NCBI RefSeq assembly: GCF_001050155.1
Contig: NZ_LFVY01000016.1
Span: forward strand, 1 to 64,000
Direction of reading: 5' to 3'
Origin: Nitratireductor soli
Lineage (GTDB): Bacteria > Pseudomonadota > Alphaproteobacteria > Rhizobiales > Rhizobiaceae
DNA length: 64,000 bases
In this document: positions 1-64,000 of the stretch, in pieces
Position numbering within the stretch: the stretch's first letter is position 1
Layout of the letters: every line of letters begins with the position of its first letter
Notes under the pieces: generated by a model
What the model was told of the DNA's origin: nothing
Databases searched by the model: none
What the model saw: only the letters and a program-made list of their open reading frames with translations
Program-made: the position numbers and the translations under genes

Positions 1-1
1 G

Positions 2-43
2 CGCGGGCTCGCCGAAGGCGTGCGTGAAGGCCAGATGGCATAA
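2..43 (+). CDS. C-terminal end of an unidentified CDS, cut by the window edge
   Basis: An open frame enters from the left edge and ends with RGLAEGVREGQMA and a TAA stop at 41-43. The composition (Arg, Glu, Gly, Ala) is compatible with real alphaproteobacterial coding sequence. Thirteen residues are too few to name a family, and chance readthrough cannot be excluded. Confidence 0.25.
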   Translation, partial: RGLAEGVREGQMA

Positions 44-369
44 CGCTTTCAGCGGCGTTGTCATGGCAACTTCATTTGAGAAGACGCCGGGAGCAGACAC
101 CGCACCATGCACGACGCGATCGTCGTTCATGCGGTTCGGCCCCGCCTGCGTTCGCCGACGGCGCAGGAAGCGGCCCAGCCCCAATGATGTGGCACATGGA
201 TGAAGTCCTCATCACCGTCGTCGGCAACAAGCATGGGTGGTGGCGGGCTGCCAGCCAGGATGGACGTCTTCACGATGAGATCGTCCAGAACCGTCGCAAT
301 ACCAAGGCCGCCATCCTCAGAATCTCACCGCGAGGTTGGCCTTGAGCCGTGATCATGAGCGTCGGCGCT
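44..369. other. Intergenic stretch without a supported gene
   Basis: Several short frames cross this stretch on both strands, but none has a ribosome binding site, a recognisable domain or a plausible partner. It lies between the partial CDS at the left edge and the autotransporter scar, so it may be further decayed DNA. I see no promoter or repeat that I can support. Confidence 0.4.
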
Positions 370-516
370 TGCCGACGTGAAAGCCGCCGTGTTCTGCAGC
401 GTGCCGCCATCGAAGGTCAGTCCGTCCGATGCTGCGCCGAGATCGGCGTCGGACGAGACCGAAAGCGTGCCGCCGCTGATGCCCGTTCCGCCCTGATAGG
501 TGTCGTCGCCTTCCAG
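370..516 (-). pseudogene. Autotransporter passenger-repeat fragment (PATR type)
   Basis: On the minus strand about 49 codons read as one autotransporter-associated beta-strand repeat: GDDTYQGGTGISGGTL, then DADLGAASDGLTFDGG, then TLQNTAAFTSA. This is the Gly/Thr/Ser-rich repeat of type V secreted passenger domains. There is no start codon, signal peptide or beta-barrel domain, and the frame dissolves into unrelated sequence at both ends. The fragment begins about 15 nt after the TSUP stop codon, so the end of that operon abuts a recombination scar. It is a remnant, not a functional gene. Confidence 0.6.
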
Positions 517-530
517 AACTGGCCTGCCCC

Positions 531-1289
531 TCAGAAAAGCCGATAGAAAAACACGCAGCTCATCGCAAGTCCCGTTACTACTATTCCGGTTTGCAAAAGA
601 GATTTTGGAATTTTTCTGGATACACTGGCGCCGGCAAATCCTCCAGCGATCGCAAAGACGGCCATCAGCGCGGCGGGCGGCCAATCGATGAGATCTCCGA
701 GCGCGAAGACGACGAGAGAAGCGCATGAAAGAAAGAACGACAGGAGGTTCTTGAGCCCGTTCATCTGCGGCAAGCTGGTCATGCCCAAAAGGGCAAAGAG
801 GGCGAGAAGCACAATTCCCAGGCCACCATTGAAGTAGCCGCCATAGATGGAAACGACGAAGACCCCGAGCGAGGGCGGGATGCCACCCCCTCTCATGAGC
901 GGAACCATGCGCTCGCCGAGCGCGAAGATGGCCGTCGCGAGGAGCAGCAGGCCCGGCACGATCGCATTGAACATGCTGGCAGGTGTTATCGTCAGCAGCA
1001 AACCGCCGATAATGCCTCCCGCGATGCCCGCCGCGCAAATTCGCAGCAGCATGCCGGTGTCCAGTGTCTTTAGTTCTTTCCGGAACCCGATGGCACCGCC
1101 GACATAGCCCGGCGTAACGGCGAAGGCACTGGTGGCATTTGCGATGACGGGAGGGACTCCGGCATAGACGAGGGCGGGGAAGGTCAGAAAACTCCCCCCG
1201 CCCGCAACGGCATTGAGGACGCCGGCCGCAAATGCCGCCGCTGTGAGCAGCCCCCAATCCGCAATGGAATGGAACGACGCGGTCAGCAT
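531..1289 (-). CDS. TSUP-family anion exporter (TauE/SafE-like)
   Basis: A 252-residue polytopic membrane protein of the sulfite exporter TauE/SafE family. The N-terminus has the family hallmark: a hydrophobic helix followed by AAGVLNAVAGGGSFLTFPAL (residues about 20-40), and the Gly-rich hydrophobic pattern repeats in the second half. Members move organosulfur or small carboxylate anions across the inner membrane. The start overlaps the stop of the upstream hydrolase gene by 7 nt, so it is the last gene of a long minus-strand operon and is probably translationally coupled. The substrate is unknown; the context suggests export of a by-product, or sulfite if the compound being degraded is sulfonated. 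That last point is inference. Confidence 0.85.
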   Translation of the reverse strand: MLTASFHSIADWGLLTAAAFAAGVLNAVAGGGSFLTFPALVYAGVPPVIANATSAFAVTPGYVGGAIGFRKELKTLDTGMLLRICAAGIAGGIIGGLLLTITPASMFNAIVPGLLLLATAIFALGERMVPLMRGGGIPPSLGVFVVSIYGGYFNGGLGIVLLALFALLGMTSLPQMNGLKNLLSFFLSCASLVVFALGDLIDWPPAALMAVFAIAGGFAGASVSRKIPKSLLQTGIVVTGLAMSCVFFYRLF

Positions 1290-2347
1290 GAGATGAAGTC
1301 ACGCACCCGGCTGCGGATGAAGTCCCGGTCTGAAGGGCTGTTCACAGGATTGCCCGCCCTGTGTCCCCAGGGCGATTCCAAGGGTGCGATGCGGATGTCA
1401 TCGAGATGCGATGCCTCGGCCCTCACATCGGTTTCCCGGAAATAGAGGTCTGAACGGGCGGGAATGAGCAGGACGCGCGCCCGCACCGCGCTGATCGCCT
1501 TTGCCAGATCGCCATGGTAGCGATCATTGGCCGCGATATCGGCCGCCTGCCAAGTGGCGATGTGCGAAAGCAGATTGTCGGCATGCCTTTCGGCGAAGGC
1601 CGCTTCCCAGTACCCGTTCAGAAAGCTCTCCAGGCTGTCATAGCCCAATGACCGCCAGCATTCGTCGCGATAGAATGCCTGCGAGAGCGCCCAGCCGGCG
1701 TAAAACCGCCCGAGTGCAGGCAAGGCGCGCTCCGGCGCCCGCACGAAGCGGCCGGTCCCGGCATCGTAGGCGCTGTCCGTCTGCAGCACCGCCCTGGCGC
1801 CCCCGAGGAACACCAGATTGTGCGCCGAGGTCTTGGCCGTGGCGCAGATCGCCACGAGGCGGGCGACGTCGTCCGGAAACAGCGAAGCCATATGCCAGGC
1901 GACCTGCCCGCCCATGGACCAGCCGATCGCCACGGCGATGCGCCGCACGCCAAAGAACCGCTCGAGGACATATTTCTGCGCCAGCGCATTGTCATAAGCC
2001 GTCACGAGGGGGAATTGCCCGCCGGCCGCGAAGGCAGCGCTGTTGCTGGGCGAGGTCGAGAGGCCGTTTCCGAACAGATTGGCGATCACGACGAAGTGGC
2101 GTGCGGGATCGAACAGCGAATCCTGCCCCACCATCCACTCGAAATCACGATGGCTGGCACCGAACGAGGTCGGGATGACGACCGCATTGTCGCGGCGGGC
2201 GTTGAGGTGGCCGAATGTTTTGACGACAATGACCGCCTCGTCCAGCACCGCGCCGGACTGGAGCCCGACACGGCCGAGCGAAAGGTGGAGCGCGCCGTCC
2301 TCGCCGACGGCCGTGGCGCCAGGGTCAGAGGATTTCGCAGACATCAT
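1283..2347 (-). CDS. Alpha/beta hydrolase, homoserine O-acetyltransferase (MetX)-like
   Basis: A 354-residue alpha/beta-hydrolase fold protein. The nucleophile elbow is GWSMGGQ, with the Asp in LIPARSDLYF and the His in WGHRAGNP completing the triad. The oxyanion region reads VIPTSFGASHRDFEWMVG, as in MetX-type acyltransferases. I take the start at 2347 (tandem ATGATG) because longer in-frame reading lies inside the nitroreductase gene and has shadow-frame composition. It overlaps the nitroreductase end by 23 nt and the exporter start by 7 nt, so all three are coupled. Within a catabolic operon it more likely acts as an ester, thioester or C-C hydrolase, or an acyltransferase on a degradation intermediate, than in methionine synthesis. 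The exact reaction cannot be read from sequence. Confidence 0.8.
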   Translation of the reverse strand: MMSAKSSDPGATAVGEDGALHLSLGRVGLQSGAVLDEAVIVVKTFGHLNARRDNAVVIPTSFGASHRDFEWMVGQDSLFDPARHFVVIANLFGNGLSTSPSNSAAFAAGGQFPLVTAYDNALAQKYVLERFFGVRRIAVAIGWSMGGQVAWHMASLFPDDVARLVAICATAKTSAHNLVFLGGARAVLQTDSAYDAGTGRFVRAPERALPALGRFYAGWALSQAFYRDECWRSLGYDSLESFLNGYWEAAFAERHADNLLSHIATWQAADIAANDRYHGDLAKAISAVRARVLLIPARSDLYFRETDVRAEASHLDDIRIAPLESPWGHRAGNPVNSPSDRDFIRSRVRDFISC

Positions 2348-2951
2348 CGAAATCGAAGCGCGGGTGACGTGGAAACAGCCGCTCGGGATCGCCATGTCCG
2401 AGGCTGCAAAGGAAATTGGTGCGGATCTCGGTTCCTTGCCAGAACGCCTGGTCGACACCCTCGTGGTCGAATCCCGACAGCGGCCCGCAGTCGAGGCCGA
2501 CGGCGCGCGCCGCCAGCATGAAGAAGCCCGCCTGCAACGTTCCGTTCCGCATCGCGGCCATGCGCGCGCGCTCTGCGTTTTCCGGCCCGGCGAAGCGCTC
2601 CCGCACGGTTGGCCGATGCGGAAACAGGAACGCGAAATGCTCGTGGAACGCCAGGTCGTAACCGAGGATCGCGGTGACCGGCGCGGCCCGCACCTTGGCA
2701 AGGTTTCCCTCATCGACGAAACCGAGCAGCTTGTCCTGCGCGGGACCCGGCCTGATGAATTTCACACGCATGGGCGACGAGTTGGACGAGGTCGGCGCCC
2801 ATCGCGTCAACGCCCATATCCGACGCAGCTCCGCATCGAGCACCGGCGTGTCGAGCCAGCCGTTCTGGCTGCGCGCATCCAGGAAGATGCGCGTTACCAG
2901 GTTCTCGGCGCAGGGGCTCAACGCCCCGAACAGGCCGGTCGCGCAGCTCAT
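2325..2951 (-). CDS. Nitroreductase-family FMN oxidoreductase (RutE-like)
   Basis: A 208-residue nitroreductase-fold flavoprotein. The early RWAPTSSNSSPMRVKF matches the FMN-binding R-x-(A/S)-P-(S/T)-S-x-N element, and the later AARAVGLDCGPLSGFD matches the conserved G-L-(D/G)-x-x-x-x-x-G segment. The length and layout resemble RutE/HadB-type enzymes, which reduce malonic semialdehyde or nitro and quinone compounds with NAD(P)H. Its ATG overlaps the stop of the preceding aldolase gene by 4 nt (2948-2951), indicating translational coupling. A role reducing an aldehyde or enone produced by the upstream aldolase is plausible but is inference. Confidence 0.85.
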   Translation of the reverse strand: MSCATGLFGALSPCAENLVTRIFLDARSQNGWLDTPVLDAELRRIWALTRWAPTSSNSSPMRVKFIRPGPAQDKLLGFVDEGNLAKVRAAPVTAILGYDLAFHEHFAFLFPHRPTVRERFAGPENAERARMAAMRNGTLQAGFFMLAARAVGLDCGPLSGFDHEGVDQAFWQGTEIRTNFLCSLGHGDPERLFPRHPRFDFDDVCEIL

Positions 2952-3856
2952 GGCGCCAACGCCTCTTCCTCGGGCATGATCGCATCGACGACGGACTTCA
3001 GCCTGGCGCGTGCGTCTGCACTGAGCGGACTGATCGGCGCGCGCGTCGGGCCGGCGCTGCGCCCCGCCATCGTCATCGCCTCCTTGATGACGACCGGAAA
3101 GGAACCGAGAACCCAGGCCGCGCGCAGGGGCGCCAAAAGGTCGGAAATGCGCCGCGCTTCCACGAGGTCGCCAGCGACGGCGGTGTCGTAGAGCTTGACC
3201 AGGAGACGCGGAAAGACGTTGCAGGCCGGCGAGACCGCGCCGTGTCCGCCGGCGACGACCATGGAGAGCGTCAGCGTGTCGCGGCCCGAGAACAGCAGCG
3301 CCCGGCGATCCGTTGCCACCAGATATTCGATCGACTGCGTCATGTCGCCTGCCGAATCCTTGATGCCGACGACATTCCGCGCCGCGTCCATCACCGAGAC
3401 GAGGGTTTGCGGAGCGACGTTGACGCTGGTGCGCGGCGGGTTGTTGTAGAGCAGCACGGGAAGGCTCGTCTCCCCGGCCAGGCCGATAAAATGCGCCGCC
3501 AGCTCGGCCTGGTTCGGCTGCGCGAAATAGGGGGTGATCAGCATCGCCATGTCGATGCCGATCTTCTCAGCAGCGGCAAGCACCCGCCGTGTCTCGGTCA
3601 GGTTCGAGCGCGCGCAACCGGCCACCACAGGAACCCGCCCGTTAACCGCCTTCACGCAGCGCTCGAGCAGCGCGATGTGTTCGGCCTCATCCAGCGCGAA
3701 GAATTCGCCCTGGCTGCCCGCAACCGAAATTCCATGAACCCCGCAGGACAGATACCCCTCGACCAGCGCATCGAGCCGGTCGAGATCGAGCGCCTGGTTC
3801 GCGGTGAACGGGGTTGCCAGGGCCGGCGACATGCCGTGGAAGCGTTGCAAGTCCAT
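2948..3856 (-). CDS. DapA-family (Class I pyruvate-dependent) aldolase/lyase
   Basis: A 302-residue TIM-barrel enzyme of the dihydrodipicolinate synthase/N-acetylneuraminate lyase family. The Schiff-base lysine lies in NVVGIKDSAGD and the conserved tyrosine in VLLYNNPPRT. The N-terminal GMSPALATPF and GISVAGSQGEFFALDE correspond to the carboxylate-binding GxxGE region. Family members add pyruvate to, or release it from, aldehydes or ketoacids. Together with the FAH hydrolase, two VOC enzymes and ABC uptake genes, a catabolic aldolase such as a 2-keto-3-deoxy-acid or hydroxybenzylidenepyruvate aldolase fits better than lysine biosynthesis. The start at 3856 is preceded by GGAGACCCGAAAT, a usable ribosome binding site. 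Confidence 0.85.
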   Translation of the reverse strand: MDLQRFHGMSPALATPFTANQALDLDRLDALVEGYLSCGVHGISVAGSQGEFFALDEAEHIALLERCVKAVNGRVPVVAGCARSNLTETRRVLAAAEKIGIDMAMLITPYFAQPNQAELAAHFIGLAGETSLPVLLYNNPPRTSVNVAPQTLVSVMDAARNVVGIKDSAGDMTQSIEYLVATDRRALLFSGRDTLTLSMVVAGGHGAVSPACNVFPRLLVKLYDTAVAGDLVEARRISDLLAPLRAAWVLGSFPVVIKEAMTMAGRSAGPTRAPISPLSADARARLKSVVDAIMPEEEALAP

Positions 3857-3880
3857 ATTTCGGGTCTCCAGGTATTATGT

Positions 3881-4669
3881 CTAGTGCACGCCCATGAGCG
3901 CGCTGAGCTGGGTTACATATTGGCCGAAGCGCGGATCTTCCCGCGTTGCCTTCGGATCGCGCGGCCGCGGCAGGTCGATGCGGATGTCGCTGATCACTTG
4001 CGACGGGCGATCAGACATCACGAGCACCCGGTCCGACAGGAAGATCGCCTCCGAAATACTGTGCGTGATCAGGACGACCGTTTTCCTGATCTTCTGCCAA
4101 AGCCGGAGCAGCTCGACGTTGAGCTGGTCGCGCGTCAGCGCGTCGAGGGCGCCGAAGGGTTCGTCGAGCAGCAGCACCTTCGGCTGCGCGATCAGTGTCT
4201 GGCCGAGCGCGGCCCGTTGTTTCATGCCGCCGGAGATCTGGTGCGGATACTTGTCGCGGAACCCTTCCAGTTTGAGAACCGGCAGGATCTCGTCGACCCG
4301 GCGCGCTATCTCAGCGCGCGCGACGCCGCGGATCTCGCAATTGAGCCTGATGTTCTTTTCGACCGTCAGCCAGGGCAGCATGTTGTGGGTCTGGAAAACG
4401 ACGCCCACCTGGTCGCTGTGCCCGTTGTACGGCTGACCGAGCAGTCGGAGCTCGGCGCCTGCGTCGGGTTCGACAAGGCCGGCAATGATCCTGAGGATCG
4501 TGCTCTTGCCGCAACCGCTCGGCCCGAGGATCGAGACGAACTCCGCCTCGCCGATGGTGCAGTTGACGTCATCGAGAACCTTCAGTGCCCCGAACGTCTT
4601 CGACAGGCCGCGTATGCTGATGGCCCCGGCGGATGCTTGCGCATCCGCCGGATCGGTTTGGCTCGTCAC
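3881..4669 (-). CDS. ABC transporter ATP-binding protein, NitT/TauT family
   Basis: A 262-residue ATPase. Walker A is GPSGCGKST, the signature is ISGGMKQR, Walker B is VLLLDEPFGALD and the switch His is in LITHSISEA. The Q-loop region VGVVFQTHNMLPWLTVEKN is typical of the SsuB/TauB/NrtD group, which powers uptake of sulfonates, nitrate, thiamine precursors and aromatic acids. The start is a GTG at 4669 overlapping the stop of the upstream VOC gene (GTGA). Its permease (5132-5884) and binding protein (6512-7507) are in the same operon but are separated from it by VOC genes. The linker after the signature (AALGQTLIAQP) departs from the usual IARAL form. Confidence 0.9.
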   Translation of the reverse strand: MTSQTDPADAQASAGAISIRGLSKTFGALKVLDDVNCTIGEAEFVSILGPSGCGKSTILRIIAGLVEPDAGAELRLLGQPYNGHSDQVGVVFQTHNMLPWLTVEKNIRLNCEIRGVARAEIARRVDEILPVLKLEGFRDKYPHQISGGMKQRAALGQTLIAQPKVLLLDEPFGALDALTRDQLNVELLRLWQKIRKTVVLITHSISEAIFLSDRVLVMSDRPSQVISDIRIDLPRPRDPKATREDPRFGQYVTQLSALMGVH

Positions 4670-5061
4670 TTCGATGCTCCAACCCAGCCATTGTGCGAGA
4701 CGTCGAAGATGATCCCGTTCGGGTCGCGGAACTTCATTTCGTAGTAGAGCGAATCCTTGGAGAGCGGCAGCTCCTTGAAGAAGGTGCCGCCATTCTTCTT
4801 GATCAGGTCGCTCTGCTCATCGAGGTCTTCCACCCAGAAGCCGATGTGGTTGATCGCAATGTCATCCTTGCTGCGGCCGGCCCATTCGTCGGCCTTGTAT
4901 TCGAGGAGCGCCAGCGTGACCGTGCCGTCGGATACATAGGTGCCGGCAGCGAGCGGCGAATCGGTCTGGCCGACGATCTCCATGCCGAGCGCGTCCACAT
5001 AGAATTGTGCCGCGTTGGCGTGGTCCTTAACTTGGATGGCGACGTGACGTAGCTTTGCCAT
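4666..5061 (-). CDS. VOC-family metalloenzyme (glyoxalase/extradiol fold), copy 1
   Basis: A 131-residue single vicinal-oxygen-chelate domain. The first strand LRHVAIQVKDH carries the first metal His and AINHIGFWVEDL the second. The usual C-terminal Glu position is occupied within DPNGIIFDVSHNG, where Asp may substitute. The start at 5061 is fixed by an AAAGGAGAACCTCA ribosome site directly upstream; a longer in-frame start at 5094 lacks one. Family members are isomerases, extradiol dioxygenases or lyases. Placement between the ATPase and permease genes of the same transporter is unusual and ties it to metabolism of the imported compound. Confidence 0.85.
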   Translation of the reverse strand: MAKLRHVAIQVKDHANAAQFYVDALGMEIVGQTDSPLAAGTYVSDGTVTLALLEYKADEWAGRSKDDIAINHIGFWVEDLDEQSDLIKKNGGTFFKELPLSKDSLYYEMKFRDPNGIIFDVSHNGWVGASK

Positions 5062-5131
5062 TGAGGTTCTCCTTTGGCTTCGTGTGAATGTCATGACTGT
5101 TTCGGTCGGAGGCGCGATCTGGGGTCAGGCC

Positions 5132-5884
5132 CTAGATGCCGCGCCACCAGACCCTGCGTCCCAAGAGCTCGACCACCAGGTAAAGGAGCGTCGAGAGGAT
5201 CGAGATGACCACCAGAGCGGCGAACAGCAGGTCTGAACGCGCCGAGGCATTGGCCGAGAGGATGACGTAGCCGAGCCCGCCTTCCGCGCCGACGAACTCC
5301 CCGACGATGGCGCCGATCACCGCGAGCGGCATGGCGGTCTTGCAGGCATCGACGATCGAGGGCAGCGCCGCCGGCATCTGCAGCCGCCAGAACCGTGTCC
5401 AGCGCGACGCCCCGATGGCGTCGAAATGCTCGCGCAGGTGCGACGGTACGCTTTCCAGTCCGCCAAGCATGCCGATGACCACAGGGAAGAAGGCGAAGAG
5501 AAACGCCATCAGCACCTTGGAGGTCAGGCCGTAGCCGAACCAGATCACCATCAGCGGCGCGAGCGCCACCTTCGGCAGGCCCTGGAACAGGATGATCAGC
5601 GGGTAGACGGTGCGGCGCGCGAGCGGCACCGCATGGATCGCCAGACCGAGCGCGAGACCGCCCGCGACCGCCCAGAGATAGCCGACCACGACTTCGTTCA
5701 GCGTAACGATGCTGTGGCGGTAGAGTTCGCCCGCATTGTTCCACAACGCCGCCAGCACCGACGACAGCGGGGGCAGCAGGTAGGGCCGTATGCCGAACCA
5801 GTCCGACGCCATCTCCCAGCAGAGCGCGATGAGGCCGAAGAAAACGATCTCCGGAAGCCGCAGCCTTGAAAACAATCCGCTCAT
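5132..5884 (-). CDS. ABC transporter permease, NitT/TauT family
   Basis: A 250-residue inner-membrane permease with about six hydrophobic segments. The cytoplasmic coupling EAA motif reads EHFDAIGASRWTRFWRLQMP, where the ATPase docks. The start at 5884 (MSGLFSRLRLPEI) has GGTGGAGA upstream, and the longer frame to 6001 enters the neighbouring VOC gene, so I reject it. It is the only permease gene in this operon, implying a homodimeric channel working with the ATPase at 3881-4669 and the binding protein at 6512-7507. Confidence 0.9.
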   Translation of the reverse strand: MSGLFSRLRLPEIVFFGLIALCWEMASDWFGIRPYLLPPLSSVLAALWNNAGELYRHSIVTLNEVVVGYLWAVAGGLALGLAIHAVPLARRTVYPLIILFQGLPKVALAPLMVIWFGYGLTSKVLMAFLFAFFPVVIGMLGGLESVPSHLREHFDAIGASRWTRFWRLQMPAALPSIVDACKTAMPLAVIGAIVGEFVGAEGGLGYVILSANASARSDLLFAALVVISILSTLLYLVVELLGRRVWWRGI

Positions 5885-5912
5885 GCGAAGATCTCCACCG
5901 AACCGCCCCGCA

Positions 5913-6440
5913 TCAGTTCTCGCCCCAGCCCTTCGGCGGCTCGACCAGGAACTTCTCGAACTTCCACTGATCGAAAGCGGTGACGTCATCCTTCCAGACA
6001 CTCGGATTGTATGGGTTCGTTTCGGTCACCTGGACCATGTCGGCGTAGAACTCGACATTGTTGTTGTCGGGATCCTTGAAGACGAGAAACAGGTTCTCGC
6101 CCGGACCGTGCTTGCCGATGCCGCGCTCGATCTTGATGCCCATTGACTGGATGTGGCGGGCCGCCGCCTCGATCTCTTCAAGCGAACCCAGTTCGTAGGC
6201 GAAATGCTCGAGGCCCGGCCGGTTGACACTGTAGAGGTCTTCACGGTTCTCGGCGTCGGGCGGAATCTGCACCAATGCGAGATCGTGGTGGTCGGCGCCG
6301 CAGCGCAGGAAAACCAGCTTGTCCTCGATCCAGTCCGAGAGCGTGAGGCCGACGACCTCCGTGTAGAATTCGAAGGACTTGCGGATGTCGCGCACGTGCA
6401 GCACGAGGTGTCCCATCTTGCGGGGCTGCGGTTTTGCCAT
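5913..6440 (-). CDS. VOC-family protein resembling a type I extradiol dioxygenase domain, copy 2
   Basis: A 175-residue vicinal-oxygen-chelate protein. The sequence offers the full 2-His-1-carboxylate set: His in MGHLVLHVRD, His in GLEHFAYELGS and Glu in NNNVEFYADM. That pattern, and DPDNNNVEFY in particular, is typical of Fe(II)/Mn(II) extradiol ring-cleavage dioxygenases, although a single short domain could also be an isomerase. It sits between the substrate-binding protein and permease genes of one transporter and upstream of the second VOC gene. With the GST and FAH-type hydrolase at the head of the operon, a ring-cleavage sequence of the gentisate or catechol type is a reasonable inference. 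Confidence 0.85.
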   Translation of the reverse strand: MAKPQPRKMGHLVLHVRDIRKSFEFYTEVVGLTLSDWIEDKLVFLRCGADHHDLALVQIPPDAENREDLYSVNRPGLEHFAYELGSLEEIEAAARHIQSMGIKIERGIGKHGPGENLFLVFKDPDNNNVEFYADMVQVTETNPYNPSVWKDDVTAFDQWKFEKFLVEPPKGWGEN

Positions 6441-6511
6441 GTCAATCTCCCTGGCTGGCTCCCTGGCTTGAAAGCTGCCGGCCCGCCGCGAAGGGCGGAC
6501 CGGCCCCTACC

Positions 6512-7507
6512 TTACTTGGCCAATGCGTTGGTGAAGAGTTGATCCGGCTTGACGGCTTCCGGCTTCAGGTCGAAGGCCTTTACCATCAGATCGTGGGTCG
6601 CGCCGATGCGATCGGCATCGAACGTCGTCTCGATCGTGCCGGAAGGAGAAAGCAGCGAGGCAAGCTCCTTGATCTGCTGCAGCGTGATCTCGCGGTCCAG
6701 GCTCGGATAGGCGGCAACCAGGATGTCGGCTGCCGCATCCGGTTCCGCCATGGCGAATTCGTAGCCGCGATAGGAGGCTTCGAGGAAGGCGCTCAGGGCT
6801 TCCGGCTTCTCGGCGATGGACGCCTCGGTGGCGACGAAGCCGCTGCCATAGGCATCGAGGCCGTGGTCGGAATATTCGATCCAGCCGACTTCCTTGCCGG
6901 CGTCGCGGGCGATCTTCTGCAAGACGGCGCGGTTTGAGGCGCGCCAGCATTCGGCCAGATCGATCCTGCCCTCGAGGAGCGAGGCGTCGACGACGGCCGG
7001 CTCAAGGCGCAGGAGCGAGATCGCGTCGCGCTCGCGTCCGTTCATTTCGAGCCAGGCGGGCAGGATGTTGTGGACCGGAGACGCAGCCCCGCCTCCCATC
7101 TTGAGACCGATGATGCCGTCGATGTCCCGCTGGTCGCCGCTTTCCTTCTTCACGTAGCAGACACCGGCCGGCCAGACCCCGTTGATGACGCCGATCATGC
7201 GCAGGCTGCCGCCGTTCTGGCGGTTGAGCGCAACGTTGATCGGATCGACATAGCCGATCGTGAACATCCCCTGATCGACCTCGTTGGCCGTACGCGAGCC
7301 GCCGTAGCCGCGCGACAGGGTGACGTCCAGCCCGGCTTCGTCGAACCAGCCCTTCGCTTCCGCGATGATCGGTCCGGCGACGCTGCCCTGCGGCAGCCAG
7401 GCCATGTTGAAGCTGATCTCCTCGGCAGCGCCCGCCGGGCCGGCGACAAAGGCCGCCAGGGCGGCGGCAGCCACTACGATGCGTGGCCTGCGTCCTCGAT
7501 TATGCAT
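6512..7507 (-). CDS. ABC transporter substrate-binding protein, NitT/TauT (NMT1/THI5-like)
   Basis: A 331-residue periplasmic binding protein. The N-terminus has basic residues (MHNRGRRPR), a hydrophobic core and a Sec cleavage site near GPAGAAEE, followed by a mature start ISFNMAWLPQGSVAG and IIAEAKGWFDEAGLDVTL, the classic opening of the NMT1/SsuA-like fold. The start at 7507 has GGGAGGAACGAGC immediately upstream. It delivers the operon's substrate to the permease at 5132-5884. The ligand is unknown, but the surrounding VOC, GST and FAH genes argue for an aromatic or related organic acid rather than nitrate or taurine. Confidence 0.9.
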   Translation of the reverse strand: MHNRGRRPRIVVAAAALAAFVAGPAGAAEEISFNMAWLPQGSVAGPIIAEAKGWFDEAGLDVTLSRGYGGSRTANEVDQGMFTIGYVDPINVALNRQNGGSLRMIGVINGVWPAGVCYVKKESGDQRDIDGIIGLKMGGGAASPVHNILPAWLEMNGRERDAISLLRLEPAVVDASLLEGRIDLAECWRASNRAVLQKIARDAGKEVGWIEYSDHGLDAYGSGFVATEASIAEKPEALSAFLEASYRGYEFAMAEPDAAADILVAAYPSLDREITLQQIKELASLLSPSGTIETTFDADRIGATHDLMVKAFDLKPEAVKPDQLFTNALAK

Positions 7508-7545
7508 GCTCGTTCCTCCCTTGATTTTCGACGTCCCAGGCCCGG

Positions 7546-8469
7546 CTACTGAACCGGACTGGTGATCTCCCCAATCTCCGCGATCGCTGCCGTCATGACA
7601 TCCCCACGCTTGAGGAAAATGCCGCGCCCCATGCCGACGCCGGTGGGCGTGCCGGTCGCGATCACGTCGCCGGGCTTGAGCGTCAGGATCGTCGAGAGAT
7701 AGGCGATCTGTTCGTTGACCTTCCAGATCATCTCCTCGGCGGTGCCCTGCTGCATCACGGTGCCGTTGACGGTTAGGCTGAGGCTGACCTTTTGCGGATC
7801 GGGTATCTGCGAGGCCGGCACGAGCCATGGGCCGAAGGGCGCGAAGCTGTCGTGACACTTGCCCTGGAACCAATCGAACTTGAACGGATAGTCGCTGCGC
7901 ACATTCATGTCGCGCGCCGTCACGTCGTTGACCACCGTGTAGGCGGCGACATGGCTCAGCGCATCGGCCACGGATACGTGGCGCGCCCGCTTGCCGATGA
8001 CGGCCGCAAGCTCCACCTCCCAGTCAAGCTGGCTGGTCGCGTCGGGCATCACGACAGGCTGGCCCGGACCGACAACGCAGTCCTCCAGCTTCAGGAACAT
8101 ATAGGGCTTGCTGACCGCCTTGGCGGCGAGCACCGTGCCCATCTCGTCCGCGTGGTCGACGAAGTTCGAAGCGGCGCAGAAGATCCGGCCCGGACGGAAC
8201 GGCGCGGAAAGCTGCACCGCGTCTGGAAGCGCGCGCACCTTGCCGGCGGCTGCCGCCGCGCGGATCCCGCCGGCCACCGCATCCCAATCGCTCCGGTCGG
8301 CACAGAGGTTCTCAAGGAACTGAGCCGCCTCGCCGTTCGACCAGTTTCCGCGCGGGACGTGGATTCCCGCCTCGCGCAGCGCTTTAGCATCGTAGATCGC
8401 TCCGTCGCAAATCACTGCCGGGACTTCCCGGCTATCCGATGCGTATGTGCCGAAGGCGATGGCTGGCAT
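7546..8469 (-). CDS. Fumarylacetoacetate hydrolase (FAH)-family enzyme
   Basis: A 307-residue FAH-fold protein. The divalent-metal ligands lie in QLDWEVELAAVIGKRARHV and in the preceding MFLKLEDCVVGPG; the conserved TPTGVGMG lies near the C-terminus. Members cleave acylpyruvates, decarboxylate oxalocrotonate or dehydrate keto-acids at the end of aromatic and sugar-acid pathways. The start at 8469 is chosen from a GAGGAGAACTCTC ribosome site; upstream in-frame codons lack one. A putative operator repeat lies 36 nt upstream (8505-8514). It is second in the operon after the GST gene, the usual pairing of a maleylpyruvate isomerase-like GST with a fumarylpyruvate hydrolase. Confidence 0.9.
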   Translation of the reverse strand: MPAIAFGTYASDSREVPAVICDGAIYDAKALREAGIHVPRGNWSNGEAAQFLENLCADRSDWDAVAGGIRAAAAAGKVRALPDAVQLSAPFRPGRIFCAASNFVDHADEMGTVLAAKAVSKPYMFLKLEDCVVGPGQPVVMPDATSQLDWEVELAAVIGKRARHVSVADALSHVAAYTVVNDVTARDMNVRSDYPFKFDWFQGKCHDSFAPFGPWLVPASQIPDPQKVSLSLTVNGTVMQQGTAEEMIWKVNEQIAYLSTILTLKPGDVIATGTPTGVGMGRGIFLKRGDVMTAAIAEIGEITSPVQ

Positions 8470-8504
8470 GAGAGTTCTCCTCACTCATTCTCGAATTCAT
8501 CTAT

Positions 8505-8534
8505 GCGTACAATAATCAAATTTTGTGTGCAATA
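8505..8534. promoter_or_regulatory. Candidate GntR operator copies TGCGTACAATA / TGTGTGCAATA
   Basis: TGCGTACAATA occurs at 8504-8514 in the GST-FAH gap, and a 9/11 match (TGTGTGCAATA) follows at 8524-8534. The identical 11-mer recurs at 9353-9363 upstream of the GST gene. The core GTAC-AA resembles FadR/VanR-type half sites. Regulation by the adjacent divergent GntR protein is inference. Confidence 0.4.
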
Positions 8535-8559
8535 TCTTTTTTGTGTATGCCGAAATTTG

Positions 8560-9336
8560 TTACCCGAGCGCCTCGGCCACGAGTCCGCGCACGAATGCCG
8601 GATTGACCGGCGACGGCTTTCCAGCCTCCCCCGGCGCACGCGCAAGCATGAACGACGGCCTTTGCGCCACACGGCACGACCAGGCGCGGGCGTGAGGATA
8701 TCGCTCCCAAAGACCGCTGAGTGCGAGCATCTCCAATCGCTCGACCATCGCCGCCATGGCGATGTCGGCGAGCGAGAACGCGCCTCCGACGAGCCAATCC
8801 CTTCCGGCGACAGCCTGGTCGATGCGGGACATCGTGAGGTCGAGACTTCGGATGGCGGAGATGACTGCCATGCCATCGAACGGCGCCAATACCGCCGCCC
8901 TGTATGCTGCCGCCCGCTCCGGCCTCGGATGGCGGGAAAGCCTGTTTTCCAGTGCTTCCGCCGACAATCCGGCCAGGAGCGGCTTGATGTAGAGATTGAA
9001 GGTCGGCGGCCTGATCGCCGGGTGAACCACGGTATCCTCATGATGGCACCACCACCGCATCCGTGCGCGAGCGAACGCATCACCCGGCTGCAGCCGCGAT
9101 GAGTTGAAGGCCTCGTCCAGATAGGCGTTAATGGTCGAAGATTCGGTAAGAACACCCTCCTCCACCTCGAGCGCCGGCACGAGCCCGTCCGGATTGACGG
9201 CGAGATACCTCGGCTCCAGATGATCGAAATCGGTGAGGCTGAGGGCGCGGCCGTCCCACGGGATTCCGATCTCCGCAAGGCACATGCGCACCTTGAACGA
9301 TTGAAGCGAATCCCAAGCATGATGGAGAACGACCAT
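8560..9336 (-). CDS. Glutathione S-transferase family protein
   Basis: A 258-residue two-domain GST. The thioredoxin-like N-domain opens with VLHHAWDSLQSFKVRMCLAE, holding the Ser/Cys-x-x-Ser helix start, followed by the glutathione-binding NPDGLVPALE and LTESSTINAYLDE (about residues 55-80). An all-alpha C-domain follows. The start at 9336 has GGGAGGTGCTG before the ATG. As first gene of the catabolic operon and neighbour of the FAH hydrolase it may act as a glutathione-dependent isomerase (maleylpyruvate isomerase type) or in reductive removal of a substituent. A general detoxification role remains possible. Confidence 0.85.
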   Translation of the reverse strand: MVVLHHAWDSLQSFKVRMCLAEIGIPWDGRALSLTDFDHLEPRYLAVNPDGLVPALEVEEGVLTESSTINAYLDEAFNSSRLQPGDAFARARMRWWCHHEDTVVHPAIRPPTFNLYIKPLLAGLSAEALENRLSRHPRPERAAAYRAAVLAPFDGMAVISAIRSLDLTMSRIDQAVAGRDWLVGGAFSLADIAMAAMVERLEMLALSGLWERYPHARAWSCRVAQRPSFMLARAPGEAGKPSPVNPAFVRGLVAEALG

Positions 9337-9352
9337 CAGCACCTCCCATTTT

Positions 9353-9419
9353 TGCGTACAATACCTGTATAATGTCGACATTTATGACTGGAAGCGCAAG
9401 GGACATGTTGCTAATGTCC
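9353..9419. promoter_or_regulatory. Divergent control region of the GST operon and gntR
   Basis: Three elements are visible in the 142-bp gap between the divergent genes. TGCGTACAATA (9353-9363) repeats the element at 8504-8514. A TATAAT box lies at 9368-9373 on the plus strand. A perfect dyad GGACAT-N7-ATGTCC spans 9401-9419. A GntR dimer could bind either the repeat or the dyad to control both directions. Confidence 0.45.
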
Positions 9420-9478
9420 GGCAGATTGTGATTACGCGACCGCGTTCAATCGGTCGCTATCGTAACGAGCGGGAACCC

Positions 9479-10162
9479 ATGGCGAGCAGCACACTGAGCC
9501 GGAAGATAGCCAACACCCTGTCGGAGGAAATCCTGAAGGGTGATTTGATGCCGGGAGACCGGTTGGACGAGCAGTCGCTCGCCGACCGCTTCGAGGTCTC
9601 GCGCAGCCCCATCCGCGATGCCCTGCGCGAACTCGCCTCGACCCGGCTCATCGAGCATCAGCCGCGGCGCGGTTTCGCCGTGGCGATGATCGATACGACG
9701 ACGCTGCGGAATTTATACGAGGCCTTGGGCGAACTCGAGGGGCTTTGCGCCAGATACTGTGCTCTGCGCGCGGATGCAGTGCAGCGCGAACACATTCGCA
9801 TGCTCCATGCCCAGGGCCTGGAAGCGATCAGGCTCCATGACATGACCGCCTATGCAGAGGCCAATCACGCCCTGCATCGGGCAATCTACGACGCGTGCCA
9901 CAACGATGCGTTGCGGGACATTACGCTCGATGTCCGCAACCGGCTCTCCATGTTCCATGCCCGGTTCCTGTTCTCCGAAGGCCGGGTCGCACAATCGCGG
10001 GACGAGCACCAGGAAGTCGTCGACTGCATCCTGAGGAACGATGGCGATGGCGCCAGCGAAGCGATGAAGAAGCATGTGGCGAAAACGGCCCTGAACATCA
10101 TATCGCACATAATGCCCGACAACAGAAAACCGATGGCGCCGGCCGCTTCCGACGATGGCTGA
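9479..10162 (+). CDS. GntR-family transcriptional regulator (FCD subfamily)
   Basis: A 227-residue repressor. The N-terminal winged helix (about residues 5-70) shows EEILKGDLMPGDRLDEQSLA, RFEVSRSPIRDALRELAS and LIEHQPRRGFAV, the standard GntR signature. The C-terminal part is the all-helical FCD ligand domain with HALHRAIYDACHN and a late DEHQEVVDCIL, carrying the Asp/His metal or carboxylate ligands. I choose ATG 9479 (MASSTLSRK); the in-frame codon at 9428 is less likely. It is divergent from the GST-led operon and is the obvious local regulator, with an organic-acid intermediate as inducer. Confidence 0.9.
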   Translation: MASSTLSRKIANTLSEEILKGDLMPGDRLDEQSLADRFEVSRSPIRDALRELASTRLIEHQPRRGFAVAMIDTTTLRNLYEALGELEGLCARYCALRADAVQREHIRMLHAQGLEAIRLHDMTAYAEANHALHRAIYDACHNDALRDITLDVRNRLSMFHARFLFSEGRVAQSRDEHQEVVDCILRNDGDGASEAMKKHVAKTALNIISHIMPDNRKPMAPAASDDG

Positions 10163-10179
10163 AACCTGTGACCTGCGGG

Positions 10180-10479
10180 GTGGGATGATGGCGTTGGCCT
10201 GGTGCCGATCCAACACATTCACCGGCAATACCGACAGCATCCGCCGGCAGCATGATGCCCTGGCCGGTGCCGCATAGGGTGATGCCGAATCGGCAATCGC
10301 CCGAGGCGACGAGCCGCGCCGCCGCTTCGCCGTGCTTAGGATGGTGTGTGTTCTTCGGCGGCGGCGGTCCGAATGTCGACCACCACCCAGCCATACGCCG
10401 TGATACAAGCGGCAATGGTCTGTCGGAGCTGAATGGCGGTGTGGTCGCTGGAGAGGACGATCCGGTTGCTGGCTGTCAT
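10180..10479 (-). pseudogene. Decayed RpiB/LacA/LacB-type sugar-phosphate isomerase
   Basis: From an ATG at 10479 the minus strand reads RIVLSSDHTAIQLRQTIAA then YGWVVVDIR, the N-terminus of an RpiB/LacA-type isomerase, and stops at 10336-10338. The next frame continues KHGEAAARLVASGDCRFGI and TLCGTGQGIMLPADAVGIAG, the active-site Cys/Gly region of the family. A third frame contains VLDRHQANAI, matching the later RQHNDAN segment. At least two frameshifts and loss of the C-terminus make it a pseudogene. Its closest functional parallels are isomerases in erythritol or other polyol pathways. It lies between the GntR gene and the aldolase of the IclR locus, so a polyol pathway may once have been complete here. 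Confidence 0.7.
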
Positions 10480-10615
10480 GGACACGTCGTCCCGGTTCCC
10501 AAAGCAATCTAGGGTCAGGACCTACTAATTCGGAATTCATGGAGCAAGGGCAGGTACGGCCGGCAAATCCCACCGTCGGACAACACTGCACGATGTCCTG
10601 ACTGATCGAACGATG

Positions 10616-11545
10616 TCAGGCTTCGGCAATTCTTGCGCGAAAACACTCGGTGCCGCGCTCGATGTGATCGAGCAGATCTGCCGCGGCCCAGTGGCGTTCG
10701 AGGGGGTCGTAGTCCACCACCCGCGAATGGGCGCCTGCAAACGTTCCAAGCCGCATATGCCAGAGCTTGGCGAGCTTGGGGTAGCCCATGCCTTCCGCCA
10801 TGCCAGCAAGGGCCAGGAAGACCGCCAGATCCCGCACCAGTTCGGTGTCCTCGTCCCTATGGTCGTAAAGCCAGGCATAAAGGTCGGGATGGAAGTTGCC
10901 GAACACCCCGCCGAAGCCGCGCGAGCCCGCGCGCATGGCTGCAAGCGCGATCGCCGCGTTGGCGTTGACGATCGCGAAGGGCGTTCCCGCCGTCATCGCG
11001 GCGCGGCGAGCAACCGTCTGCAGGTCGCAACTGACATCCTTCAGCACGGCGAAGCGGCCAGTATCGATGCACAGCTTGAGTTCGTCGTCGCTGAGAAGGC
11101 GGCGATAGGGCGCGGGGCATTCGTAGAGCCCGAGCGGAAGGTCGGCTGGCAATGCCCGCATGATGCTTTCGAGCGCATGCCGGAAAGCCGCGAAGCCGGC
11201 ATTTTGCGGGTCCAGCCGATTGGTGACCAGGACCAGCGCATCGACGCCGGTTTCGCCCATGGCCTTCAGTTCGGTCAGCTGATCCTCGAGCGCTTCGCAG
11301 ATGTGCCCCGAAGCGATGACGGGCAGCCGCCCCCGTGCGAATTCAAGCGTGCGGCGCGCCAGGAAAACACGCTCGTCCAGGCTGAGCCTCTGCATCTCGC
11401 TCGACTGGCACACGGCGAACAATGTCTGCGCGCCGCCTTCGACATACCAGTCGATCAGCCGCGCGAGCCCATCCTCGTCGATGCGATCAGCCGGTGTGAA
11501 CGGCGTGAGCATCACCGGCACGAGGCCGTCAATCCTGATCTTCAT
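10616..11545 (-). CDS. DapA-family pyruvate-dependent aldolase/dehydratase
   Basis: A 309-residue TIM-barrel enzyme with the Schiff-base Lys in FAVLKDVSCD and the catalytic Tyr in LGLYECPAPYRR. The N-terminal GLVPVMLTPF and LFAVCQSSEMQRLSLDER replace the usual GTTGE motif by CQSSE, a deviation seen in catabolic rather than lysine-biosynthetic members. The start at 11545 (MKIRIDG) is preferred over an upstream ATG at 11569. It is divergent from the FG-GAP gene, and the shared 88-bp gap holds a perfect IclR-type palindrome. It is therefore the left arm of the IclR-controlled locus. The substrate is unknown. Confidence 0.85.
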   Translation of the reverse strand: MKIRIDGLVPVMLTPFTPADRIDEDGLARLIDWYVEGGAQTLFAVCQSSEMQRLSLDERVFLARRTLEFARGRLPVIASGHICEALEDQLTELKAMGETGVDALVLVTNRLDPQNAGFAAFRHALESIMRALPADLPLGLYECPAPYRRLLSDDELKLCIDTGRFAVLKDVSCDLQTVARRAAMTAGTPFAIVNANAAIALAAMRAGSRGFGGVFGNFHPDLYAWLYDHRDEDTELVRDLAVFLALAGMAEGMGYPKLAKLWHMRLGTFAGAHSRVVDYDPLERHWAAADLLDHIERGTECFRARIAEA

Positions 11546-11594
11546 TTCGCGTCCATCTGCAGGTTTCATTTGCCACGCTATATGATACGAAGTG

Positions 11595-11613
11595 AAATTG
11601 GAATAGGATTCCA
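11595..11613. promoter_or_regulatory. IclR operator copy A (AAATTGGAATAGGATTCCA)
   Basis: The 15-bp core TGGAAT-AGG-ATTCCA (11599-11613) is a perfect palindrome. The full 19-mer is repeated exactly at 20572-20590, upstream of the IclR gene. It lies between the divergent aldolase and FG-GAP genes, 6 nt before the FG-GAP ribosome site. The exact long match 9 kb away makes chance unlikely. Confidence 0.8.
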
Positions 11614-11632
11614 AAAATGGAGGAGCAGCATC

Positions 11633-13603
11633 TTGAGCGTGACCCGGTGGGAGGATGACGCGTCGGTCTGGACCGGCCCGTCCTATGTGGATCGGGCAAT
11701 CGCCTATCATCCCGATGTCCGGTCAGCCCCGGTGGCCGGCCGTATCATCACCTGCGTCGACGTGGTCGACTGGGACGGCGACGGCGGACGCGATCTTCTT
11801 CTGTCGAGCTGGGATACCTGCTACGAGGGCCGCGTCTTTCTCTATCCCCAGATCGGGACGAAACCGGACGGCACGCCGATCCTCGGCCGCGAACGGATCA
11901 TCGAGGGTGTGCGCGGCTACGTCACCGCCGTGCGCGACGGTGACCGCTTCCATCTCCTCTCGGTCTCGCGGATGCGCCGGCAGATCTACCTGTTCCCCAA
12001 TATCGGCACCGCGAGCGAACCGTGCTTCGGCGAACCGGTCGTGCTCGACCTCGAAGCCGACTGGGTCAAAGGCAACGAATATTTCCACATGGCCCGCTTC
12101 GACGACATCGACGGCGACGGTGTTCCCGAGCTCGTCGTGGGCACCGATTCATGGGATGATTACTGGCCGAACGGCCTGGAATGGAACGATGCCGGCTATC
12201 GCGCCTACGATGCGGCGGGCCGCTGGCTGGGCGGGCCGCTGCGCGGTTTCCTGTATGCCTTCAAGAACACGGGAACGCTGAGCGCGCCGGTGCTCGGCCG
12301 CGGAAGAACGATCCTCGGGGGTGAGACCCCGCTCGAGGTTTACGGCCAGTGCGCGCCCGCCTTCGGAGACTTTACCGGTGACGGGAAGAATGCCGTGGTG
12401 TGCGGCGAGTTCTGGAACATCCTTCACTTCGCCCGTCAGACGGCACCCTTCGCCTTCGAACAGCCGACGCTGGTTGCCGATGCTTCGGGCGATCCCGTGC
12501 TGCTGGACCAGTGCATCCACCTGCCCTGCGCCGTCGACTGGGACGGCGACGGACGGCTCGACATCCTGGTCGGCGCCGAAGACGGCTATGTGACATTCCT
12601 CCGCAACACCGGAACCGGCCCTGACGGACGACCGGCCTTTGAGAAGATCGGGCGCGTCGAGGGCGCCGAGCCGGCCATCCATGCCGGCGTCCTGCCCTCG
12701 CCCACCGCCCATGATTTTTCCGGCAACGGCCTGCCGGACCTCGTCGTCGGCAACAGCACCGGCGAGCTCCTTTTCTACGAAAATCTCGGCCCGCGCGAGG
12801 CTCCGGGGCTCGCCCGCGAGGTCATGATCGAGGCGGACGGGAAACCGGTGCGCATCGCCGCCGGCCTGACCGGCTCGATCCAGGGGCCGTCGGAAAAGAT
12901 GTTCGGCTATTCCTGCCCCACCATTGCCGATTGGGACGGCGACGGTCTGCCCGACCTTCTTGTCAGCGACGTCAACGGCCACCACAGCTTCTACCGCAAC
13001 GCCGGCGGAACGGTGCCGCCACGTTTCGAAGCGCCGCGCCCGCTGACATGGCAGGGCAAGCCGCTGAAGACGGTCTGGCGGGTGCGGCCGGCCGTGGTCG
13101 ACTGGCTGGGCGACGGTCAGCTTCACTATCTCGCGCTCGACGAGGACGGCGTGTTGTCGGATTTTCGCCGTGCCTGCGACACCGAACTTGCCGACAAGCG
13201 GCACCTGCGGTGGGAGGACGGGTCGGAAATGCGCTTCACGCAGGATGTCGGCGGCGGACGCGGACGGGTAAAACTGTGCGCCGTCGACTGGACCGGCGAC
13301 GGCCGGATCGACCTCGTTATCGGCACGCATGCGCGCGCGTCAGTGCCTCCCGGGCCGATCGGCCAACCGCGCAACACGACCGGACAGGCCGGCATCTTCC
13401 TGCTTGAGAATATCGGCTCCAATGCCGCGCCCGTCTTCGCCTTCCCGAAGGCGTTCAGGTTTCGAGGCGAAACGATCCGCATGGCCATGCACGTCGCCTC
13501 GCCCGAAGCCGTCGATTGGAGTGGAAGCGGCAAGCTCGGCCTGGTGGTCGGCGTAGAAGACGGCAGCCTGGTATGGCTGAAGCGAGAGGATCTCTCATGG
13601 TAG
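11633..13603 (+). CDS. Cytosolic FG-GAP/VCBS-repeat beta-propeller protein
   Basis: A 656-residue protein built from about nine FG-GAP/VCBS blades. Each has a calcium-loop-like DWDGDG or D-x-x-G-D/N-G followed by a hydrophobic strand: VVDWDGDGGRDLLL, DIDGDGVPELVVG, DFTGDGKNAVVC, VDWDGDGRLDILVG, DFSGNGLPDLVVG, ADWDGDGLPDLLV, VDWLGDGQLHY, VDWTGDGRIDLVIG and VDWSGSGKLGLVVG. The start is TTG at 11633, placed by GGAGGAG at 11619-11625; longer in-frame sequence overlaps the divergent aldolase and is not coding. No signal peptide or membrane segment is present, which is odd for a family usually secreted or surface-bound. It overlaps the AroE-like gene downstream by 7 nt. Its biochemical role is unknown; a lyase, a scaffold or a sugar-binding enzyme are possibilities. 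Confidence 0.85.
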   Translation: MSVTRWEDDASVWTGPSYVDRAIAYHPDVRSAPVAGRIITCVDVVDWDGDGGRDLLLSSWDTCYEGRVFLYPQIGTKPDGTPILGRERIIEGVRGYVTAVRDGDRFHLLSVSRMRRQIYLFPNIGTASEPCFGEPVVLDLEADWVKGNEYFHMARFDDIDGDGVPELVVGTDSWDDYWPNGLEWNDAGYRAYDAAGRWLGGPLRGFLYAFKNTGTLSAPVLGRGRTILGGETPLEVYGQCAPAFGDFTGDGKNAVVCGEFWNILHFARQTAPFAFEQPTLVADASGDPVLLDQCIHLPCAVDWDGDGRLDILVGAEDGYVTFLRNTGTGPDGRPAFEKIGRVEGAEPAIHAGVLPSPTAHDFSGNGLPDLVVGNSTGELLFYENLGPREAPGLAREVMIEADGKPVRIAAGLTGSIQGPSEKMFGYSCPTIADWDGDGLPDLLVSDVNGHHSFYRNAGGTVPPRFEAPRPLTWQGKPLKTVWRVRPAVVDWLGDGQLHYLALDEDGVLSDFRRACDTELADKRHLRWEDGSEMRFTQDVGGGRGRVKLCAVDWTGDGRIDLVIGTHARASVPPGPIGQPRNTTGQAGIFLLENIGSNAAPVFAFPKAFRFRGETIRMAMHVASPEAVDWSGSGKLGLVVGVEDGSLVWLKREDLSW

Positions 13604-14415
13604 CCTCCCCCATAGCAGTGGACGGTTCGACACGGATCATGGGCGTCATCGGCGATCCCATTGTGCAAGTGATGACGCCGCAGACGATCAATCCGATCTT
13701 CGCGGCGCGCGGCGCCAACATTGTGTGCGTACCGTTGCACATAGGCGCCCGTGAGCTCGACACCGCCTGGGCTGGTCTCAAGGCAATCAGGAACCTGATT
13801 GGTTTCGGCATTACCCTGCCGCACAAACAGGCAGCGTTGAGGCTTTGCGATAGCCTTGACCCGCTTGCCAAGCAGGTCGGAGCGGTCAATGTCGTGCGGC
13901 GCGAGGCCGACGGTTCGTTCAGAGGCTACCAGTTCGACGGCAAGGGCTTCGTTCGCGGGTTGAAAGGACAAGGCCACGCGCTCTCCGGCCGCCACTGCCT
14001 CATGGTCGGCGCCGGCGGTGCCGCGATCGCGATCGCCTTCGCCCTCGCCGAGGAAGGCGCAGCATCGCTGAGCATTGCCAACAGGACCCCCGCAAAAGCC
14101 GAGGCGCTTGCCGCAGCCGTGAATCGCGCCGTGGGCAGGTCGTTCGCGCGCTCAGGCACAGCGCAGCCGGAGCCCGGACAGATCATCATCAATGCAACGT
14201 CGCTCGGTCTGTCCGCGAGCGATCCTCTGCCCCTTGCGGCAAACCTCGTCGACGAGACGATGCTGGTCGCGGAGGTGATCGCCAAACCGGAAATCACACC
14301 GCTGCTCGAAGCGGCAGGCGCACGCGGCGCGAGCATCCATTCGGGCATTCACATGATCCGCGGACAGGTTGACCTCATTGCCGCCCATATGGCCGAGCCG
14401 CAGACGGAAACCTGA
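13597..14415 (+). CDS. Shikimate dehydrogenase-like oxidoreductase, paralogue 1
   Basis: A 272-residue AroE-fold protein. The catalytic Lys is in TLPHKQ and the partner Asp in FDGKGF; the nucleotide-binding loop is VGAGGAAIAIAFALAEEG, followed by NRTPAKAE, whose Arg suggests NADP(H). The shikimate carboxylate motif S-x-S-P-x-x-H-N is replaced by Q-V-M-T-P-Q-T-I-N, so Ser-x-Ser becomes Val-x-Thr and His becomes Ile. This argues against housekeeping shikimate synthesis and for another hydroxy-acid or polyol substrate. The start at 13597 overlaps the FG-GAP stop, so translation is coupled. It converges on its paralogue at 14419-15243 with only 3 bp between stop codons. Confidence 0.85.
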   Translation: MVASPIAVDGSTRIMGVIGDPIVQVMTPQTINPIFAARGANIVCVPLHIGARELDTAWAGLKAIRNLIGFGITLPHKQAALRLCDSLDPLAKQVGAVNVVRREADGSFRGYQFDGKGFVRGLKGQGHALSGRHCLMVGAGGAAIAIAFALAEEGAASLSIANRTPAKAEALAAAVNRAVGRSFARSGTAQPEPGQIIINATSLGLSASDPLPLAANLVDETMLVAEVIAKPEITPLLEAAGARGASIHSGIHMIRGQVDLIAAHMAEPQTET

Positions 14416-14418
14416 AGT

Positions 14419-15243
14419 TCACAGCGGCGTTCCCGCCTCCCGCCCGGCCGCGAATCCAGCAATCAGCGCGATCTGCGCCTCAAGCATGTCGCGGCCGTCG
14501 CTCGTCGCGGCACCACGCTGGCGGGCCAGCTTCAACAGTTCCGTGTCGCGCGCCAGCGCCGCGATGTCGGCCACCAGCATGCCCGCCCCGACCCCGCCGA
14601 GGTCGACCGGAAAAGCCTCCGCCGATTTCAATCCTATCGGCGTTGCATTGATCAGTATGTCGATTCCGGCGAGATCGCCGCGGCCCCGCTGCGCGACCGG
14701 ACTGCCCGTGACGCGATTGACCATGCCGACCGTGAAATCCAGTGCTTCCTCGTCAACATCGATAACCGCCAGCCGGGAGATTCCTTCGCCGGCCAGCGTA
14801 TGGGCGATGGCGCGCCCCGCTCCTCCGGCTCCCACGAGCAGCACCGACGCCCCATCGAGACGGTCGCGGTTGCCTGCCAGTCCGCGCACGAAACCCAGTC
14901 CGTCGAACAGCGCTCCATACATGGAACCGTCATCGCGGCGCTGAATCGAATTCACCGCGCCGACAGCGGCCGCAGCCGGCGTCAGTTCGTCGCAAAGTCG
15001 CGCGGCAGAGATCTTGTGCGGGACCGTCACACCGATGCCCGCCACGTTGTCCATTGCCGTGAAGACCCGCCATGCGGGTTCGAAATTCTCGCGGGTCACG
15101 TGGAAGGGGACCGCATAGAGATCGATGCCGCTTGCCGCGAACATCGGGTTGATGAGGGTGGGCGTCTGCACCTGTGCCACCGGGTCGCCGAACACCGCGT
15201 AGATGCGCGAGGCGCCGCCGAGATTCGGAATGGTGTCGCTCAT
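14419..15243 (-). CDS. Shikimate dehydrogenase-like oxidoreductase, paralogue 2
   Basis: A 274-residue AroE-fold protein, clearly related to the converging paralogue. The catalytic Lys is in TVPHKI, the Asp in LFDGLGF, and the dinucleotide loop is VGAGGAGRAIAHTLAGEG. After that strand it has VIDVDEEAL in place of the NRT-type loop, an acidic end that favours NAD(H), so the pair may differ in cofactor. The substrate motif is Q-V-Q-T-P-T-L-I-N, with the same Val-x-Thr change. It is the last gene of the minus-strand arm that starts with iclR, 7 nt after the TIM-barrel gene. Two such enzymes could oxidise and then reduce epimeric hydroxyls of one compound; that is inference. Confidence 0.85.
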   Translation of the reverse strand: MSDTIPNLGGASRIYAVFGDPVAQVQTPTLINPMFAASGIDLYAVPFHVTRENFEPAWRVFTAMDNVAGIGVTVPHKISAARLCDELTPAAAAVGAVNSIQRRDDGSMYGALFDGLGFVRGLAGNRDRLDGASVLLVGAGGAGRAIAHTLAGEGISRLAVIDVDEEALDFTVGMVNRVTGSPVAQRGRGDLAGIDILINATPIGLKSAEAFPVDLGGVGAGMLVADIAALARDTELLKLARQRGAATSDGRDMLEAQIALIAGFAAGREAGTPL

Positions 15244-15250
15244 GATGTGG

Positions 15251-16093
15251 TCATCCTCCCGAAAAGATGCTTCGGCATCGCGCGAGAGCTGTGTCGATGA
15301 CGAGGTCGGGGTCTTCCGCCCACCATCGGTCTGAGAATATCTCTATCTCGATCGGCCCGGTGTAACCGGCGGCCCGTACCTGGCGCCACATGCCGGCAAG
15401 GTCGATGATGCCGTCCCCCATCATGCCGCGATCGCGCAGGACATGCCTGGTCGGCACCAGCCAGTCGCTGACATGGAAACCCAATATCCTGCCGGCAGCG
15501 CCGGCGCGGTCGAGTTCGGCCTCCAGCCGCTCGTCCCACCAGATGTGATAGGCGTCGGCCACGATGCCGACCCCCTCGCCCAGCCGCTCGCATAGGGCGT
15601 TGGCGTGACTGAGGCTGAGGATCACCGCGCGGTCGCCGGCGACCATGGGATGCAGCGGCTCCAGCGCCAGCGTGATGCCGACGGGGCGGGCATGGTCGAG
15701 AAGATGGCCGATGGCATCCTCGGTTTGCGCCCGCCCGCCCGCGAGGTCGCGGCTGCCGTCCACGAGCCCGCCGGAGAAAACCAGAACATGGTCTGCCGCC
15801 AGTTCGGCGGCCATGTCCACGGCGCGCCTTGCACGATCCAGGCACGCAGCCCTGCCCGCTGCTCCGGCGCCCAGAAGCGGCCCTGCCCGGTTGAAGCCGA
15901 ATGTGGAGATGCCGGTGCGGGTCAGAATCCTGCGGGCTTCTTCGATTCCGACCTTGTCGATCTCGTCGCCCCACAGGGATGCGCGCGACAAGCCCCGCGC
16001 CGCGCATCCCTCGAGAAACGGCTCGAGGCCCCATTTCTCACGGATGGTCGCCTGATTGAAAACATATTCGGGAGGCTGCAGCGCTTCGACCAT
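15251..16093 (-). CDS. Sugar phosphate isomerase/epimerase-like TIM-barrel enzyme (AP-endonuclease-2 fold)
   Basis: A 280-residue xylose-isomerase-like TIM barrel. Metal-site elements are visible: Glu in ITLALEPLHPM, Asp and His in VADAYHIWWDE, His in LGFHVSDWLV and Glu in PIEIEIFSDRWW. The fold family includes sugar epimerases, inosose dehydratases and 3-dehydroshikimate dehydratases (AsbF/QuiC type). The neighbouring AroE-like genes make a dehydratase or epimerase acting on a cyclic or polyhydroxy keto-acid attractive, but the sequence alone does not decide. It sits between the ABC ATPase (gap 9 nt) and AroE-like paralogue 2. Confidence 0.85.
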   Translation of the reverse strand: MVEALQPPEYVFNQATIREKWGLEPFLEGCAARGLSRASLWGDEIDKVGIEEARRILTRTGISTFGFNRAGPLLGAGAAGRAACLDRARRAVDMAAELAADHVLVFSGGLVDGSRDLAGGRAQTEDAIGHLLDHARPVGITLALEPLHPMVAGDRAVILSLSHANALCERLGEGVGIVADAYHIWWDERLEAELDRAGAAGRILGFHVSDWLVPTRHVLRDRGMMGDGIIDLAGMWRQVRAAGYTGPIEIEIFSDRWWAEDPDLVIDTALARCRSIFSGG

Positions 16094-16102
16094 GATGTTG
16101 CG

Positions 16103-16954
16103 CTAGAATTTGTAGACGCCGAGCTTCTCGAAAATCCGATAGATCCTTTCGGCATATTTCGAAAACTCGGGATACTCGCCCAGATGGGCAGGGCGCGGGC
16201 GCGGCAGGTCGATGACGATCTCCTCGACGATCGTGCCGGGGCTCTTCGACATCACCAGCACACGATCCGAAAGGCCGACGGCTTCCTCGATCGAATGGGT
16301 GATGAACAGCACTGTCTTGCGCGTCTCGAGCCAGAGCATCTCCAGATCGTGCCGGATCTGTGTGCGCGTGATCGCATCGAGCGCGCCGAAAGGCTCGTCC
16401 ATCAACAGCATCGAGGGATCGTGAACCAAAGCGCGCGCAATGGATACGCGCTGACGCATGCCCCCGGAAAGCTGCCAGGGATACCGGTTCTCCGCCCCCG
16501 CGAGACCGAGCCGCTCGAACAGGGCGTCGGCGCGCTCCCTGAGCGCCGCCTTGTCCAGCCCCCGCATCTCCTGCTGCAGCATGACGTTCTTGATGGCGGT
16601 GCGGAAATCCAGAAGCAGATGGTCCTGGAACACGATGCCGATCTCCGAAATCGGGGCGGTCAGCAGCTTTCCGTCGATTTCCACCGTGCCGGCACTCGAC
16701 GGTTCCAGTCCGGTCACCAGCAGCATGGTGGTGCTCTTGCCACAGCCGGACGGACCGATGATGGAGACGAATTCTCCCGGCTTGATGTCCAGATCGATGG
16801 GGCCAAGCGCGTGGAAGGCATTTTCCCCGCTGCCAAAGACCTTGGTCAGCCCCCGCGCGTTGATCGAGGCTCCTGCGGCGATCGCGCCGCCAACCGGATG
16901 CACCAGGCCGGAAGGGGTTCGCGTCTTCATGTCTGCCATCGTCATGTCCATCAT
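16103..16954 (-). CDS. ABC transporter ATP-binding protein, NitT/TauT family
   Basis: A 283-residue ATPase with Walker A GPSGCGKST, signature LSGGMRQR, Walker B MLLMDEPFGALD and H-loop FITHSIEEA. An N-terminal extension of about 30 residues (MMDMTMADMKTRTPSG) precedes the first strand, and the start is uncertain because several ATGs follow each other and none has a strong ribosome site. It serves the permeases at 16971-17792 and 18922-19680 and the binding protein at 17869-18870. No second ATPase is present, so it must drive either a heterodimeric channel or two alternative channels. Confidence 0.9.
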   Translation of the reverse strand: MMDMTMADMKTRTPSGLVHPVGGAIAAGASINARGLTKVFGSGENAFHALGPIDLDIKPGEFVSIIGPSGCGKSTTMLLVTGLEPSSAGTVEIDGKLLTAPISEIGIVFQDHLLLDFRTAIKNVMLQQEMRGLDKAALRERADALFERLGLAGAENRYPWQLSGGMRQRVSIARALVHDPSMLLMDEPFGALDAITRTQIRHDLEMLWLETRKTVLFITHSIEEAVGLSDRVLVMSKSPGTIVEEIVIDLPRPRPAHLGEYPEFSKYAERIYRIFEKLGVYKF

Positions 16955-16970
16955 TGTCGCATGTCTGGGT

Positions 16971-17792
16971 TCAGTGTCTGGACCAGGGCATCAGCCATTG
17001 GCTGATGATGCTCATCGCACCGTTGAACATCAGCGCGACAATCGCCGCAGCCACCAGTCCGGAGAACATCAGCGTCATGTCCATGAATGCGGAGGCGCGC
17101 AGGATCATGAAGCCCAGTCCTTTGTTGGAGGCGATGAACTCGGCGATTATGACGCCCTCGACCGCCTTCACCACGCCGATCTTCATGCCCGAGAAAATAT
17201 GCGGCAGCGCCGCCGGCAGCCTGACCTTCCAGAAGGTCTGCCATGAGCTCGCTCCCATGGAGCGCGAAATGTAGAAAAGCCTGCGGTCGATCAGCCGGAA
17301 ACCCGACATGGAATCGACCAGCACGGGAAAGAAGCTCATCAGGAAAACGATCAGCGCAGCGACCAGCGGGCCTATGCCGAACCATATGATCAGGATCGGC
17401 CCGATCACCGTCTTGGGCATGATGTTGAGAAACACGATGACGGGATACAATCCCCGCTCCAACGCGCCTATCGAAACGATCGCCAGCGCCAGCGGAACCG
17501 CCACCAGCACTCCAAGAGTGAAGCCCTGCACGATCGTGAGCGAGGTCCAAAACGCATGCCCGGCGATCAACGCCCTGTCGGTGTAAAGCCGGGCCAGAAA
17601 ATCCGAAGGTTTGGGCGCAAGCCATACGGGCACTTCGAAGAAATGAAGCGCGGCCTCCCACAATCCGAGCAAGAGCAGCACCGCCACCGTCCCGATCAGG
17701 ACGGAGGAAAGATACGAACCGCCGAATGCCGCCATGAGACGCGCACGTGTACCGGATGGTGCCGGTGCCATGGCAGAAGCTGTTTGCGACAT
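16971..17792 (-). CDS. ABC transporter permease, NitT/TauT family (permease 1)
   Basis: A 273-residue permease with six predicted membrane segments. The EAA loop reads YISRSMGASSWQTFWKVRLPAALP. The N-terminal 25 residues are polar, followed by a first helix LIGTVAVLLLLGLWEAALHF. A second, diverged permease of the same family lies two genes upstream (18922-19680). The two share the fold and EAA pattern but differ through most of their length, suggesting an old duplication and a possible heterodimeric channel. Confidence 0.9.
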   Translation of the reverse strand: MSQTASAMAPAPSGTRARLMAAFGGSYLSSVLIGTVAVLLLLGLWEAALHFFEVPVWLAPKPSDFLARLYTDRALIAGHAFWTSLTIVQGFTLGVLVAVPLALAIVSIGALERGLYPVIVFLNIMPKTVIGPILIIWFGIGPLVAALIVFLMSFFPVLVDSMSGFRLIDRRLFYISRSMGASSWQTFWKVRLPAALPHIFSGMKIGVVKAVEGVIIAEFIASNKGLGFMILRASAFMDMTLMFSGLVAAAIVALMFNGAMSIISQWLMPWSRH

Positions 17793-17868
17793 GTCTACGA
17801 GACTTTCCGCGTGAGATTGATGTCCGGGCGCCTTTCGCGCCCGGAGCGGATCCTGCGATTGGCCAACC

Positions 17869-18870
17869 TCAGGGGCAGGTCACCGGCGTTTCCGGCAGAT
17901 AGTCGAGCGTGTAATAATCCGTCACCGGCTTGGTGTCGGGAAGGTTCATCGCCGAAGTCATGACGCCGTACATCTTTTCCCAGGTGTCCGCGTCGGTCAC
18001 GCCGATCGCGTCGCCCGAGCCGCCGGGGCAAACCGACGCGAAGCTGAACTTTGCCGACTGAACAAGGTTCTCCTTCGAATGGGCCGTCTCCGGGAAAATC
18101 TCCAGCAATGCGTCGACTGCGGCTTCCGGATCCTTCATCGCTTCCTGCCAGCCCAGTGCCGTGGCCTCGACAAAGCGCTTGTAGACATCCGGATTGGCCT
18201 GGTGCTTGTCTTCACGCGCCACCAGGGCAAGGCTCGCGATGGGAACGCCATTGTTGTAGAAGTACATGTTGCCCGCCTCGATGCCCTGCGCGGCCAGCGG
18301 CACCACGATGTTTTCCGGGGTCTGCGACACCGCATCGACCTGCTTGGACGTCAGAAGGCCGATGAAGGCGCTTTCGGCGGCCGAGACGATCTCCACCTGA
18401 GATTCTTCGATGCCGTTGGCACGCAGGAAAACCGGAATGAGGGGCAGCATGGCCGATCCCGGAGACACCGCCAGCTTCTTGCCGATGAGATCCTTCGGTT
18501 CCTTGATGCCGGAATCGGCCAGATACTGGATGCCGAACTGTCCGGATTTCCAGATGGTCGCGATGATCCTGATCGGCGCCCCCTGCGCGGCGACATTGAG
18601 CGTCGCGCCGGTATCGGCATAGCCGAGCTCTGTCTGTCCGGTCGCCACCATCTGCGCCGCCACGGCGGACCCGCGGCCCTCCGTCAGGGTGACGTCGAGA
18701 TCATGGTCCTTGTAGATGCCCTTGGCCTGGGCCACCGCGAAACCGAGATGCGCGGAATCGGCCGTCCAGTTCATCTGCATCTGGAGCTTGTCCTGTGCCA
18801 GCGCGGGAACGCCTCCTGCGAACAATGCGACCATTGCCCCCGCCGCCACATGCCTCAATTTGAACTGCAT
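17869..18870 (-). CDS. ABC transporter substrate-binding protein, NitT/TauT (NMT1-like)
   Basis: A 333-residue periplasmic binding protein. The signal peptide is MQFKLRHVAAGAMVALFAGG with cleavage near PALAQDK; the mature protein starts LQMQMNWTADSAHLGFAVA and QAKGIYKDHDLDVTLTEG, the NMT1/THI5 fold opening. GGGAGGAATGC precedes the ATG. It lies between the two permease genes, which supports one transport system with two permease subunits. The ligand is unknown, but the locus enzymes suggest a polyhydroxy or cyclic acid. Confidence 0.9.
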   Translation of the reverse strand: MQFKLRHVAAGAMVALFAGGVPALAQDKLQMQMNWTADSAHLGFAVAQAKGIYKDHDLDVTLTEGRGSAVAAQMVATGQTELGYADTGATLNVAAQGAPIRIIATIWKSGQFGIQYLADSGIKEPKDLIGKKLAVSPGSAMLPLIPVFLRANGIEESQVEIVSAAESAFIGLLTSKQVDAVSQTPENIVVPLAAQGIEAGNMYFYNNGVPIASLALVAREDKHQANPDVYKRFVEATALGWQEAMKDPEAAVDALLEIFPETAHSKENLVQSAKFSFASVCPGGSGDAIGVTDADTWEKMYGVMTSAMNLPDTKPVTDYYTLDYLPETPVTCP

Positions 18871-18921
18871 TCCTTCCTCCCTTTGATTTATCGTGATGCT
18901 TGATCGTCGATCACGAACCGG

Positions 18922-19680
18922 TCAGCGCCGCCGCCAAGGCAGCAATGTCCTTTCCGCCACTTCCATCCCCCAACTGAGCACAACCCCGATCATCGAGCCG
19001 ACCACGAGCACGGCGAAGATCAGCGACGTGTCGGAATCGTCCATCCCCCGGAGGACCAGGTAGCCAAGTCCGTTCTGCGAATTCATCCACTCGACGACGA
19101 TCACCACCGTCACCGCAATGACGACGGTGATCTTGAACCCGGAGAAGATGCTGGGCGCGGCGGAGGGAAGTTCGAAGAAACGGAACGTCTGCCACCAGGA
19201 CGCACCGACCGATCGGCTGAGATAGTACTGCCGGGGGTCGATGGATTTGAAACCGGTCACGCTGTCGACCAGGATCGGAAAGAAGGTGATCAGCGCGGTG
19301 AGCAGGATCTTCGGGAAGTCGGCAAAGCCGAACCAGACCAGCATGAGCGGAGCCAGTGTGATCTTCGGCAGCCCCTGGATGAACACGACGAGTGGATAGA
19401 GCACCTGCTCCGCGAGCCGGAACTTGGCGATCAGGTAACCGAGCACGACGCCGGGAATGGCTCCGGCGACAAACCCGTAGACGATCAGCCGTGTCGTCAC
19501 GAATGCATGATAGCCCAGCCTCTGATAATCCTCGACGATCCGCGACAGGAATTGCGACGGTGCAGGCAGCACGTAGATCGGCACATCCAGCGCCCTGACC
19601 AGAACCTCCCAGATCAGCAGCAGCCCGGCGAACCACAAGACCGGCTCCAGGAAACGCTGCATGATCGGATTCGGTTTCAC
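18922..19680 (-). CDS. ABC transporter permease, NitT/TauT family (permease 2)
   Basis: A 252-residue permease with an EAA loop YLSRSVGASWWQTFRFFELPSAAP. I place the start at GTG 19680 (VKPNPIMQRFLEPVLW): GAGGAG at 19687-19692 gives 6-nt spacing, and upstream in-frame residues belong to the iclR gene read out of frame. The gene begins 10 nt after the iclR stop, so its ribosome site lies inside the end of iclR and the two are coupled. Confidence 0.85.
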   Translation of the reverse strand: MKPNPIMQRFLEPVLWFAGLLLIWEVLVRALDVPIYVLPAPSQFLSRIVEDYQRLGYHAFVTTRLIVYGFVAGAIPGVVLGYLIAKFRLAEQVLYPLVVFIQGLPKITLAPLMLVWFGFADFPKILLTALITFFPILVDSVTGFKSIDPRQYYLSRSVGASWWQTFRFFELPSAAPSIFSGFKITVVIAVTVVIVVEWMNSQNGLGYLVLRGMDDSDTSLIFAVLVVGSMIGVVLSWGMEVAERTLLPWRRR

Positions 19681-19690
19681 AATCCGCTCC

Positions 19691-20527
19691 TCACGCTTCC
19701 ACCGCCGTCTGCGCCCGCACGACCGCCACGGCAGGCTGATAGCCCCGCTGGCGGCTTCGCAGCGACCAGATTTCCGCAACTTCCACAGCGGCCTTCTTCA
19801 GCGCGGCGGCAAGCTCTTCGTAGCGTTCCGGAGTGATCCGCACCAAGGGGCCTGCAACACTCATCGTGCCGGCGACGGGGGCATCCGGCCCCACACCGTT
19901 GAAGAACGGAACGGCAACGGCTCCCGTCCCCGCCTCGGCTTCCTCGACGGAGGTCGCATAGCCTCGCTGCCGCGTTTCCGCGAGTCTGGCGCGAAATTCG
20001 TCAACGTTGGTCGCGCTGTTGGGGCCCAGCGGCCGCCGCGCGTCGAAACCGCGGGCGCAGACGATGCGCAGCGCTTCCGATTCCGCCAGCGTGGAGAGCC
20101 AGGCCTTGCCGTTGGCAGTGGCATGCAGGACAATCTCCTGTCCCATCTCAGGGTCGTAGCGCAGGCCCGTGACAGCCCCCTGCGCCCGGGCAACCCAGAC
20201 CAGATCCTCCCCCTCGACGATCGCCAGACGGCAGTATTCCTGCGTCTCGCGCGCCAATGTGTCGAGCACCGACTGGACCACATCCGGCACCGCGCGGACG
20301 TCGAGATTGCGGAATGCAAGCGTGCTCATGCGCAACGAGAGCGCATAGCGTTGCGTACCGGCATGCTGCAGCACCCATCCCCGGGATACGAGCGTGGTCA
20401 GCGTGCGGTGAACCGCACTTGCGGGCATGCCCAGCCGGTTCGCAAGATCCGTCAACTCGACGGGCTCGCGCTCGCCTGCAAGCGTCTCCAGCATCGTCAG
20501 ACAGCGGTCTATAGCGGCAACGGTCAA
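19691..20527 (-). CDS. IclR-family transcriptional regulator
   Basis: A 278-residue regulator with an N-terminal winged helix (AIDRCLTMLETLAGE, LANRLGMPASAVHRTLTTL, RGWVLQHAGTQRYALSLRM) and a C-terminal IclR ligand domain (WVARAQGAVTGLRYDP, LHATANGKAWLSTL, RGYATSVEEAEAGTGAVAVP, GTMSVAGPLVRI). The start is a TTG at 20527 fixed by GGGAGG with 5-nt spacing; upstream in-frame residues have no such site. It is the first gene of the minus arm permease-SBP-permease-ATPase-TIM barrel-AroE. Its upstream palindrome is repeated exactly at 11595-11613, so the regulator probably controls both arms of the locus and itself. Confidence 0.92.
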   Translation of the reverse strand: MTVAAIDRCLTMLETLAGEREPVELTDLANRLGMPASAVHRTLTTLVSRGWVLQHAGTQRYALSLRMSTLAFRNLDVRAVPDVVQSVLDTLARETQEYCRLAIVEGEDLVWVARAQGAVTGLRYDPEMGQEIVLHATANGKAWLSTLAESEALRIVCARGFDARRPLGPNSATNVDEFRARLAETRQRGYATSVEEAEAGTGAVAVPFFNGVGPDAPVAGTMSVAGPLVRITPERYEELAAALKKAAVEVAEIWSLRSRQRGYQPAVAVVRAQTAVEA

Positions 20528-20567
20528 CCGTTCCTCCCTGGTCAGAACGTGAATATACAACAGCCAA

Positions 20568-20590
20568 TTCCAAATTGGAATAGGATTCCA
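20568..20590. promoter_or_regulatory. IclR operator copy B with overlapping second palindrome
   Basis: TTCCAA-A-TTGGAA (20568-20580) is a perfect palindrome that runs into TGGAAT-AGG-ATTCCA (20576-20590). The last 19 bases equal copy A at 11595-11613. The site is about 40-60 bp upstream of the iclR TTG, where it can serve autoregulation. Confidence 0.8.
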
Positions 20591-20774
20591 CTTTTGTGAG
20601 ATGCATCGATTGCGACCGTGTCATTCCAACAAGCGGCAGGCGCTTGCGGGATCGCACGGCGTCTTTCCCTGCAAGGCTTCCGGAAGCACGCTGCAAAGGA
20701 CCAACACCAGGCAGTTGTCGGCGACACTCTGTTGTGGCCGCGGCTCGCGATCTTCGTTGCGACGGCCTGCCGTT

Positions 20775-21110
20775 TCAGGCCTTGAGGTGCATGGTCACGA
20801 GAACGGTGCTTTCGCAGCCATCGGCGAAATCGGCCGCGACGCGCAGCCAGTTGCCGAAATGGGAGACGCGCATCACCGCGATCCCGTCACGTCCGGCAGG
20901 CATCGCCGCTGCGGCGCCCTCCGCGACCCAGCGCATGCCGTCCGGGGAGATTTCGACGCGTGCAACGGGTTGCGGGCCCTTCGGCTCCTTCAGCGCGCGC
21001 ACGAAGATGACGGCCTCGCGGGCCCATCCGGCTTCGTGCGGTTCGCTGGCCGCCTTTCCGGTCCATATTTCGTTACGGGAAACGACGGATGTGATGTTTT
21101 CGGGCAGCAT
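20775..21110 (-). CDS. Unrecognised 111-residue protein, partner of the upstream 301-residue protein
   Basis: I do not recognise this protein. It is predicted beta-rich, with alternating hydrophobic strands (REAVIFVRALKEP, QPVARVEISPDGMRW, GIAVMRVSHFGNWLRVAADF, ESTVLVTMHLKA) and no signal peptide or membrane helix, and resembles a small beta-sandwich. The ATG overlaps the stop of the 301-residue gene as ATGA, so the two are translationally coupled and probably act together. Both follow the enolase-superfamily dehydratase and are thus tied to sugar-acid metabolism. Confidence 0.75.
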   Translation of the reverse strand: MLPENITSVVSRNEIWTGKAASEPHEAGWAREAVIFVRALKEPKGPQPVARVEISPDGMRWVAEGAAAAMPAGRDGIAVMRVSHFGNWLRVAADFADGCESTVLVTMHLKA

Positions 21111-22015
21111 CAGAAGTCTCCTGAGATACAGGCCGAATCGACATAGAGGAAGGCGCGCTTGTCGGTGTCCGTCTCGGCGAACAGGCAGAAATTCAGCATG
21201 CACCAAAGGTTCTTCATCGCCGGGATGCGAATCGATTCGAAAGCCGTCATGTCGAAACGGCGGTCGTTGCACTGGAAGTCGAGCGCCTTCATCGTCTCGA
21301 GGTCAAAGTCGAAGCGCAGATAGGTCCAGTTCACTTTGGTGCTGATCTCGTTGTAGCACAGCCGCTGCTCGCCGCCCGGCAGGTCTTCCCAGCCTTCGGG
21401 CGCGAGGTGGTAGTGGCTGAGCGTCTTGTCGCCGCTGCCCACCGGCTTGAACGCCGTGGTTTGCCGCTTGAACTGCCATTTCTGCACGTGCTCGCCGTCG
21501 AGCGCATTGAGGAAGCGCAGATGTGGCATGACCCGCTCGCCGCCCTTGTCGTGATCGCCTGCCTGCAGATCGAACAGGAAGCCCACGGAGCGAACATCGG
21601 TCTCGCTGAGCTTCAGTTCGGAGGCCTCCGGTTTGAAGGTGAAGTAGACCTCGAAGCGGATGCGACCGCGATGGCGGAACGTGTGGCGCTTGATCGCAAC
21701 GTTCTGCGCGCCCTTGCGCGGGCGGGTCGCGACCTTGAGCGCATAGGACGAGCCCATGCCGCCGTGCGAACCGGAATCCCAGTGACTGAGGGTGGAAAGC
21801 ATGGTGCCTGTGTGCTGGGCGTAGCCCGGGAGCATCGTGTCGAGATCGTCCTCGTAATTGCCAACGAGCTGCGACCAGCCGCAGTGTCCGTTCGAGAATT
21901 CGTCATGGCTGATGATGCGCGGCAGCGGGTCGAAGCGCGACAGCTTCGGGTCGGCACGCAGCAGGGCAAGCCGCAATGCCTCCGCCATCTCGTTTGTGGG
22001 CTGTGATGTCGTCAT
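21110..22015 (-). CDS. Unrecognised 301-residue soluble protein of the sugar-acid locus
   Basis: I cannot assign a family. The 301 residues are soluble, beta-strand rich and aromatic (HCGWSQLVGNYEDD, HWDSGSHGGMGSSYALKV, GRIRFEVYFTFKPE, VGFLFDLQAGDHD, YHLAPEGWEDLPGG, VNWTYLRFDFDLETM), with many His, Asp and Trp residues as in a carbohydrate-binding or lyase-type beta-sandwich. There is no signal peptide, so it should be cytosolic. The start at 22015 follows the dehydratase stop by 19 nt; longer in-frame sequence overlaps that gene. It forms an operon with the dehydratase and the 111-residue protein. An isomerase, lactonase or sugar-binding role is possible. Confidence 0.75.
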   Translation of the reverse strand: MTTSQPTNEMAEALRLALLRADPKLSRFDPLPRIISHDEFSNGHCGWSQLVGNYEDDLDTMLPGYAQHTGTMLSTLSHWDSGSHGGMGSSYALKVATRPRKGAQNVAIKRHTFRHRGRIRFEVYFTFKPEASELKLSETDVRSVGFLFDLQAGDHDKGGERVMPHLRFLNALDGEHVQKWQFKRQTTAFKPVGSGDKTLSHYHLAPEGWEDLPGGEQRLCYNEISTKVNWTYLRFDFDLETMKALDFQCNDRRFDMTAFESIRIPAMKNLWCMLNFCLFAETDTDKRAFLYVDSACISGDF

Positions 22016-22034
22016 CGCGCTCTGCGCCTTTCCG

Positions 22035-23171
22035 TCATTGCACACGCAGGCGCTTGACCGCGTCCCAGTCGACCTCGACGCCGAGGCCGGGACCGGTCGG
22101 CACCGGCAGCATCCCGTTCTTCTGGCGGTCGGCGCCGGGGGTCGTGCCCGTGATCGCAGTCTTGAATGCGCTCTCGTCGGTCTCGCATTCCATCGCCTTG
22201 ATGTTTGGCATGGCGGCGGCGAGATGAACGCTCGCCGTTTCGCAGATGATGCCCGACATACCGATATGCGGCGCATATTGAACGTCGTGGGCGGCGGCAA
22301 ACTCGGCCATGCGCCTGGTCTCGGTGATGCCGCCCGAGCGGGCCACGTCCGGCTGGATGTACGACAGGGTGCGGTTGGAGACGAGCCGCATCGCCTGGTC
22401 GAGCGTATAGTTGCTCTCGCCCGCGGCAAGCGGTGTCGCGCAGCGCCGGTGCAGTTCCTCGTAGCCGGCCTCGTCCTCGGGGCGCAACGGCTCCTCGAAC
22501 CAGAAGTAGTTGTTGTCGGTCAGCGCGCGGCCGACTTCGACCGCCTCCTCCAGCGAGTATGCCCAGTTGGCGTCAACGCACAGGTCGATGTCGTCGCCGG
22601 CCCGCTTTCTCAGATGCCCGATCCGCCGGCAGGCCTCCTTCACCGGGTTGGCGACCTTCACCTTGATGCGCGGAAAACCCTTTTCCAGGTAGCGATCGAG
22701 CTCGCGCTCCATGAAGGGGTCGTCGCCCCAGTTCACTGAGGCCGCGTAGCAGGGAACCTCCGTGCGGCCCATGCCACCGAGCAGCCGGTGGATCGGCATG
22801 TTGGCAACCTTGCCCAGAATATCCCAGAGCGCGATATCGACGCCGGCGATCGCCTCGAAGAGCATGCCGCCGGAGCGGCCGGAAAGAGCGCGCCGCATGC
22901 TGCGCCACAGCGCACTGATGTCGGTTGGGTTCTGGCCGACGAGGCGCGGCTTCAACAGCGTTTCGATTGCTTCCGCATAGGCCTTGGGCGCGAAGCGGGC
23001 CAGCGTTTCGCCGACGCCGACGATGCCGGCATCCGTGCGGATTTCTACCAGCACGATCGAGACCTCGGAATATGTTCCCCAGGACGTGACCGTAGGCCGC
23101 GGCAGCGTCTGGGTCAGGGGATGGGCGATCAGATCCGTGATGCGGATGTCGGCGCTGGCGGTGTTCGTCAC
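22035..23171 (-). CDS. Mandelate racemase/muconate lactonizing (enolase superfamily) dehydratase
   Basis: A 378-residue enolase-superfamily enzyme. The catalytic K-x-K lies in RIKVKV, the three Mg ligands in CVDANW, WFEEPL and AAGESN, and the opposite base is a D...H dyad with Asp in IQPDVARSGG and His in APHIG. This is the mandelate-racemase subgroup pattern found in acid-sugar dehydratases. It probably dehydrates an aldonate to a 2-keto-3-deoxy acid. It is divergent from the FadR-type regulator gene, with a dyad in the gap, and heads an operon with two unrecognised genes. The specific sugar acid cannot be read. Confidence 0.9.
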   Translation of the reverse strand: MTNTASADIRITDLIAHPLTQTLPRPTVTSWGTYSEVSIVLVEIRTDAGIVGVGETLARFAPKAYAEAIETLLKPRLVGQNPTDISALWRSMRRALSGRSGGMLFEAIAGVDIALWDILGKVANMPIHRLLGGMGRTEVPCYAASVNWGDDPFMERELDRYLEKGFPRIKVKVANPVKEACRRIGHLRKRAGDDIDLCVDANWAYSLEEAVEVGRALTDNNYFWFEEPLRPEDEAGYEELHRRCATPLAAGESNYTLDQAMRLVSNRTLSYIQPDVARSGGITETRRMAEFAAAHDVQYAPHIGMSGIICETASVHLAAAMPNIKAMECETDESAFKTAITGTTPGADRQKNGMLPVPTGPGLGVEVDWDAVKRLRVQ

Positions 23172-23237
23172 TTGGCTCTCCGGCAGTTTTGGCGCGGGTG
23201 GCGCCGCCTCACTCTGTACCTCTAACTAGATTGCTTG

Positions 23238-23258
23238 GCAACTGATAAACTTAGTTGC
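23238..23258. promoter_or_regulatory. Dyad GCAACT-N9-AGTTGC, candidate FadR-type operator
   Basis: GCAACT (23238-23243) and AGTTGC (23253-23258) form a perfect inverted repeat with a 9-nt spacer in the gap between the divergent dehydratase and regulator genes. Location and symmetry suggest the local GntR/FadR protein as ligand. Confidence 0.5.
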
Positions 23259-23305
23259 TAGGTTTGGTCGATGCGTGCTAAGGACTGGCAATGCGAGGGA
23301 GGAAC

Positions 23306-24073
23306 ATGAGCGCAGACAGCATCAAGAAGTCCGTTTTCGATGCCAAGCTGGCCGCGCCAGCCCGGCTCGCCGACGCCGTATCCGATGCGATTGCGGCGGC
23401 CCTGCTTGACGGCCGGATCGCGCCCGGCGAGGCGCTGCCTGCCGAAGGCGAGATCGCCAGGGAGTTCGGCGTCTCCAAGCCCATTGCGCGCGAGGCGCTG
23501 CGCCAGCTGACATCCGCCGGTCTCGTCTCCACGCAGCAAGGCAAGGTCGCCCGCGCCAAGGAAATCAACGGCGAACCGCTCGATCGCATCTACGGCTACG
23601 CGGTGCGGTCCAGCCTCGAGCGGCTGCGCGAGGCGAACGAGATGCGACGCGTGGTCGAGACCGGTATCGGGCGGCTCGCCGCGGAGCGCCGGGAGAAGTC
23701 CGGTCTCGTCCTCATGCAACGCGCGCTCGACGAGATGCGGCGCGCCCTGAAGGAGCCGGAAGGGTTCACCGAAGCCGACATCCTTTTCCATCTGGGCATG
23801 GCGCTGGCCACGGGCAACACGATGATCCGTGTCCAGATGGAAGGCATGCGCGCCGTTCAGCGCGAAGTCTCGGAGCTGTTCTCGCGCCGTTCCAACCGGA
23901 CCGACGCCGACTGGAACGCGACAGTCGAGCGTCATCAGCAGATCTACGAGGCGATCGTCGCTGGCGATGCCAACCTCGCGCAGCAGCGCATCGAGATCCA
24001 TTTCGAGGCGGCAGACGTCGCCTCCTTTGAGGTGGCCGACAAGCTTGGCGATGGCAAGGATCGGCGGCGGTGA
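23306..24073 (+). CDS. FadR/GntR-family transcriptional regulator
   Basis: A 255-residue regulator. The winged helix (residues about 15-80) shows ALLDGRIAPGEALPAEGEIA, REFGVSKPIAREALRQLTS and GLVSTQQGKVA; the C-terminal helical FCD domain has DILFHLGMALATGN and ERHQQIYEAIVAGD with conserved Asp/His positions. ATG 23306 follows GGGAGG closely; ATG 23291 with AAGGA upstream is an alternative start five residues longer. The gene opens the plus-strand operon for SDR, lactonase and CUT1 transporter (GTGA overlap with the SDR gene) and faces the dehydratase operon, so it probably controls both. Confidence 0.9.
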   Translation: MSADSIKKSVFDAKLAAPARLADAVSDAIAAALLDGRIAPGEALPAEGEIAREFGVSKPIAREALRQLTSAGLVSTQQGKVARAKEINGEPLDRIYGYAVRSSLERLREANEMRRVVETGIGRLAAERREKSGLVLMQRALDEMRRALKEPEGFTEADILFHLGMALATGNTMIRVQMEGMRAVQREVSELFSRRSNRTDADWNATVERHQQIYEAIVAGDANLAQQRIEIHFEAADVASFEVADKLGDGKDRRR

Positions 24074-24867
24074 GCGTGTTCTTTTCCCTGGCAGGACGCC
24101 GGGGGCTCGTAACTGGCGCCAACTCCGACATCGGCGCGGCGATCGCGCGGGGGTTGGCCGGACAGGGGGCAAACCTCGTCCTGCATCATCTTGCGGCTGC
24201 CGAGGCGACACAGAAGCTGGCCGATGAGGTCCGCAAGCAGGGACGCACCGCAGAGGTGGTGGAAGCCGATTTTCTTGATGTGGATTCCGTCAGCCCGTTT
24301 GCCGGCAAGATCCTGGCCGAGCATGGGTCGATCGATATTCTCGTGTCCTGTACGGCGATCGAGCGCCGAAAGCCCTGGACCGAAGTAAACCCGGCGCATC
24401 TTCAGGTGCATCTTGCCGTCGGAGTGACGGCACTGATGTCGCTGTCGTCGGTGCTGGTGCCTGCGATGTCAAAGCGCGGCTGGGGTCGTGTCGTTGCAAT
24501 CGGCAGCGTGATGGCGTCGCGGCCGCGGGCCGAGACAGTCGCCTATGCGGCTGCGAAATCCGCCCAACTGACGGCCATGCGCGCGGTGGCGCGCGACGTG
24601 GCGCGCCATGGCGTGACGATGAACGTCGTCTCGCCCGGGGCGATCGAAACCGCGCCTCTGGCGCAGCGCTACGCCGATCCGGATTTCCGCGCGGCCGTGA
24701 CAATGAAGATTCCCGCGGCCAGGCCGGGCCGTCCGGACGATGTCGTCGGGCCGGTTCTGATGCTTTGCTCGGATGCCGGCGCCTATGTCACCGGTGTCGA
24801 TATTCCGGTCGACGGCGGTTGGACGATCGGCGATGCGCCGGGCGCGCTTCCCGGAGAGGCGTCATGA
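24070..24867 (+). CDS. SDR-family oxidoreductase
   Basis: A 265-residue classical short-chain dehydrogenase. The cofactor loop is TGANSDIGAAIA, the catalytic residues are Ser in AIGSVMASR and Tyr/Lys in VAYAAAKSA, and the C-terminus VDIPVDGGWTIG is standard. The usual NNAG motif is replaced by SCTAIE. It starts at GTG 24070, overlapping the regulator stop by 4 nt, and its own stop overlaps the lactonase start. Paired with an SMP-30 lactonase and sugar transporter, it most likely oxidises an aldose to the aldonolactone. Confidence 0.9.
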   Translation: MSVFFSLAGRRGLVTGANSDIGAAIARGLAGQGANLVLHHLAAAEATQKLADEVRKQGRTAEVVEADFLDVDSVSPFAGKILAEHGSIDILVSCTAIERRKPWTEVNPAHLQVHLAVGVTALMSLSSVLVPAMSKRGWGRVVAIGSVMASRPRAETVAYAAAKSAQLTAMRAVARDVARHGVTMNVVSPGAIETAPLAQRYADPDFRAAVTMKIPAARPGRPDDVVGPVLMLCSDAGAYVTGVDIPVDGGWTIGDAPGALPGEAS

Positions 24868-25772
24868 GCGGCGCTGCCGAGATCGTTGTCCTGCATGCCG
24901 GCGCCGACATTGTCGGCGAAAGCCCGCTCTGGGATGCCGACAGGAACGCCGTGTGGTGGGTGGATATACCGGGGCACGCAATCCACTGTCGTGATTTTAT
25001 CACCGGCGGGGTGACGAGCGTCGAAACACCCTTCATGCCAGGCGCGCTCGCGCTCGATGGCGAAAGCAATGTGATCGTCGCGGGCGGCTCCGGGTGGCAT
25101 CGCCTTATCGATGGTGGCGCGTTCGAGACGCTGGCTGATACCGGAGATGCATCTTCCGAAATGCGCATGAATGACGGCGCTGTCGATCCGGCCGGCAGGT
25201 TCTGGGCGGGCAGCGTTCCGCTGAAGCCGACGGAGACGCCCTGCGGCCGGCTCTACCGCCTCGATGCCAACGGCGTCTTCGAACTGATCGATGGGCTGCA
25301 CACGCAGAACGGCACCGCGGTCTCGCCCGATGGCAAGACATTCTATCTCGCCGACAGCCATCCGAGGGTCAGCACGATCTGGGCCTTCGATTTCGATGTC
25401 GCGAGCGGCACGCTGGCAAACCGTCGCGTCTTTCACCGACCGGCGCTGGGCCGGCCAGACGGGGCGGCGATAGATGCCCAGGGCTGCTACTGGTTCGCCG
25501 CCATCGACGCCGGACTGATCGTCCGCCTCAACCCGCAGGGACGCGAGATGGGCGCAATCGGGCTGCCTGTTTCGCGCCCGACAAATCTCGGCTTCTGCGG
25601 CGAAGATTTATCGACGCTCGTCATTACCTCGATGGCGATGGGCGCAGAGGGAGAAAAACTGGCCGGCTCGCTGTTGGCCATAAAGCCCGGCGTGAAGGGC
25701 TGGCCTCAGCCTCGAGTGACCTTGCTGCCTGTCATCTCCACGCGGGAGGCGGGCAAGCTGAAGACCGGATGA
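24864..25772 (+). CDS. SMP-30/gluconolactonase (LRE) family protein
   Basis: A 302-residue six-bladed propeller lactonase. Visible family elements are the N-terminal VGESPLWDADRNAVWWVDI carrying the metal Glu, then MRMNDGAVDPAGRFWAGS with the Asn/Asp ligands, and LHTQNGTAVSPDGKTFYLADS. It hydrolyses sugar lactones to aldonates and so links the SDR dehydrogenase to the enolase-superfamily dehydratase. ATG 24864 overlaps the SDR stop (ATGA). The binding-protein gene of the CUT1 transporter follows after 19 nt. Confidence 0.9.
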   Translation: MSGAAEIVVLHAGADIVGESPLWDADRNAVWWVDIPGHAIHCRDFITGGVTSVETPFMPGALALDGESNVIVAGGSGWHRLIDGGAFETLADTGDASSEMRMNDGAVDPAGRFWAGSVPLKPTETPCGRLYRLDANGVFELIDGLHTQNGTAVSPDGKTFYLADSHPRVSTIWAFDFDVASGTLANRRVFHRPALGRPDGAAIDAQGCYWFAAIDAGLIVRLNPQGREMGAIGLPVSRPTNLGFCGEDLSTLVITSMAMGAEGEKLAGSLLAIKPGVKGWPQPRVTLLPVISTREAGKLKTG

Positions 25773-25791
25773 ACCCAAGGGAGGAAATGCC

Positions 25792-27036
25792 ATGAAGTCC
25801 GTGTTGAAAAGCATAACCTTGTCGATGCTCGCGCTGGGAATGATGTCGTCGGCGCTTGCCGCGGCAGAACTCCGCTTCACCGTGTGGACCGGTAACGAAG
25901 CCCATCTCGCCATGCTCAACGGCATAGCGGAGAGCTTCAGGGAAACACATCCCGACGTCACCGTGCGGTTCGAGACGATCCCGGCTGGCGACTACACGCA
26001 GAAGCTGACGTTCCAGCTCGCAGGCGGCAATCCGCCGGATGCCGGCTGGATGATGGAGGACGCCGCCTCCACCTTCGCCAATGCCGGCGTGCTCGAGGAT
26101 CTGGCGCCGACACTGAACGCCGCCGAGGGATACGACCTCGCCGATTTCTCGGAACCGGCGATGGGCCTGTGGGGCGCAGACGGCAAGGTGTGGGGCGTGC
26201 CCTTCTCCACCTCGCCTTTCGTGATCTTTTACAACAAGGACATGTTTGACAAGGCGGGCCTCGAGGATCCGCTGGCGCTTGCCGCCAAGGGCGAGTGGGA
26301 CATGGAGACGTTCCAGGAGGTTGCCAAGGCGCTGGCCGAGGCCACCGGCAAATGGGGTTTCGAGTTCAAGGACGGCCAAGGCTATGACACGCGCATTATG
26401 CACGCGCTGATGCCGCCGATCCGCGCCTATGGCGGGGACGTGTGGGCCAACCAGGAATGCGGTTTCGACAAGCCCGAGGCGATCGCCGCCGTGCAGCAAT
26501 TGCATGACATGACGTTCAAGGACAAATCGATCGTGCCGCCGGGTGAGAACGGCGATTATTTCTCCGGCAATTCGGCGATGACGATCAACCAGATCTCGCG
26601 CGCCTCGCTGATGCCCGATGCCGGCTTCAACTGGGGTATCGCGCCGCTGCCGACGGGACCGGGGGGTGAAGCGCCGGTCATCGGCCAAGCCGCCATCGTC
26701 GTCTTCACGGCAGGACGCCAGAAGGAGCTGGCCGCCGCGTTCGTCGCCCACATGACGAACGAGGCCAATGTCGCGAAAATGGCGCAGTTCTTCCCGCCGG
26801 CGCGCAACAGCGTTCTGTCGAGCGAAGCCTTCACCGCATCCAACAATCTGATCCCCGCGGAACAGATGGAAGTGGTCGGTAACGCCATTGCCAACGGCAA
26901 GGTGCTGCCCAGCCACGAGCGCAGCCCCCAGTTGCTCGCAGCGATGAAGCCGCGCGTCGATGCGCTGTGGCGCGCGGACGCCAATGTCGAAGAATCGCTG
27001 AAGACGGTCTGCGCGGCCATCCAGCCGCTGCTCTAA
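25792..27036 (+). CDS. CUT1 sugar ABC transporter substrate-binding protein
   Basis: A 414-residue extracellular solute-binding protein of family 1. The signal peptide (MKSVLKSITLSMLALGMMSS) is cleaved near ALAAAEL. The mature N-terminus LRFTVWTGNEAHLAMLNGIA and the inner VPFSTSPFVIFYNKDMFDKAGL are typical of sugar-binding proteins. A GGGAGGAAATGCC ribosome site precedes it. It feeds the two permeases and ATPase directly downstream, importing the sugar oxidised by the SDR/lactonase/dehydratase enzymes. Confidence 0.92.
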   Translation: MKSVLKSITLSMLALGMMSSALAAAELRFTVWTGNEAHLAMLNGIAESFRETHPDVTVRFETIPAGDYTQKLTFQLAGGNPPDAGWMMEDAASTFANAGVLEDLAPTLNAAEGYDLADFSEPAMGLWGADGKVWGVPFSTSPFVIFYNKDMFDKAGLEDPLALAAKGEWDMETFQEVAKALAEATGKWGFEFKDGQGYDTRIMHALMPPIRAYGGDVWANQECGFDKPEAIAAVQQLHDMTFKDKSIVPPGENGDYFSGNSAMTINQISRASLMPDAGFNWGIAPLPTGPGGEAPVIGQAAIVVFTAGRQKELAAAFVAHMTNEANVAKMAQFFPPARNSVLSSEAFTASNNLIPAEQMEVVGNAIANGKVLPSHERSPQLLAAMKPRVDALWRADANVEESLKTVCAAIQPLL

Positions 27037-27047
27037 GGGGACCTGGC

Positions 27048-27971
27048 GTGACGAAGCCGGCAACAAGCATGACGGCGCGCGATGAGCGTGCGCCGTGGCT
27101 CACGCTGAAGATGCGCGAGGCGATGGAGGCATGGCTCTTCATCAGCCCCACGCTTGCCGGCTTCCTCATCTTCTTCGTTGGGCCGTTATGCGCGGTCGTA
27201 TGGTACTCGCTGACGGAGTGGAACCTGCTGTCGCAGCAATCCGTCTTTGTCGGCCTCGACAATTACGACGACGCACTCTTCCACAATCTCGACTTCTGGC
27301 AGGTGGTGCGCAACTCGATCGTCTTCGCCATCGGGCTCGTGCCGCTCAACATGGCGCTGGCGCTCGCCCTTGCGCTCGCATTGTCGCGCCGCTTTGCGGG
27401 CGTCGTTTTCTTTCGCACGGTTTTCTTCGCGCCGGTCGTCACCTCAGCCGTGGCCTGGGCGATCGTCTGGAAGTTCCTGCTCCAGGGTGAGGCCGGTTTC
27501 GTCAACCAGATGCTCGCCGGGATCGGCATCCACGGACCGAACTGGCTGCGCGAGCCGGACTGGGCGATGGTCGCCGTGATCGTGACCCGGGTCATCAAGA
27601 TGGTCGGGCTCAACATGATCCTGTACATCGCCGCGCTGCAGGCCATTCCTCGCGACTATGAGGCCGCCGCACGGCTTGAGGGCGCGTCGAACTGGCAGAT
27701 ATTCCGCATGATCACCTGGCCGCTGCTCGGACCGACGACGCTCGTCATCATGGTCATCACCACGATCGGCTCGTTCAAGGTGTTCGACCATATCTACCTG
27801 ATGACCGGAGGCGGTCCGGAGAACGGCACCCTGGTCCTTGCCTTCTATATTTACCAGCAGGGCTTTCAGTTTTTCGACGTCGGCTACGCCTCGGCGCTCG
27901 CCATGATCATGTTCGTGATCGTCATGGGGCTCACCGTCGTGCAACTCGCGCTGCGCCGGAGGGACACGTGA
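27048..27971 (+). CDS. CUT1 sugar ABC transporter permease (MalF-like)
   Basis: A 307-residue permease with an N-terminal polar stretch, the first helix AWLFISPTLAGFLIFFVGPL and an EAA loop DYEAAARLEGASNWQIFRMITWP. The start is GTG 27048, placed by AGGGGA at 27036-27041; in-frame sequence upstream overlaps the binding-protein gene out of frame. It pairs with the permease that begins in its stop codon. Confidence 0.9.
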   Translation: MTKPATSMTARDERAPWLTLKMREAMEAWLFISPTLAGFLIFFVGPLCAVVWYSLTEWNLLSQQSVFVGLDNYDDALFHNLDFWQVVRNSIVFAIGLVPLNMALALALALALSRRFAGVVFFRTVFFAPVVTSAVAWAIVWKFLLQGEAGFVNQMLAGIGIHGPNWLREPDWAMVAVIVTRVIKMVGLNMILYIAALQAIPRDYEAAARLEGASNWQIFRMITWPLLGPTTLVIMVITTIGSFKVFDHIYLMTGGGPENGTLVLAFYIYQQGFQFFDVGYASALAMIMFVIVMGLTVVQLALRRRDT

Positions 27972-28822
27972 TCGGCTCCCTGACCCAGCGCCAGCTTCGG
28001 GCGGTGAAGCAGATTTGCTGGACGCTCGCGCTCTGCGTGGTGGCGATCCCGTTCGTCTTCCCCTTCCTCTGGATGATCTCCTCGGGCCTGAAAGGGCCGT
28101 CCGAGATCTTCGGCCAGCCGAGCCTCATTCCAACGTCGTTCCGCTGGAACAATTACCTCGAAGTCTTCAACTACCAGCCCTTTGCAAGGCAGTATTTCAA
28201 CTCGCTCTATATCGCCGTCACAGTGACATTGCTGACACTCTTCATCTCGTCGCTTGCGGGTTACGCGCTGGCGCGGTTGCGCTTCGCCGGCGCCGCGCTC
28301 GTCGCATTGTTTCTCGTCTCCGCGCTGATGGTGCCGGAGGAGGTGACGATCATCCCGAACTTCTTCCTCATCCGCTGGTTGGGCCTCAGCGACACGCACT
28401 GGCCGCTGATCCTGCTGCCGGTCTTCGGGTCGCAGGGTATCGTGGGCACTTTCTTGATGCGCCAGTATTTCCTGGCTCTGCCCAAGGAACTGGAGGACGC
28501 AGGCAAGATGGACGGACTGTCGCGCTTCGGCGTGTGGTGGCGCATCGCGCTGCCCATGTCGCGCCCGGCGCTCGCGGCAGTGGCCATCATCACCTTTCTC
28601 AATTCGTGGAATCTGTTCCTCGAGCCGCTGATCTTCATCTCGTCGCTCGAAAAGTTCACGCTGCCACTGGCATTGTCGAACTTCACCGATCCCTACGGCT
28701 CGCCGCTCTGGCACTTGCAGCTGGCAGCCACCACGCTTGCCGTCTTGCCCATCCTGATGGTCTACCTGATCGCCCAGCGCCAGATCATCGAGAGCTTCGC
28801 GCTGTCCGGCGTGAAGGGCTGA
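27968..28822 (+). CDS. CUT1 sugar ABC transporter permease (MalG-like)
   Basis: A 284-residue permease with six membrane segments and the EAA loop ELEDAGKMDGLSRFGVWWRIALP. It starts at GTG 27968, overlapping the MalF-like stop by 4 nt, so the two subunits are made in step. The C-terminus QRQIIESFALSGVKG is the characteristic MalG-family ending. Confidence 0.92.
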   Translation: MIGSLTQRQLRAVKQICWTLALCVVAIPFVFPFLWMISSGLKGPSEIFGQPSLIPTSFRWNNYLEVFNYQPFARQYFNSLYIAVTVTLLTLFISSLAGYALARLRFAGAALVALFLVSALMVPEEVTIIPNFFLIRWLGLSDTHWPLILLPVFGSQGIVGTFLMRQYFLALPKELEDAGKMDGLSRFGVWWRIALPMSRPALAAVAIITFLNSWNLFLEPLIFISSLEKFTLPLALSNFTDPYGSPLWHLQLAATTLAVLPILMVYLIAQRQIIESFALSGVKG

Positions 28823-28841
28823 CGGAAACAACGGATACGCC

Positions 28842-29876
28842 ATGTCCAGTCTTACCCTTCGCAACCTCAAGAAGCGCTTCGGCCGTGTCGATGTGATCCG
28901 CGGCGTCACCCTCGACGTCGCCGATGGCGAGTTCGTCGTCTTCGTCGGCCCGTCCGGCTGCGGCAAGTCCACCTTGCTGCGCATGATCTCAGGGCTTGAG
29001 GACGTTACCGATGGCGAGCTGCGCATCGGCAACCGCGTCGTCAACGAGGTACAGCCCGCCAAGCGCGGTGTCGCCATGGTGTTCCAGTCTTACGCGCTCT
29101 ATCCGCACCTGAACGTGCGCGACAATATGGGCTTTGGTCTCAAGGTGCGGAAGGTACCGGCAGCCGAGCGCCAGCAGCGCGTGAGCGAGGCCGCAGCCCT
29201 CCTCAAGCTCGACGCGCTGCTGGACCGCTTCCCGCGCGAACTATCGGGCGGGCAGCGCCAGCGCGTCGCCATTGGCCGGGCGATCGTCGGCCATCCGGAT
29301 GTGTTCCTGTTTGACGAGCCGCTGTCCAATCTCGACGCTGAGCTGCGCGTTCACATGCGCTCGGAGATCGCCGCGCTCCACAAGCGCCTCGGCAACACGA
29401 TGATCTATGTCACCCATGACCAGGTGGAGGCGATGACGCTCGCCGACAAGATCGTTGTGTTGCGTGACGGGCGTATCGAACAGGTCGGAAGCCCTCGCGA
29501 ACTCTATGAGCAGCCCGACAACATCTTCGTGGCACAGTTCATCGGCAGCCCAAAGATGAACATCCTGCCGGCGGGTTCGGCTGCAGGCTTCGGTGCGCAG
29601 CCAGCCGGCGCCGTGAGCGTCGGGGTCCGGCCGGAGCATCTTTCCCTCGTCGCGCCCGAAAAAGGCCAGATCGGCGGAAAGGTCGTGATCTCAGAATATA
29701 CAGGCGCGTCGTCGCTGCTTCACATAAGGCTCGACAGTGGCGAGACCTGCCTCGTCGTTGTGGACGGAGATGCGCCCGAGGCGGATATGAAGGTGGGGCT
29801 GTTGGCCGGCACAGACAATCTGCATCACTTCGATACGGACGGCATGGCGCTCCGCAAGTCTCGCCTGCTGATGTGA
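28842..29876 (+). CDS. CUT1 sugar ABC transporter ATP-binding protein (UgpC/MsmK-like)
   Basis: A 344-residue ATPase with Walker A GPSGCGKST, signature LSGGQRQR, Walker B VFLFDEPLSNLD, and the C-terminal TOBE region beginning near FIGSPKMNILPAG with GVRPEHLSLV. It completes the importer of this operon. The region after it (29877-30082) separates it from a convergent regulator gene; no clear terminator hairpin is visible there. Confidence 0.92.
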   Translation: MSSLTLRNLKKRFGRVDVIRGVTLDVADGEFVVFVGPSGCGKSTLLRMISGLEDVTDGELRIGNRVVNEVQPAKRGVAMVFQSYALYPHLNVRDNMGFGLKVRKVPAAERQQRVSEAAALLKLDALLDRFPRELSGGQRQRVAIGRAIVGHPDVFLFDEPLSNLDAELRVHMRSEIAALHKRLGNTMIYVTHDQVEAMTLADKIVVLRDGRIEQVGSPRELYEQPDNIFVAQFIGSPKMNILPAGSAAGFGAQPAGAVSVGVRPEHLSLVAPEKGQIGGKVVISEYTGASSLLHIRLDSGETCLVVVDGDAPEADMKVGLLAGTDNLHHFDTDGMALRKSRLLM

Positions 29877-30082
29877 GGTGTTCGGTATTGCTCCACTTCC
29901 CGGACGGGTTGAGGTGCCGTGCTTGGAACGGATCTTAACGGGTGGTCCGGGAGGACATCCACAAGCGTCAGAAGAACGAAGCGCAGTATGAATTGCCTGA
30001 ACGACGGCGACTGACCATTCTGATTCCCACTTTTGCCGGAATTGCTCTGAATCCGGGCAAGTCGATCCACTGAAACCGTGTC

Positions 30083-30865
30083 TCAAGCGTTCCCGTCAAA
30101 ATAGAGAAGGTTGTCGCGAAATGCGGCATCGAGCCTGCTCATGAAGCCCTCCGCGCAGTTCATGTGTTCGGCCGATATCTTGCCCACCGCCGCCCGATCC
30201 TCCCGTCGATAGGCCTCGATCAAGTCGTGGTGGCTTTGGGTGTTGTGCTTGCCAAAGGCATCGCGCGCGTCGTTCTCGTCCCGGCGGAATTCGACAAGGT
30301 CGCGCAATATGCCGTTGATGAAGCGGCAGATAAACACCAGGAAGGGATTGTCGCAGCTCTCGCAGAGAATATCGTGAAAATCGACTTCAAGCCGCCGCGC
30401 CGTCGCGCGGTCCCCGGCGGCGCGAGCTTTCTGGCAGCGCGCGACATTGTCTTCCATGCGCTGGAACTGGTCTTCGGTGAGCTTGCCCACGACGCTTTCG
30501 GCAAGCGTCACTTCCACCGTGCGTCGGACGGCATAGACTTGTTGGAAGTCGAGGTCGAGGAAATGCAGGTAGGTGCGCAATTGCTGCGTCGATGATTCGA
30601 TCGACACCGCCTGGACCTGCGCGCCACCGTTCGGTCCAGTCTGCATCTTCACCAGACCGCCGACCTCCAGCGCCTTGAGCGCTTCGCGGACGGTGCCCTT
30701 GGAGCAGCCATAATGTTCGACGAGCGTGCGCTCGTTGGGCAACCTCTCGCCGGGCTTCAGCCGGTCGCGCGCGATCCAATGGCGCAAATCGTCGGCAATG
30801 AGGTTGGACAGTTTCGGCCGCTGGAAGCGCCTGGATTTCGGACCGGTCGCGGTATCAGCATTCAT
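30083..30865 (-). CDS. FadR/GntR-family transcriptional regulator
   Basis: A 260-residue regulator. The winged helix shows WIARDRLKPGERLPNERTLV, EHYGCSKGTVREALKALEV and GLVKMQTGPNGGAQV; the FCD domain has LEVDFHDILCESCDNP and THHDLI-like QSHHDLIEAYRRED with His/Asp ligand positions. I choose ATG 30865, which overlaps the end of the M81 gene by 11 nt; the in-frame codon at 30925 lies further inside that gene. It is co-transcribed with the M81 peptidase and divergent from the LIV-type transporter, whose promoter carries an 18-bp palindrome that it may bind. Confidence 0.88.
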   Translation of the reverse strand: MNADTATGPKSRRFQRPKLSNLIADDLRHWIARDRLKPGERLPNERTLVEHYGCSKGTVREALKALEVGGLVKMQTGPNGGAQVQAVSIESSTQQLRTYLHFLDLDFQQVYAVRRTVEVTLAESVVGKLTEDQFQRMEDNVARCQKARAAGDRATARRLEVDFHDILCESCDNPFLVFICRFINGILRDLVEFRRDENDARDAFGKHNTQSHHDLIEAYRREDRAAVGKISAEHMNCAEGFMSRLDAAFRDNLLYFDGNA

Positions 30866-32363
30866 TCTGGGCCATGCTTTCTCCGAACGCGGCTTCGCGG
30901 TCGAGCGGGTAGATTGGACGGGCAAGGTGCTTGAACGCGAACAGACCGAGCTTGGAACTGGTTACGCCGGCGCTGCCGCATTCGATCACCGTCCGCGCCA
31001 TTGGTTCGAAGACGGGACGACAGTACATACGGGATTTCAATATTAGATAACGGCTTGCCGCCGGGTCCAGTCCCGCGCAGGCAAAAACACCCTTGTCCCA
31101 CGGTTCCTGCGGCAACTCGCTGACGAGAATGCTCGCCCATTCCGTTTCGAGAACGGCAACGCGCCCCATCGAGCAGCGCATTCCGGTATAGGTCGGCCCG
31201 CTGATCACATAGTCGCCATCGCCGACATGGGTCACGGTGCCGGTGAGGCTCAGCGGCATGTTGGCCGCGCCGATCGCGCTCAGATCGTGCCGGTTGCCGA
31301 CAGACACGGTGATCTCGGCGCCGACACCGACCATCGCCATTGCGGCGACGGCGTCGGGATCCGCAATCGGCCCGGCAAGAACGCCCGAAAGGCCTTGTTT
31401 CTGAGCTTCCTCGATAACATCCATAACATCGCATGTGCCACCCGACATGCAGTTGTCCCCATGGTCCAGAAGCAAAACCGGCCCGTGGCCGGGTCCTTCG
31501 GCACTGCGCTTGGCGGTTGTGATCGAGGTGGCCAGCGTCTCCTCGCGGTATGTGAACTCCTCACGTCGCCGCCATGCCATGTCGGCAAACCGGTCTGCGA
31601 CCCGCCGCGCGAGATTGTCGGTGTCGGCGACGACGACCACCGACACCCCGGCTTCGGCGATGTCAGCGATGGGGAAGCCGCCGAATATCGTCACTGCCTG
31701 CACGCCCGGCTCTGATTCAGAACGCCGCGCCGCCTTGACGAGATCGCTCATGACGCCGGACTGCGTCGTGTTCATTTTCAACGTTTGGGCAAGGATCGGC
31801 GGATGCCGCCATGCCAGCGCAGGCCTTTCTCCGCCATCGAGAATATCACCCATCAACTGCGCGACATGCGCGCCGGTTTCACGCATGTCCACATGCGGGT
31901 AAGTCTTGAAGCCAACGATCACATCCGCAGCCCCGATCATGGCCTCGGTGATGTTGCCGTGGAGATCGAGGGCAACGCCGATCGGGACGCCCGGAACGAT
32001 CGCGCGCAGCCGCCTCAGCAGTTCGCCCTCTCCATCATCGAAGGTGCGGGTTGCCATGGCGCCGTGCAGATCGAGAAGGATTGCGTCGCACCCCTTCCGC
32101 ACGGCATCGACGATCGGCTGGTGCAGGGCCTCATAGGCATCGTCCTCGACCGGACCCGACGGGTTGGCGAGCGCGAAAACCGGCGTGACGATCTCCGCAT
32201 CCCGCGCCCGCGCAAAGTCGATGAATGCACCCATGGCCGTTGCCGAGCCTTCCGCGGCTGCCAGCGCATCGGCATCCCATTTCGGGTTGAACGCGCCCAA
32301 CGGCGTCCGCACCGGCGAAAACGTGTTGGTCTCGTGGTTCACCCGGGCAATGACGATGCGCAC
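30855..32363 (-). CDS. M81-family metallopeptidase (microcystinase MlrC-like)
   Basis: A 502-residue M81-family enzyme. The N-terminus RIVIARVNHETNTFSPVRTP is the family hallmark, with metal-ligand candidates in AILLDLHGAM, VALDLHGNI and LLLDHGDNCMSGGTCD. MlrC-type proteins hydrolyse peptide or amide bonds in degradation products of cyclic peptides and related small molecules. The gene begins about 300 bp from the divergent amide-type transporter and shares a control region with it. A role cleaving an imported amide or small peptide fits, with the amidase at 37236-38606 as a second hydrolase. Confidence 0.88.
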   Translation of the reverse strand: MRIVIARVNHETNTFSPVRTPLGAFNPKWDADALAAAEGSATAMGAFIDFARARDAEIVTPVFALANPSGPVEDDAYEALHQPIVDAVRKGCDAILLDLHGAMATRTFDDGEGELLRRLRAIVPGVPIGVALDLHGNITEAMIGAADVIVGFKTYPHVDMRETGAHVAQLMGDILDGGERPALAWRHPPILAQTLKMNTTQSGVMSDLVKAARRSESEPGVQAVTIFGGFPIADIAEAGVSVVVVADTDNLARRVADRFADMAWRRREEFTYREETLATSITTAKRSAEGPGHGPVLLLDHGDNCMSGGTCDVMDVIEEAQKQGLSGVLAGPIADPDAVAAMAMVGVGAEITVSVGNRHDLSAIGAANMPLSLTGTVTHVGDGDYVISGPTYTGMRCSMGRVAVLETEWASILVSELPQEPWDKGVFACAGLDPAASRYLILKSRMYCRPVFEPMARTVIECGSAGVTSSKLGLFAFKHLARPIYPLDREAAFGESMAQNEC

Positions 32364-32475
32364 CTACGTCTCCTCTGTATCTGCGTTTCTACCGCGGCAC
32401 CCGGTTCCGTTCAGGGCGCGCGGCACCTTGGGCTCCCGAAGCCCGGACCTTCGTCGATTGATGGCCACAATCGAA

Positions 32476-32522
32476 TTGACAAGGCCAGATTCGTGCCTTT
32501 AATATATTTATACGTATAAATA
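32476..32522 (+). promoter_or_regulatory. Promoter of the amide transporter operon with 18-bp operator
   Basis: TTGACA (32476-32481) is followed after 18 bp by TAATAT (32500-32505), a good sigma-70 pair. The perfect palindrome TATTTATACGTATAAATA (32505-32522) begins at the -10 and covers the expected start site. Such placement is typical of a repressor site. The likely repressor is the GntR protein at 30083-30865. Confidence 0.7.
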
Positions 32523-32670
32523 CTATAGACAAGCGGGAACCTTGGGACAAGCAGTGAAATCCGACCCGCAACCAGACAGCGGCCAGCCGCCGAGGCTGGA
32601 ACGCTAAGGGGAGCATGGGCCGGCCGACAAGCCTCCGGGAAAGGCCGACCAAACAGGGAGAGAGACTTTC

Positions 32671-33519
32671 ATGGAGCAGGGCGTCACCCTAATCCTCAAC
32701 AGCCTGACTCTGATCAGCATCCTGGTGCTGGTTTCACTGGGTCTGGCTATCATCTTCGGGCTGATGAACGTCATCAATCTTGCCCATGGCGAGTTCGTCA
32801 CCATTGGCGCCTACACACTCGCCCTCACGCAAGCCATGGGGGGAAACTACTGGGTGGCGCTCGTCATGGCGCCGCTCATCGGCGCGATGTTCGGCCTCCT
32901 TATCGAAAAGGGGATGATCCGCTACCTCTACGAGAAACCGACATCGATCATTCTGGCGACGTGGGGGCTTGGCATGGTGCTGCAACAGGGGCTCCAGCTC
33001 GTTTTCGGCGCCGCTCCTCAACGGGTGTCAAGCCCGATCTCCGGGGCTGTCGACATCCTCGGTGCCAGCTATCCGGCCTATCGGCTGATGCTCATCGGAT
33101 TTTCGATCCTCATCATTCTCGCCTGTTATGCGCTGCTCCGCTTCACCCGTTTCGGGCTTGATATTCGCGCCGTCATTCAGGACCGCAGCATGGCGTCGGC
33201 GCTGGGCATCGACACGGAGCGCGTCAATGCGCGCGCTTTCGCGCTCGGCGCGGCGCTCGCCGCAATCGCCGGTGTCCTGATCGCACCGCTGACGGTGGTG
33301 ATCGCCCAAATGGGCATCAACTACCTCGCCCGCTCATTCTTCGTCGTCATCGTCGGCGGCATCGGCGGCGTGGGCGGCGTCGTCGCCGGCTCGACACTGG
33401 TCGGCGGGCTCGAAGGCTTCATGAACTATCATCTGCCGGTCACCGTTTCGCAGGCCTTGGTGCTGGTCGCTGCCATTGTCATCGTCCGGTTTCGCCCGCG
33501 CGGGCTGGTACCGGCATGA
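32671..33519 (+). CDS. Branched-chain/amide-type ABC transporter permease (LivH/UrtB-like)
   Basis: A 282-residue inner-membrane permease of the LivH family. The opening NSLTLISILVLVSLGLAIIFG, LMNVINLAHGEFVTIGAY and a late FVVIVGGIGGVGGVVAGST are family signatures. It forms the channel with the LivM-like protein, whose gene overlaps its stop by 4 nt. AGGGAGAGAGACTTTC precedes the ATG, giving a long but usable ribosome site. Confidence 0.9.
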   Translation: MEQGVTLILNSLTLISILVLVSLGLAIIFGLMNVINLAHGEFVTIGAYTLALTQAMGGNYWVALVMAPLIGAMFGLLIEKGMIRYLYEKPTSIILATWGLGMVLQQGLQLVFGAAPQRVSSPISGAVDILGASYPAYRLMLIGFSILIILACYALLRFTRFGLDIRAVIQDRSMASALGIDTERVNARAFALGAALAAIAGVLIAPLTVVIAQMGINYLARSFFVVIVGGIGGVGGVVAGSTLVGGLEGFMNYHLPVTVSQALVLVAAIVIVRFRPRGLVPA

Positions 33520-34556
33520 GCGCGCAGGACCAGATTTCCGCCGCGGCCCGGGCGACTGCCCGCGATGCGACTTTCGCGCGACCGAAGTTCGTCCTCATCG
33601 CCGCCGGCTGGCTCGTGCTTGCGTCGTTGCCCTTCTGGGCCGGCGCCTACAACATCGCCACCATCCGCGACGTGCTCCTCTTCGGCCTGTTTGCGCTCAG
33701 TCTCGATTTCCTGTGGGGGCGCACCGGCATCCTGAGTTTCGGTCACGCCGCCTTCTTCGGGCTCGGCGCCTACGGTATGGCGATCGTGACCATCAAGCTC
33801 GGTCTCGATCCCGCCAGCGCCAGCCTGCTTGGCCTTTTGGGGGGAACCGGACTTGCGATGCTGGCAGCTCTCGTCGTCGGCTACTTCCTGATCTTCTCCG
33901 GCGTGCGCGGCACCTATCTCACCATCGTCACCCTGGCGCTGACCGTCATCGCCCAGCACATCGCAATCGGCTGGTCGGAGGTAACCGGTGGCGATTCCGG
34001 CCTGATCGGCGTGCCGCCCCTGACTTTCGAACTGTTCGGTTGGCGCTACGCTCTGTCTGATCCCTCGCAATTCTACTGGTTCGTCCTTCTCCTGGCGAGC
34101 ATCATCCTTCTCGTGCTGTGGCGGGTGCTGAGTGGCCGCTACGGTCACATCCTCACGGCCATCGAGGACAATGAACTGCGCGCGCGCACCATCGGTCATC
34201 ATACCGACCGTCATCTTCTGACCGTCTTCGTCGTGTCGGCCGGGATTGCCGGCCTGGCAGGTGCAATCTATGCAACCGGAACCGGCTTCGTCGCCCCCGA
34301 CATGATCGGCCTGATGCTGTCGACCGAGGTGATCATGTGGGTTGCCGTCGGGGGACGCGGCACGCTGGTCGGTCCGTTCATCGGTGCGTTCGTGGTCTGG
34401 TGGCTCCAGCAGAAGATATCGTCCATCGACACGAAGCTTTGGCCGATGTTCATCGGTCTGTTCTTCATTGCCATGGTGTTCCTGTTTCCCAACGGGGTCA
34501 TGTCGCTCGGCGAGCGGGGCCGCCAACTCCGGGCTCGGCTGTGGAGGCGCGCATGA
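33516..34556 (+). CDS. Branched-chain/amide-type ABC transporter permease (LivM/UrtC-like)
   Basis: A 346-residue permease of the LivM family with eight to ten hydrophobic stretches. Signatures include LSLDFLWGRTGILSFGHAAF, GVRGTYLTIVTLALTVIAQH and AVGGRGTLVGPFIGAFVV. It overlaps LivH and LivG by 4 nt each, so all subunits are translationally coupled. A hydrophilic N-terminus of about 25 residues precedes the first helix. Confidence 0.9.
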   Translation: MSAQDQISAAARATARDATFARPKFVLIAAGWLVLASLPFWAGAYNIATIRDVLLFGLFALSLDFLWGRTGILSFGHAAFFGLGAYGMAIVTIKLGLDPASASLLGLLGGTGLAMLAALVVGYFLIFSGVRGTYLTIVTLALTVIAQHIAIGWSEVTGGDSGLIGVPPLTFELFGWRYALSDPSQFYWFVLLLASIILLVLWRVLSGRYGHILTAIEDNELRARTIGHHTDRHLLTVFVVSAGIAGLAGAIYATGTGFVAPDMIGLMLSTEVIMWVAVGGRGTLVGPFIGAFVVWWLQQKISSIDTKLWPMFIGLFFIAMVFLFPNGVMSLGERGRQLRARLWRRA

Positions 34557-35272
34557 CGACGGGCACACCTCTTCTCGATGCACGCGCCCTTCAGCGCCGC
34601 TTCGGCGGGCTGACGGCAATCAGGGACGTATCGCTCACCGTCGAGCGACAGGAGACGAAGTGCATCATCGGCCCTAACGGAGCTGGCAAGAGCACGTTTC
34701 TCAATCTTCTTTGCGGCACGTTGCGCCCGACTGCGGGACAGATCGTGTTCGATGGCATCGACGTGACGGGCATGCCCCTTCACCGCATCGCCCGCATCGG
34801 AATCGCCCGCAAGTTCCAGGTTCCGTCGGTGTTCGGCCGGCTTACCGTGCGCCAGAACCTGTCGGTGGCCGAGATCGGTACGGCGCACGACGGCAAGGCG
34901 CCCAACACGGTCGCCGAAATTCTCCACAAGCTCGATCTGACCGAGATCGCCGACCGAAGCGCCGGCGATCTCGCCCATGGCCAGAAACAGTGGCTCGAAA
35001 TCGGCATGGCAATGATGACCAATCCGAAGCTGCTGCTTCTCGACGAGCCGACAGCCGGCATGACCGTGGAGGAATCGCTGAAGACTGCCGAGCTCCTGCG
35101 CACGGCTTGTGCCGACATCGCCGTCATCGCCATCGAGCACGACATGCGTTTCGTCCGCGCGCTCGACTGTCACACCGTCGTCCTCCACCAGGGCGCACTG
35201 ATCGCCGAGGGTCCGTTTGCCGATATCGAGGCCAATCCCATGGTCCGCGACGTGTATCTGGGAAGGCAATGA
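34553..35272 (+). CDS. ABC transporter ATP-binding protein (LivG/UrtD-like)
   Basis: A 239-residue ATPase with Walker A GPNGAGKST, signature LAHGQKQW and Walker B LLLLDEPTAGMT. The signature LAHGQKQWLEIGMAM in place of LSGGQ, and FQVPSVFGRLTVRQNL, are characteristic of the UrtD branch, so the transporter resembles urea or short-amide importers more than leucine importers. The start at 34553 overlaps the LivM stop. One intervening base separates its stop from the next ATPase gene. Confidence 0.9.
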   Translation: MTTGTPLLDARALQRRFGGLTAIRDVSLTVERQETKCIIGPNGAGKSTFLNLLCGTLRPTAGQIVFDGIDVTGMPLHRIARIGIARKFQVPSVFGRLTVRQNLSVAEIGTAHDGKAPNTVAEILHKLDLTEIADRSAGDLAHGQKQWLEIGMAMMTNPKLLLLDEPTAGMTVEESLKTAELLRTACADIAVIAIEHDMRFVRALDCHTVVLHQGALIAEGPFADIEANPMVRDVYLGRQ

Positions 35273-35273
35273 G

Positions 35274-35972
35274 ATGCTGAACACCACATCGCTCAAAGCA
35301 GCCTATGGTGCCGTCCCGGTGCTTCTCGGTGTCGATCTTGCTCTTGGGGAGGGTGAGATCCTCGCCCTGCTCGGGCGCAACGGCGCAGGCAAAACCACGC
35401 TCATGCGCACCCTGATCGGGCTGTTGAAGGCAACCGGCGGATCGGTGACCTTCGCCGGCGCCGACATCACCAACTTCCCGCCGCACGACATCGCCCGCCG
35501 CGGCATTGCCTACGTGCCGCAGGGCCGCGGCATCTTCCCGAAGCTGACGGTGGCGGAGAACCTGGAGCTTGGCACGCGATCGCGGCCGGACGGACGCTCC
35601 GACGTGCCTGCTGAAATCTTCGACTATTTCCCGCGCCTCAGGGAGCGGCTTTCACAAAGCGCCGGAACCATGTCCGGCGGCGAGCAGCAAATGCTGGCGA
35701 TCGGGCGAGCCCTGGCCGGAGATCCGAAAATCCTTCTGCTGGACGAACCGTCGGAAGGCATCCAGCCGAGCATCGTCCATCAGATCGGAGAGTTCCTGAA
35801 ACGCATTGTCGCCGACACCGGAATTTCGGTGCTCCTGGTCGAGCAGAACATCGACCTGGCATTGGCCACCGCCGATCGCTGCATCGTGATGGAAAAGGGC
35901 CGGATCGTTCGGGAAGGCAGCGTGGAGGAAATGTCGGACGAAACAGTGATGCGAGAATTTCTCGCCGTCTGA
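35274..35972 (+). CDS. ABC transporter ATP-binding protein (LivF/UrtE-like)
   Basis: A 232-residue ATPase with Walker A GRNGAGKTT, signature MSGGEQQM and Walker B ILLLDEPSEGIQPSI. The YVPQGRGIFPKLTVAENL Q-loop region is that of LivF/UrtE. It works with the UrtD-like subunit as a heterodimer. The start at 35274 follows the preceding stop by one nucleotide (ATGAGATG), and the gene ends 35 nt before the binding-protein gene. Confidence 0.9.
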   Translation: MLNTTSLKAAYGAVPVLLGVDLALGEGEILALLGRNGAGKTTLMRTLIGLLKATGGSVTFAGADITNFPPHDIARRGIAYVPQGRGIFPKLTVAENLELGTRSRPDGRSDVPAEIFDYFPRLRERLSQSAGTMSGGEQQMLAIGRALAGDPKILLLDEPSEGIQPSIVHQIGEFLKRIVADTGISVLLVEQNIDLALATADRCIVMEKGRIVREGSVEEMSDETVMREFLAV

Positions 35973-36007
35973 CGCAAGAGGGCAGAACCAGAATCAAGGA
36001 GGATTAC

Positions 36008-37195
36008 ATGTCGACCAAATTCATCACGCGTCGTACGACGCTGAAAGGAATAGGTACCGGTCTTGCGGCTGGCGGTCTGGCCATGACCGGCTTTCCCGCT
36101 ATCGTCAAGGCGCAATCCGAAACCGTCAAGATCGGCTTTCTGACAGCGTTGACGGGTCTCGAGACCATTCTCGGCGAAACGCAGCTCAACTGCTTCAAGC
36201 TCGCCGTCGAGGAGATCAATGCCGCTGGAGGCATCGACGGACGCGAGGTGGAATTCCTCGTCGAGGACGACCAGACGACAACCAAGGGCACCATCGACAA
36301 GGCCCGCAAACTCGCCTTTCAGGATGAGGTCGATGCCATCATCGGCATGATCGCCAGCCTCGAACATGTCGCCGCCCGCTCGGTAACGACGCCGGCCAAG
36401 AAACTCCTCATGTACACAACCTATTACGAGGGCGAAGTCTGCGAACGCTACTTCGCCGCCACCGGGCAGGTGCCGAACCAGCAGATCGTCCCGACCACCA
36501 AATGGCTGACCGAGAACGTCGGCAAGTCGGTCTACATCCTGGGTTCGGACTACATCTGGCCACGCCGCAGCGCCGAAGCCATCAAGAACGCCTTCGAGGC
36601 AAATGGCGGAAAGGTGCTGGGCGCTGAATTCTTCCCCTTCGGCACGCAGGACTTCGGCCCGGCCTTCGACCGCATCCGGGCCGCAAAACCCGACCTCGTC
36701 TGGATGATGGTTGCCGGTGCCGACGGCGTTACCGTTCTCAAACAGTATCGCAGCTTCGGCCTCGAGCCGCAGCTCGTCGGCAATGCCTGGGACGAGATCT
36801 ATTCCTTCGCGCATCCCGATCTCGCCGAGGGAACAATCTCCAACCAAGCCTATTTCATGGGTATCGACACCCCGGAAAACAAGCGTTTCATCGAGGCCTA
36901 TCGTGCGCGCTTCGGTGCCGACAAGCCGATCAACGCCATCGGCGAAGCCGCTTATGACGCGACCTATCTCTACAAGCTCGCCGTCGAGAAGGCCGGATCG
37001 ACCGATGTGGAAAAGGTGATCCCCGCCCTGAGTCAGGTGGAGTTTGCCGCTCCGCAGGGGCGGGTCAACATGTCGGCGATCAACAATCACATGCGCTGCA
37101 ACTCGATCCTCGCGCGCGCAAAAGCCGACGGCATGTGGGAAACGATCGAGAATTTCGGGCAGATCGACCCCGACATTCCCGGTTGCTCCCTCTGA
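36008..37195 (+). CDS. Amide/urea/branched-chain-type ABC substrate-binding protein
   Basis: A 395-residue type I periplasmic binding protein. The N-terminus has a twin-arginine-like RRTTLKGIGTGLAAGGLAM and a cleavage site near VKAQSE, so Tat export is possible. The mature part opens VKIGFLTALTGLETILGETQ and contains GSDYIWPRRSAEAI and PLGTQDF-like PFGTQDFGPAF, both similar to UrtA/FmdD proteins. The ligand is probably an amide or urea derivative, in line with the amidase gene next to it. A GC-rich hairpin follows its stop codon. Confidence 0.9.
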   Translation: MSTKFITRRTTLKGIGTGLAAGGLAMTGFPAIVKAQSETVKIGFLTALTGLETILGETQLNCFKLAVEEINAAGGIDGREVEFLVEDDQTTTKGTIDKARKLAFQDEVDAIIGMIASLEHVAARSVTTPAKKLLMYTTYYEGEVCERYFAATGQVPNQQIVPTTKWLTENVGKSVYILGSDYIWPRRSAEAIKNAFEANGGKVLGAEFFPFGTQDFGPAFDRIRAAKPDLVWMMVAGADGVTVLKQYRSFGLEPQLVGNAWDEIYSFAHPDLAEGTISNQAYFMGIDTPENKRFIEAYRARFGADKPINAIGEAAYDATYLYKLAVEKAGSTDVEKVIPALSQVEFAAPQGRVNMSAINNHMRCNSILARAKADGMWETIENFGQIDPDIPGCSL

Positions 37196-37203
37196 GGAAT
37201 TGG

Positions 37204-37225
37204 ATGGACCGGGAAACCGGTCCAT
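37204..37225 (+). terminator. Intercistronic hairpin with GAAA tetraloop
   Basis: ATGGACCGG-GAAA-CCGGTCCAT is a perfect 9-bp stem closed by a GAAA loop, located 8 nt after the binding-protein stop and 10 nt before the amidase ATG. No U-tract follows, so it should stabilise the upstream mRNA or weaken amidase expression rather than end transcription. Confidence 0.6.
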
Positions 37226-37235
37226 TCTCCCGGCA

Positions 37236-38606
37236 ATGACCGATCCGATCTTCGCCCCCATATCCGAGATCCTGTCGCGGCTCGAGAAGCGCGAGATCAC
37301 CGCCCGTGACCTGACGGTCGCGTTTCTCGATCGCATCGAGGCGCACAATGCCGCGCTCGGTGCGGTGACGGACATTCTCGCGGAGACCGCCGGGAAGACC
37401 GCCGCCCGGATCGATGAAATGCGTGCCCAGGGCAGCGATCCGGGGCCGCTCGGCGGACTGCCCGTGCTTGTCAAGGATATCATCGATACGGTCCCGGCCG
37501 TCTGTTCGGCCGGACTGCCCTTTCTTTCGGACCGCCGGCCACAGCACGATGCTTGGATCGTGAAACGCTTGCGGGATGCGGGGGCCGTCATACTGGGCGT
37601 TACCGCTACGGATCCGGGCGCCTTCGGGGTTCGGACGGAAGCGGTGCGCCATCCCGTGTGGCCGGATTTCACGGTTGGCGGATCGAGTGGAGGTTCGGGT
37701 GCGGCACTCGCGGCCGGTTTCGGATACTTGGCACTAGGTACCGATACCGGCGGCAGCATTCGCATTCCCGCAGCGGCCTGTGAAATCGCCGGCCTGAAAC
37801 CGACCTATGGCTGCTGGCCGCTCCAGGGCATCCGTCCTCTGACCCATACGCTTGACCACGTCGGTCCAATGGCACGCAGCGTGGCGGATCTCGTCTCGAT
37901 CTGGCAAGCGCTTGAAGCGAGCGGCGGGCCGCGCCTGCCGGACAATCCGGTGATCGGCTTTGACCCATCGGGTTTTGCGGAAGCTGATCCGATCGTTCAT
38001 GAAGGCATGGAGGCAGCCCTTGCAGGCCTCAGGAGGCTTGGTTGCACAATTGTCGAAGTGAGCCTCCCATCCCCTGAAAGGGTCATCGAGGTGCATGGTG
38101 TCGTGCTCTTGTCGGAAGCAGCGGCGCTCTATCAGGCCGAGGGGCTGGCAGAGCATCCCGACTTGCCCGATCTGCCTCGCTCCAACCTCAAGGCGGGAGG
38201 CGACATTCCGGCGAGCCGCTATATCCGAGCCATGCAGGCGCGGAAAGAATTCACCCGTCAAGTCGATGCGGCACTGAAATCATGCGATGTGCTGATGATG
38301 CCGACCTTGCCGGTCACACCGCCGGCGCGTTTTGCGCCCAGCGTTCTGATCGCCGGTGACGAACACGACTTCACTCTCGGATTGGTGCGTTACACGTGTC
38401 TGTTTGACCATACCGGTCATCCGGCCTTGGCCATGCCTGCGAGTGCGGGCCGCGACGCCCCTGGCGCCAGTATCCAGCTCGCCACCCGCCGCGGTGGCGA
38501 TGCCGAACTGCTGAACGTTGGCGCCATGCTCGAACAGGAACTCGGTTTGAACTTGATGCGCCATGGCAATCCGGGAGACGCCCGGGATGGTCGCTCTGCA
38601 CCATGA
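37236..38606 (+). CDS. Amidase (amidase-signature family)
   Basis: A 456-residue amidase-signature hydrolase. The Ser-cisSer-Lys triad is visible: Lys in PVLVKDIIDT, cis-Ser in VGGSSGGSGAALAAG and nucleophile Ser in GTDTGGSIRIPAA. The family hydrolyses small amides to carboxylate and ammonia. ATG 37236 is the first in-frame start after the intercistronic hairpin; longer in-frame sequence overlaps the binding-protein gene and is not coding. As last gene of the amide-transporter operon it very likely acts on the imported compound. About 350 bp of noncoding DNA follow. Confidence 0.9.
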   Translation: MTDPIFAPISEILSRLEKREITARDLTVAFLDRIEAHNAALGAVTDILAETAGKTAARIDEMRAQGSDPGPLGGLPVLVKDIIDTVPAVCSAGLPFLSDRRPQHDAWIVKRLRDAGAVILGVTATDPGAFGVRTEAVRHPVWPDFTVGGSSGGSGAALAAGFGYLALGTDTGGSIRIPAAACEIAGLKPTYGCWPLQGIRPLTHTLDHVGPMARSVADLVSIWQALEASGGPRLPDNPVIGFDPSGFAEADPIVHEGMEAALAGLRRLGCTIVEVSLPSPERVIEVHGVVLLSEAAALYQAEGLAEHPDLPDLPRSNLKAGGDIPASRYIRAMQARKEFTRQVDAALKSCDVLMMPTLPVTPPARFAPSVLIAGDEHDFTLGLVRYTCLFDHTGHPALAMPASAGRDAPGASIQLATRRGGDAELLNVGAMLEQELGLNLMRHGNPGDARDGRSAP

Positions 38607-38963
38607 CCGCTTCCCGGCGCTGAACGAACTGAGATCACGGCACAAATCCTCAACCGGGCCTGGAAGGCAGCCTAAGGGCACGCTGCGCCGACACCCGCCA
38701 CAACAATGATATCGTATTGTATCTTCCTTTGATCCGCATCACCGACGTGCCCAACGCGTGGTGCTGACCGACAAGGGACCGCCTGCTTCCGAGGCGGCCA
38801 GCCAAGTCTCGCCTTCACAGCAAACCCGCCGGAAGAGGAGTTCGCCGGGCGTTGTCACCTTGTTCTCGAGGGCGAGGAACGCCGATGCTGCCAAGGAAGC
38901 CGGCGAACATGCCCGGCCCTGCGAGCGTCTCGAAGCCGGCAACAACCTGGCACCGCCCAGATG
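38607..38963. other. Intergenic stretch of about 355 bp, no supported gene
   Basis: Short overlapping frames exist on both strands at about 38740-38965, but none has a ribosome site, a start with family similarity or a partner gene. An A/T-rich patch with GATATCGTATTGTATC lies at about 38709-38724. The stretch separates two convergent genes. I see no terminator hairpin with a U-tract. Confidence 0.4.
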
Positions 38964-39878
38964 CTAGAACCGCATTATACCCGCTTTCCAGTCGGCCAGC
39001 ATCTGACGCATTTCCTTTAGGAACAGCTGACTGGCGACCTTGCTTGCATTGGCACCGATGGAAATCGACTGGATTTCCAGTGGCAGATCAGGTTCCAGCG
39101 GTAAGGTCACCAGCCCGTCGAGACCGTGAAATGCAGCGGTGAATTCGTCGACCACTGCCGAACGTTGCATTGCAAGCGCCAGATGAGGAACCGAGACCAG
39201 CGTGTTGCCCGTCACCGTGTTGTCAAAGGGCAGCCCGCGCTCCAGAAGCGCCTCGTTCAGGACACGCCCGATCGGTCCACGCGGCGTCAGCCCCAACATC
39301 GGTACAGTGCTCAGATCTTCCAGCCGAACCCGGTCAAGACGTGTCAGCGGGCCATCCTTTGGACTGAGCACCACAAGACGGCCGCGCCCCAGCGGTTCTG
39401 TGAAAATATCATCGGCCTGGAACTTGCCGATGACGAGCCCGACATCGACCATACCCGCCCGGATTGCCTGAACCTGTTGCTGGGCGGTGCCCACATCCAC
39501 CGCCACCCGCAGGCCGGGCATCGCATCCAGCACCTTGCGCAGTGCATTGGGAACGAAATAGGGCGCGAAAAGCCCGACCGACATCACCAGCAACCGCGTG
39601 CCAACCCCTTTTCGCAGCGAATCAATGCGCCGCTCCAGCCGGCTGATCCCGTCATAGAGAAACCGGCTTTCGTTGTAGATGGCGTCCGCCTCGACGGTGG
39701 GGATCACCCGCCCTTTGTCGAGAACGAAAAGCGTCAGACCGATCGCCGCCTCGAGATCACGCAAATGGCGGCTGACCGTAGGTTGGGAGAGATTCATCTG
39801 TCGTGCAGCCGCCGTGATCGACTGCCGCTCGTAAACAGCGCAGAACACCTGCAAACGCTGCAAAGTCAGTGGTTTCAC
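38964..39878 (-). CDS. LysR-family transcriptional regulator
   Basis: A 304-residue LysR regulator. The HTH (residues about 5-60) reads LQRLQVFCAVYERQSITAA, ARQMNLSQPTVSRHLRDLE and AAIGLTLFVLDKGRVIPT; an effector domain of PBP2 type follows. The start is GTG 39878, with GGGAGGAGACGCCG upstream; the ATG at 39911 has no ribosome site. It is divergent from the TRAP transporter/deacylase operon and should activate it in response to the substrate or a product. Confidence 0.9.
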   Translation of the reverse strand: MKPLTLQRLQVFCAVYERQSITAAARQMNLSQPTVSRHLRDLEAAIGLTLFVLDKGRVIPTVEADAIYNESRFLYDGISRLERRIDSLRKGVGTRLLVMSVGLFAPYFVPNALRKVLDAMPGLRVAVDVGTAQQQVQAIRAGMVDVGLVIGKFQADDIFTEPLGRGRLVVLSPKDGPLTRLDRVRLEDLSTVPMLGLTPRGPIGRVLNEALLERGLPFDNTVTGNTLVSVPHLALAMQRSAVVDEFTAAFHGLDGLVTLPLEPDLPLEIQSISIGANASKVASQLFLKEMRQMLADWKAGIMRF

Positions 39879-39924
39879 CGGCGTCTCCTCCCACCGTTCA
39901 TGGCAGTCCATACATATATACTAT

Positions 39925-39950
39925 GGAATAGCGAAATATTTTCTATTTCC
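39925..39950. promoter_or_regulatory. Candidate LysR box between divergent lysR and TRAP genes
   Basis: GGAATAG (39925-39931) and CTATTTCC (39943-39950) form an imperfect inverted repeat around an A/T-rich core, containing a T-N11-A spacing. It lies between the LysR gene and the TRAP operon start, the usual place for a LysR activation site. Confidence 0.45.
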
Positions 39951-40006
39951 TAATGCAAGCGGTTTCGCCAAATTCGCGGGAGCCACCGGGGGGAGACCGA
40001 CGAGCT

Positions 40007-41290
40007 ATGCAGGCGCCGCTGATTATCGCATTCACCGTTTTCGGCCTCATGGCCGGCGCCGCCATTGCCTATGTGATTGGCGCTTCCGCCATTTTGACCT
40101 TCATCGCGACGGATCGGCAGACGTACATGGCGGTGCTGCCCCAGCGGCTTTTCAGCCAGCTCGACGTTTTCGCCTTTCTGGCGATGCCGCTCTTCATCTT
40201 CGCTGGCGATCTGATGAACCGCGGCGGACTGGCGACCGCTCTGATCGATTTCTGCATGTCCTTTCTCGGACGCCTGAAAGGCGGGCTGGGCCATGTCAAC
40301 GTGATGACCTCGGTGTTTTTTGCCGGCGTCTCCGGCTCGGCGGTTTCCGACGCGGCGGCGCTCGGCAATTCGCTGGTGCCCGAGATGCGCCGACGTGGCT
40401 ATCCGCTCGACTATGCAGCGGCAATCACCGGTGCATCATCGATCATCGGACCGATCATCCCGCCTTCGTCCATTCTGATTTTCTACGGCGCGCTGATGGA
40501 GACAAACGTCACCGCGCTTTTCGCCGCGGGCATTCTGCCCGGCTTGCTTCTGGCCGGCGTCTTGATGGCGATCAACGCCTATTATGCCCACCGCGACAAT
40601 CACCCCGGTGGACGCGGCGAGGAGGTACCCGCGTTCTTTCCCTCGCTTTTGAAAGCCCTGCCGGCCATGACCCTGCCGGTGATCATTCTCGGCGGAACGC
40701 TTTTCGGCTTCATGACACCGGCGGAAGCTGCAGCCGTGGCTGTCATTGCAGCGCTGGTGGTCGGTTTCGCCCATGGCAACCTGACCTGGCGCCAGGTGGG
40801 AGCCAGCCTGCAGCGCACGGCAGTCATGCTCGGCGGACTCTTCATCATCCTGTGTGCGATCTCGACCTTTTCCTACATCGCCGCCCTCCTGCAATGGCCG
40901 CAGGCCATCAAGGCGACGGTCGAGGACTGGAACCTGAGTCAGCTGCACTACCTCATGCTGATCAACCTGATCTTTCTGGTGGCCGGCATGGCGATGGATG
41001 TGAAAGCCGCCGTGGCGCTGTTTGCACCGATCTTCGCACCCGTTGCGATCGCCATGGGTGTGGATCCGGTCCACCTGGGCATCGTGATCTGCTTCAACAT
41101 CACCACGGGCCTTCTGTCGCCACCGCTCGGGGGCGTCCTGCTGATCCTCGCCACCACGGTCCGCATGAATTACTGGCGGCTGATACGCGCGACCCTGCCC
41201 TTCTTTCTGGCCGAAGTCGCGCTGCTGCTGGTGCTGACCTACTTCCCGGAGATTTCTCTCGCCATTCCACGCCTGTTGGGGCTCGCCTGA
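40007..41290 (+). CDS. TRAP transporter large permease (DctM-like)
   Basis: A 427-residue polytopic membrane protein of the DctM family. Hallmarks are FAFLAMPLFIFAGDLMNRGG, FFAGVSGSAVSDAAALGNSL, ASSIIGPIIPPSSILIFYG and FNITTGLLSPPLGGVLLIL. I take ATG 40007 (MQAPLIIAFTVFG) with a GGGGGGAGA site about 12 nt upstream; the ATG at 39953 adds a polar stretch that does not fit the family. The gene order M-P-Q, with the large permease first, is less common than P-Q-M. Confidence 0.9.
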   Translation: MQAPLIIAFTVFGLMAGAAIAYVIGASAILTFIATDRQTYMAVLPQRLFSQLDVFAFLAMPLFIFAGDLMNRGGLATALIDFCMSFLGRLKGGLGHVNVMTSVFFAGVSGSAVSDAAALGNSLVPEMRRRGYPLDYAAAITGASSIIGPIIPPSSILIFYGALMETNVTALFAAGILPGLLLAGVLMAINAYYAHRDNHPGGRGEEVPAFFPSLLKALPAMTLPVIILGGTLFGFMTPAEAAAVAVIAALVVGFAHGNLTWRQVGASLQRTAVMLGGLFIILCAISTFSYIAALLQWPQAIKATVEDWNLSQLHYLMLINLIFLVAGMAMDVKAAVALFAPIFAPVAIAMGVDPVHLGIVICFNITTGLLSPPLGGVLLILATTVRMNYWRLIRATLPFFLAEVALLLVLTYFPEISLAIPRLLGLA

Positions 41291-41318
41291 CCATACCAAA
41301 ACAAAACGGAGGAGAAGA

Positions 41319-42302
41319 ATGACGTTTCTACCCAAAGCTTTCGCCATTTCGGCACTGGCATTCATGACCGCCACCGCACATGCGGCCGACATCAAGATCG
41401 CCATGAACGGCGCCGACGATACGGCGACCAATCCGGAAGCAGCCTTCGCCCACGGTTTCGCCGAGGCCCTCGAGGGCACCGAGTTCGATGTTTCCATCTT
41501 CCCGTCCGATACGCTCGGCTCGGAAAAGGAGCGCTTTGACCAGGTGGCCCAGGGCCTTCTCGAGGTCAACCTCGCCGCCCTTTCCACCGGGTTCGGCATG
41601 TCGCCGCTCATGAAGGGCATCCAACTCCCCTTCTTCTTCGAGAGCCGCGAAGAGATCGATGCGGTCCTCACGGAAACGGATATCCTCGAGCAGATGAACG
41701 GTCCGCTTCTCGACAATGGCGTACGTTTCGTGGACGTGAACTACATCGGCATGGATATCGGCATCCACAATTCCAAGAAGCCGATCTCGAAGGTCCAGGA
41801 CATGTCCGACCTGCGCTTCCGCGCGCTCAACAGCGAGCAGATCGCACTTCAGGAAGCACTGGGCGCGACAGGCACCATCGTGTCCTGGTCGGAGGTGGCG
41901 AACGCCATCCAGACCGGCGTTGCCGACGGCTATTTCAACCCGCCGAACTCCGCCATCCGCACCGGCCACACCGAGTTTCTGAAACACTTCACACCGGCTG
42001 ACATCACGCCGTCCTCGCGGATCGTGCTGATTTCGGAAGACTGGTACACCTCGCTGAGCGACGAGGAAAAAGACCAGATCGACGCCGCTCTGGAAGCCGG
42101 GAAAAAGGCGAACCGGGATTGGGTCAACAACTGGGCCGGCGAAGTGCGGGCGAAACATGAAGCCGCGGGCGTGACCATCACCGAGCTCGCCGAAGGCGAG
42201 CGCGAAAAGATGGCCGAACTGGCTCAGAACACCTGGTCCACCTCGCTGCCGGGCGACCAACTGAGCATCTGGACCGAAGCGCGCAACGCTGTCGCGCAAT
42301 AA
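41319..42302 (+). CDS. TRAP transporter substrate-binding protein (DctP-like)
   Basis: A 327-residue periplasmic DctP-family protein. The signal peptide (MTFLPKAFAISALAFMTATA) is cleaved near AHAAD. The mature part has FPSDTLGSEKERFDQVAQGL and a carboxylate-binding Arg in DLRFRALNSEQIALQ, which normally pairs with the substrate carboxylate, then EVANAIQTGVADGYFNPPNS. The GGAGGAGAAG site is strong. Together with the downstream deacylase, an N-acyl amino acid is the likely ligand; this is inference. Confidence 0.92.
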   Translation: MTFLPKAFAISALAFMTATAHAADIKIAMNGADDTATNPEAAFAHGFAEALEGTEFDVSIFPSDTLGSEKERFDQVAQGLLEVNLAALSTGFGMSPLMKGIQLPFFFESREEIDAVLTETDILEQMNGPLLDNGVRFVDVNYIGMDIGIHNSKKPISKVQDMSDLRFRALNSEQIALQEALGATGTIVSWSEVANAIQTGVADGYFNPPNSAIRTGHTEFLKHFTPADITPSSRIVLISEDWYTSLSDEEKDQIDAALEAGKKANRDWVNNWAGEVRAKHEAAGVTITELAEGEREKMAELAQNTWSTSLPGDQLSIWTEARNAVAQ

Positions 42303-42305
42303 GCA

Positions 42306-42851
42306 ATGGCCGCCCCCATGGAACGCATCGCCAAAACCGTTATCCGCTTCAGCAACGGGCTCGATCGTGTCGCCACGGTGACGGCCGGAGTGGCGCTGGT
42401 GATCCTCGTGGGGGCTGTCATGCTGCAGGTCCTGGCGCGCTATGTTTTCAACCAGCCGCCGCCCTATACCGAGGAACTGGCCCGATACGCGATGATCTGG
42501 GCCGGTCTCCTCGGCGCCACGATTTCCTTCAAGCGCCGGTTCGACCCGGCGCTCTTCAGCGGCGGCGGTTCACGGTTTCCGCTGCTGCAGCTTGCAGCCG
42601 CGTTGATGAGATCGGCAGTGGTTCTGATCTATCTCCTGCCGATCCTGTGGTACGTTTTCTACGGCCCCAACATGAACCCGGCGCGCGGTTTCCTGCTGCG
42701 TCACAGCCGAACCATGGCCGACGCACTACCCTTCAGCACCTTCTGGGTCGCCGTGGCCGTGCCGATCATGATCGTCTTCATTCTCGTTCATCTCGTCGCG
42801 CGCTGGTGCGGCGATGACGTCGTGCCGCCCCCCGACAGCGACGCCACCTGA
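42306..42851 (+). CDS. TRAP transporter small permease (DctQ-like)
   Basis: A 181-residue membrane protein of the DctQ family with four hydrophobic segments and the signature VLARYVFNQPPPYTEELARYAMIWAGLLG. It starts 3 nt after the binding-protein stop (ATG 42306; an internal ATG at 42318 is an alternative). It associates with the large permease at 40007-41290. Confidence 0.9.
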   Translation: MAAPMERIAKTVIRFSNGLDRVATVTAGVALVILVGAVMLQVLARYVFNQPPPYTEELARYAMIWAGLLGATISFKRRFDPALFSGGGSRFPLLQLAAALMRSAVVLIYLLPILWYVFYGPNMNPARGFLLRHSRTMADALPFSTFWVAVAVPIMIVFILVHLVARWCGDDVVPPPDSDAT

Positions 42852-42881
42852 CCTTCGACGCAACAAAACAGGAGCCTTTCC

Positions 42882-44333
42882 ATGCACGCTGATATCATCA
42901 TCCGCGGCGCAGACATCATCGACGGTACAGGCGCGCCCCGCCGCAAGGGTGACGTCGCCGTCAGCGACGACCGCATTGTCGCGACCGGTGATTTGACGCA
43001 CTGGACCGCCGGCCGCGAGATCCCTGCGAAAGGCCGTGTCGTCGCTCCCGGCTTCATCGATCCGCATGTGCACCACGATGCGGCGATGCTCACCCAGCCC
43101 GACATGGAATTCATGACGTCCCAGGGCGTCACCTCCGTTATCAACGGCAATTGCGGTTTCTCGATCGCGCCGCTGGTGCCGAAGGGCGAACTTCCCGCGC
43201 CGCTGCGCATGATCATCGAGGATGAAGCGCTGAGCTTCGAAACCTATGCGGCCTATCGCGACCGGCTCCTGGCCGCGCCGGCGGCAGTCAACGCAGCCTG
43301 CCTGATCGGACACTCCACCCTGCGCGTGAACGAGTTGCCCGACCTGAACAAGCCAGCCAACGCCGCAGAGTTGAAAGAAATGTGCCGCAAGCTCGACAGC
43401 GCGCTGGGCGAAGGCGCAATCGGCCTTTCCACCGGCCCCTTTTATCCTCCGTCACGCGCGTCCACGACCGAAGAGCTGATCGAGGTCGCCAAGGTCACGC
43501 AGGCCCATGGCAAGCTCTATGTCACCCATATGCGGGACGAGGGCGACCGTGTCGTGCAGGGGCTCGAGGAGACCTTCACCGTGGGGCGCGAAGCCTGCTG
43601 CGGCGTCCATGTTTCCCATCACAAATGCGCGGGCCTTGCAAACCACGGCATGTCGGTCACCACGCTGAAAATGATCGACGATGCGATGCAGCGACAGGAT
43701 GTGGGCCTTGATACCACCCCCTGGATCGCCTCATCGACGATCCTCGATTCCGGCAGGCACAAGCAGGCGACCCGGGTGATCGTCGCCGAAAGCCTCCCCT
43801 ACCCGCAGATGGCGGGCCGCAACTTGTCCGACATCGCCGAGGAATGGGGCACCGATATCGACAACGCCCTGCAGAGACTCCTGCCCGCAACCGGCATCTT
43901 CTTCATCATGAGCGAAGACGACGTTCAGCGCATTCTGTCCTACGAACACACGATCATCTGCTCGGATGGAATCCCCACCGGCAAGCACCCCCACCCCCGT
44001 GTCTGGGGAACCTTTCCGCGCGTACTGGGCCATTATGCCCGCGACTTGTCGCTCTTCTCACTGGAAGAGGCCGTGCGCCGCATGACCTCCATGCCCGCCG
44101 ATCGCTTCGGTCTTGGCGGGCGCGGCCGGATTGCAGTCGGCGGCTTTGCCGATCTCGTGATCTTCGATCCCGACACCATCGCCGAAGGCGCAACCTTCGA
44201 AACGCCGGTCCGGCCGGCGGTGGGCATCGACCGCGTCTTCGTCAACGGGCGTGAGGTCTGGGTCGATGGCGAAAAGACGGGCGCACGCCCCGGACGCCCG
44301 CTCGAACAAACCGCCCCCTGTCTGGTGGTTTGA
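42882..44333 (+). CDS. N-acyl-D-amino-acid deacylase (D-aminoacylase), amidohydrolase family
   Basis: A 483-residue amidohydrolase. The metal His pair is in PGFIDPHVHHDAAML, a conserved Cys in NGNCGFSIAPLVP, further ligands in YVTHMRDEGDRV and VSHHKCAG, and the family signature CSDGIPTGKHPHPRVWGTFP is near the C-terminus. It removes the acyl group from N-acyl-D-amino acids, releasing the D-amino acid. The GGAGCCTTTCC site precedes the ATG. It ends the TRAP operon, indicating import and deacylation of one compound. Confidence 0.9.
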   Translation: MHADIIIRGADIIDGTGAPRRKGDVAVSDDRIVATGDLTHWTAGREIPAKGRVVAPGFIDPHVHHDAAMLTQPDMEFMTSQGVTSVINGNCGFSIAPLVPKGELPAPLRMIIEDEALSFETYAAYRDRLLAAPAAVNAACLIGHSTLRVNELPDLNKPANAAELKEMCRKLDSALGEGAIGLSTGPFYPPSRASTTEELIEVAKVTQAHGKLYVTHMRDEGDRVVQGLEETFTVGREACCGVHVSHHKCAGLANHGMSVTTLKMIDDAMQRQDVGLDTTPWIASSTILDSGRHKQATRVIVAESLPYPQMAGRNLSDIAEEWGTDIDNALQRLLPATGIFFIMSEDDVQRILSYEHTIICSDGIPTGKHPHPRVWGTFPRVLGHYARDLSLFSLEEAVRRMTSMPADRFGLGGRGRIAVGGFADLVIFDPDTIAEGATFETPVRPAVGIDRVFVNGREVWVDGEKTGARPGRPLEQTAPCLVV

Positions 44334-44712
44334 TTGTGTCCGTTCTCAGACTGTGGATATGCTGGCGGTCGCGTGGGTCGCCTCGACCCACAAGCCGGTG
44401 AAGCTACCCAAGCCGGCCTACAATCGCTGGAGCGCCGTGCGTCAAAGGGCGCTCTAACTCTTTGAATCTACACATCGTTCTTTCCGAAAATTGGTTCCGA
44501 TTTTCGGGCCGATGCTGTAGCCCGACTAAGGAGGGGCGTTCGGATTGGATTTGTGCGTGGCGTGCAGGCCAAGGGGCGGCTGTAAGAATGTCGATGATAC
44601 AACGAGCCGTGCGAGGTTGTTCCGGGGTTTAATGCCGGAAGTACGGCGCAACGCTCATCTGCCCCTCTGCAGCATTGACCCCGCAAACTAAATCAGCCGA
44701 CGCCGCACAGGT
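44334..44712. other. Intergenic stretch of about 380 bp with one dispersed repeat
   Basis: No gene is supported here. A short frame continuing past the deacylase on the plus strand (ending at 44457) and another on the minus strand have no ribosome site or similarity I recognise. The only structured element is the inverted repeat at 44484-44507. Confidence 0.4.
44484..44507. repeat. Dispersed intergenic palindrome of rhizobial type
   Basis: CCGAAAAT-TGGTTCCG-ATTTTCGG is a perfect 8-bp stem. The surrounding text (ATCGTTCTTTCCGAAAATTG and ATTTTCGGGCCGATGC) matches the style of dispersed intergenic elements common in Rhizobiales genomes. In RNA it would form a hairpin downstream of the deacylase gene and could act as an mRNA end. 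Confidence 0.55.
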
Positions 44713-45567
44713 TTAGAGACCGGGCAAATACCTGTCGATCAGCTCTTCCATATGGGCGTCACGAGCCTTGGCGCTGGCCCCGCCCATCACAATCGCGACG
44801 ACGCGTCGCCCGCCACGACCAACGGATGTGGCGAGGTTGAATCCGGAGGCGCGGATATAGCCGGTCTTGAGCCCATCGACGCCGTGCACGCGGCCGAGAA
44901 GATCGTTGTGTCCGCGTATCGTCTTGCCATCATAGGAGAAGCTGCGATTGGCGAAATAATGGTAGTGATGCGGGAACCGCTGGCGTAGCGCCACCGCCAG
45001 TGCCGCCATGTCGCGCGCCGTCGTGACCTGCTCGGGGTCAGGCAGGCCGGATGCGTTGCGAAACGTGGTCGTGTGCATACCGAGCTTGCGTGCCTTCGCC
45101 GTCATCATCTCGGCGAACTGTTCTTCCGAACCACCCAGATACTCGGCTACCGCCGTGGCTACGTCATTGGCGGATTTCACGCACAGCGCAAGGATCGCCG
45201 TTTGAACGTCTATGCTCTGGCCTGGCTTGAAGCCGAGCTTCGACGGAGGACGCGAAGCAGCGTAGGCGGAAACCGGAATCGGGCTCGACGTGTCGAGGCG
45301 GCCCGAATCGAGTGCCTCGAACAGGAGATAGAGCGTCATCATCTTGGTGAGGGAGGCGGGATAACGCGGCGCTGTCGACGCACTTTCGTAGAGGATCTTC
45401 CCCGAATCGGTTTCGACCACGATGGCGGCATATTTTTCCGACGCCAAGGGCGTCACGTCTGGTGTCAGAGCTGTAGTGGTCGTGCAACCGGCCAGCGCTA
45501 GCAGCACGGCTAACACCGGCCCCAGAACGCGCACAGAATCGATGATGGCCCACAATGAGATGTGCAA
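44713..45567 (-). CDS. D-alanyl-D-alanine carboxypeptidase-like serine hydrolase lipoprotein
   Basis: A 284-residue S11-family protein. The catalytic motifs are SLTK in YPASLTKMMTL, SAN in CVKSANDVATA and KTG in GLKTGYIRASG, all intact. The N-terminus has a hydrophobic segment ending in a lipobox, LALAGC, so it is probably a lipoprotein. At 284 residues it lacks the C-terminal beta-domain of PBP5/6. It would trim or cleave peptidoglycan stem peptides in the periplasm. It stands alone between intergenic regions and shows no operon partner. Confidence 0.9.
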   Translation of the reverse strand: MHISLWAIIDSVRVLGPVLAVLLALAGCTTTTALTPDVTPLASEKYAAIVVETDSGKILYESASTAPRYPASLTKMMTLYLLFEALDSGRLDTSSPIPVSAYAASRPPSKLGFKPGQSIDVQTAILALCVKSANDVATAVAEYLGGSEEQFAEMMTAKARKLGMHTTTFRNASGLPDPEQVTTARDMAALAVALRQRFPHHYHYFANRSFSYDGKTIRGHNDLLGRVHGVDGLKTGYIRASGFNLATSVGRGGRRVVAIVMGGASAKARDAHMEELIDRYLPGL

Positions 45568-45779
45568 AAAGCCGACCCGTTAGCCAGACAACAGTTTAAG
45601 TTCCCAAGGGGAATGATGATGTCCGACTCGGCCACGCGCCGCAATCCCGAGACTGGGAATCTCTTTGCGATATCACCGCCGGAACTCTAACCTATCCGGT
45701 GGACCTTCCTGATGGCCAGGCCATGGTTGGAACCGTTTGCGCGGTGGCCCTTGTCTACGTCACCATGGTTCTTCCCATA

Positions 45780-46096
45780 ACTGATCACGCAGTTTCGGAC
45801 TCAGCATGCAGCCGCGCCCGCGCCCTGCATGCAGCACCTAGCCACGCGCCACCAGCGTGGCGCGCAGATGTGGCAGGTTGAGACGGCAGCGCGCGCCAGC
45901 TCGTTGAGCAGCGCGGGCTTGTCGTGCCCGGCCATGGTTTCGAGAAGCAAAAGCGCTCGGTCGACCGACTGGATCAGCCGCGCGTCGCCGGCCCGCTCGT
46001 CGGGGGCAAGCTCGGTCTCGCCATACCGCTTTCGGACGAGCTGAGGGAGGTTTTTCTCCCCGCATCTTCAGCAGACGACACCGCGCGCTCCTCCAT
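45780..46096 (-). pseudogene. IclR-family regulator pseudogene (N-terminal fragment)
   Basis: The minus strand carries the DNA-binding half of an IclR regulator broken over three frames. ATG 46096 opens a frame that stops after 40 codons. A second frame reads RLIQSVDRALLLLETMA then GHDKPALLNELARAA, the IclR helix-turn-helix start. A third continues LNLPHLRATLVARG, a stop in place of Tyr, and VLHAGRGRGCMLS, the wing. The ligand domain is missing. It lies directly downstream of the truncated cysG, marking a decayed joint. Confidence 0.75.
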
Positions 46097-46151
46097 TTGA
46101 ATTTCGGAAAAGTTAGGCGCGCGCTGGAAGGAACGTCGAATTTATTCGGTA

Positions 46152-47261
46152 TTATGAAAATACCTCCGCCGCGGCGCGCTTGTATAGCGACATACCCGAC
46201 GCCGACGCCATGGCGAGACCCGTCGTGATGCCCGGCACGACGTCGAAGCCGATCCCTGCCGCACGCAGCGCCTCCATCTCTTCGCCTGCCCGGCCGAAGA
46301 TCGTCGGATCGCCTGACTTCAGCCGCACGACGCGCCGCCCGGCCTTAGCCAGCGCGATCATCATGTCGTTGATCTCGTGCTGCTTGCAGCCCGGCCCGCC
46401 GGCCCGCTTGCCGACCCGTATGCGCCGTGCTTCGCGGCGGGCGAGTTCGAGCACGTCGTCGCAGACGAGATCATCAAAGAGAATGACGTCCGCCGCTTGC
46501 AGGACGCGCATCGCCTTCAGCGTCAGAAGTTCGGCATCGCCCGGCCCCGCGCCGACGAAGGCGACGTGGCCCTCCCCATGCGATCCGCCCTCGTCGATCA
46601 TCCGGTCGAGTTCAATTTCTTCCGTTGGTGCCGGGCCGAAGGCGCGATCGGAAAAGCGCTCCCAGAAAGCGCGCCGTCGAGCGCCCATGGCCAGCCTGTC
46701 GTTCACCCTCCCGCGCCAGTCGCGTGCCAGCGCCGTCCATTGCGCCAATGACGGCGGCAGGAGGGCTTCGATGCGGCGGCGGATCGCCTGGCCGAGAACC
46801 GGTGCCGCACCCGCCGTCGAAATTCCGATCACGGCCGGCGAGCGGTTAACGATCGCGCCGAACTGAAAATCGCAAAAGGCCGGCTTGTCGATGACATTGC
46901 AGGCCGCGCCCGCCATTCGGGCTGCCGCGCGAAATCGTTCGGCCTCCGCTTCGCCCTCGGCGTCGGCGACCGCAAGGACAGCTTCGCGAAGGTCGTCGGT
47001 TTCCCAGCGCCGGTCATGGAGCGTCACATTCTGCTCGCGGCCCGCAAGGCGCGCAAATTCGTCGCATCGGACCTCGCGCGGCGCGTAGACATGGAGGTCG
47101 GCACCCGCGGCGGCGATCAGTTCCGCTTTCCAGGCAGCGCCCGCTGAACCTCCGGCAACCACGGCGCGCCGACCAGCCAGGTCGTAGAAGACGGGAAGGA
47201 CGCTGAGCGGCCGGATGCGTGCCGGCGCGGCGTCACTCGGCTGCCTGGGCAGGATATGCAT
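46152..47261 (-). CDS. cysG: Siroheme synthase CysG, C-terminally truncated
   Basis: A 369-residue protein with the two CysG modules. The N-terminal precorrin-2 dehydrogenase/ferrochelatase part includes LPVFYDLAGRRAVVAGGSAG, NVIDKPAFCDFQFGAIV and GISTAGAAPVLGQAIRRRIE. The C-terminal uroporphyrinogen-III methyltransferase part includes VAFVGAGPGDAELLTLKAM, KRAGGPGCKQHEIN, VRLKSGDPTIFGRAGEE and VVPGITTGLAMASASGMSL. It then ends YKRAAAEVFS, where family members continue for roughly 100 more residues, so the methyltransferase domain is incomplete. The start at 47261 has GGAGGATCGTCG and overlaps the end of nasA by 29 nt. NirB needs siroheme, so a complete enzyme should exist elsewhere if this one is inactive. 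Confidence 0.85.
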   Translation of the reverse strand: MHILPRQPSDAAPARIRPLSVLPVFYDLAGRRAVVAGGSAGAAWKAELIAAAGADLHVYAPREVRCDEFARLAGREQNVTLHDRRWETDDLREAVLAVADAEGEAEAERFRAAARMAGAACNVIDKPAFCDFQFGAIVNRSPAVIGISTAGAAPVLGQAIRRRIEALLPPSLAQWTALARDWRGRVNDRLAMGARRRAFWERFSDRAFGPAPTEEIELDRMIDEGGSHGEGHVAFVGAGPGDAELLTLKAMRVLQAADVILFDDLVCDDVLELARREARRIRVGKRAGGPGCKQHEINDMMIALAKAGRRVVRLKSGDPTIFGRAGEEMEALRAAGIGFDVVPGITTGLAMASASGMSLYKRAAAEVFS

Positions 47262-49905
47262 CGACGATCCTCCTGATTTCCGAACGGCAGGAGCCGCAAT
47301 TGGTGCCGGCGCCGAGCGCCTTGCCGACGGCATCGAGGCTGCGGCAGCCGGATTGCACCGCGGCGGCAAGCTGGTTGGCTCCGACATTGAAACAGGCGCA
47401 GACGATCCGCCCGATCGCAGGTTCCGTCTCGGGCGCGCGACCGGAGAGAAGCATGCGCCGTGCGTTCGCCGAGAGCGGGTCCCGCGAGGCGAGCAGCGAG
47501 GTCAGCCAGGTCATGTCCGGCAACTGGCCGGCAGGCGCGACCATCAGAGCCTCTGTCAGCGCGCCGGCCCCATCGAGCGCGGCCGCACGGTAGTTGAGCC
47601 CATGCCGGTCGCGATATTCGACGAGACCTTCGCCGGTTGCCGAGAGGAGCGCGCGGGCCAGCAGAATGCCCTGGTCTGGCGTTTCGGTGCCGGTCAGCGC
47701 ATACGACCACCCACCGGCAACCGCCTGCCGGCTCCAGTGGACAAAGCCGGTCGGCCGCAGATCGCAGCGTGTCACCAGGGCCGCCTGCCACGCAACGCGT
47801 TCGCGCGCGATGCGCGCCGGCACGTGTTTCAGTTCCGGCTGGCCCGAATAGATGTCGGTGACGGGAGAGGAAAGCGCTCCGGCGCCCGACATCGCGGCGA
47901 ACTGGCCGCTCCAGTGCATGGGCAGGAAGGCTTCGCCGGGCCGCTGTCCATCGCAAAGCCGAACGCGGGCGCGCGCGAAACCGAATCGCGTCTCGATCCG
48001 CGCCAGGTCGCCGTCGCGCAATCCATGCGCCATCGCATCGCGCGGATGGAGGTCGATGACCGGCTCGGGCGTATTGGCGGCGAGCCGCGGCACGCGACCG
48101 GTCCGCGTCATCGTGTGCCACTGGTCGCGCATCCGGCCCGTGTTGAGCACAAGCGGCCGGTCGGCCGTTACCGGCAAAGCCGGGCCTTCCTGGCGAACGG
48201 GCACGAAGCGGGCGCGCCCGTCCGGTGTCGAGAAACGTCCATCGGCAAACAGCCGCTCGGGATCCTCGCCGCCCTGCGCCGCCGGCCAGAGGCGCGGCGC
48301 GAATTCACGGTACTCTCCGTCCGTGATGTTCGCCAGGTGGCCGATGTCGAACTTGCGCAGACCCTCGTTCTCGAAGGCGGAGAGCGCGGCGTGTTCGCGC
48401 AGGATCGCGGCGGGCCCGTCAAAAGCGAAGGCCTCGGCAAATCCCATGCGCTGCGCGACGTCGCAGACAATGCGCCAGTCGGCTCGCGCCTCGCCGGGCA
48501 AGGGCAGGAACGCGCGCTGACGCGACATGCGGCGCTCCGAATTCGTTACCATGCCTTCCTTCTCGCCCCAGGCCGCGGCCGGAAGCAGGACATCGGCGAA
48601 GCGCGTGGTGTCCGTGCGGGTCACATCCGAGGCGACCACAAATTCGCACGCCTTCAGGGCGGCGCGCACACGGTTGGCGTCGGGCATCGAGACCGCGGGA
48701 TTGGTGCCCATGACCCAGAGCGCCTTGACCTTGCCTTCGCCAGCAGCGCGGAAGAGATCGATCGCCTTCAGCCCCGGCTGCCGGGCGATCCGTGGCGCAT
48801 TCCAAAAGCGGGCGACCCGGTCGACATCGGCTGTGTCATCGAAACTCATATGCGCGGCAAGCTGGTTTGCCAGCCCGCCAACTTCGCGCCCGCCCATGGC
48901 ATTGGGCTGGCCCGTGACCGAGAACGGCCCCATGCCGCGCCGGCCGATACGACCGGTCGCAAGATGACAGTTGATGATGGCGTTGACCTTGTCGGTGCCA
49001 TGTGCCGACTGGTTCACGCCCTGGCTGTAGACGGTGACCGTTCGCGTCGTGGAGGCAAACAGTTCATAGAACAGCCGCACGGCGGATTCGTCCAGCCCGC
49101 ATCCGGCGGCCACCGCGCGGGCTGAAGGCGCCTCAGCGATTGCGACCGAAACCGCCTCGGCAAAGCCGATGGTCGATGTGTCGACGAAATTCCGGTCGAT
49201 TGTGCCGGTGCGGTCGAGATGAGCCAGCAATCCGTTGAACAGCAGAACATCGGTGCCGGGACCGACCGCCAGATGCAGGTCGCATTCCTCGGCGGTCGCC
49301 GTGCGCCGCGGATCGATCACGACGATCTTCGTGCCTCGCGCCTCGCGAGCCGAGAGCAGGCGCTGATAGAGGATCGGGTGGCACCAGGCGGTGTTGGATC
49401 CGACCAGCACCACCAGATCGGCTTGATCGAGATCCTCATAGATGCCGGGAACGATGTCCTCGCCGAAGGCACGGCGGTGCCCGGCGACCGACGAGGCCAT
49501 GCAAAGCCGCGAATTGGTGTCGATGTTGGCCGAGCCAATGAAGCCTTTCATAAGCTTGTTGGCAACGTAATAGTCTTCCGTCAGCAACTGCCCGGAAACG
49601 TAGAACGCGACCGATTCCGGCCCATGTTCTTCGATGGTTTCCGAAAGGCGGCTCGCCACGAGGTCCAGCGCCTCGTCCCACGACGCCTTGCGCCCATCGA
49701 TCTCCGGCGCAAGCAGCCGCCCTTCGAGACCAGTCGTCTCGCCCAGCGCCGCGCCTTTCGAGCATAGCCTGCCGAAATTCGCCGGATGGTCGGGGTCGCC
49801 GCGGACGGCGACATTCTCGTCCGCGGCGACCCTCGCCAGCACGCCGCAACCCACCCCGCAATAGGGGCAGGTCGTCTTCACCTCGGTTGCCGGCAGATCC
49901 TGCAT
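47233..49905 (-). CDS. nasA: Assimilatory nitrate reductase catalytic subunit
   Basis: An 890-residue cytosolic molybdoenzyme of the NasA/NarB group. The N-terminal 4Fe-4S motif is CPYCGVGCG with the fourth Cys in GRLCSKG; the bis-MGD-binding core includes DTNSRLCMASSVAG, VLVGSNTAWCHP and TGRIGRRGMGPFSVTGQPNA. The C-terminal molybdopterin-dinucleotide barrel is followed by a BFD-like 2Fe-2S domain, CACFNVG and TNCGSCRSE, normally the electron entry. It reduces nitrate to nitrite. No signal peptide is present. It follows nirD by 5 nt in the order narK-nirB-nirD-nasA-cysG. Confidence 0.95.
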   Translation of the reverse strand: MQDLPATEVKTTCPYCGVGCGVLARVAADENVAVRGDPDHPANFGRLCSKGAALGETTGLEGRLLAPEIDGRKASWDEALDLVASRLSETIEEHGPESVAFYVSGQLLTEDYYVANKLMKGFIGSANIDTNSRLCMASSVAGHRRAFGEDIVPGIYEDLDQADLVVLVGSNTAWCHPILYQRLLSAREARGTKIVVIDPRRTATAEECDLHLAVGPGTDVLLFNGLLAHLDRTGTIDRNFVDTSTIGFAEAVSVAIAEAPSARAVAAGCGLDESAVRLFYELFASTTRTVTVYSQGVNQSAHGTDKVNAIINCHLATGRIGRRGMGPFSVTGQPNAMGGREVGGLANQLAAHMSFDDTADVDRVARFWNAPRIARQPGLKAIDLFRAAGEGKVKALWVMGTNPAVSMPDANRVRAALKACEFVVASDVTRTDTTRFADVLLPAAAWGEKEGMVTNSERRMSRQRAFLPLPGEARADWRIVCDVAQRMGFAEAFAFDGPAAILREHAALSAFENEGLRKFDIGHLANITDGEYREFAPRLWPAAQGGEDPERLFADGRFSTPDGRARFVPVRQEGPALPVTADRPLVLNTGRMRDQWHTMTRTGRVPRLAANTPEPVIDLHPRDAMAHGLRDGDLARIETRFGFARARVRLCDGQRPGEAFLPMHWSGQFAAMSGAGALSSPVTDIYSGQPELKHVPARIARERVAWQAALVTRCDLRPTGFVHWSRQAVAGGWSYALTGTETPDQGILLARALLSATGEGLVEYRDRHGLNYRAAALDGAGALTEALMVAPAGQLPDMTWLTSLLASRDPLSANARRMLLSGRAPETEPAIGRIVCACFNVGANQLAAAVQSGCRSLDAVGKALGAGTNCGSCRSEIRRIVDAYPAQAAE

Positions 49906-49910
49906 CGCTG

Positions 49911-50240
49911 CTACTCCGCCGCCATCAGGGGGCGCTCGAACCCCAGCAGGATGCGCCCGTCAACCACCTGCACCGGCATGGTCTTGACGGAGCCCTCGTC
50001 GGCACCGAGCGCCATGCCGGTTTCCAGCGAAAACACCCAGTTGTGCAGCGGGCACGTCACCGAAGCGCCGTGCACGATGCCCTGGCTCAGTGGCCCGCCG
50101 CGATGCGGGCAGTGATCCTCCATGGCGTAGATCTCGTTGTCCGCCGTGCGAAACACGCCGATACGGCCCTGCGGCGTGGTCACGCAGCGTGCGCCGCGCG
50201 CAGGAATGTCCTCAATGGAGCCGATTTCATGCCAGTTCAT
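49911..50240 (-). CDS. nirD: Assimilatory nitrite reductase small subunit, Rieske type
   Basis: A 109-residue NirD protein with a Rieske-type 2Fe-2S fold: the cluster ligands are in DHCPHRGGPLSQG and TCPLHNWVFSLETG. It is the small partner of NirB in NADH-dependent reduction of nitrite to ammonia. ATG 50240 (MNWHEIGSIEDIP) lies 4 nt after the nirB stop; a longer in-frame stretch overlaps nirB and is rejected. Confidence 0.95.
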   Translation of the reverse strand: MNWHEIGSIEDIPARGARCVTTPQGRIGVFRTADNEIYAMEDHCPHRGGPLSQGIVHGASVTCPLHNWVFSLETGMALGADEGSVKTMPVQVVDGRILLGFERPLMAAE

Positions 50241-50244
50241 CGCA

Positions 50245-52695
50245 TCACTCCGCGGCCTGCTGGAGGGAAAGAGCCGCCATCGGCTGGAACTCGTGCTTGT
50301 CCTTGCCGGACACGCGTTGCGACCACGGATCGACCTGCGCGAATTGCTGGCTGTAGACGAAGCGGTCGTAATAGGCCTTGCGGCGCTCGACATCGTCGAG
50401 AACCTGCCGCCTCACCTCGTCGTATCCGATGCGCTTCGCCCATTTGTAGATGCGTTCCAGATAGCGGGCCTGCTCGCGATACATCTGCGTCAGCGCGACG
50501 ATCGCCTCAAGCGCCTCGTCCTCGGTCTTGACGAGGCCGAGCACCTCGGTGCCCTTGATGTCGAGCCCGGCGGCGCCGGCGAAGTGAATCTCGAAGCCGG
50601 AATCCACGCAGATGACACCGACATCCTTGCAGGTGGCCTCGGCGCAGTTTCGCGGACAGCCTGACACCGCCATCTTCACCTTGGCGGGCGTCCACGAACC
50701 CCACATGAACTTCTCGATGCGGATGCCGAGACCGGTGGAATCCCGGGTGCCGAAGCGGCACCAGTCCGAACCCACGCAGGTCTTCACCGTGCGCAGCCCC
50801 TTGGCGTAGGCATGGCCGGAAACGAAGCCCGCCTGCCCGAGATCGGCCCACACCGCCGGCAGGTCCTCCTTCTTGATGCCCAGCATGTCGATACGCTGGC
50901 CGCCAGTCACCTTCACGGTCGGGATGGCAAACTTGTCGACCACGTTGGCGATGGCCCGCAATTCCTTCGAGGACGTGACGCCGCCCCACATGCGGGGCAC
51001 CACCGAGTAGGTCCCATCCTTCTGGATGTTGGCGTGTACCCGCTCGTTGATGAAGCGCGACTGGTAGTCGTCGGCGTACTCGTCCGGCCAGTCGGCGACG
51101 AGGTAGTAGTTGAGCGCAGGTCGGCATTTGGCGCAGCCGCAGGAGGTCTTCCACTCCAGCTCCTGCATCACGGCGGGGATCGTCTTGAGACCCTTCGCCT
51201 TGATCAGGCGACGCACCTCGTCATGCCCCAGTTCCGTGCAGGAGCACATCGGCTGGACCGCGGCGGGGTTGTAGCTGTCGCCGAGCGAAAGCTGCATCAG
51301 CTTCTCGACCAGCCCGGTGCAGGTGCCACAGGAGGCGGAGGCCTTGGTATGGGCCCGGACGTCGTCCAGCGTCGTCAGGCCTCTGGACGTGATGGTTGAA
51401 ACGATCTTGCTCTTGCAGACGCCGTTGCAGCCGCAGATTTCCGCATCATCCGCCAGTGCCGCAACGGCCGCCAGAGGGTCCGCCGAGGCGCCCCCCTGAA
51501 ACGCCTGCCCGAAGATCAGCGTGTCGCGCATCTGCGAGACGTCCGTCTGTTTCTTTTGCAGGTCGGTGAACCATGCCCCGTCAGTCGTCTCGCCGAACAG
51601 CACCGTGCCGATGATGCGGTCGTCCTTGAGCACGACGCGCTTGTAGACACCGGCGGCGGCATCGCGCAGCACGATCTCCTCACGGTCGTCGCCGTCGGCG
51701 AAATCACCAACGGAGTAGAGATCGATGCCCGTCACTTTCAGCTTGGTCGGCGTATCGGCATGGGCGAAAAGGTCTTCGCCGGTCTCGGCCAGAGCGGCCG
51801 CCGCCACGCGCGCCATCTGGTAGAGGGGCGCAACCAGGCCATACACATGCCCCCCCACCTCCGCGCACTCGCCGAGCGCGAAGATGTCCGGGTCGAGCGT
51901 GCGCATCCGGTCGTCGGTGACGATGCCCCGGTTGACCGTCAGCCCAGCCTCTTTTGCCAGCGTCACGTTGGGCCGGATGCCCACCGCCATCACCACCAGC
52001 GTGGCCGGAATGATCGTGCCGTCATCGAGCTCGACGCCCTCGACCTTGCCATTGCCGACGATCTGCTTCGTGTTTGCCCGGGTAACGACCTTAATGCCCC
52101 GCGCCTCTACCGCCCGCTGCAGCAGGTATCCGGCAGCGGGGTCGAGCTGGCGTTCCATCAGCGTCGGCATGACGTGGAGCACCGTCACCTCCATGCCTCG
52201 CTCCTTCAGGCCGGCAGCGGCTTCGAGGCCGAGAAGGCCACCGCCGATCACAACCGCCGTCTGGCGCGACTGGGCGGCCAGGAGCATCGCATTGACGTCG
52301 TCGAGGTCGCGGTAGGTCAGCACTCCCGGCAGATCGTTGCCGGGCACCGGAATGATGAACGGCACGGACCCGGTGGCGATCATCAGCTTGTCGTAGGGTT
52401 CCGTCACGCCGTGGTCTGACGTCACGGTCTTCGCCTCGCGGTCGATGGCGACGATCTTGTGGCCCTTGTAGAGCATGATGTTGTTGGCGACGTACCAGCC
52501 GTCGCCATGGATCACGATCTCCTCAAAGCTCTTTTCGCCCGAAAGCACCGGCGACAGCATGATGCGGTCGTAGTTCACGCGCGGTTCGGCGTTGAAGATC
52601 GTGATGCCGTAGCGGTCAGGCGCGGCTTCCAGCAGATGCTCGAGCATCCTGCCGGGAGCCATGCCGTTGCCGATGATGACGAGTTTCTCTGTCAT
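50245..52695 (-). CDS. nirB: Assimilatory nitrite reductase (NADH) large subunit
   Basis: An 816-residue siroheme enzyme of normal length. In order: a FAD/NAD oxidoreductase part (LVIIGNGMAPGRMLEHL, AVVIGGGLLGLEAAAGLKE), a BFD-like 2Fe-2S domain (CGCNGVCKSK, SASCGTCTG), a second Cys cluster (CSCTELGHDE, CGCAKC), and the sulfite/nitrite reductase domain with the siroheme/4Fe-4S ligands in SGCPRNCAEATCKDVG. It reduces nitrite to ammonium in the cytosol. The start at 52695 follows GGGAGACGACGGCC and is 20 nt after narK. Confidence 0.95.
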   Translation of the reverse strand: MTEKLVIIGNGMAPGRMLEHLLEAAPDRYGITIFNAEPRVNYDRIMLSPVLSGEKSFEEIVIHGDGWYVANNIMLYKGHKIVAIDREAKTVTSDHGVTEPYDKLMIATGSVPFIIPVPGNDLPGVLTYRDLDDVNAMLLAAQSRQTAVVIGGGLLGLEAAAGLKERGMEVTVLHVMPTLMERQLDPAAGYLLQRAVEARGIKVVTRANTKQIVGNGKVEGVELDDGTIIPATLVVMAVGIRPNVTLAKEAGLTVNRGIVTDDRMRTLDPDIFALGECAEVGGHVYGLVAPLYQMARVAAAALAETGEDLFAHADTPTKLKVTGIDLYSVGDFADGDDREEIVLRDAAAGVYKRVVLKDDRIIGTVLFGETTDGAWFTDLQKKQTDVSQMRDTLIFGQAFQGGASADPLAAVAALADDAEICGCNGVCKSKIVSTITSRGLTTLDDVRAHTKASASCGTCTGLVEKLMQLSLGDSYNPAAVQPMCSCTELGHDEVRRLIKAKGLKTIPAVMQELEWKTSCGCAKCRPALNYYLVADWPDEYADDYQSRFINERVHANIQKDGTYSVVPRMWGGVTSSKELRAIANVVDKFAIPTVKVTGGQRIDMLGIKKEDLPAVWADLGQAGFVSGHAYAKGLRTVKTCVGSDWCRFGTRDSTGLGIRIEKFMWGSWTPAKVKMAVSGCPRNCAEATCKDVGVICVDSGFEIHFAGAAGLDIKGTEVLGLVKTEDEALEAIVALTQMYREQARYLERIYKWAKRIGYDEVRRQVLDDVERRKAYYDRFVYSQQFAQVDPWSQRVSGKDKHEFQPMAALSLQQAAE

Positions 52696-52715
52696 GGCCG
52701 TCGTCTCCCGTCCGA

Positions 52716-54014
52716 TCATTCCGCAGCCTGAGCGAACGAGGCCGTCGGCGCCGCCACGCGCTTTTCCATCTGCCGGATCGCCAGATGCATCCACACCAGG
52801 CACGCGCCCACCAGCACGAAGAGCAGCATGAAGCAGCTGGACCAGATGCCTGTGAGGTCATTGAGGGCGCCGAACGCGATGGGAAGGATGAAACCGCCAA
52901 GGCCGCCGATCATGCCGACAAGGCCGCCCACCGCGCCGACATTATCGGGGTAGTAGACGGGGATGTGCTTGTAGACGGCGGCCTTGCCGAGGCTCATGAA
53001 GAAGCCCAGCACGAAGGCAACCGCCACGAAGGCCACGGGGCCGATGGCCATGTGAAATGCGATCTGCCCGTTGATGCCCTGTACGAGATAGTCGGTCGCC
53101 GGGATCGACAGCACCGCGCAGCACACAGCCGACACGACGAAGGTCCAGTAGAGCACGGTGCGCGCGCCGACGCGGTCGGAGAGCACGCCGCCATAGGCGC
53201 GGAAGATCGAGGCAGGAACCGAATAGGCCGCGCCGATCATGCCGGCGGTGGCGATGTCGAAGCCATAGACGCCGATCAGGTAGCGCGGCAGCCACAGCGC
53301 CAATGCAACGAAGGCTCCGAATGCAAAGAAGTAATAGAGCGCGAAGCGCCAGACCCGCATGTCGCGCAGTGGTTCGAATTCAGCCAGGAAGCTGCGCGGC
53401 TGGCCGGCGCCGGTCAGGCGGCGCTGGCGGATCACCGGGTCGTCCTCGGTGGTGAGCCAGAAGACTGCGGCCATCGCCACCAGCGCCGCAGCCCAGACCA
53501 GCGCCACGCTCTGCCAGCCCCATGCCAGCAGCACGAAGGGTGCTGCAAACTTGGTGACGGCCGCGCCGACATTGCCGACGCCGAAAATGCCGAGCGCAGT
53601 GCCCTGACGCGCCGCCGGATAGAAGCGCGAGACATAGGCGACGCCGACGGCGAAGGAGCCGCCGGCAAGGCCAACGCCCAGAGCGGCAACCAGCATCTGG
53701 GCGTAGGTCGTCGCGAAGGCGAGCAGGAACGTCGCCAGCGCCGATGCGAGCATCGTCACCGTATAGACGACCCTGCCGCCGAGACGGTCGGTCCAGATGC
53801 CGAGCAGCACGCGGACGAGCGATCCTGTCAGGATCGGCATGCCGACCAGCAGGCCGAACTGCGTTTCGCTCAGGCCGAGCTCGTCCTTGATGCGAATACC
53901 GATGATCGAAAAGATCGTCCATACGGCGAAGCAGACGGTGAAGGCGATGGTGGACATCGCCAGCGCCCGGCTGGCCGAATTGTCGGGTGTGGCGGTTTTG
54001 GTAGTTTCCGTCAT
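52716..54014 (-). CDS. narK: Nitrate/nitrite MFS transporter (NarK/NasA family)
   Basis: A 432-residue major facilitator with twelve hydrophobic segments. Family elements are SETQFGLLVGMPILTGSLVR, GIWTDRLGGR, LGVGLAGGSFAVGVAYVSRF and the nitrate-porter signature near GFFMSLGKAAVYKHIPVYYP and VGAVGGLVGMIGGLGGFILP. It imports nitrate for NasA. ATG 54014 has GGAG with 6-nt spacing; ATG 54029, five codons upstream, is an alternative. It is the first gene behind the NasT-type leader (54068-54186). Confidence 0.92.
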   Translation of the reverse strand: MTETTKTATPDNSASRALAMSTIAFTVCFAVWTIFSIIGIRIKDELGLSETQFGLLVGMPILTGSLVRVLLGIWTDRLGGRVVYTVTMLASALATFLLAFATTYAQMLVAALGVGLAGGSFAVGVAYVSRFYPAARQGTALGIFGVGNVGAAVTKFAAPFVLLAWGWQSVALVWAAALVAMAAVFWLTTEDDPVIRQRRLTGAGQPRSFLAEFEPLRDMRVWRFALYYFFAFGAFVALALWLPRYLIGVYGFDIATAGMIGAAYSVPASIFRAYGGVLSDRVGARTVLYWTFVVSAVCCAVLSIPATDYLVQGINGQIAFHMAIGPVAFVAVAFVLGFFMSLGKAAVYKHIPVYYPDNVGAVGGLVGMIGGLGGFILPIAFGALNDLTGIWSSCFMLLFVLVGACLVWMHLAIRQMEKRVAAPTASFAQAAE

Positions 54015-54061
54015 TTCTGGCTCCATCATCAGCCCTTGGGAGTGGCTGTGCGCTGGCTGAA

Positions 54062-54134
54062 AACAAAAAAGCCGCCGATCAGCCCTCACGCGTGCCGGAA
54101 TCCGGAAACGCGAAACAAGCTGATCGGCGGCTTT
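54062..54134 (-). terminator. Leader intrinsic terminator upstream of narK
   Basis: In the narK direction AAAGCCGCCGATCAGC (54134-54119) pairs perfectly with GCTGATCGGCGGCTTT (54083-54068), followed by TTTTTTGTTT. The 35-nt loop holds a further small CCGGA-A-TCCGG hairpin. The structure ends about 50 nt before the narK start, so it is an attenuator inside the leader, not an end-of-operon signal. Confidence 0.8.
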
Positions 54135-54140
54135 GCCTGG

Positions 54141-54186
54141 CGCGCCCGTCGTTGGACGCGAAATCTGAAGACCCTTCGTCGGGCCT
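54141..54186 (-). promoter_or_regulatory. ANTAR (NasT) target: two tandem hexaloop hairpins
   Basis: Read as RNA, the first hairpin (54186-54169) has a 6-bp stem AGGCCC/GGGUCU with loop GACGAA. After 8 nt the second (54160-54141) has a 7-bp stem CGCGUCC/GGGCGCG with loop AACGAC. Two close stem-loops with six-base loops carrying G at position 4, and A at position 1 in the second, are the known ANTAR recognition form. The NasT gene is next door. Confidence 0.75.
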
Positions 54187-54197
54187 GCAAATGACTA

Positions 54198-54213
54198 AGC
54201 AGGTTACGTGCCA
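54198..54213 (-). promoter_or_regulatory. Sigma-54 promoter for narK-nirB-nirD-nasA-cysG
   Basis: On the minus strand TGGCACGTAACCTGCT matches the -24/-12 consensus: GG at 54212-54211 and GC at 54200-54199, separated by 10 bp. Transcription would begin near 54188, just before the first leader hairpin. GTGCACTGCAC at 54335-54345, some 150 bp upstream, may contribute an NtrC-type site. Confidence 0.75.
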
Positions 54214-54380
54214 GTTTCGGAAATTAGATTAAAACCTTGCAATAACAGAAGTTTACGAATCCATCCCATGCGATGCCGGCTGTCATCGCTGCATTCTTTT
54301 TGTTCAAGGCGCCGCGATCGCCAGCCCAAGATTTGTGCACTGCACGATAAATGGCAGGCCTGCGGTTACAGTCGAGGCAA

Positions 54381-55589
54381 CTATGACAGGCGCAAATATC
54401 GGGCGACCTGGTCCGGGTCGAAGACCTTGCCGTCGAAGAAGCCGTCCGGCCCCAGAACGAGGCTTGCACCTGCCGATCCGACGGGCGTCGGCGCGGTCAG
54501 CGACCCTTCGACCTTGGCGTTCGCGCCCGGCAACGCCACGCCGAGGGGCCCGAGCGCGGCGCGGTAGAGATCCGGACGATAGGTTTCGCGCGCAATGCGC
54601 TCGTTGGCATCGCTTGCTTCGATCTGACCCCATCGCGCCATCTGGCTGTAGAACCACAAGGCATGGCTTCGCCACGGGAAGGTGGCAGCCCGCGCGAGCG
54701 GCACAAAGAAGTCGTCGACGGCGATCTGCCCGCCATCGGCGCCCAACAATTGCCCGGACAGGGCCGGCATGAGCCATTCAGCTTCACAATCCACATAGCC
54801 GGGCCGCGCGAGGGTTGCCGCCAGTTCCGCGTGGTTGGCGGCATCGCCGCACCATTGCGCGGCACGATAGAGAGCGCGCAGCAGCCTGCCGAGCGCTTCC
54901 GGATTGGCGTCGGCCCATTCCGCGGACACACCCAGCACCTTTTCCGGGCTCGAACGCCAGATCTTCGACTTTGTCGTGACCAAACGGCCGGTTCCGCGGA
55001 ACACGGAAGCGCTGTTCCAGGGTTCGCCCGCGCAATAGCCGTCGATCTGCCCGGCCGCCAACGCATCCGGCATCAGCGGCGGCGGCAAGATCATGATGTC
55101 AACGTCCCGCTCGGGGTTGATCCCACTCGCCGCCAGCCAGTAGCGCAGTTCGTAATTGTGGCCCGAATGCGGATGCACAACGGCCAGACGCAGTCGCTCC
55201 GCCGCCCGCGACGCGATGACCTGCCGGAGCGCGGCGCCGTTGGTGGTCGGGTCGAGATCGGCGGATGCGCCCGCCTCCAGCATCGCCGCCCACACGGGTA
55301 CCGACACGGTCACCGCATTGCCGCCCAGCCCCAGCGCCATCGGCGCGATGGTGGGCATGGCCAGCGGCGCAAGGCCGAGATTGAAGGCGATCGGCATCGG
55401 CGCCAGCATGTGCGCGGCAGCAAAGTGACCGACCGCCAGCCTGTCGCGCACGCTGGCCCAGGAGTTCTCGCGCACCAGCACGAGATCGACCCCTTCAGCC
55501 TCCGCAAACCCCTTTTCGCGCGCGGCGACGAGCAGGGCGCTGTCCAGCAGCGGCAGGAACCCGACTGTGATCCGGCAATCGGCGGTCAT
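54381..55589 (-). CDS. nasS: Cytosolic nitrate sensor NasS (NrtA/CmpA-like)
   Basis: A 402-residue protein of the nitrate-binding NrtA/CmpA fold without a signal peptide (MTADCRITVGFLPLLDSALL), which fits cytosolic NasS and not a transporter subunit. Ligand-fold segments include GHFAAAHMLAPMPIAFNLGL, HPHSGHNYELRYWLAASGIN and GYCAGEPWNSASV. NasS holds NasT inactive without nitrate or nitrite and releases it when the ligand binds. Its start overlaps the nasT stop by 4 nt. The gene ends about 170 nt upstream of the promoter of the structural genes. Confidence 0.92.
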   Translation of the reverse strand: MTADCRITVGFLPLLDSALLVAAREKGFAEAEGVDLVLVRENSWASVRDRLAVGHFAAAHMLAPMPIAFNLGLAPLAMPTIAPMALGLGGNAVTVSVPVWAAMLEAGASADLDPTTNGAALRQVIASRAAERLRLAVVHPHSGHNYELRYWLAASGINPERDVDIMILPPPLMPDALAAGQIDGYCAGEPWNSASVFRGTGRLVTTKSKIWRSSPEKVLGVSAEWADANPEALGRLLRALYRAAQWCGDAANHAELAATLARPGYVDCEAEWLMPALSGQLLGADGGQIAVDDFFVPLARAATFPWRSHALWFYSQMARWGQIEASDANERIARETYRPDLYRAALGPLGVALPGANAKVEGSLTAPTPVGSAGASLVLGPDGFFDGKVFDPDQVARYLRLS

Positions 55590-56188
55590 AGGTCGTCTCC
55601 CGGTTCCAGCAACCCGGCCGCAGTGATGAGGCTCTGCGCGATTTCAGCGATCTTCCGGTTCTGGTTCATGGCCGTCTTGCGCAGCAGTGCATACGCTTCG
55701 TCTTCCGACATGCCGCGCGACTTCATCAAAATGCCCCTGGCCCGTTCCACGAGCTTGCGGTTCTCCAGCTCCGTGCGCGCGTCCTCAAGTTCGCGCGCCA
55801 TGCGCGAGAAAGCGTTGAAGCGGCTGATCGCCATCTCAACGATCGGCTTGACGCGATCCTTGCGCAGCCCGTCGACGATATAGGCCGACACGCCGGCATC
55901 TACGGCGGCTTCGATCGAGGCGCTGTCGGATCGATCGACGAACATGGCGATCGGCCGTTTCACCGCGCGTGTGAGCTGGAACATGCTTTCCAGCATGTCG
56001 CGGTTGGGATTTTCCAGATCGATGACAATAACGTCGGGCTCGATGTCGGCGATGCGTCGGGCGATGCCGGCGATGTCGTGGATGATCGCCACCTCGCCAT
56101 GGCCGGCCTCGCGCAGTCCTTCCTCGATCACCGCCGCGCGGATGCGGTTCTCGTCGATAATCAGGATGCGCAAGGCGGGGCGACTCAT
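55586..56188 (-). CDS. nasT: ANTAR-domain RNA-binding antiterminator NasT
   Basis: A 200-residue protein with an N-terminal response-regulator-like domain (LRILIIDENRIRAAVIEEGL, PDVIVIDLENPNRDML) and a C-terminal ANTAR domain (RKLVERARGILMKSRGMSED, EAYALLRKTAMNQNRKIAEI). ANTAR proteins bind paired hexaloop hairpins in leader RNA and prevent terminator formation. Its target is visible at 54141-54186. The gene is first in the nasTS pair, separate from the structural operon. Confidence 0.93.
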   Translation of the reverse strand: MSRPALRILIIDENRIRAAVIEEGLREAGHGEVAIIHDIAGIARRIADIEPDVIVIDLENPNRDMLESMFQLTRAVKRPIAMFVDRSDSASIEAAVDAGVSAYIVDGLRKDRVKPIVEMAISRFNAFSRMARELEDARTELENRKLVERARGILMKSRGMSEDEAYALLRKTAMNQNRKIAEIAQSLITAAGLLEPGDDL

Positions 56189-56224
56189 GTGCTACTTGTT
56201 TGCGCGTTCCGCCACGCGCTGCAA

Positions 56225-56370
56225 TGCAAAATTTTCAGTGTGGGAGTTCCCTCGTCGGCTCATCGAGTGCTCAAGATTGTGATGCTTCGGGAACGCCGCC
56301 CAATCCATGCTGGTGAATTACAAGCCCTGATCTGAGTGGATCAGGACCTTGTTCCTCGGCTTTCGAATGC
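56225..56370 (-). pseudogene. IS3-family transposase (OrfB) fragment
   Basis: On the minus strand one frame reads RKPRNKVLIHSDQGL, a stop, then FTSMDWAAFPKHHNLEHSMS and RRGN. This is the HSDQG-S-Q-F ... SMSRRGNC segment of the IS3-group integrase core, with the Asp of the DDE triad still present. A stop replaces the Gln or Ser after HSDQGL, and the rest of the enzyme is gone. It lies just upstream of nasT and records an old insertion at the edge of the nitrate cluster. Confidence 0.7.
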
Positions 56371-56476
56371 CCCGATGCCACCCCGAACTCCTCGGCGAAG
56401 AAACAATGCGACAGCACCGATGAAGGCCATAGCTTCGCTTCCAGGTTCCGAAGATCTTCTCGATCCCGGGTCCTTG

Positions 56477-56878
56477 CTACGGCTTCGGTTCAGCCTTCAG
56501 ATAAGCGATCACATTGGCGATATCTTCGTCACTCTTCAGGCCGGGAAACACCATCTTGCCCTTCGGAATGACGGCTTTCGGATCGCGCAGATAATCGCTC
56601 AAGTTTTCGTCGTTCCAGACAAACCCTCCCTCACCCGCTTCGCGCATATTCGCTGAATAACGGGACTTGAACGATTCCAGGGAGCCCGCAGTGCGGTCCA
56701 TCACATCGAGCAGGCTCGGGCCGACCTTGTTCTTGTCGGTTTCCGCCTCGTGACAGGCGCGGCATTTGTTGAACACGGTCTTGCCTGCGGCCGGGTCGCC
56801 CTCCTGCGCCCATAGCTGCGTTCCGGCAAGCATCAGGACAACAAGACCGGCGGAGACGATGTAGGAATGCCTGTTCAT
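56477..56878 (-). CDS. Class I c-type cytochrome
   Basis: A 133-residue periplasmic monohaem cytochrome c. The signal peptide (MNRHSYIVSAGLVVLMLAGT) is cleaved near LWAQEG; haem attachment is CRACH in VFNKCRACHEAE and the distal Met is probably in IPKGKMVFPGLK. Layout and length match cytochrome c2/c550-type electron carriers. The AAAGGAGGGACCGTCATC site precedes the ATG. It may donate electrons to the oxidase at 58172-62675. Confidence 0.9.
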   Translation of the reverse strand: MNRHSYIVSAGLVVLMLAGTQLWAQEGDPAAGKTVFNKCRACHEAETDKNKVGPSLLDVMDRTAGSLESFKSRYSANMREAGEGGFVWNDENLSDYLRDPKAVIPKGKMVFPGLKSDEDIANVIAYLKAEPKP

Positions 56879-56987
56879 GATGACGGTCCCTCCTTTCGTA
56901 TCGATATGGTCGCTGCGACCTCCCCTGCCGGGCATGGCCGCCCTCAAGGATTGCTAACGGCGTCGATTGCAAACGGTTCCGCGGCAC

Positions 56988-57074
56988 CTAATCCAAATAA
57001 GGAATGATGCCGAAACCGATCAGCAGCAGCACGGCCAGAGCAACGCCAACCAGAAGCAACGTTTTGGGGCCCAT
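56988..57074 (-). CDS. 28-residue single-helix membrane peptide
   Basis: A very short gene: ATG 57074, stop TAG at 56988-56990, 28 codons. The product starts MGPKTLLLVGVALAVLLLIG and ends FGIIPYLD, one clear transmembrane helix with a positively charged short N-tail. GGGAGG with 6-nt spacing (57081-57086) precedes the start, which supports translation. It lies between the cytochrome c gene and the DUF2189 gene, near the oxidase operon. Small hydrophobic subunits of this size occur in terminal oxidases, so a subunit or assembly role is possible but unproven. Confidence 0.6.
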   Translation of the reverse strand: MGPKTLLLVGVALAVLLLIGFGIIPYLD

Positions 57075-57306
57075 ATACGACCTCCCGGCGCGCATTTGTC
57101 GGTTGACCGACACACGCTCATGATCGGCAGACTACCGAAGAATGGGTCTTTGCGCCAGTTTGGTGCAGCGATGCCGCAAAAGCGACGACAACGAGCACTT
57201 TCCGTAGTATTCTCACCCATAAGGCAAAGGGTTGCGGTTTCGCGTAACCGTAGTTTTGAGGCACCGTGAACCGCGACTCACCGGACTTCGTCCAGGAGGA
57301 ATGGTC

Positions 57307-58134
57307 ATGACGAGCTTTCACGTTATAGCTGGAGCCCAGAAAACTGTTGCGCATCCGCGGCTGCGGAACGTTGATTTCGCAGATGTCCTCGGCGCGCTGC
57401 GAAGCGGGGTGGAGGATTTCTGGGACAAGCCGTCCCACTATGTTTTCCTGTGCCTGATCTATCCGATTGTGGGCGTGGTCCTGATTTCCTGGGCTTCCAG
57501 CGGCAATGCGCTGCAACTTATCTTTCCGCTGATTGCCGGATTTACCTTGTTGGGGCCGTTTGCAGCAATCGGCCTTTATGAAATCAGCCGGCGCCGTGAA
57601 CTGGGCATGGACACATCCTGGAAGCACGCCTTCAATATGCGCAAGTCGGCCGCCATTCCCTCGATGGTCGCTATCGGCATCATGTTGCTCGGTATCTTTC
57701 TCCTCTGGATATTCACCGCCCAGGGGCTCTACAGATGGCTCTACGGCGACAGCACGCCAGCATCCTTCGTCGGTTTCATCCAGGAAGTGCTGACGACGCA
57801 GCGTGGCTGGACATTGCTTTTGATCGGCAATCTGGCTGGTTTGATCTTCGCCCTGATCGTGCTCAGCACCACGTCCATCGCCTTCCCCTTGCTGCTCGAC
57901 CGGGATGTGGGCGCTTATGCGGCCATCGAGACCTCCGTGCGCGTCATGCAGGCCAATCCGCTGCCGATGCTGCTTTGGGGTTTGATCGTCGCAGCCCTTC
58001 TGGTGATAGGCTCCCTGACGCTGTTCGTCGGGCTGGCGGTGGTCATCCCGGTGCTCGGCCACGCCACTTGGCACCTTTATCGCAAAACAGTGGTTTCGCC
58101 GACCGAGAAGAATACACCGTCGGGGAAACGCTGA
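57307..58134 (+). CDS. DUF2189-domain integral membrane protein
   Basis: A 275-residue protein with about six hydrophobic segments. It resembles DUF2189 proteins: an N-terminal ADVLGALRSGVEDFWDKPSH, LLGPFAAIGLYEISRRRELG, then FPLLLDRDVGAYAAIETSVR and a final VIPVLGHATWHLYRKTV. Function is unknown, but the family is frequently found near terminal oxidase and nitrogen-oxide respiratory genes, as here. ATG 57307 sits 7 nt after AGGAGG; ATG 57301 is adjacent to that site and too close. It converges on the oxidase operon. Confidence 0.85.
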   Translation: MTSFHVIAGAQKTVAHPRLRNVDFADVLGALRSGVEDFWDKPSHYVFLCLIYPIVGVVLISWASSGNALQLIFPLIAGFTLLGPFAAIGLYEISRRRELGMDTSWKHAFNMRKSAAIPSMVAIGIMLLGIFLLWIFTAQGLYRWLYGDSTPASFVGFIQEVLTTQRGWTLLLIGNLAGLIFALIVLSTTSIAFPLLLDRDVGAYAAIETSVRVMQANPLPMLLWGLIVAALLVIGSLTLFVGLAVVIPVLGHATWHLYRKTVVSPTEKNTPSGKR

Positions 58135-58140
58135 GGCATT

Positions 58141-58170
58141 GAGGGTGGGCGAAAACCGTTCCGCCCTCTC
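58141..58170. terminator. Weak hairpin between convergent DUF2189 and oxidase genes
   Basis: GGGCG-N10-CGCCC (58147-58151 and 58162-58166), extended by GAG/CTC outside with a bulge, lies in the 37-bp gap between the two convergent genes. No U-tract is present on either side, so termination efficiency is doubtful. Confidence 0.3.
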
Positions 58171-58171
58171 T

Positions 58172-58546
58172 TCAACCGCCGCCGGAAAAAGCGATCATGC
58201 GGGTGAGCGCGGTGTAGTCGGATTCTATGGCCATGATCGCCACGAAAACGAGCACGGCGATCGGTGGCAGCAGGATCGCGTAGACCAGCGCCAGCCGTTC
58301 CCACACCATATGCATGAAAACGGCGACGATCAGTCCTGCCTTCAGCAACATGAAAACAACGATCAACCCCCAGCGCAGATAGCCCTGAAAGCCTACGTAG
58401 TCGACCAGGTAGGAACAGGCGCTCAGCACGAACAGCCAGAACCAGACAATCAGATAGATGCGGATCGGGTGCTGCTGCCCCTCGGCATGCGCCGCCGTCG
58501 CAGTCTGCGGGAAGCGCTGATGTGTTTGTTCTGCGTGGGAAGCCAT
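58172..58546 (-). CDS. Cytochrome c oxidase subunit IV-like protein
   Basis: A 124-residue membrane protein of the COX4/CyoD-like family. After a polar His-rich N-terminus it has three helices: IYLIVWFWLFVLSACSYLVD, GLIVVFMLLKAGLIVAVFMH and LVYAILLPPIAVLVFVAIMA. The FMLLKAGLIVAVFMHMVWE segment is the family core. It is the last gene of the oxidase operon and starts 9 nt after the second subunit-III-like gene. Confidence 0.85.
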   Translation of the reverse strand: MASHAEQTHQRFPQTATAAHAEGQQHPIRIYLIVWFWLFVLSACSYLVDYVGFQGYLRWGLIVVFMLLKAGLIVAVFMHMVWERLALVYAILLPPIAVLVFVAIMAIESDYTALTRMIAFSGGG

Positions 58547-58555
58547 GATCGTTCC

Positions 58556-59284
58556 TCACCAAAGATAGAAGAATGCGAAAATGAACACCCAGACCAGATC
58601 GACGAAGTGCCAATAAAGCCCCATGATCTCGACCTGTTCGTAGTCGCCGCGGCGGCTCGTGAAGAAACCGCGCGCGCCATCGTCATCATAGTCGCCGCGC
58701 CAGACCTTGCGCGCAACGATCAGAAGGAAGATGACACCGAAGGTAACGTGGGTGCCGTGAAAACCGGTAATCATGAAGAAGCTGGAACCGAATTGCGCTG
58801 CTCCCCAGGGATTGCCCCACGGCCGCACGCCTTCGGTGATGAGCTTGGTCCACTCGAAGGCCTGCATGCCGACGAAGGTCGCGCCCAGAAACGCCGTCAG
58901 GAGAAGCAAGGTCACGGTGGCTCGCCGGTTCCGTCGATAGGCAAAGTTGACGGCCATCGCCATGCTGCCGCTCGATGAGATCAGCACGAACGTCATGATG
59001 GCGATCAGGATGAGCGGCATCTCGACGCCGCCGATATGCAGCGCGAAGACCTCGCTGGCATTCGGCCAGGGCACAGTGGTCGACATGCGTGCCGTCATGT
59101 AGGCGAGCAGGAAACAGCCGAAGATAAAGGTGTCGGACAGAAGGAATATCCACATCATGGCTTTCCCCCAGGACACGCTCTTGAAGGCGCGTTGGTCCGA
59201 GGCCCAGTCTGCGGCCACGCCATGCAGACCCACCGGCCGGGACTGTCCGGTTGCAGTGCCGTCTAGCGGTGTTTCAGCCATCAT
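58556..59284 (-). CDS. Haem-copper oxidase subunit III (CoxC/CyoC-like)
   Basis: A 242-residue seven-helix subunit III. Signatures: WIFLLSDTFIFGCFLLAYMT, GMQAFEWTKLITEG, FMITGFHGTHVTFGVIFLL and LYWHFVDLVWVFIFAFFYLW. It belongs to the haem-copper oxidase subunit III superfamily and stabilises the catalytic core. It is followed and preceded by oxidase genes; the gene immediately upstream also encodes a subunit-III-like protein, an unusual doubling. Confidence 0.9.
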   Translation of the reverse strand: MMAETPLDGTATGQSRPVGLHGVAADWASDQRAFKSVSWGKAMMWIFLLSDTFIFGCFLLAYMTARMSTTVPWPNASEVFALHIGGVEMPLILIAIMTFVLISSSGSMAMAVNFAYRRNRRATVTLLLLTAFLGATFVGMQAFEWTKLITEGVRPWGNPWGAAQFGSSFFMITGFHGTHVTFGVIFLLIVARKVWRGDYDDDGARGFFTSRRGDYEQVEIMGLYWHFVDLVWVFIFAFFYLW

Positions 59285-59293
59285 ACCCTCCCT

Positions 59294-59995
59294 TCATGCC
59301 AGGAACTGCCGGCATATGGCGACGAGATCGCCAGCCCAGCCTGCCAGCAGGATGAACAGGCAGAGCCAAACGAACAGCAGGAAGTGCCAGTACATGGCGC
59401 ACAGGTCGATGCCGAGACGCACACGTGCGCTGCAATAGGTTTCGCGCCAGGCCACGGCCGATACGCGTGCGAGCGCGACGAGCCCGCCCAGAATGTGCAG
59501 GCCGTGCATGCCGGTGATGAGATAGAAAAAACCGTTCGCCGCGTTCACATCCATGAAATGGCCGGCCGCCGAAAGCGTCCGCCAGGCCGCGAGCTGGCCG
59601 ATCAGGAACACGATGCTCGACAGCCCTGCCGTCGCCAGCCCCAATCGGGTGATGTCCATGCGGTTCTCCCTTGCGGCGCGGACTGCGCAGGAAAGGGCGA
59701 TGCTGGCGAGTACGAGGACAATGGTGTTGAACCACAGCACGGCCGGCAGGGGCGGCGCCTGCCAGTCGGCATATTCCATGCGCATGAAATAAGCGCTGGC
59801 GAAAAGCGCGAACAGGCTGCCGATGACGGCGAGGAAAATGCCGAGCGCGACCTTCGCCGTCGGCATGTATGAAACATCCGTGGTCGGCAGGGCGGCACCG
59901 TGTTCCAGCCAGGGCTTCGACATGAGCCGCTGGTGGGAGAGCCACCAGAACGAGAAGCCGATGACGACCGTCAGGAAAACGAGAATGACGCTCAT
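59294..59995 (-). CDS. Second haem-copper oxidase subunit III-like protein
   Basis: A 233-residue membrane protein with the same superfamily hallmarks as its neighbour: FLAVIGSLFALFASAYFMRM, FFYLITGMHGLHILGGLVAL and AMYWHFLLFVWLCLFILLAG. It carries an extra N-terminal helix SVILVFLTVVIGFSFWWLSH not seen in the other copy. Its ATG overlaps the stop of the subunit I gene by 4 nt. Two subunit-III paralogues in one oxidase operon suggest either a split role or an NorE-like accessory. The two differ widely in sequence. Confidence 0.88.
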   Translation of the reverse strand: MSVILVFLTVVIGFSFWWLSHQRLMSKPWLEHGAALPTTDVSYMPTAKVALGIFLAVIGSLFALFASAYFMRMEYADWQAPPLPAVLWFNTIVLVLASIALSCAVRAARENRMDITRLGLATAGLSSIVFLIGQLAAWRTLSAAGHFMDVNAANGFFYLITGMHGLHILGGLVALARVSAVAWRETYCSARVRLGIDLCAMYWHFLLFVWLCLFILLAGWAGDLVAICRQFLA

Positions 59996-61761
59996 ACCGC
60001 TCCCCTGTGCTGCGGCCCCGGGTCGTTCTGGGCGATGAAATCCTCCGGCGCGCCAGGCACCGAGTAGTCATAGGCCCAGCGATAGACGATCGGCCTTGCT
60101 GCGCCCCAATTGCCGTGCGGCGGCGGCGTGGTCGGCGTCTGCCATTCCAGGCTGGTGGCGCGCCAGGGATTACCACCGGCTTCGCGGCCGTAGCGGAGGC
60201 TCCACACCAGATTGAACAGGAACACCATCTGGGCGAACCCGACGATCAGCGCGGCGATGGTGATGAAGGCGTTCAGGCTGTGCACGGAATCTGCCACGAA
60301 GGCCACATCGCCCAGTTCCGGATAGCGGCGCGGCACACCCACCAACCCGACATAGTGCATCGGGAAAAAGATCGCATAGGCGCCGACGAAAGTGACCCAG
60401 AAATGAAACTGACCCATGGCCTCATTGAGCATGCGACCAGTGATCTTGGGATACCAGTGATAGATTGCCCCAAACACCACCAGGACCGGCGCCACACCCA
60501 TGACCATATGGAAGTGGGCGACGACGAACATGGTGTCGGACAGAGGCACGTCGACCACCACGTTGCCGAGGAAAAGCCCCGTCAGGCCGCCATTGACGAA
60601 GGTGACGATGAAGGCGAGCGAGAACAGCATGGGCAAGGTCAGATGGATGTCGCCGCGCCACAGCGTCAGCACCCAGTTATAGACCTTGATGGCCGTCGGG
60701 ATGGCGATGATCAGCGTGGTTGTGGCGAAGAAGAAGCCGAACCAGGGATGCATGCCCGACACATACATGTGATGCGCCCAGACAACGAAAGAGAGCGCAC
60801 CGATGATGATGATGGCCCACACCATCATGCGGTAGCCGAAGATATTCTTGCGTGCGTGGGTGCTGATGAGATCGGAAACGATGCCGAAAGCCGGCAGCGC
60901 CACGATGTAGACTTCCGGATGCCCGAAGAACCAGAACAGATGCTGGAACAGGATCGGGCTGCCGCCGCCATAGCTCATCAATTGCCCCATCTCGACCAGC
61001 GCCGGCATGAAGAACGATGTGCCGAGCAGCCGATCGAACAGCATCATCACGCAAGCGACGAAGAGCGCCGGAAAAGCCAGCAACGCCATGACCGTTGCGG
61101 TGAAAATGCCCCAGACAGTAAGCGGCATGCGCATCAGCGTCATGCCGCGCGTGCGGCCCTGGACCACCGTCACGACATAGTTCAGTCCGCCCATGGTGAA
61201 GCCGATGATGAACAGGATCAGCGAGACGAGCATCAAGATGATGCCGGCGCCTTGCCCGCCCGGCGTACCGGACAGGATTGCCTGCGGCGGATAGAGCGTC
61301 CAGCCGGCGCCGGTCGGCCCGCCCGGAGCGAAGAAGCTCGCCACAAGGACAAGCACGGCGAGCAGGTAGATCCAGTAGCTGAGCATGTTGACATAGGGGA
61401 ACACCATATCGCGCGCACCGACCATGAGCGGGATCAGATAGTTGCCGAAACCACCGAGGAAGAGAGCGGTGAGCAGGTAGATCACCATGATCATGCCGTG
61501 CATGGTCATGAACTGGTAATAGGCCTCCGGCGTGATGAAATCGAACGTGCCGGGAAAGCCGAGTTGCAGCCGCATCAGCCAGGAAAGCACCAACGCCACC
61601 AGGCCGATGGCCAGCGCCGTGCCGGAATACTGAATGGCGATGACCTTGGCGTCCTGCGAGAAGACATAGGTCGTCCACCACCCCTTCGGATGGTAAAGCT
61701 CGAGTTCGGGCGTCTCGGCCGGCGGGACCCCCTGTTCGGCATGGGGTGTGGCATCGACCAT
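59992..61761 (-). CDS. ctaD: Cytochrome c oxidase subunit I (aa3-type, CtaD)
   Basis: A 589-residue catalytic subunit with twelve helices. Haem and copper ligands are visible: His in MTMHGMIMVIYL, the His-Tyr pair in FGHPEVYIVALPAFG, HH in VWAHHMYVSGMHPW, and the late HFHMVMGVAP. The Glu in GHPEV marks an A1-type D-channel. The start at 61761 follows AAGGAGGTGACGCG, an excellent site; the longer frame to 61815 is rejected. The subunit II gene precedes it by 86 nt. Confidence 0.95.
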   Translation of the reverse strand: MVDATPHAEQGVPPAETPELELYHPKGWWTTYVFSQDAKVIAIQYSGTALAIGLVALVLSWLMRLQLGFPGTFDFITPEAYYQFMTMHGMIMVIYLLTALFLGGFGNYLIPLMVGARDMVFPYVNMLSYWIYLLAVLVLVASFFAPGGPTGAGWTLYPPQAILSGTPGGQGAGIILMLVSLILFIIGFTMGGLNYVVTVVQGRTRGMTLMRMPLTVWGIFTATVMALLAFPALFVACVMMLFDRLLGTSFFMPALVEMGQLMSYGGGSPILFQHLFWFFGHPEVYIVALPAFGIVSDLISTHARKNIFGYRMMVWAIIIIGALSFVVWAHHMYVSGMHPWFGFFFATTTLIIAIPTAIKVYNWVLTLWRGDIHLTLPMLFSLAFIVTFVNGGLTGLFLGNVVVDVPLSDTMFVVAHFHMVMGVAPVLVVFGAIYHWYPKITGRMLNEAMGQFHFWVTFVGAYAIFFPMHYVGLVGVPRRYPELGDVAFVADSVHSLNAFITIAALIVGFAQMVFLFNLVWSLRYGREAGGNPWRATSLEWQTPTTPPPHGNWGAARPIVYRWAYDYSVPGAPEDFIAQNDPGPQHRGAV

Positions 61762-61847
61762 CGCGTCACCTCCTTGGGCACTGCCGATGACGACTGGTCG
61801 GCCCAGCGGCGTCACCGGAACATTCCTCTATGCGGCGGCCTCCCGTC

Positions 61848-62675
61848 TCACGGTTCGTCAGCGTCCATGACGCCGACCGTTGTTGGCGCGGAAAGCTGGG
61901 CGAATGTCGTTTGACCGTCGAGCCAGGCCTGGTAATCCTCTTCCGTGTCCACCATGACGATACCGCGCATGTAGCCGTGTCCCGTGCCGCAAAGCTCCGC
62001 ACAGAGCACTTCGAAGGTTCCCGTGCGCGTCGGGGTGAACCAGAAATAGGTGACGGTGCCCGGCACCATATCCATCTTGGCGCGGAACTCGGGCACGTAG
62101 AAATCGTGCAGAACGTCGATCGAGCGCAGCAGCATTTTTACCGGCTTGTCGATCGGCAGATGCAGGTCGGCCGCCTCGATCACCACGTCGTCCTGGCCGT
62201 AGGGGTCGTCCGGATCTATGCCCAGCGGGTTTTCATAGGTGACGAGCCGGTTGTCCGATTTGCCGAGCCTGCCATCCTGGCCAGGCAACCGATAGCTCCA
62301 TTGCCATTGCTGGCCGACCACCTCGACCTCGGTGGCGTCGTCGGGAACGGTGATGAATTGCGACCAGACATAAAGCCCCGGCGCCAGCATCGCCGCCACC
62401 CCCACCGCCGTCACGGCAGTGAGCCACCATTCCAGTTTCTTGTTTTCGGGATTGTAATCGGCCTTGACGCCTTCCCTGTGCCGGAACCGGAACACGCAAT
62501 AGGCCATGAACAGGACCACCGCGGAAAACACGGCGCCTGTGATCCAGAAGGTAATGATGAGGGTCTGGTCGATATAGCCCCAATTCGAAGCGATGGGCGA
62601 CCACCACCATGGGCTCAAGATATGGAACAATATCGAGCCCACAACCACAAGGACGAGTACAAGCGCTACCGCCAT
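61848..62675 (-). CDS. ctaC: Cytochrome c oxidase subunit II (CtaC)
   Basis: A 275-residue CuA-containing subunit. Two N-terminal helices (MAVALVLVLVVVGSILFHIL and LIITFWITGAVFSAVVLFMA) precede the periplasmic cupredoxin domain, with the aromatic patch VVGQQWQWSYRLPG and CuA ligands in LHDFYVPEF and CAELCGTGHGYM. ATG 62675 has AGGAGG with 7-nt spacing; ATG 62717 would add 14 residues. There is no fused cytochrome c domain, so an external donor such as the nearby cytochrome is needed. It heads the oxidase operon. Confidence 0.93.
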   Translation of the reverse strand: MAVALVLVLVVVGSILFHILSPWWWSPIASNWGYIDQTLIITFWITGAVFSAVVLFMAYCVFRFRHREGVKADYNPENKKLEWWLTAVTAVGVAAMLAPGLYVWSQFITVPDDATEVEVVGQQWQWSYRLPGQDGRLGKSDNRLVTYENPLGIDPDDPYGQDDVVIEAADLHLPIDKPVKMLLRSIDVLHDFYVPEFRAKMDMVPGTVTYFWFTPTRTGTFEVLCAELCGTGHGYMRGIVMVDTEEDYQAWLDGQTTFAQLSAPTTVGVMDADEP

Positions 62676-62717
62676 CCTCCGTACCTCCTGATCCTTGCGA
62701 ATCTTCGAATTCAGCAA

Positions 62718-62945
62718 GAAGCATCTCCATTATAGCTCGCAATAGCCGAATATTTCCAGTGCCGGACCTTTTCACGGCCTTGAACGGTCGCGCCTGGGCG
62801 CAGCCTGCATCGGGGGCGGCTTCGAAACCTGGATGCCGTAATGGGTCGGCGCTCATCTGGTAGCCATGAAGGTGGCTGTCCCCCAGCCTGACGATGTTGA
62901 AACGGAATCCGCTTGTCGGCCCTGTGCATCAATCGAGGGACAACG
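62718..62945. other. Upstream region of the oxidase operon, no gene seen
   Basis: No coding frame with a ribosome site is seen in these 228 bp. The operon promoter should lie here on the minus strand, but I cannot point to convincing -35/-10 boxes. Confidence 0.35.
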
Positions 62946-63145
62946 ATGGACTATTAGGACTTGATGTGTCGCTGGAACAGAGCAGCGCTTGCGCGGTGGA
63001 TTCATCGGGCAAGATCGTGCGCGAGACGAAAGTGGCGAGCGAGCCTGAGGCGCTGTTGCAGCATTTTTGCCGATCTTGGGCTGCCGGCAGTCAGCATCGG
63101 CATTGAGGCGGCCCTCTGTCGCAGTGGCTACGCTTGGGTGCCGCT
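62946..63145 (+). pseudogene. IS110-family transposase N-terminal fragment
   Basis: ATG 62946 begins MDY and is interrupted by a stop. The next frame gives GLDVSLEQSSACAVDSSGKI and VRETKVASEPEALLQ, the RuvC-like DEDD transposase N-terminus of the IS110 group, with the first Asp retained. A further shift gives FADLGLPAVSIGIEAALC, matching the following Glu region. Everything downstream is lost. It is a small scar of an old insertion between the oxidase operon and the symporter gene. Confidence 0.75.
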
Positions 63146-63398
63146 CGTGGGCGTGTACACTCGAACTCTCATTTGTTGGCGAGCTTCCGGGATCGGGAAC
63201 GGACCGGCGGCAAGCCTGCTGGTCAGGTGGCCACGGAAGGCGGCCGCCGACCAATCCAAGGTCGGACCGCCTCATAGGGGCAGGCCACTATCCGCCTCGG
63301 ATCAGACCAGTGAGCCGCCCCGGCGACGCGGAGCGGCCTGCTTTCTCAGATGAGACTATTGCTTTCTGTCAACTGGCTCAACTCAGCCTCGGCCTGTC
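63146..63398. other. Intergenic stretch with no supported gene
   Basis: The frames here are short and show no domain or ribosome site. The stretch lies downstream of the symporter gene and may include its terminator, but I see no hairpin with a U-tract. Confidence 0.35.
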
Positions 63399-64000
63399 TC
63401 AGCCAATTCCGAGTTTCGGCGCCGCCATGACGTGCGGAGTGTTGAAGGCATCGAGATCAACCTCTCCCTCGGATTTCGCGACAAGAACGCTGCAAGCGCA
63501 GTCGCCCACCACGTTGAGCGTGGTTCGGGCCATATCGAGGATGCGGTCGATGCCAGCGATGATCGCCACACCTTCCAGAGGCAATCCCACCGATGTGAGC
63601 ACCATTGAAAGCATGATGAGGCCACCACCAGGAACGCCCGCTGTACCGATCGACGCGAGCGTTGCGGCGGCCACAATCGTCGCATAGTCGGCACCTGAGA
63701 GAGTGACACCGAAGGCCTGCGCGACGAACACCGCGGTGACACCTTGGTACAGCGCAGTGCCATCCATGTTGATCGTGGCGCCGAGCGGCAGGGTAAAGCT
63801 CGCCACCGAACTCTTCACTCCAAGATTTCGCGTCGTGGCCGCCATCGTCACCGGCAGGGTACCGGCGCTGGACGTGCTCGTGAAGGAGACGATCGCCGGC
63901 TCGATGACCCCTTGAAAAAAGCGGACGGGATTAAGTCTGGCGATGAAGGCAATGATCCCTCCGTAGACGACAACTGCGTGGATAAGACAGCCGAGATAGA
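63399..64000 (-). CDS. Dicarboxylate/amino-acid:cation symporter (DAACS), C-terminal part
   Basis: About 200 C-terminal residues of a DctA/GltP-type symporter whose start lies beyond the right edge. Motifs are FTSTSSAGTLPVTMAA (the Ser-rich re-entrant loop), SFTLPLGATINMDGTALYQG (ion and substrate-binding NMDGT) and LASIGTAGVPGGGLIMLSMV, followed by DRILDMARTTLNVVGDCACS. It imports dicarboxylates or acidic amino acids with Na+ or H+. The ATG at 63851 is internal, because the family match continues upstream of it to the edge. Confidence 0.92.
   Translation of the reverse strand, partial: YLGCLIHAVVVYGGIIAFIARLNPVRFFQGVIEPAIVSFTSTSSAGTLPVTMAATTRNLGVKSSVASFTLPLGATINMDGTALYQGVTAVFVAQAFGVTLSGADYATIVAAATLASIGTAGVPGGGLIMLSMVLTSVGLPLEGVAIIAGIDRILDMARTTLNVVGDCACSVLVAKSEGEVDLDAFNTPHVMAAPKLGIG

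Follow-up and report, generated by a model that had tools for sequence, protein, structure and literature searches.

Identical palindromes stand at two promoters of one gene cluster in Nitratireductor soli, and the question that this locus raises is which protein acts at them, and to what effect. The window analysed here is the whole stretch of 64,000 nucleotides. The earlier note had reported identical 19-mers at 11595-11613 and 20572-20590, and both copies of AAATTGGAATAGGATTCCA are indeed exact. There is no third match in the window, even with up to 3 mismatches allowed, and 100 dinucleotide shuffles of the window yielded a mean of 0.01 copies of the 19-mer, none of the shuffles containing two. 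The shared core of both sites, TGGAAT-AGG-ATTCCA, is a perfect palindrome, in agreement with the initial description. When 2 mismatches are tolerated, the 15-mer is found twice in the window for 1.64 matches expected, which is not significant alone. As such a loose palindrome is uninformative in 64 kb, the case stands on the exactness, position and conservation of the sites. On the basis of these sequence features, we predict, with a probability of about 0.88, that the palindromes are operators of the IclR-family regulator whose gene is located between them.

The genes of the cluster and its predicted regulatory elements are listed in Table 1. The start positions agree with the proposed placement of site 1 between the aldolase and FG-GAP genes and of site 2 before iclR. 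Based on gene order, there are three transcription units, namely the aldolase gene alone, FG-GAP-aroE, and iclR followed by the genes for a permease, the NMT1-type binding protein, the second permease, the ATPase, the TIM-barrel protein and the second AroE-like protein. The last two units converge at about 14417. Two sites would thus serve three units; the 'two-arm' regulon put forward before holds for the number of sites and slightly understates the number of units. The start of iclR is best put at the TTG codon at 20527, which follows AGGGAGGA, since this is where the relatives of iclR start as well.

Table 1. Genes of the cluster and predicted regulatory elements, in window positions.
Feature	Position	Strand	Remarks
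DHDPS-family aldolase	10616..11545	-	Divergent from FG-GAP across site 1
Candidate -10 box TATGAT, FG-GAP promoter	11581..11586	+	Read by eye; also in several relatives
Site 1, predicted operator TTGGAAT-AGG-ATTCCAA	11598..11614		Two boxes; arms extend to 7 nt
FG-GAP repeat protein, 656 aa	11633..13603	+	First gene of plus-strand unit
AroE-like protein (shikimate dehydrogenase family)	13588..14415	+	Second gene of plus-strand unit; start uncertain
Second AroE-like protein	14419..15243	-	Last gene of iclR unit
Xylose-isomerase-like TIM-barrel protein	15251..16093	-	
ABC ATPase	16103..16954	-	
Second ABC permease	16971..17792	-	
NMT1/THI5-like solute-binding protein	17869..18870	-	
ABC permease of iclR unit	18922..19779	-	Start uncertain; may overlap iclR
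iclR, IclR-family regulator, 278 aa	19691..20527	-	TTG start behind AGGGAGGA ribosome-binding sequence
Candidate -10 box TATATT, iclR promoter	20552..20557	-	Read by eye
Site 2, predicted three-box operator TGGAA-N5-TTCCA-N3-TGGAA	20568..20590	-	Core 20576-20590, third box 20568-20572

The regulator belongs to the IclR family according to its Pfam matches, IclR_C (102.4 bits, cut-off 24) and HTH_IclR (56.1 bits, cut-off 22). None of the named NCBIfam models BhcR, PcaR/PcaU/PobR, KdgR, IclR and AllR scored over its cut-off, the best score being that of BhcR, with 131.7 of the 350 bits required. Similarly, the first AroE-like protein remains under the NCBIfam aroE cut-off. The FG-GAP protein has no PDB relative at E 0.001, and its AlphaFold model (pLDDT 71.4, pTM 0.60) matched only beta-propellers, of many kinds and with low TM-scores. 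The matches of the TIM-barrel protein are unnamed or loosely named entries, and a search for a paper on entry 7VPF found none. The genes of the cluster look as if they serve to take up and degrade a single small molecule, which might be a cyclic polyol or acid.

Site 1 is contained in the 87-bp gap between the ATG of the aldolase gene (11545, minus strand) and the TTG of the FG-GAP gene (11633, plus strand). Its centre precedes the FG-GAP start by 27 nt and the aldolase ATG by 61 nt, and its end is 18 nt before the FG-GAP start codon, with the ribosome-binding GGAGGAG shortly 3' of it. At the position of a third box, site 1 reads AGTGA, with 4 of 5 bases off TTCCA; it is no three-box site. The core of site 2 is centred 56 nt upstream of the iclR start. 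Site 2 is the only exact three-box match of the genome; its half-sites alternate in direction, and its third box is conserved at iclR. The second palindrome described before as overlapping site 2, TTCCAA-A-TTGGAA, is present; rather than an accidental overlap, it is part of the three half-sites of which site 2 consists. Scans of both promoters at the sites revealed no sigma-70 match of 9/12. If the candidate -10 TATATT had its -35 box at a spacing of 17 nt, that box would be located within site 2.

In the mechanism that we propose, the IclR protein would bind both sites. At site 2, it would cover the iclR promoter at the -35 region and so regulate its own synthesis, and this control would also take in the downstream genes for the ABC transporter, the TIM-barrel protein and the AroE-like protein. 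At site 1, it would be placed 3' of the -10 region and 5' of the ribosome-binding site of the FG-GAP gene, in front of the divergent aldolase gene, a position in which binding would most simply mean repression. Repression would be released once a metabolite of the pathway binds the C-terminal domain of the regulator. Although the match to sigma-70 is not good at either promoter, both operators thus appear to be positioned like those of a repressor, and both promoters are probably under simple repression by this IclR protein.

PcaU and PobR are activators. That the cognate IclR protein might likewise act as an activator or a dual regulator is unlikely, yet this reading accounts for some features of site 2, which either covers the candidate -35 or lies upstream of it and has the three-box form that the available part of PMC8222616 gives for the sites of PcaU and PobR. 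Site 1 argues against activation, however, as an operator located 3' of the candidate -10 and ending so close to the start codon usually blocks transcription.

Of 151 family genomes, 9 encode the FG-GAP protein, and in named genomes it was located at 27 loci (L018-L044). Its closest relatives are from Nitratireductor (91-94%), and the other loci are from Mesorhizobium, Sinorhizobium, Rhizobium, Aquamicrobium, Pelagibacterium and Jiella. The full gene set is present in the same order at 10 of the 27 loci (L018-L022, L024, L033, L035, L039, L041); the others are ended by contig ends, frameshifted, rearranged or devoid of the NMT1-type transporter. Upstream of iclR, the core TGGAA-N5-TTCCA has no mismatch in 20 of 23 promoters, the window included, one mismatch in 2 and two in 1 (L023, L027, L037, L038 and L044, with no iclR relative on the piece, are not counted). 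The centres of these cores are 50-57 nt before the start, except in L032 (40). When six copies located elsewhere were added (L086-L089, L091, L096), 25 of 29 iclR promoters had a core with no more than one mismatch. Upstream of the FG-GAP gene, the core has no mismatch in 9 of 26 promoters, one in 13 and two in 4, without the truncated L038 and the 44% fragment L044; in L037, a core with 2 mismatches occurs at a shifted place and another at the conserved place. With L081-L083 added, 24 of 29 FG-GAP promoters have at most one mismatch and 29 of 29 at most two within 120 nt upstream, and the corresponding values for random 120-nt stretches of the same loci are 1.6% and 5.7%. L084, a repeat of L034, was counted once, and because many loci are closely related, the promoter counts do not represent independent events.

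These upstream sites bear on the identity of the regulator. In principle, the operators might belong to another protein, such as an IclR paralogue or the nearby GntR-type protein, which we consider very improbable. Relatives of this IclR protein have the site directly upstream with at most one mismatch in 22 of 23 cases, as autoregulation predicts. The genome does contain 20 IclR_C matches, but no core with at most one mismatch was found in the fetched loci (about 3.3-3.5 kb) of the other 19. The IclR paralogue found beside several Rhizobium loci has slightly different sites of its own, those before its gene usually ending in TTCCG rather than TTCCA, and the GntR-type protein of the window has only one weak hit (24%, in L040) when L018-L044 are searched at an E threshold of 1e-10.

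Nevertheless, a few genomes speak for another regulator. In Pararhizobium polonicum (L023), the FG-GAP site persists in a genome whose best IclR protein is only 40% identical. The IclR relatives of G019 and G121 (74% identical) are encoded away from the cluster and have no upstream site, and the FG-GAP promoter of these genomes has a perfect site. In G046, the iclR relative (58%) has a core with one mismatch and the third box, and the FG-GAP promoter (L083) has only weak cores, with 2 mismatches at -22 and 3 at -39. The latter core, CGAAATGGTGTTCTA, resembles TGAAATGGTGTTCCA, the site before a 44-45% IclR paralogue of L083, as if the regulator had been exchanged there. Given such exceptions, regulators may have been exchanged in some lineages. 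Overall, the exceptions are L086, L087 and L096, three distant iclR copies that lack a site, and a single lineage in which the FG-GAP site is weak.

Rearranged loci also bear the sites predicted for the cluster's own IclR protein. In L026, L029, L030, L034 and L043, iclR is directly upstream of the FG-GAP gene and there is a site at both promoters, although that before iclR in L034 has a poor core with 2 mismatches. In Sinorhizobium terangae, the three-box site is present at two detached iclR copies on other contigs (L088, L091); no site was found upstream of the third copy (L096).

Conservation, third-box and pairing figures were computed without five Nitratireductor loci (L018, L019, L036, L039, L041) and L082, and the FG-GAP figures also without L083, whose weak site is adverse evidence. 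Among the 22 less redundant FG-GAP promoters thus retained, column conservation was 0.85 for the core and 0.76 for the preceding 8 nt, as compared with 0.47-0.58 for the other flanks, and the GAA and TTC of the core are invariant. The left half-site is TAGAA in 13 promoters, TGGAA in 6 and CAGAA in 3, and the right half-site TTCCA is kept in 20 of the 22. The third box at FG-GAP is exact in 2 promoters, one base off in 2, two off in 13 and more in 5. At iclR, it is exact in 17 of 21 promoters (the site-less L086, L087 and L096 left out) and absent in L042. In most of the 13 TAGAA promoters, inspection by eye revealed no separate TATGAT, L031 being an exception, and TAGAAT may therefore itself serve as a -10 box.

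The same alignment is adverse to a role of the palindrome in RNA, as a terminator or a 5' hairpin. Its inverted repeat is perfect over 6-7 bp, as such a structure would have it, and all 5 outer pairs are kept in 17 of 21 iclR promoters, which is neutral in this respect. However, the terminator scan found none at either site, and all 5 pairs are kept in only 6 of the 22 FG-GAP sites, where the left half varies and the right half is constant, so that pairing is broken without compensation. This possibility was thus rejected, its residual probability being negligible.

The whole genome (5,116,425 bases, 58 contigs) was searched for the 15-mer, allowing one mismatch, and for the three-box pattern, allowing 2. 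Sites 1 and 2 are the only places with a perfect 15-mer, TGGAATNNNATTCCA. One mismatch gave six further places, compared with one for the backwards control. The stop-to-stop frames that contain these six measure 288-991 codons, with a third-position GC of 0.74-0.86, and look like coding sequence. The three-box pattern with at most 2 mismatches was found at 11 places, and its backwards control at 5. At these mismatch levels, a wider regulon in this genome was considered and rejected, with all six one-mismatch 15-mers in coding-like frames and the three-box pattern exact only at site 2; weaker sites, with 2 or more mismatches to the 15-mer, may exist elsewhere in the genome.

Across the 151 family genomes, the exact three-box pattern is present in 6, i.e. 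in 5 of the 9 genomes with the locus, each time at iclR, and in 1 of the 142 without it; its backwards control gave one match, in G036. The match in the locus-free genome (G147) is outside a long open frame and could thus be a real site elsewhere; hits to the cluster proteins are absent nearby. The exact pattern TGGAATAGSATTCCA was found in 9 of the 151 genomes; 7 of these are among the 9 that have the locus and 2 among the 142 others, in which both matches are in coding-like frames, and its backwards control had no match in the 151 genomes. In terms of places, 10 of 12 exact TGGAATAGSATTCCA matches and 5 of 6 three-box matches are at orthologous loci. Fisher tests of locus-bearing versus other genomes gave p values of 1.2e-6 for the three-box pattern and 4e-9 for TGGAATAGSATTCCA, which are not independent because the patterns were drawn partly from the same loci. 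Thus, the sites are largely confined to the locus and its orthologues, as anticipated in the earlier note, and the common dispersed repeat that it had named as its refutation is excluded by the presence of the exact 15-mer at only two places of the genome. A dispersed or chance repeat is hardly conceivable and was rejected on account of the shuffles and the whole-genome search: the loose 2-mismatch pattern is expected by chance in 64 kb, but the two exact copies of the genome are both at promoters of one cluster, and the site recurs across genera.

The predicted operators were compared with known IclR-family systems. PMC8222616 gives TGGAAATNATTTCCA in its Table 1 as the site of E. coli IclR, with half-sites TGGAA/TTCCA and a 5-nt gap like those found here. 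Its central bases differ, however, the protein described here reaches only 103.5 of 380 bits on the IclR equivalog, far below the cut-off, and its gene is linked to genes other than those of the glyoxylate bypass. The available part of the same paper attributes three-box sites to 32 orthologous groups in this family, including PcaU, PobR and HmgR. Site 2 similarly alternates, with one convergent and one divergent pair, whereas site 1 has only two good boxes, and the half-sites of PcaU are of the GTNCG type, unlike TGGAA. According to that part, the majority of IclR-family sites are at -20 to -80, a range that includes the site centres at -27 (FG-GAP) and -56 (iclR). Site 2 therefore fits the IclR family by its half-sites, three-box form and position, and site 1 by its half-sites and position only, as far as this part of the paper describes them. 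The PheR operator of Sphingobium, in the available part of PMC13273656, is another parallel, in that PheR is a catabolic repressor of the IclR family and its footprint extends across the start of transcription; its recognition sequence, GCAACG, and its pathway differ from those of the cluster. As regulatory sites, the paired palindromes are solid but of an ordinary kind, and this IclR group may already be included in the supplementary tables of PMC8222616.

A cluster of obscure purpose thus becomes a proposed regulon with a precise operator, through which the regulator, the inducer and hence the substrate of the FG-GAP/AroE/aldolase pathway can be sought. The clear three-box operator also bears on how IclR proteins dimerise on DNA, a question raised in the available part of PMC8222616. 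More tentatively, and with more doubt than confidence, we propose that the locus represents an undescribed alphaproteobacterial regulog, in which the operator word stays with iclR and the FG-GAP/AroE pair, the transporter is swapped, and the left FG-GAP half-site doubles as the -10 box (TAGAAT) where no upstream -10 is visible. If so, the operator would be a tag with which to collect all genes of the catabolic pathway around the FG-GAP protein.

Within the proposed regulog, the transporter is an NMT1-type ABC system here, and in Mesorhizobium and Sinorhizobium it is one of the SBP_bac_5 or SBP_bac_8 type. At two loci whose genes were called with a simple script of our own, sites were also found before genes for solute-binding proteins of other families. 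In L025, a site precedes an SBP_bac_5 gene at L025:12929, with a weaker one at 12798. In L027, two exact cores, at 10588 and 10676, precede an SBP_bac_8 gene at L027:10734. These sites suggest, without proving it, that the transporter under the operator was exchanged between lineages.

The proposed operator of the IclR-family regulator has the core TGGAA-N5-TTCCA and precedes both iclR and the FG-GAP gene. In genome G046, the promoter upstream of the FG-GAP gene (L083:9930) reads CGAAATGGTGTTCTA, and that of a gene coding for an IclR paralogue of 44-45% identity (L083:13514) reads TGAAATGGTGTTCCA. The two promoters have a sequence in common that differs from the usual site. Judging from these sequences, it is possible that the regulator of the FG-GAP promoter was exchanged in G046.

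An IclR paralogue, 38-39% identical and with a related site, is also encoded near the Rhizobium-type loci. There, TTGGAATNNNNTTCCGA precedes the paralogue gene and TGGAATAACGTTCC the adjacent ABC ATPase gene. The operator specificity of this paralogue has possibly diverged slightly.

Positions of the FG-GAP protein, the paralogue-type sites and the flanking genes
Feature	Source	Position	Remark
FG-GAP protein	window	11633-13603	656 aa
Paralogue-type related sites	L026	15223 and 16157	
Paralogue-type related sites	L029	18453 and 19386	
Paralogue-type related sites	L034	14117 and 15051	
Paralogue-type related sites	L043	19824 and 20758	
DUF6772 protein; adjoining mandelate racemase/muconate lactonising family enzyme	window	21113-22027; 22038-23171	457 bits (DUF6772); iclR strand, upstream of iclR

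The FG-GAP protein of the window is 67-91% identical to 14 aligned relatives. No sequence relatives were found in the PDB at an E value of 0.001, the structural matches of its predicted model were generic propellers only, and no signal peptide was seen by eye. A fragment with 93% identity to it is found in L038. The label of this contig names a Spirochaetales MAG; perhaps the contig was mis-binned and belongs to Nitratireductor.

Among the related loci L018-L044, the DUF6772 protein had no match and the mandelate racemase/muconate lactonising family enzyme a single one, of 34% (L031). Thus, both genes lie outside the conserved locus. By eye, translations of window positions 6512-10162 revealed a second transport-type binding protein, as well as fumarylacetoacetase-like and GST-like proteins adjoining a GntR-type regulator.

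Lastly, two frames share the iclR match in Sinorhizobium sp. 8-89 (L032:15907-16675), a split that results from decay or from a sequencing error. The operator core of this iclR has one mismatch.
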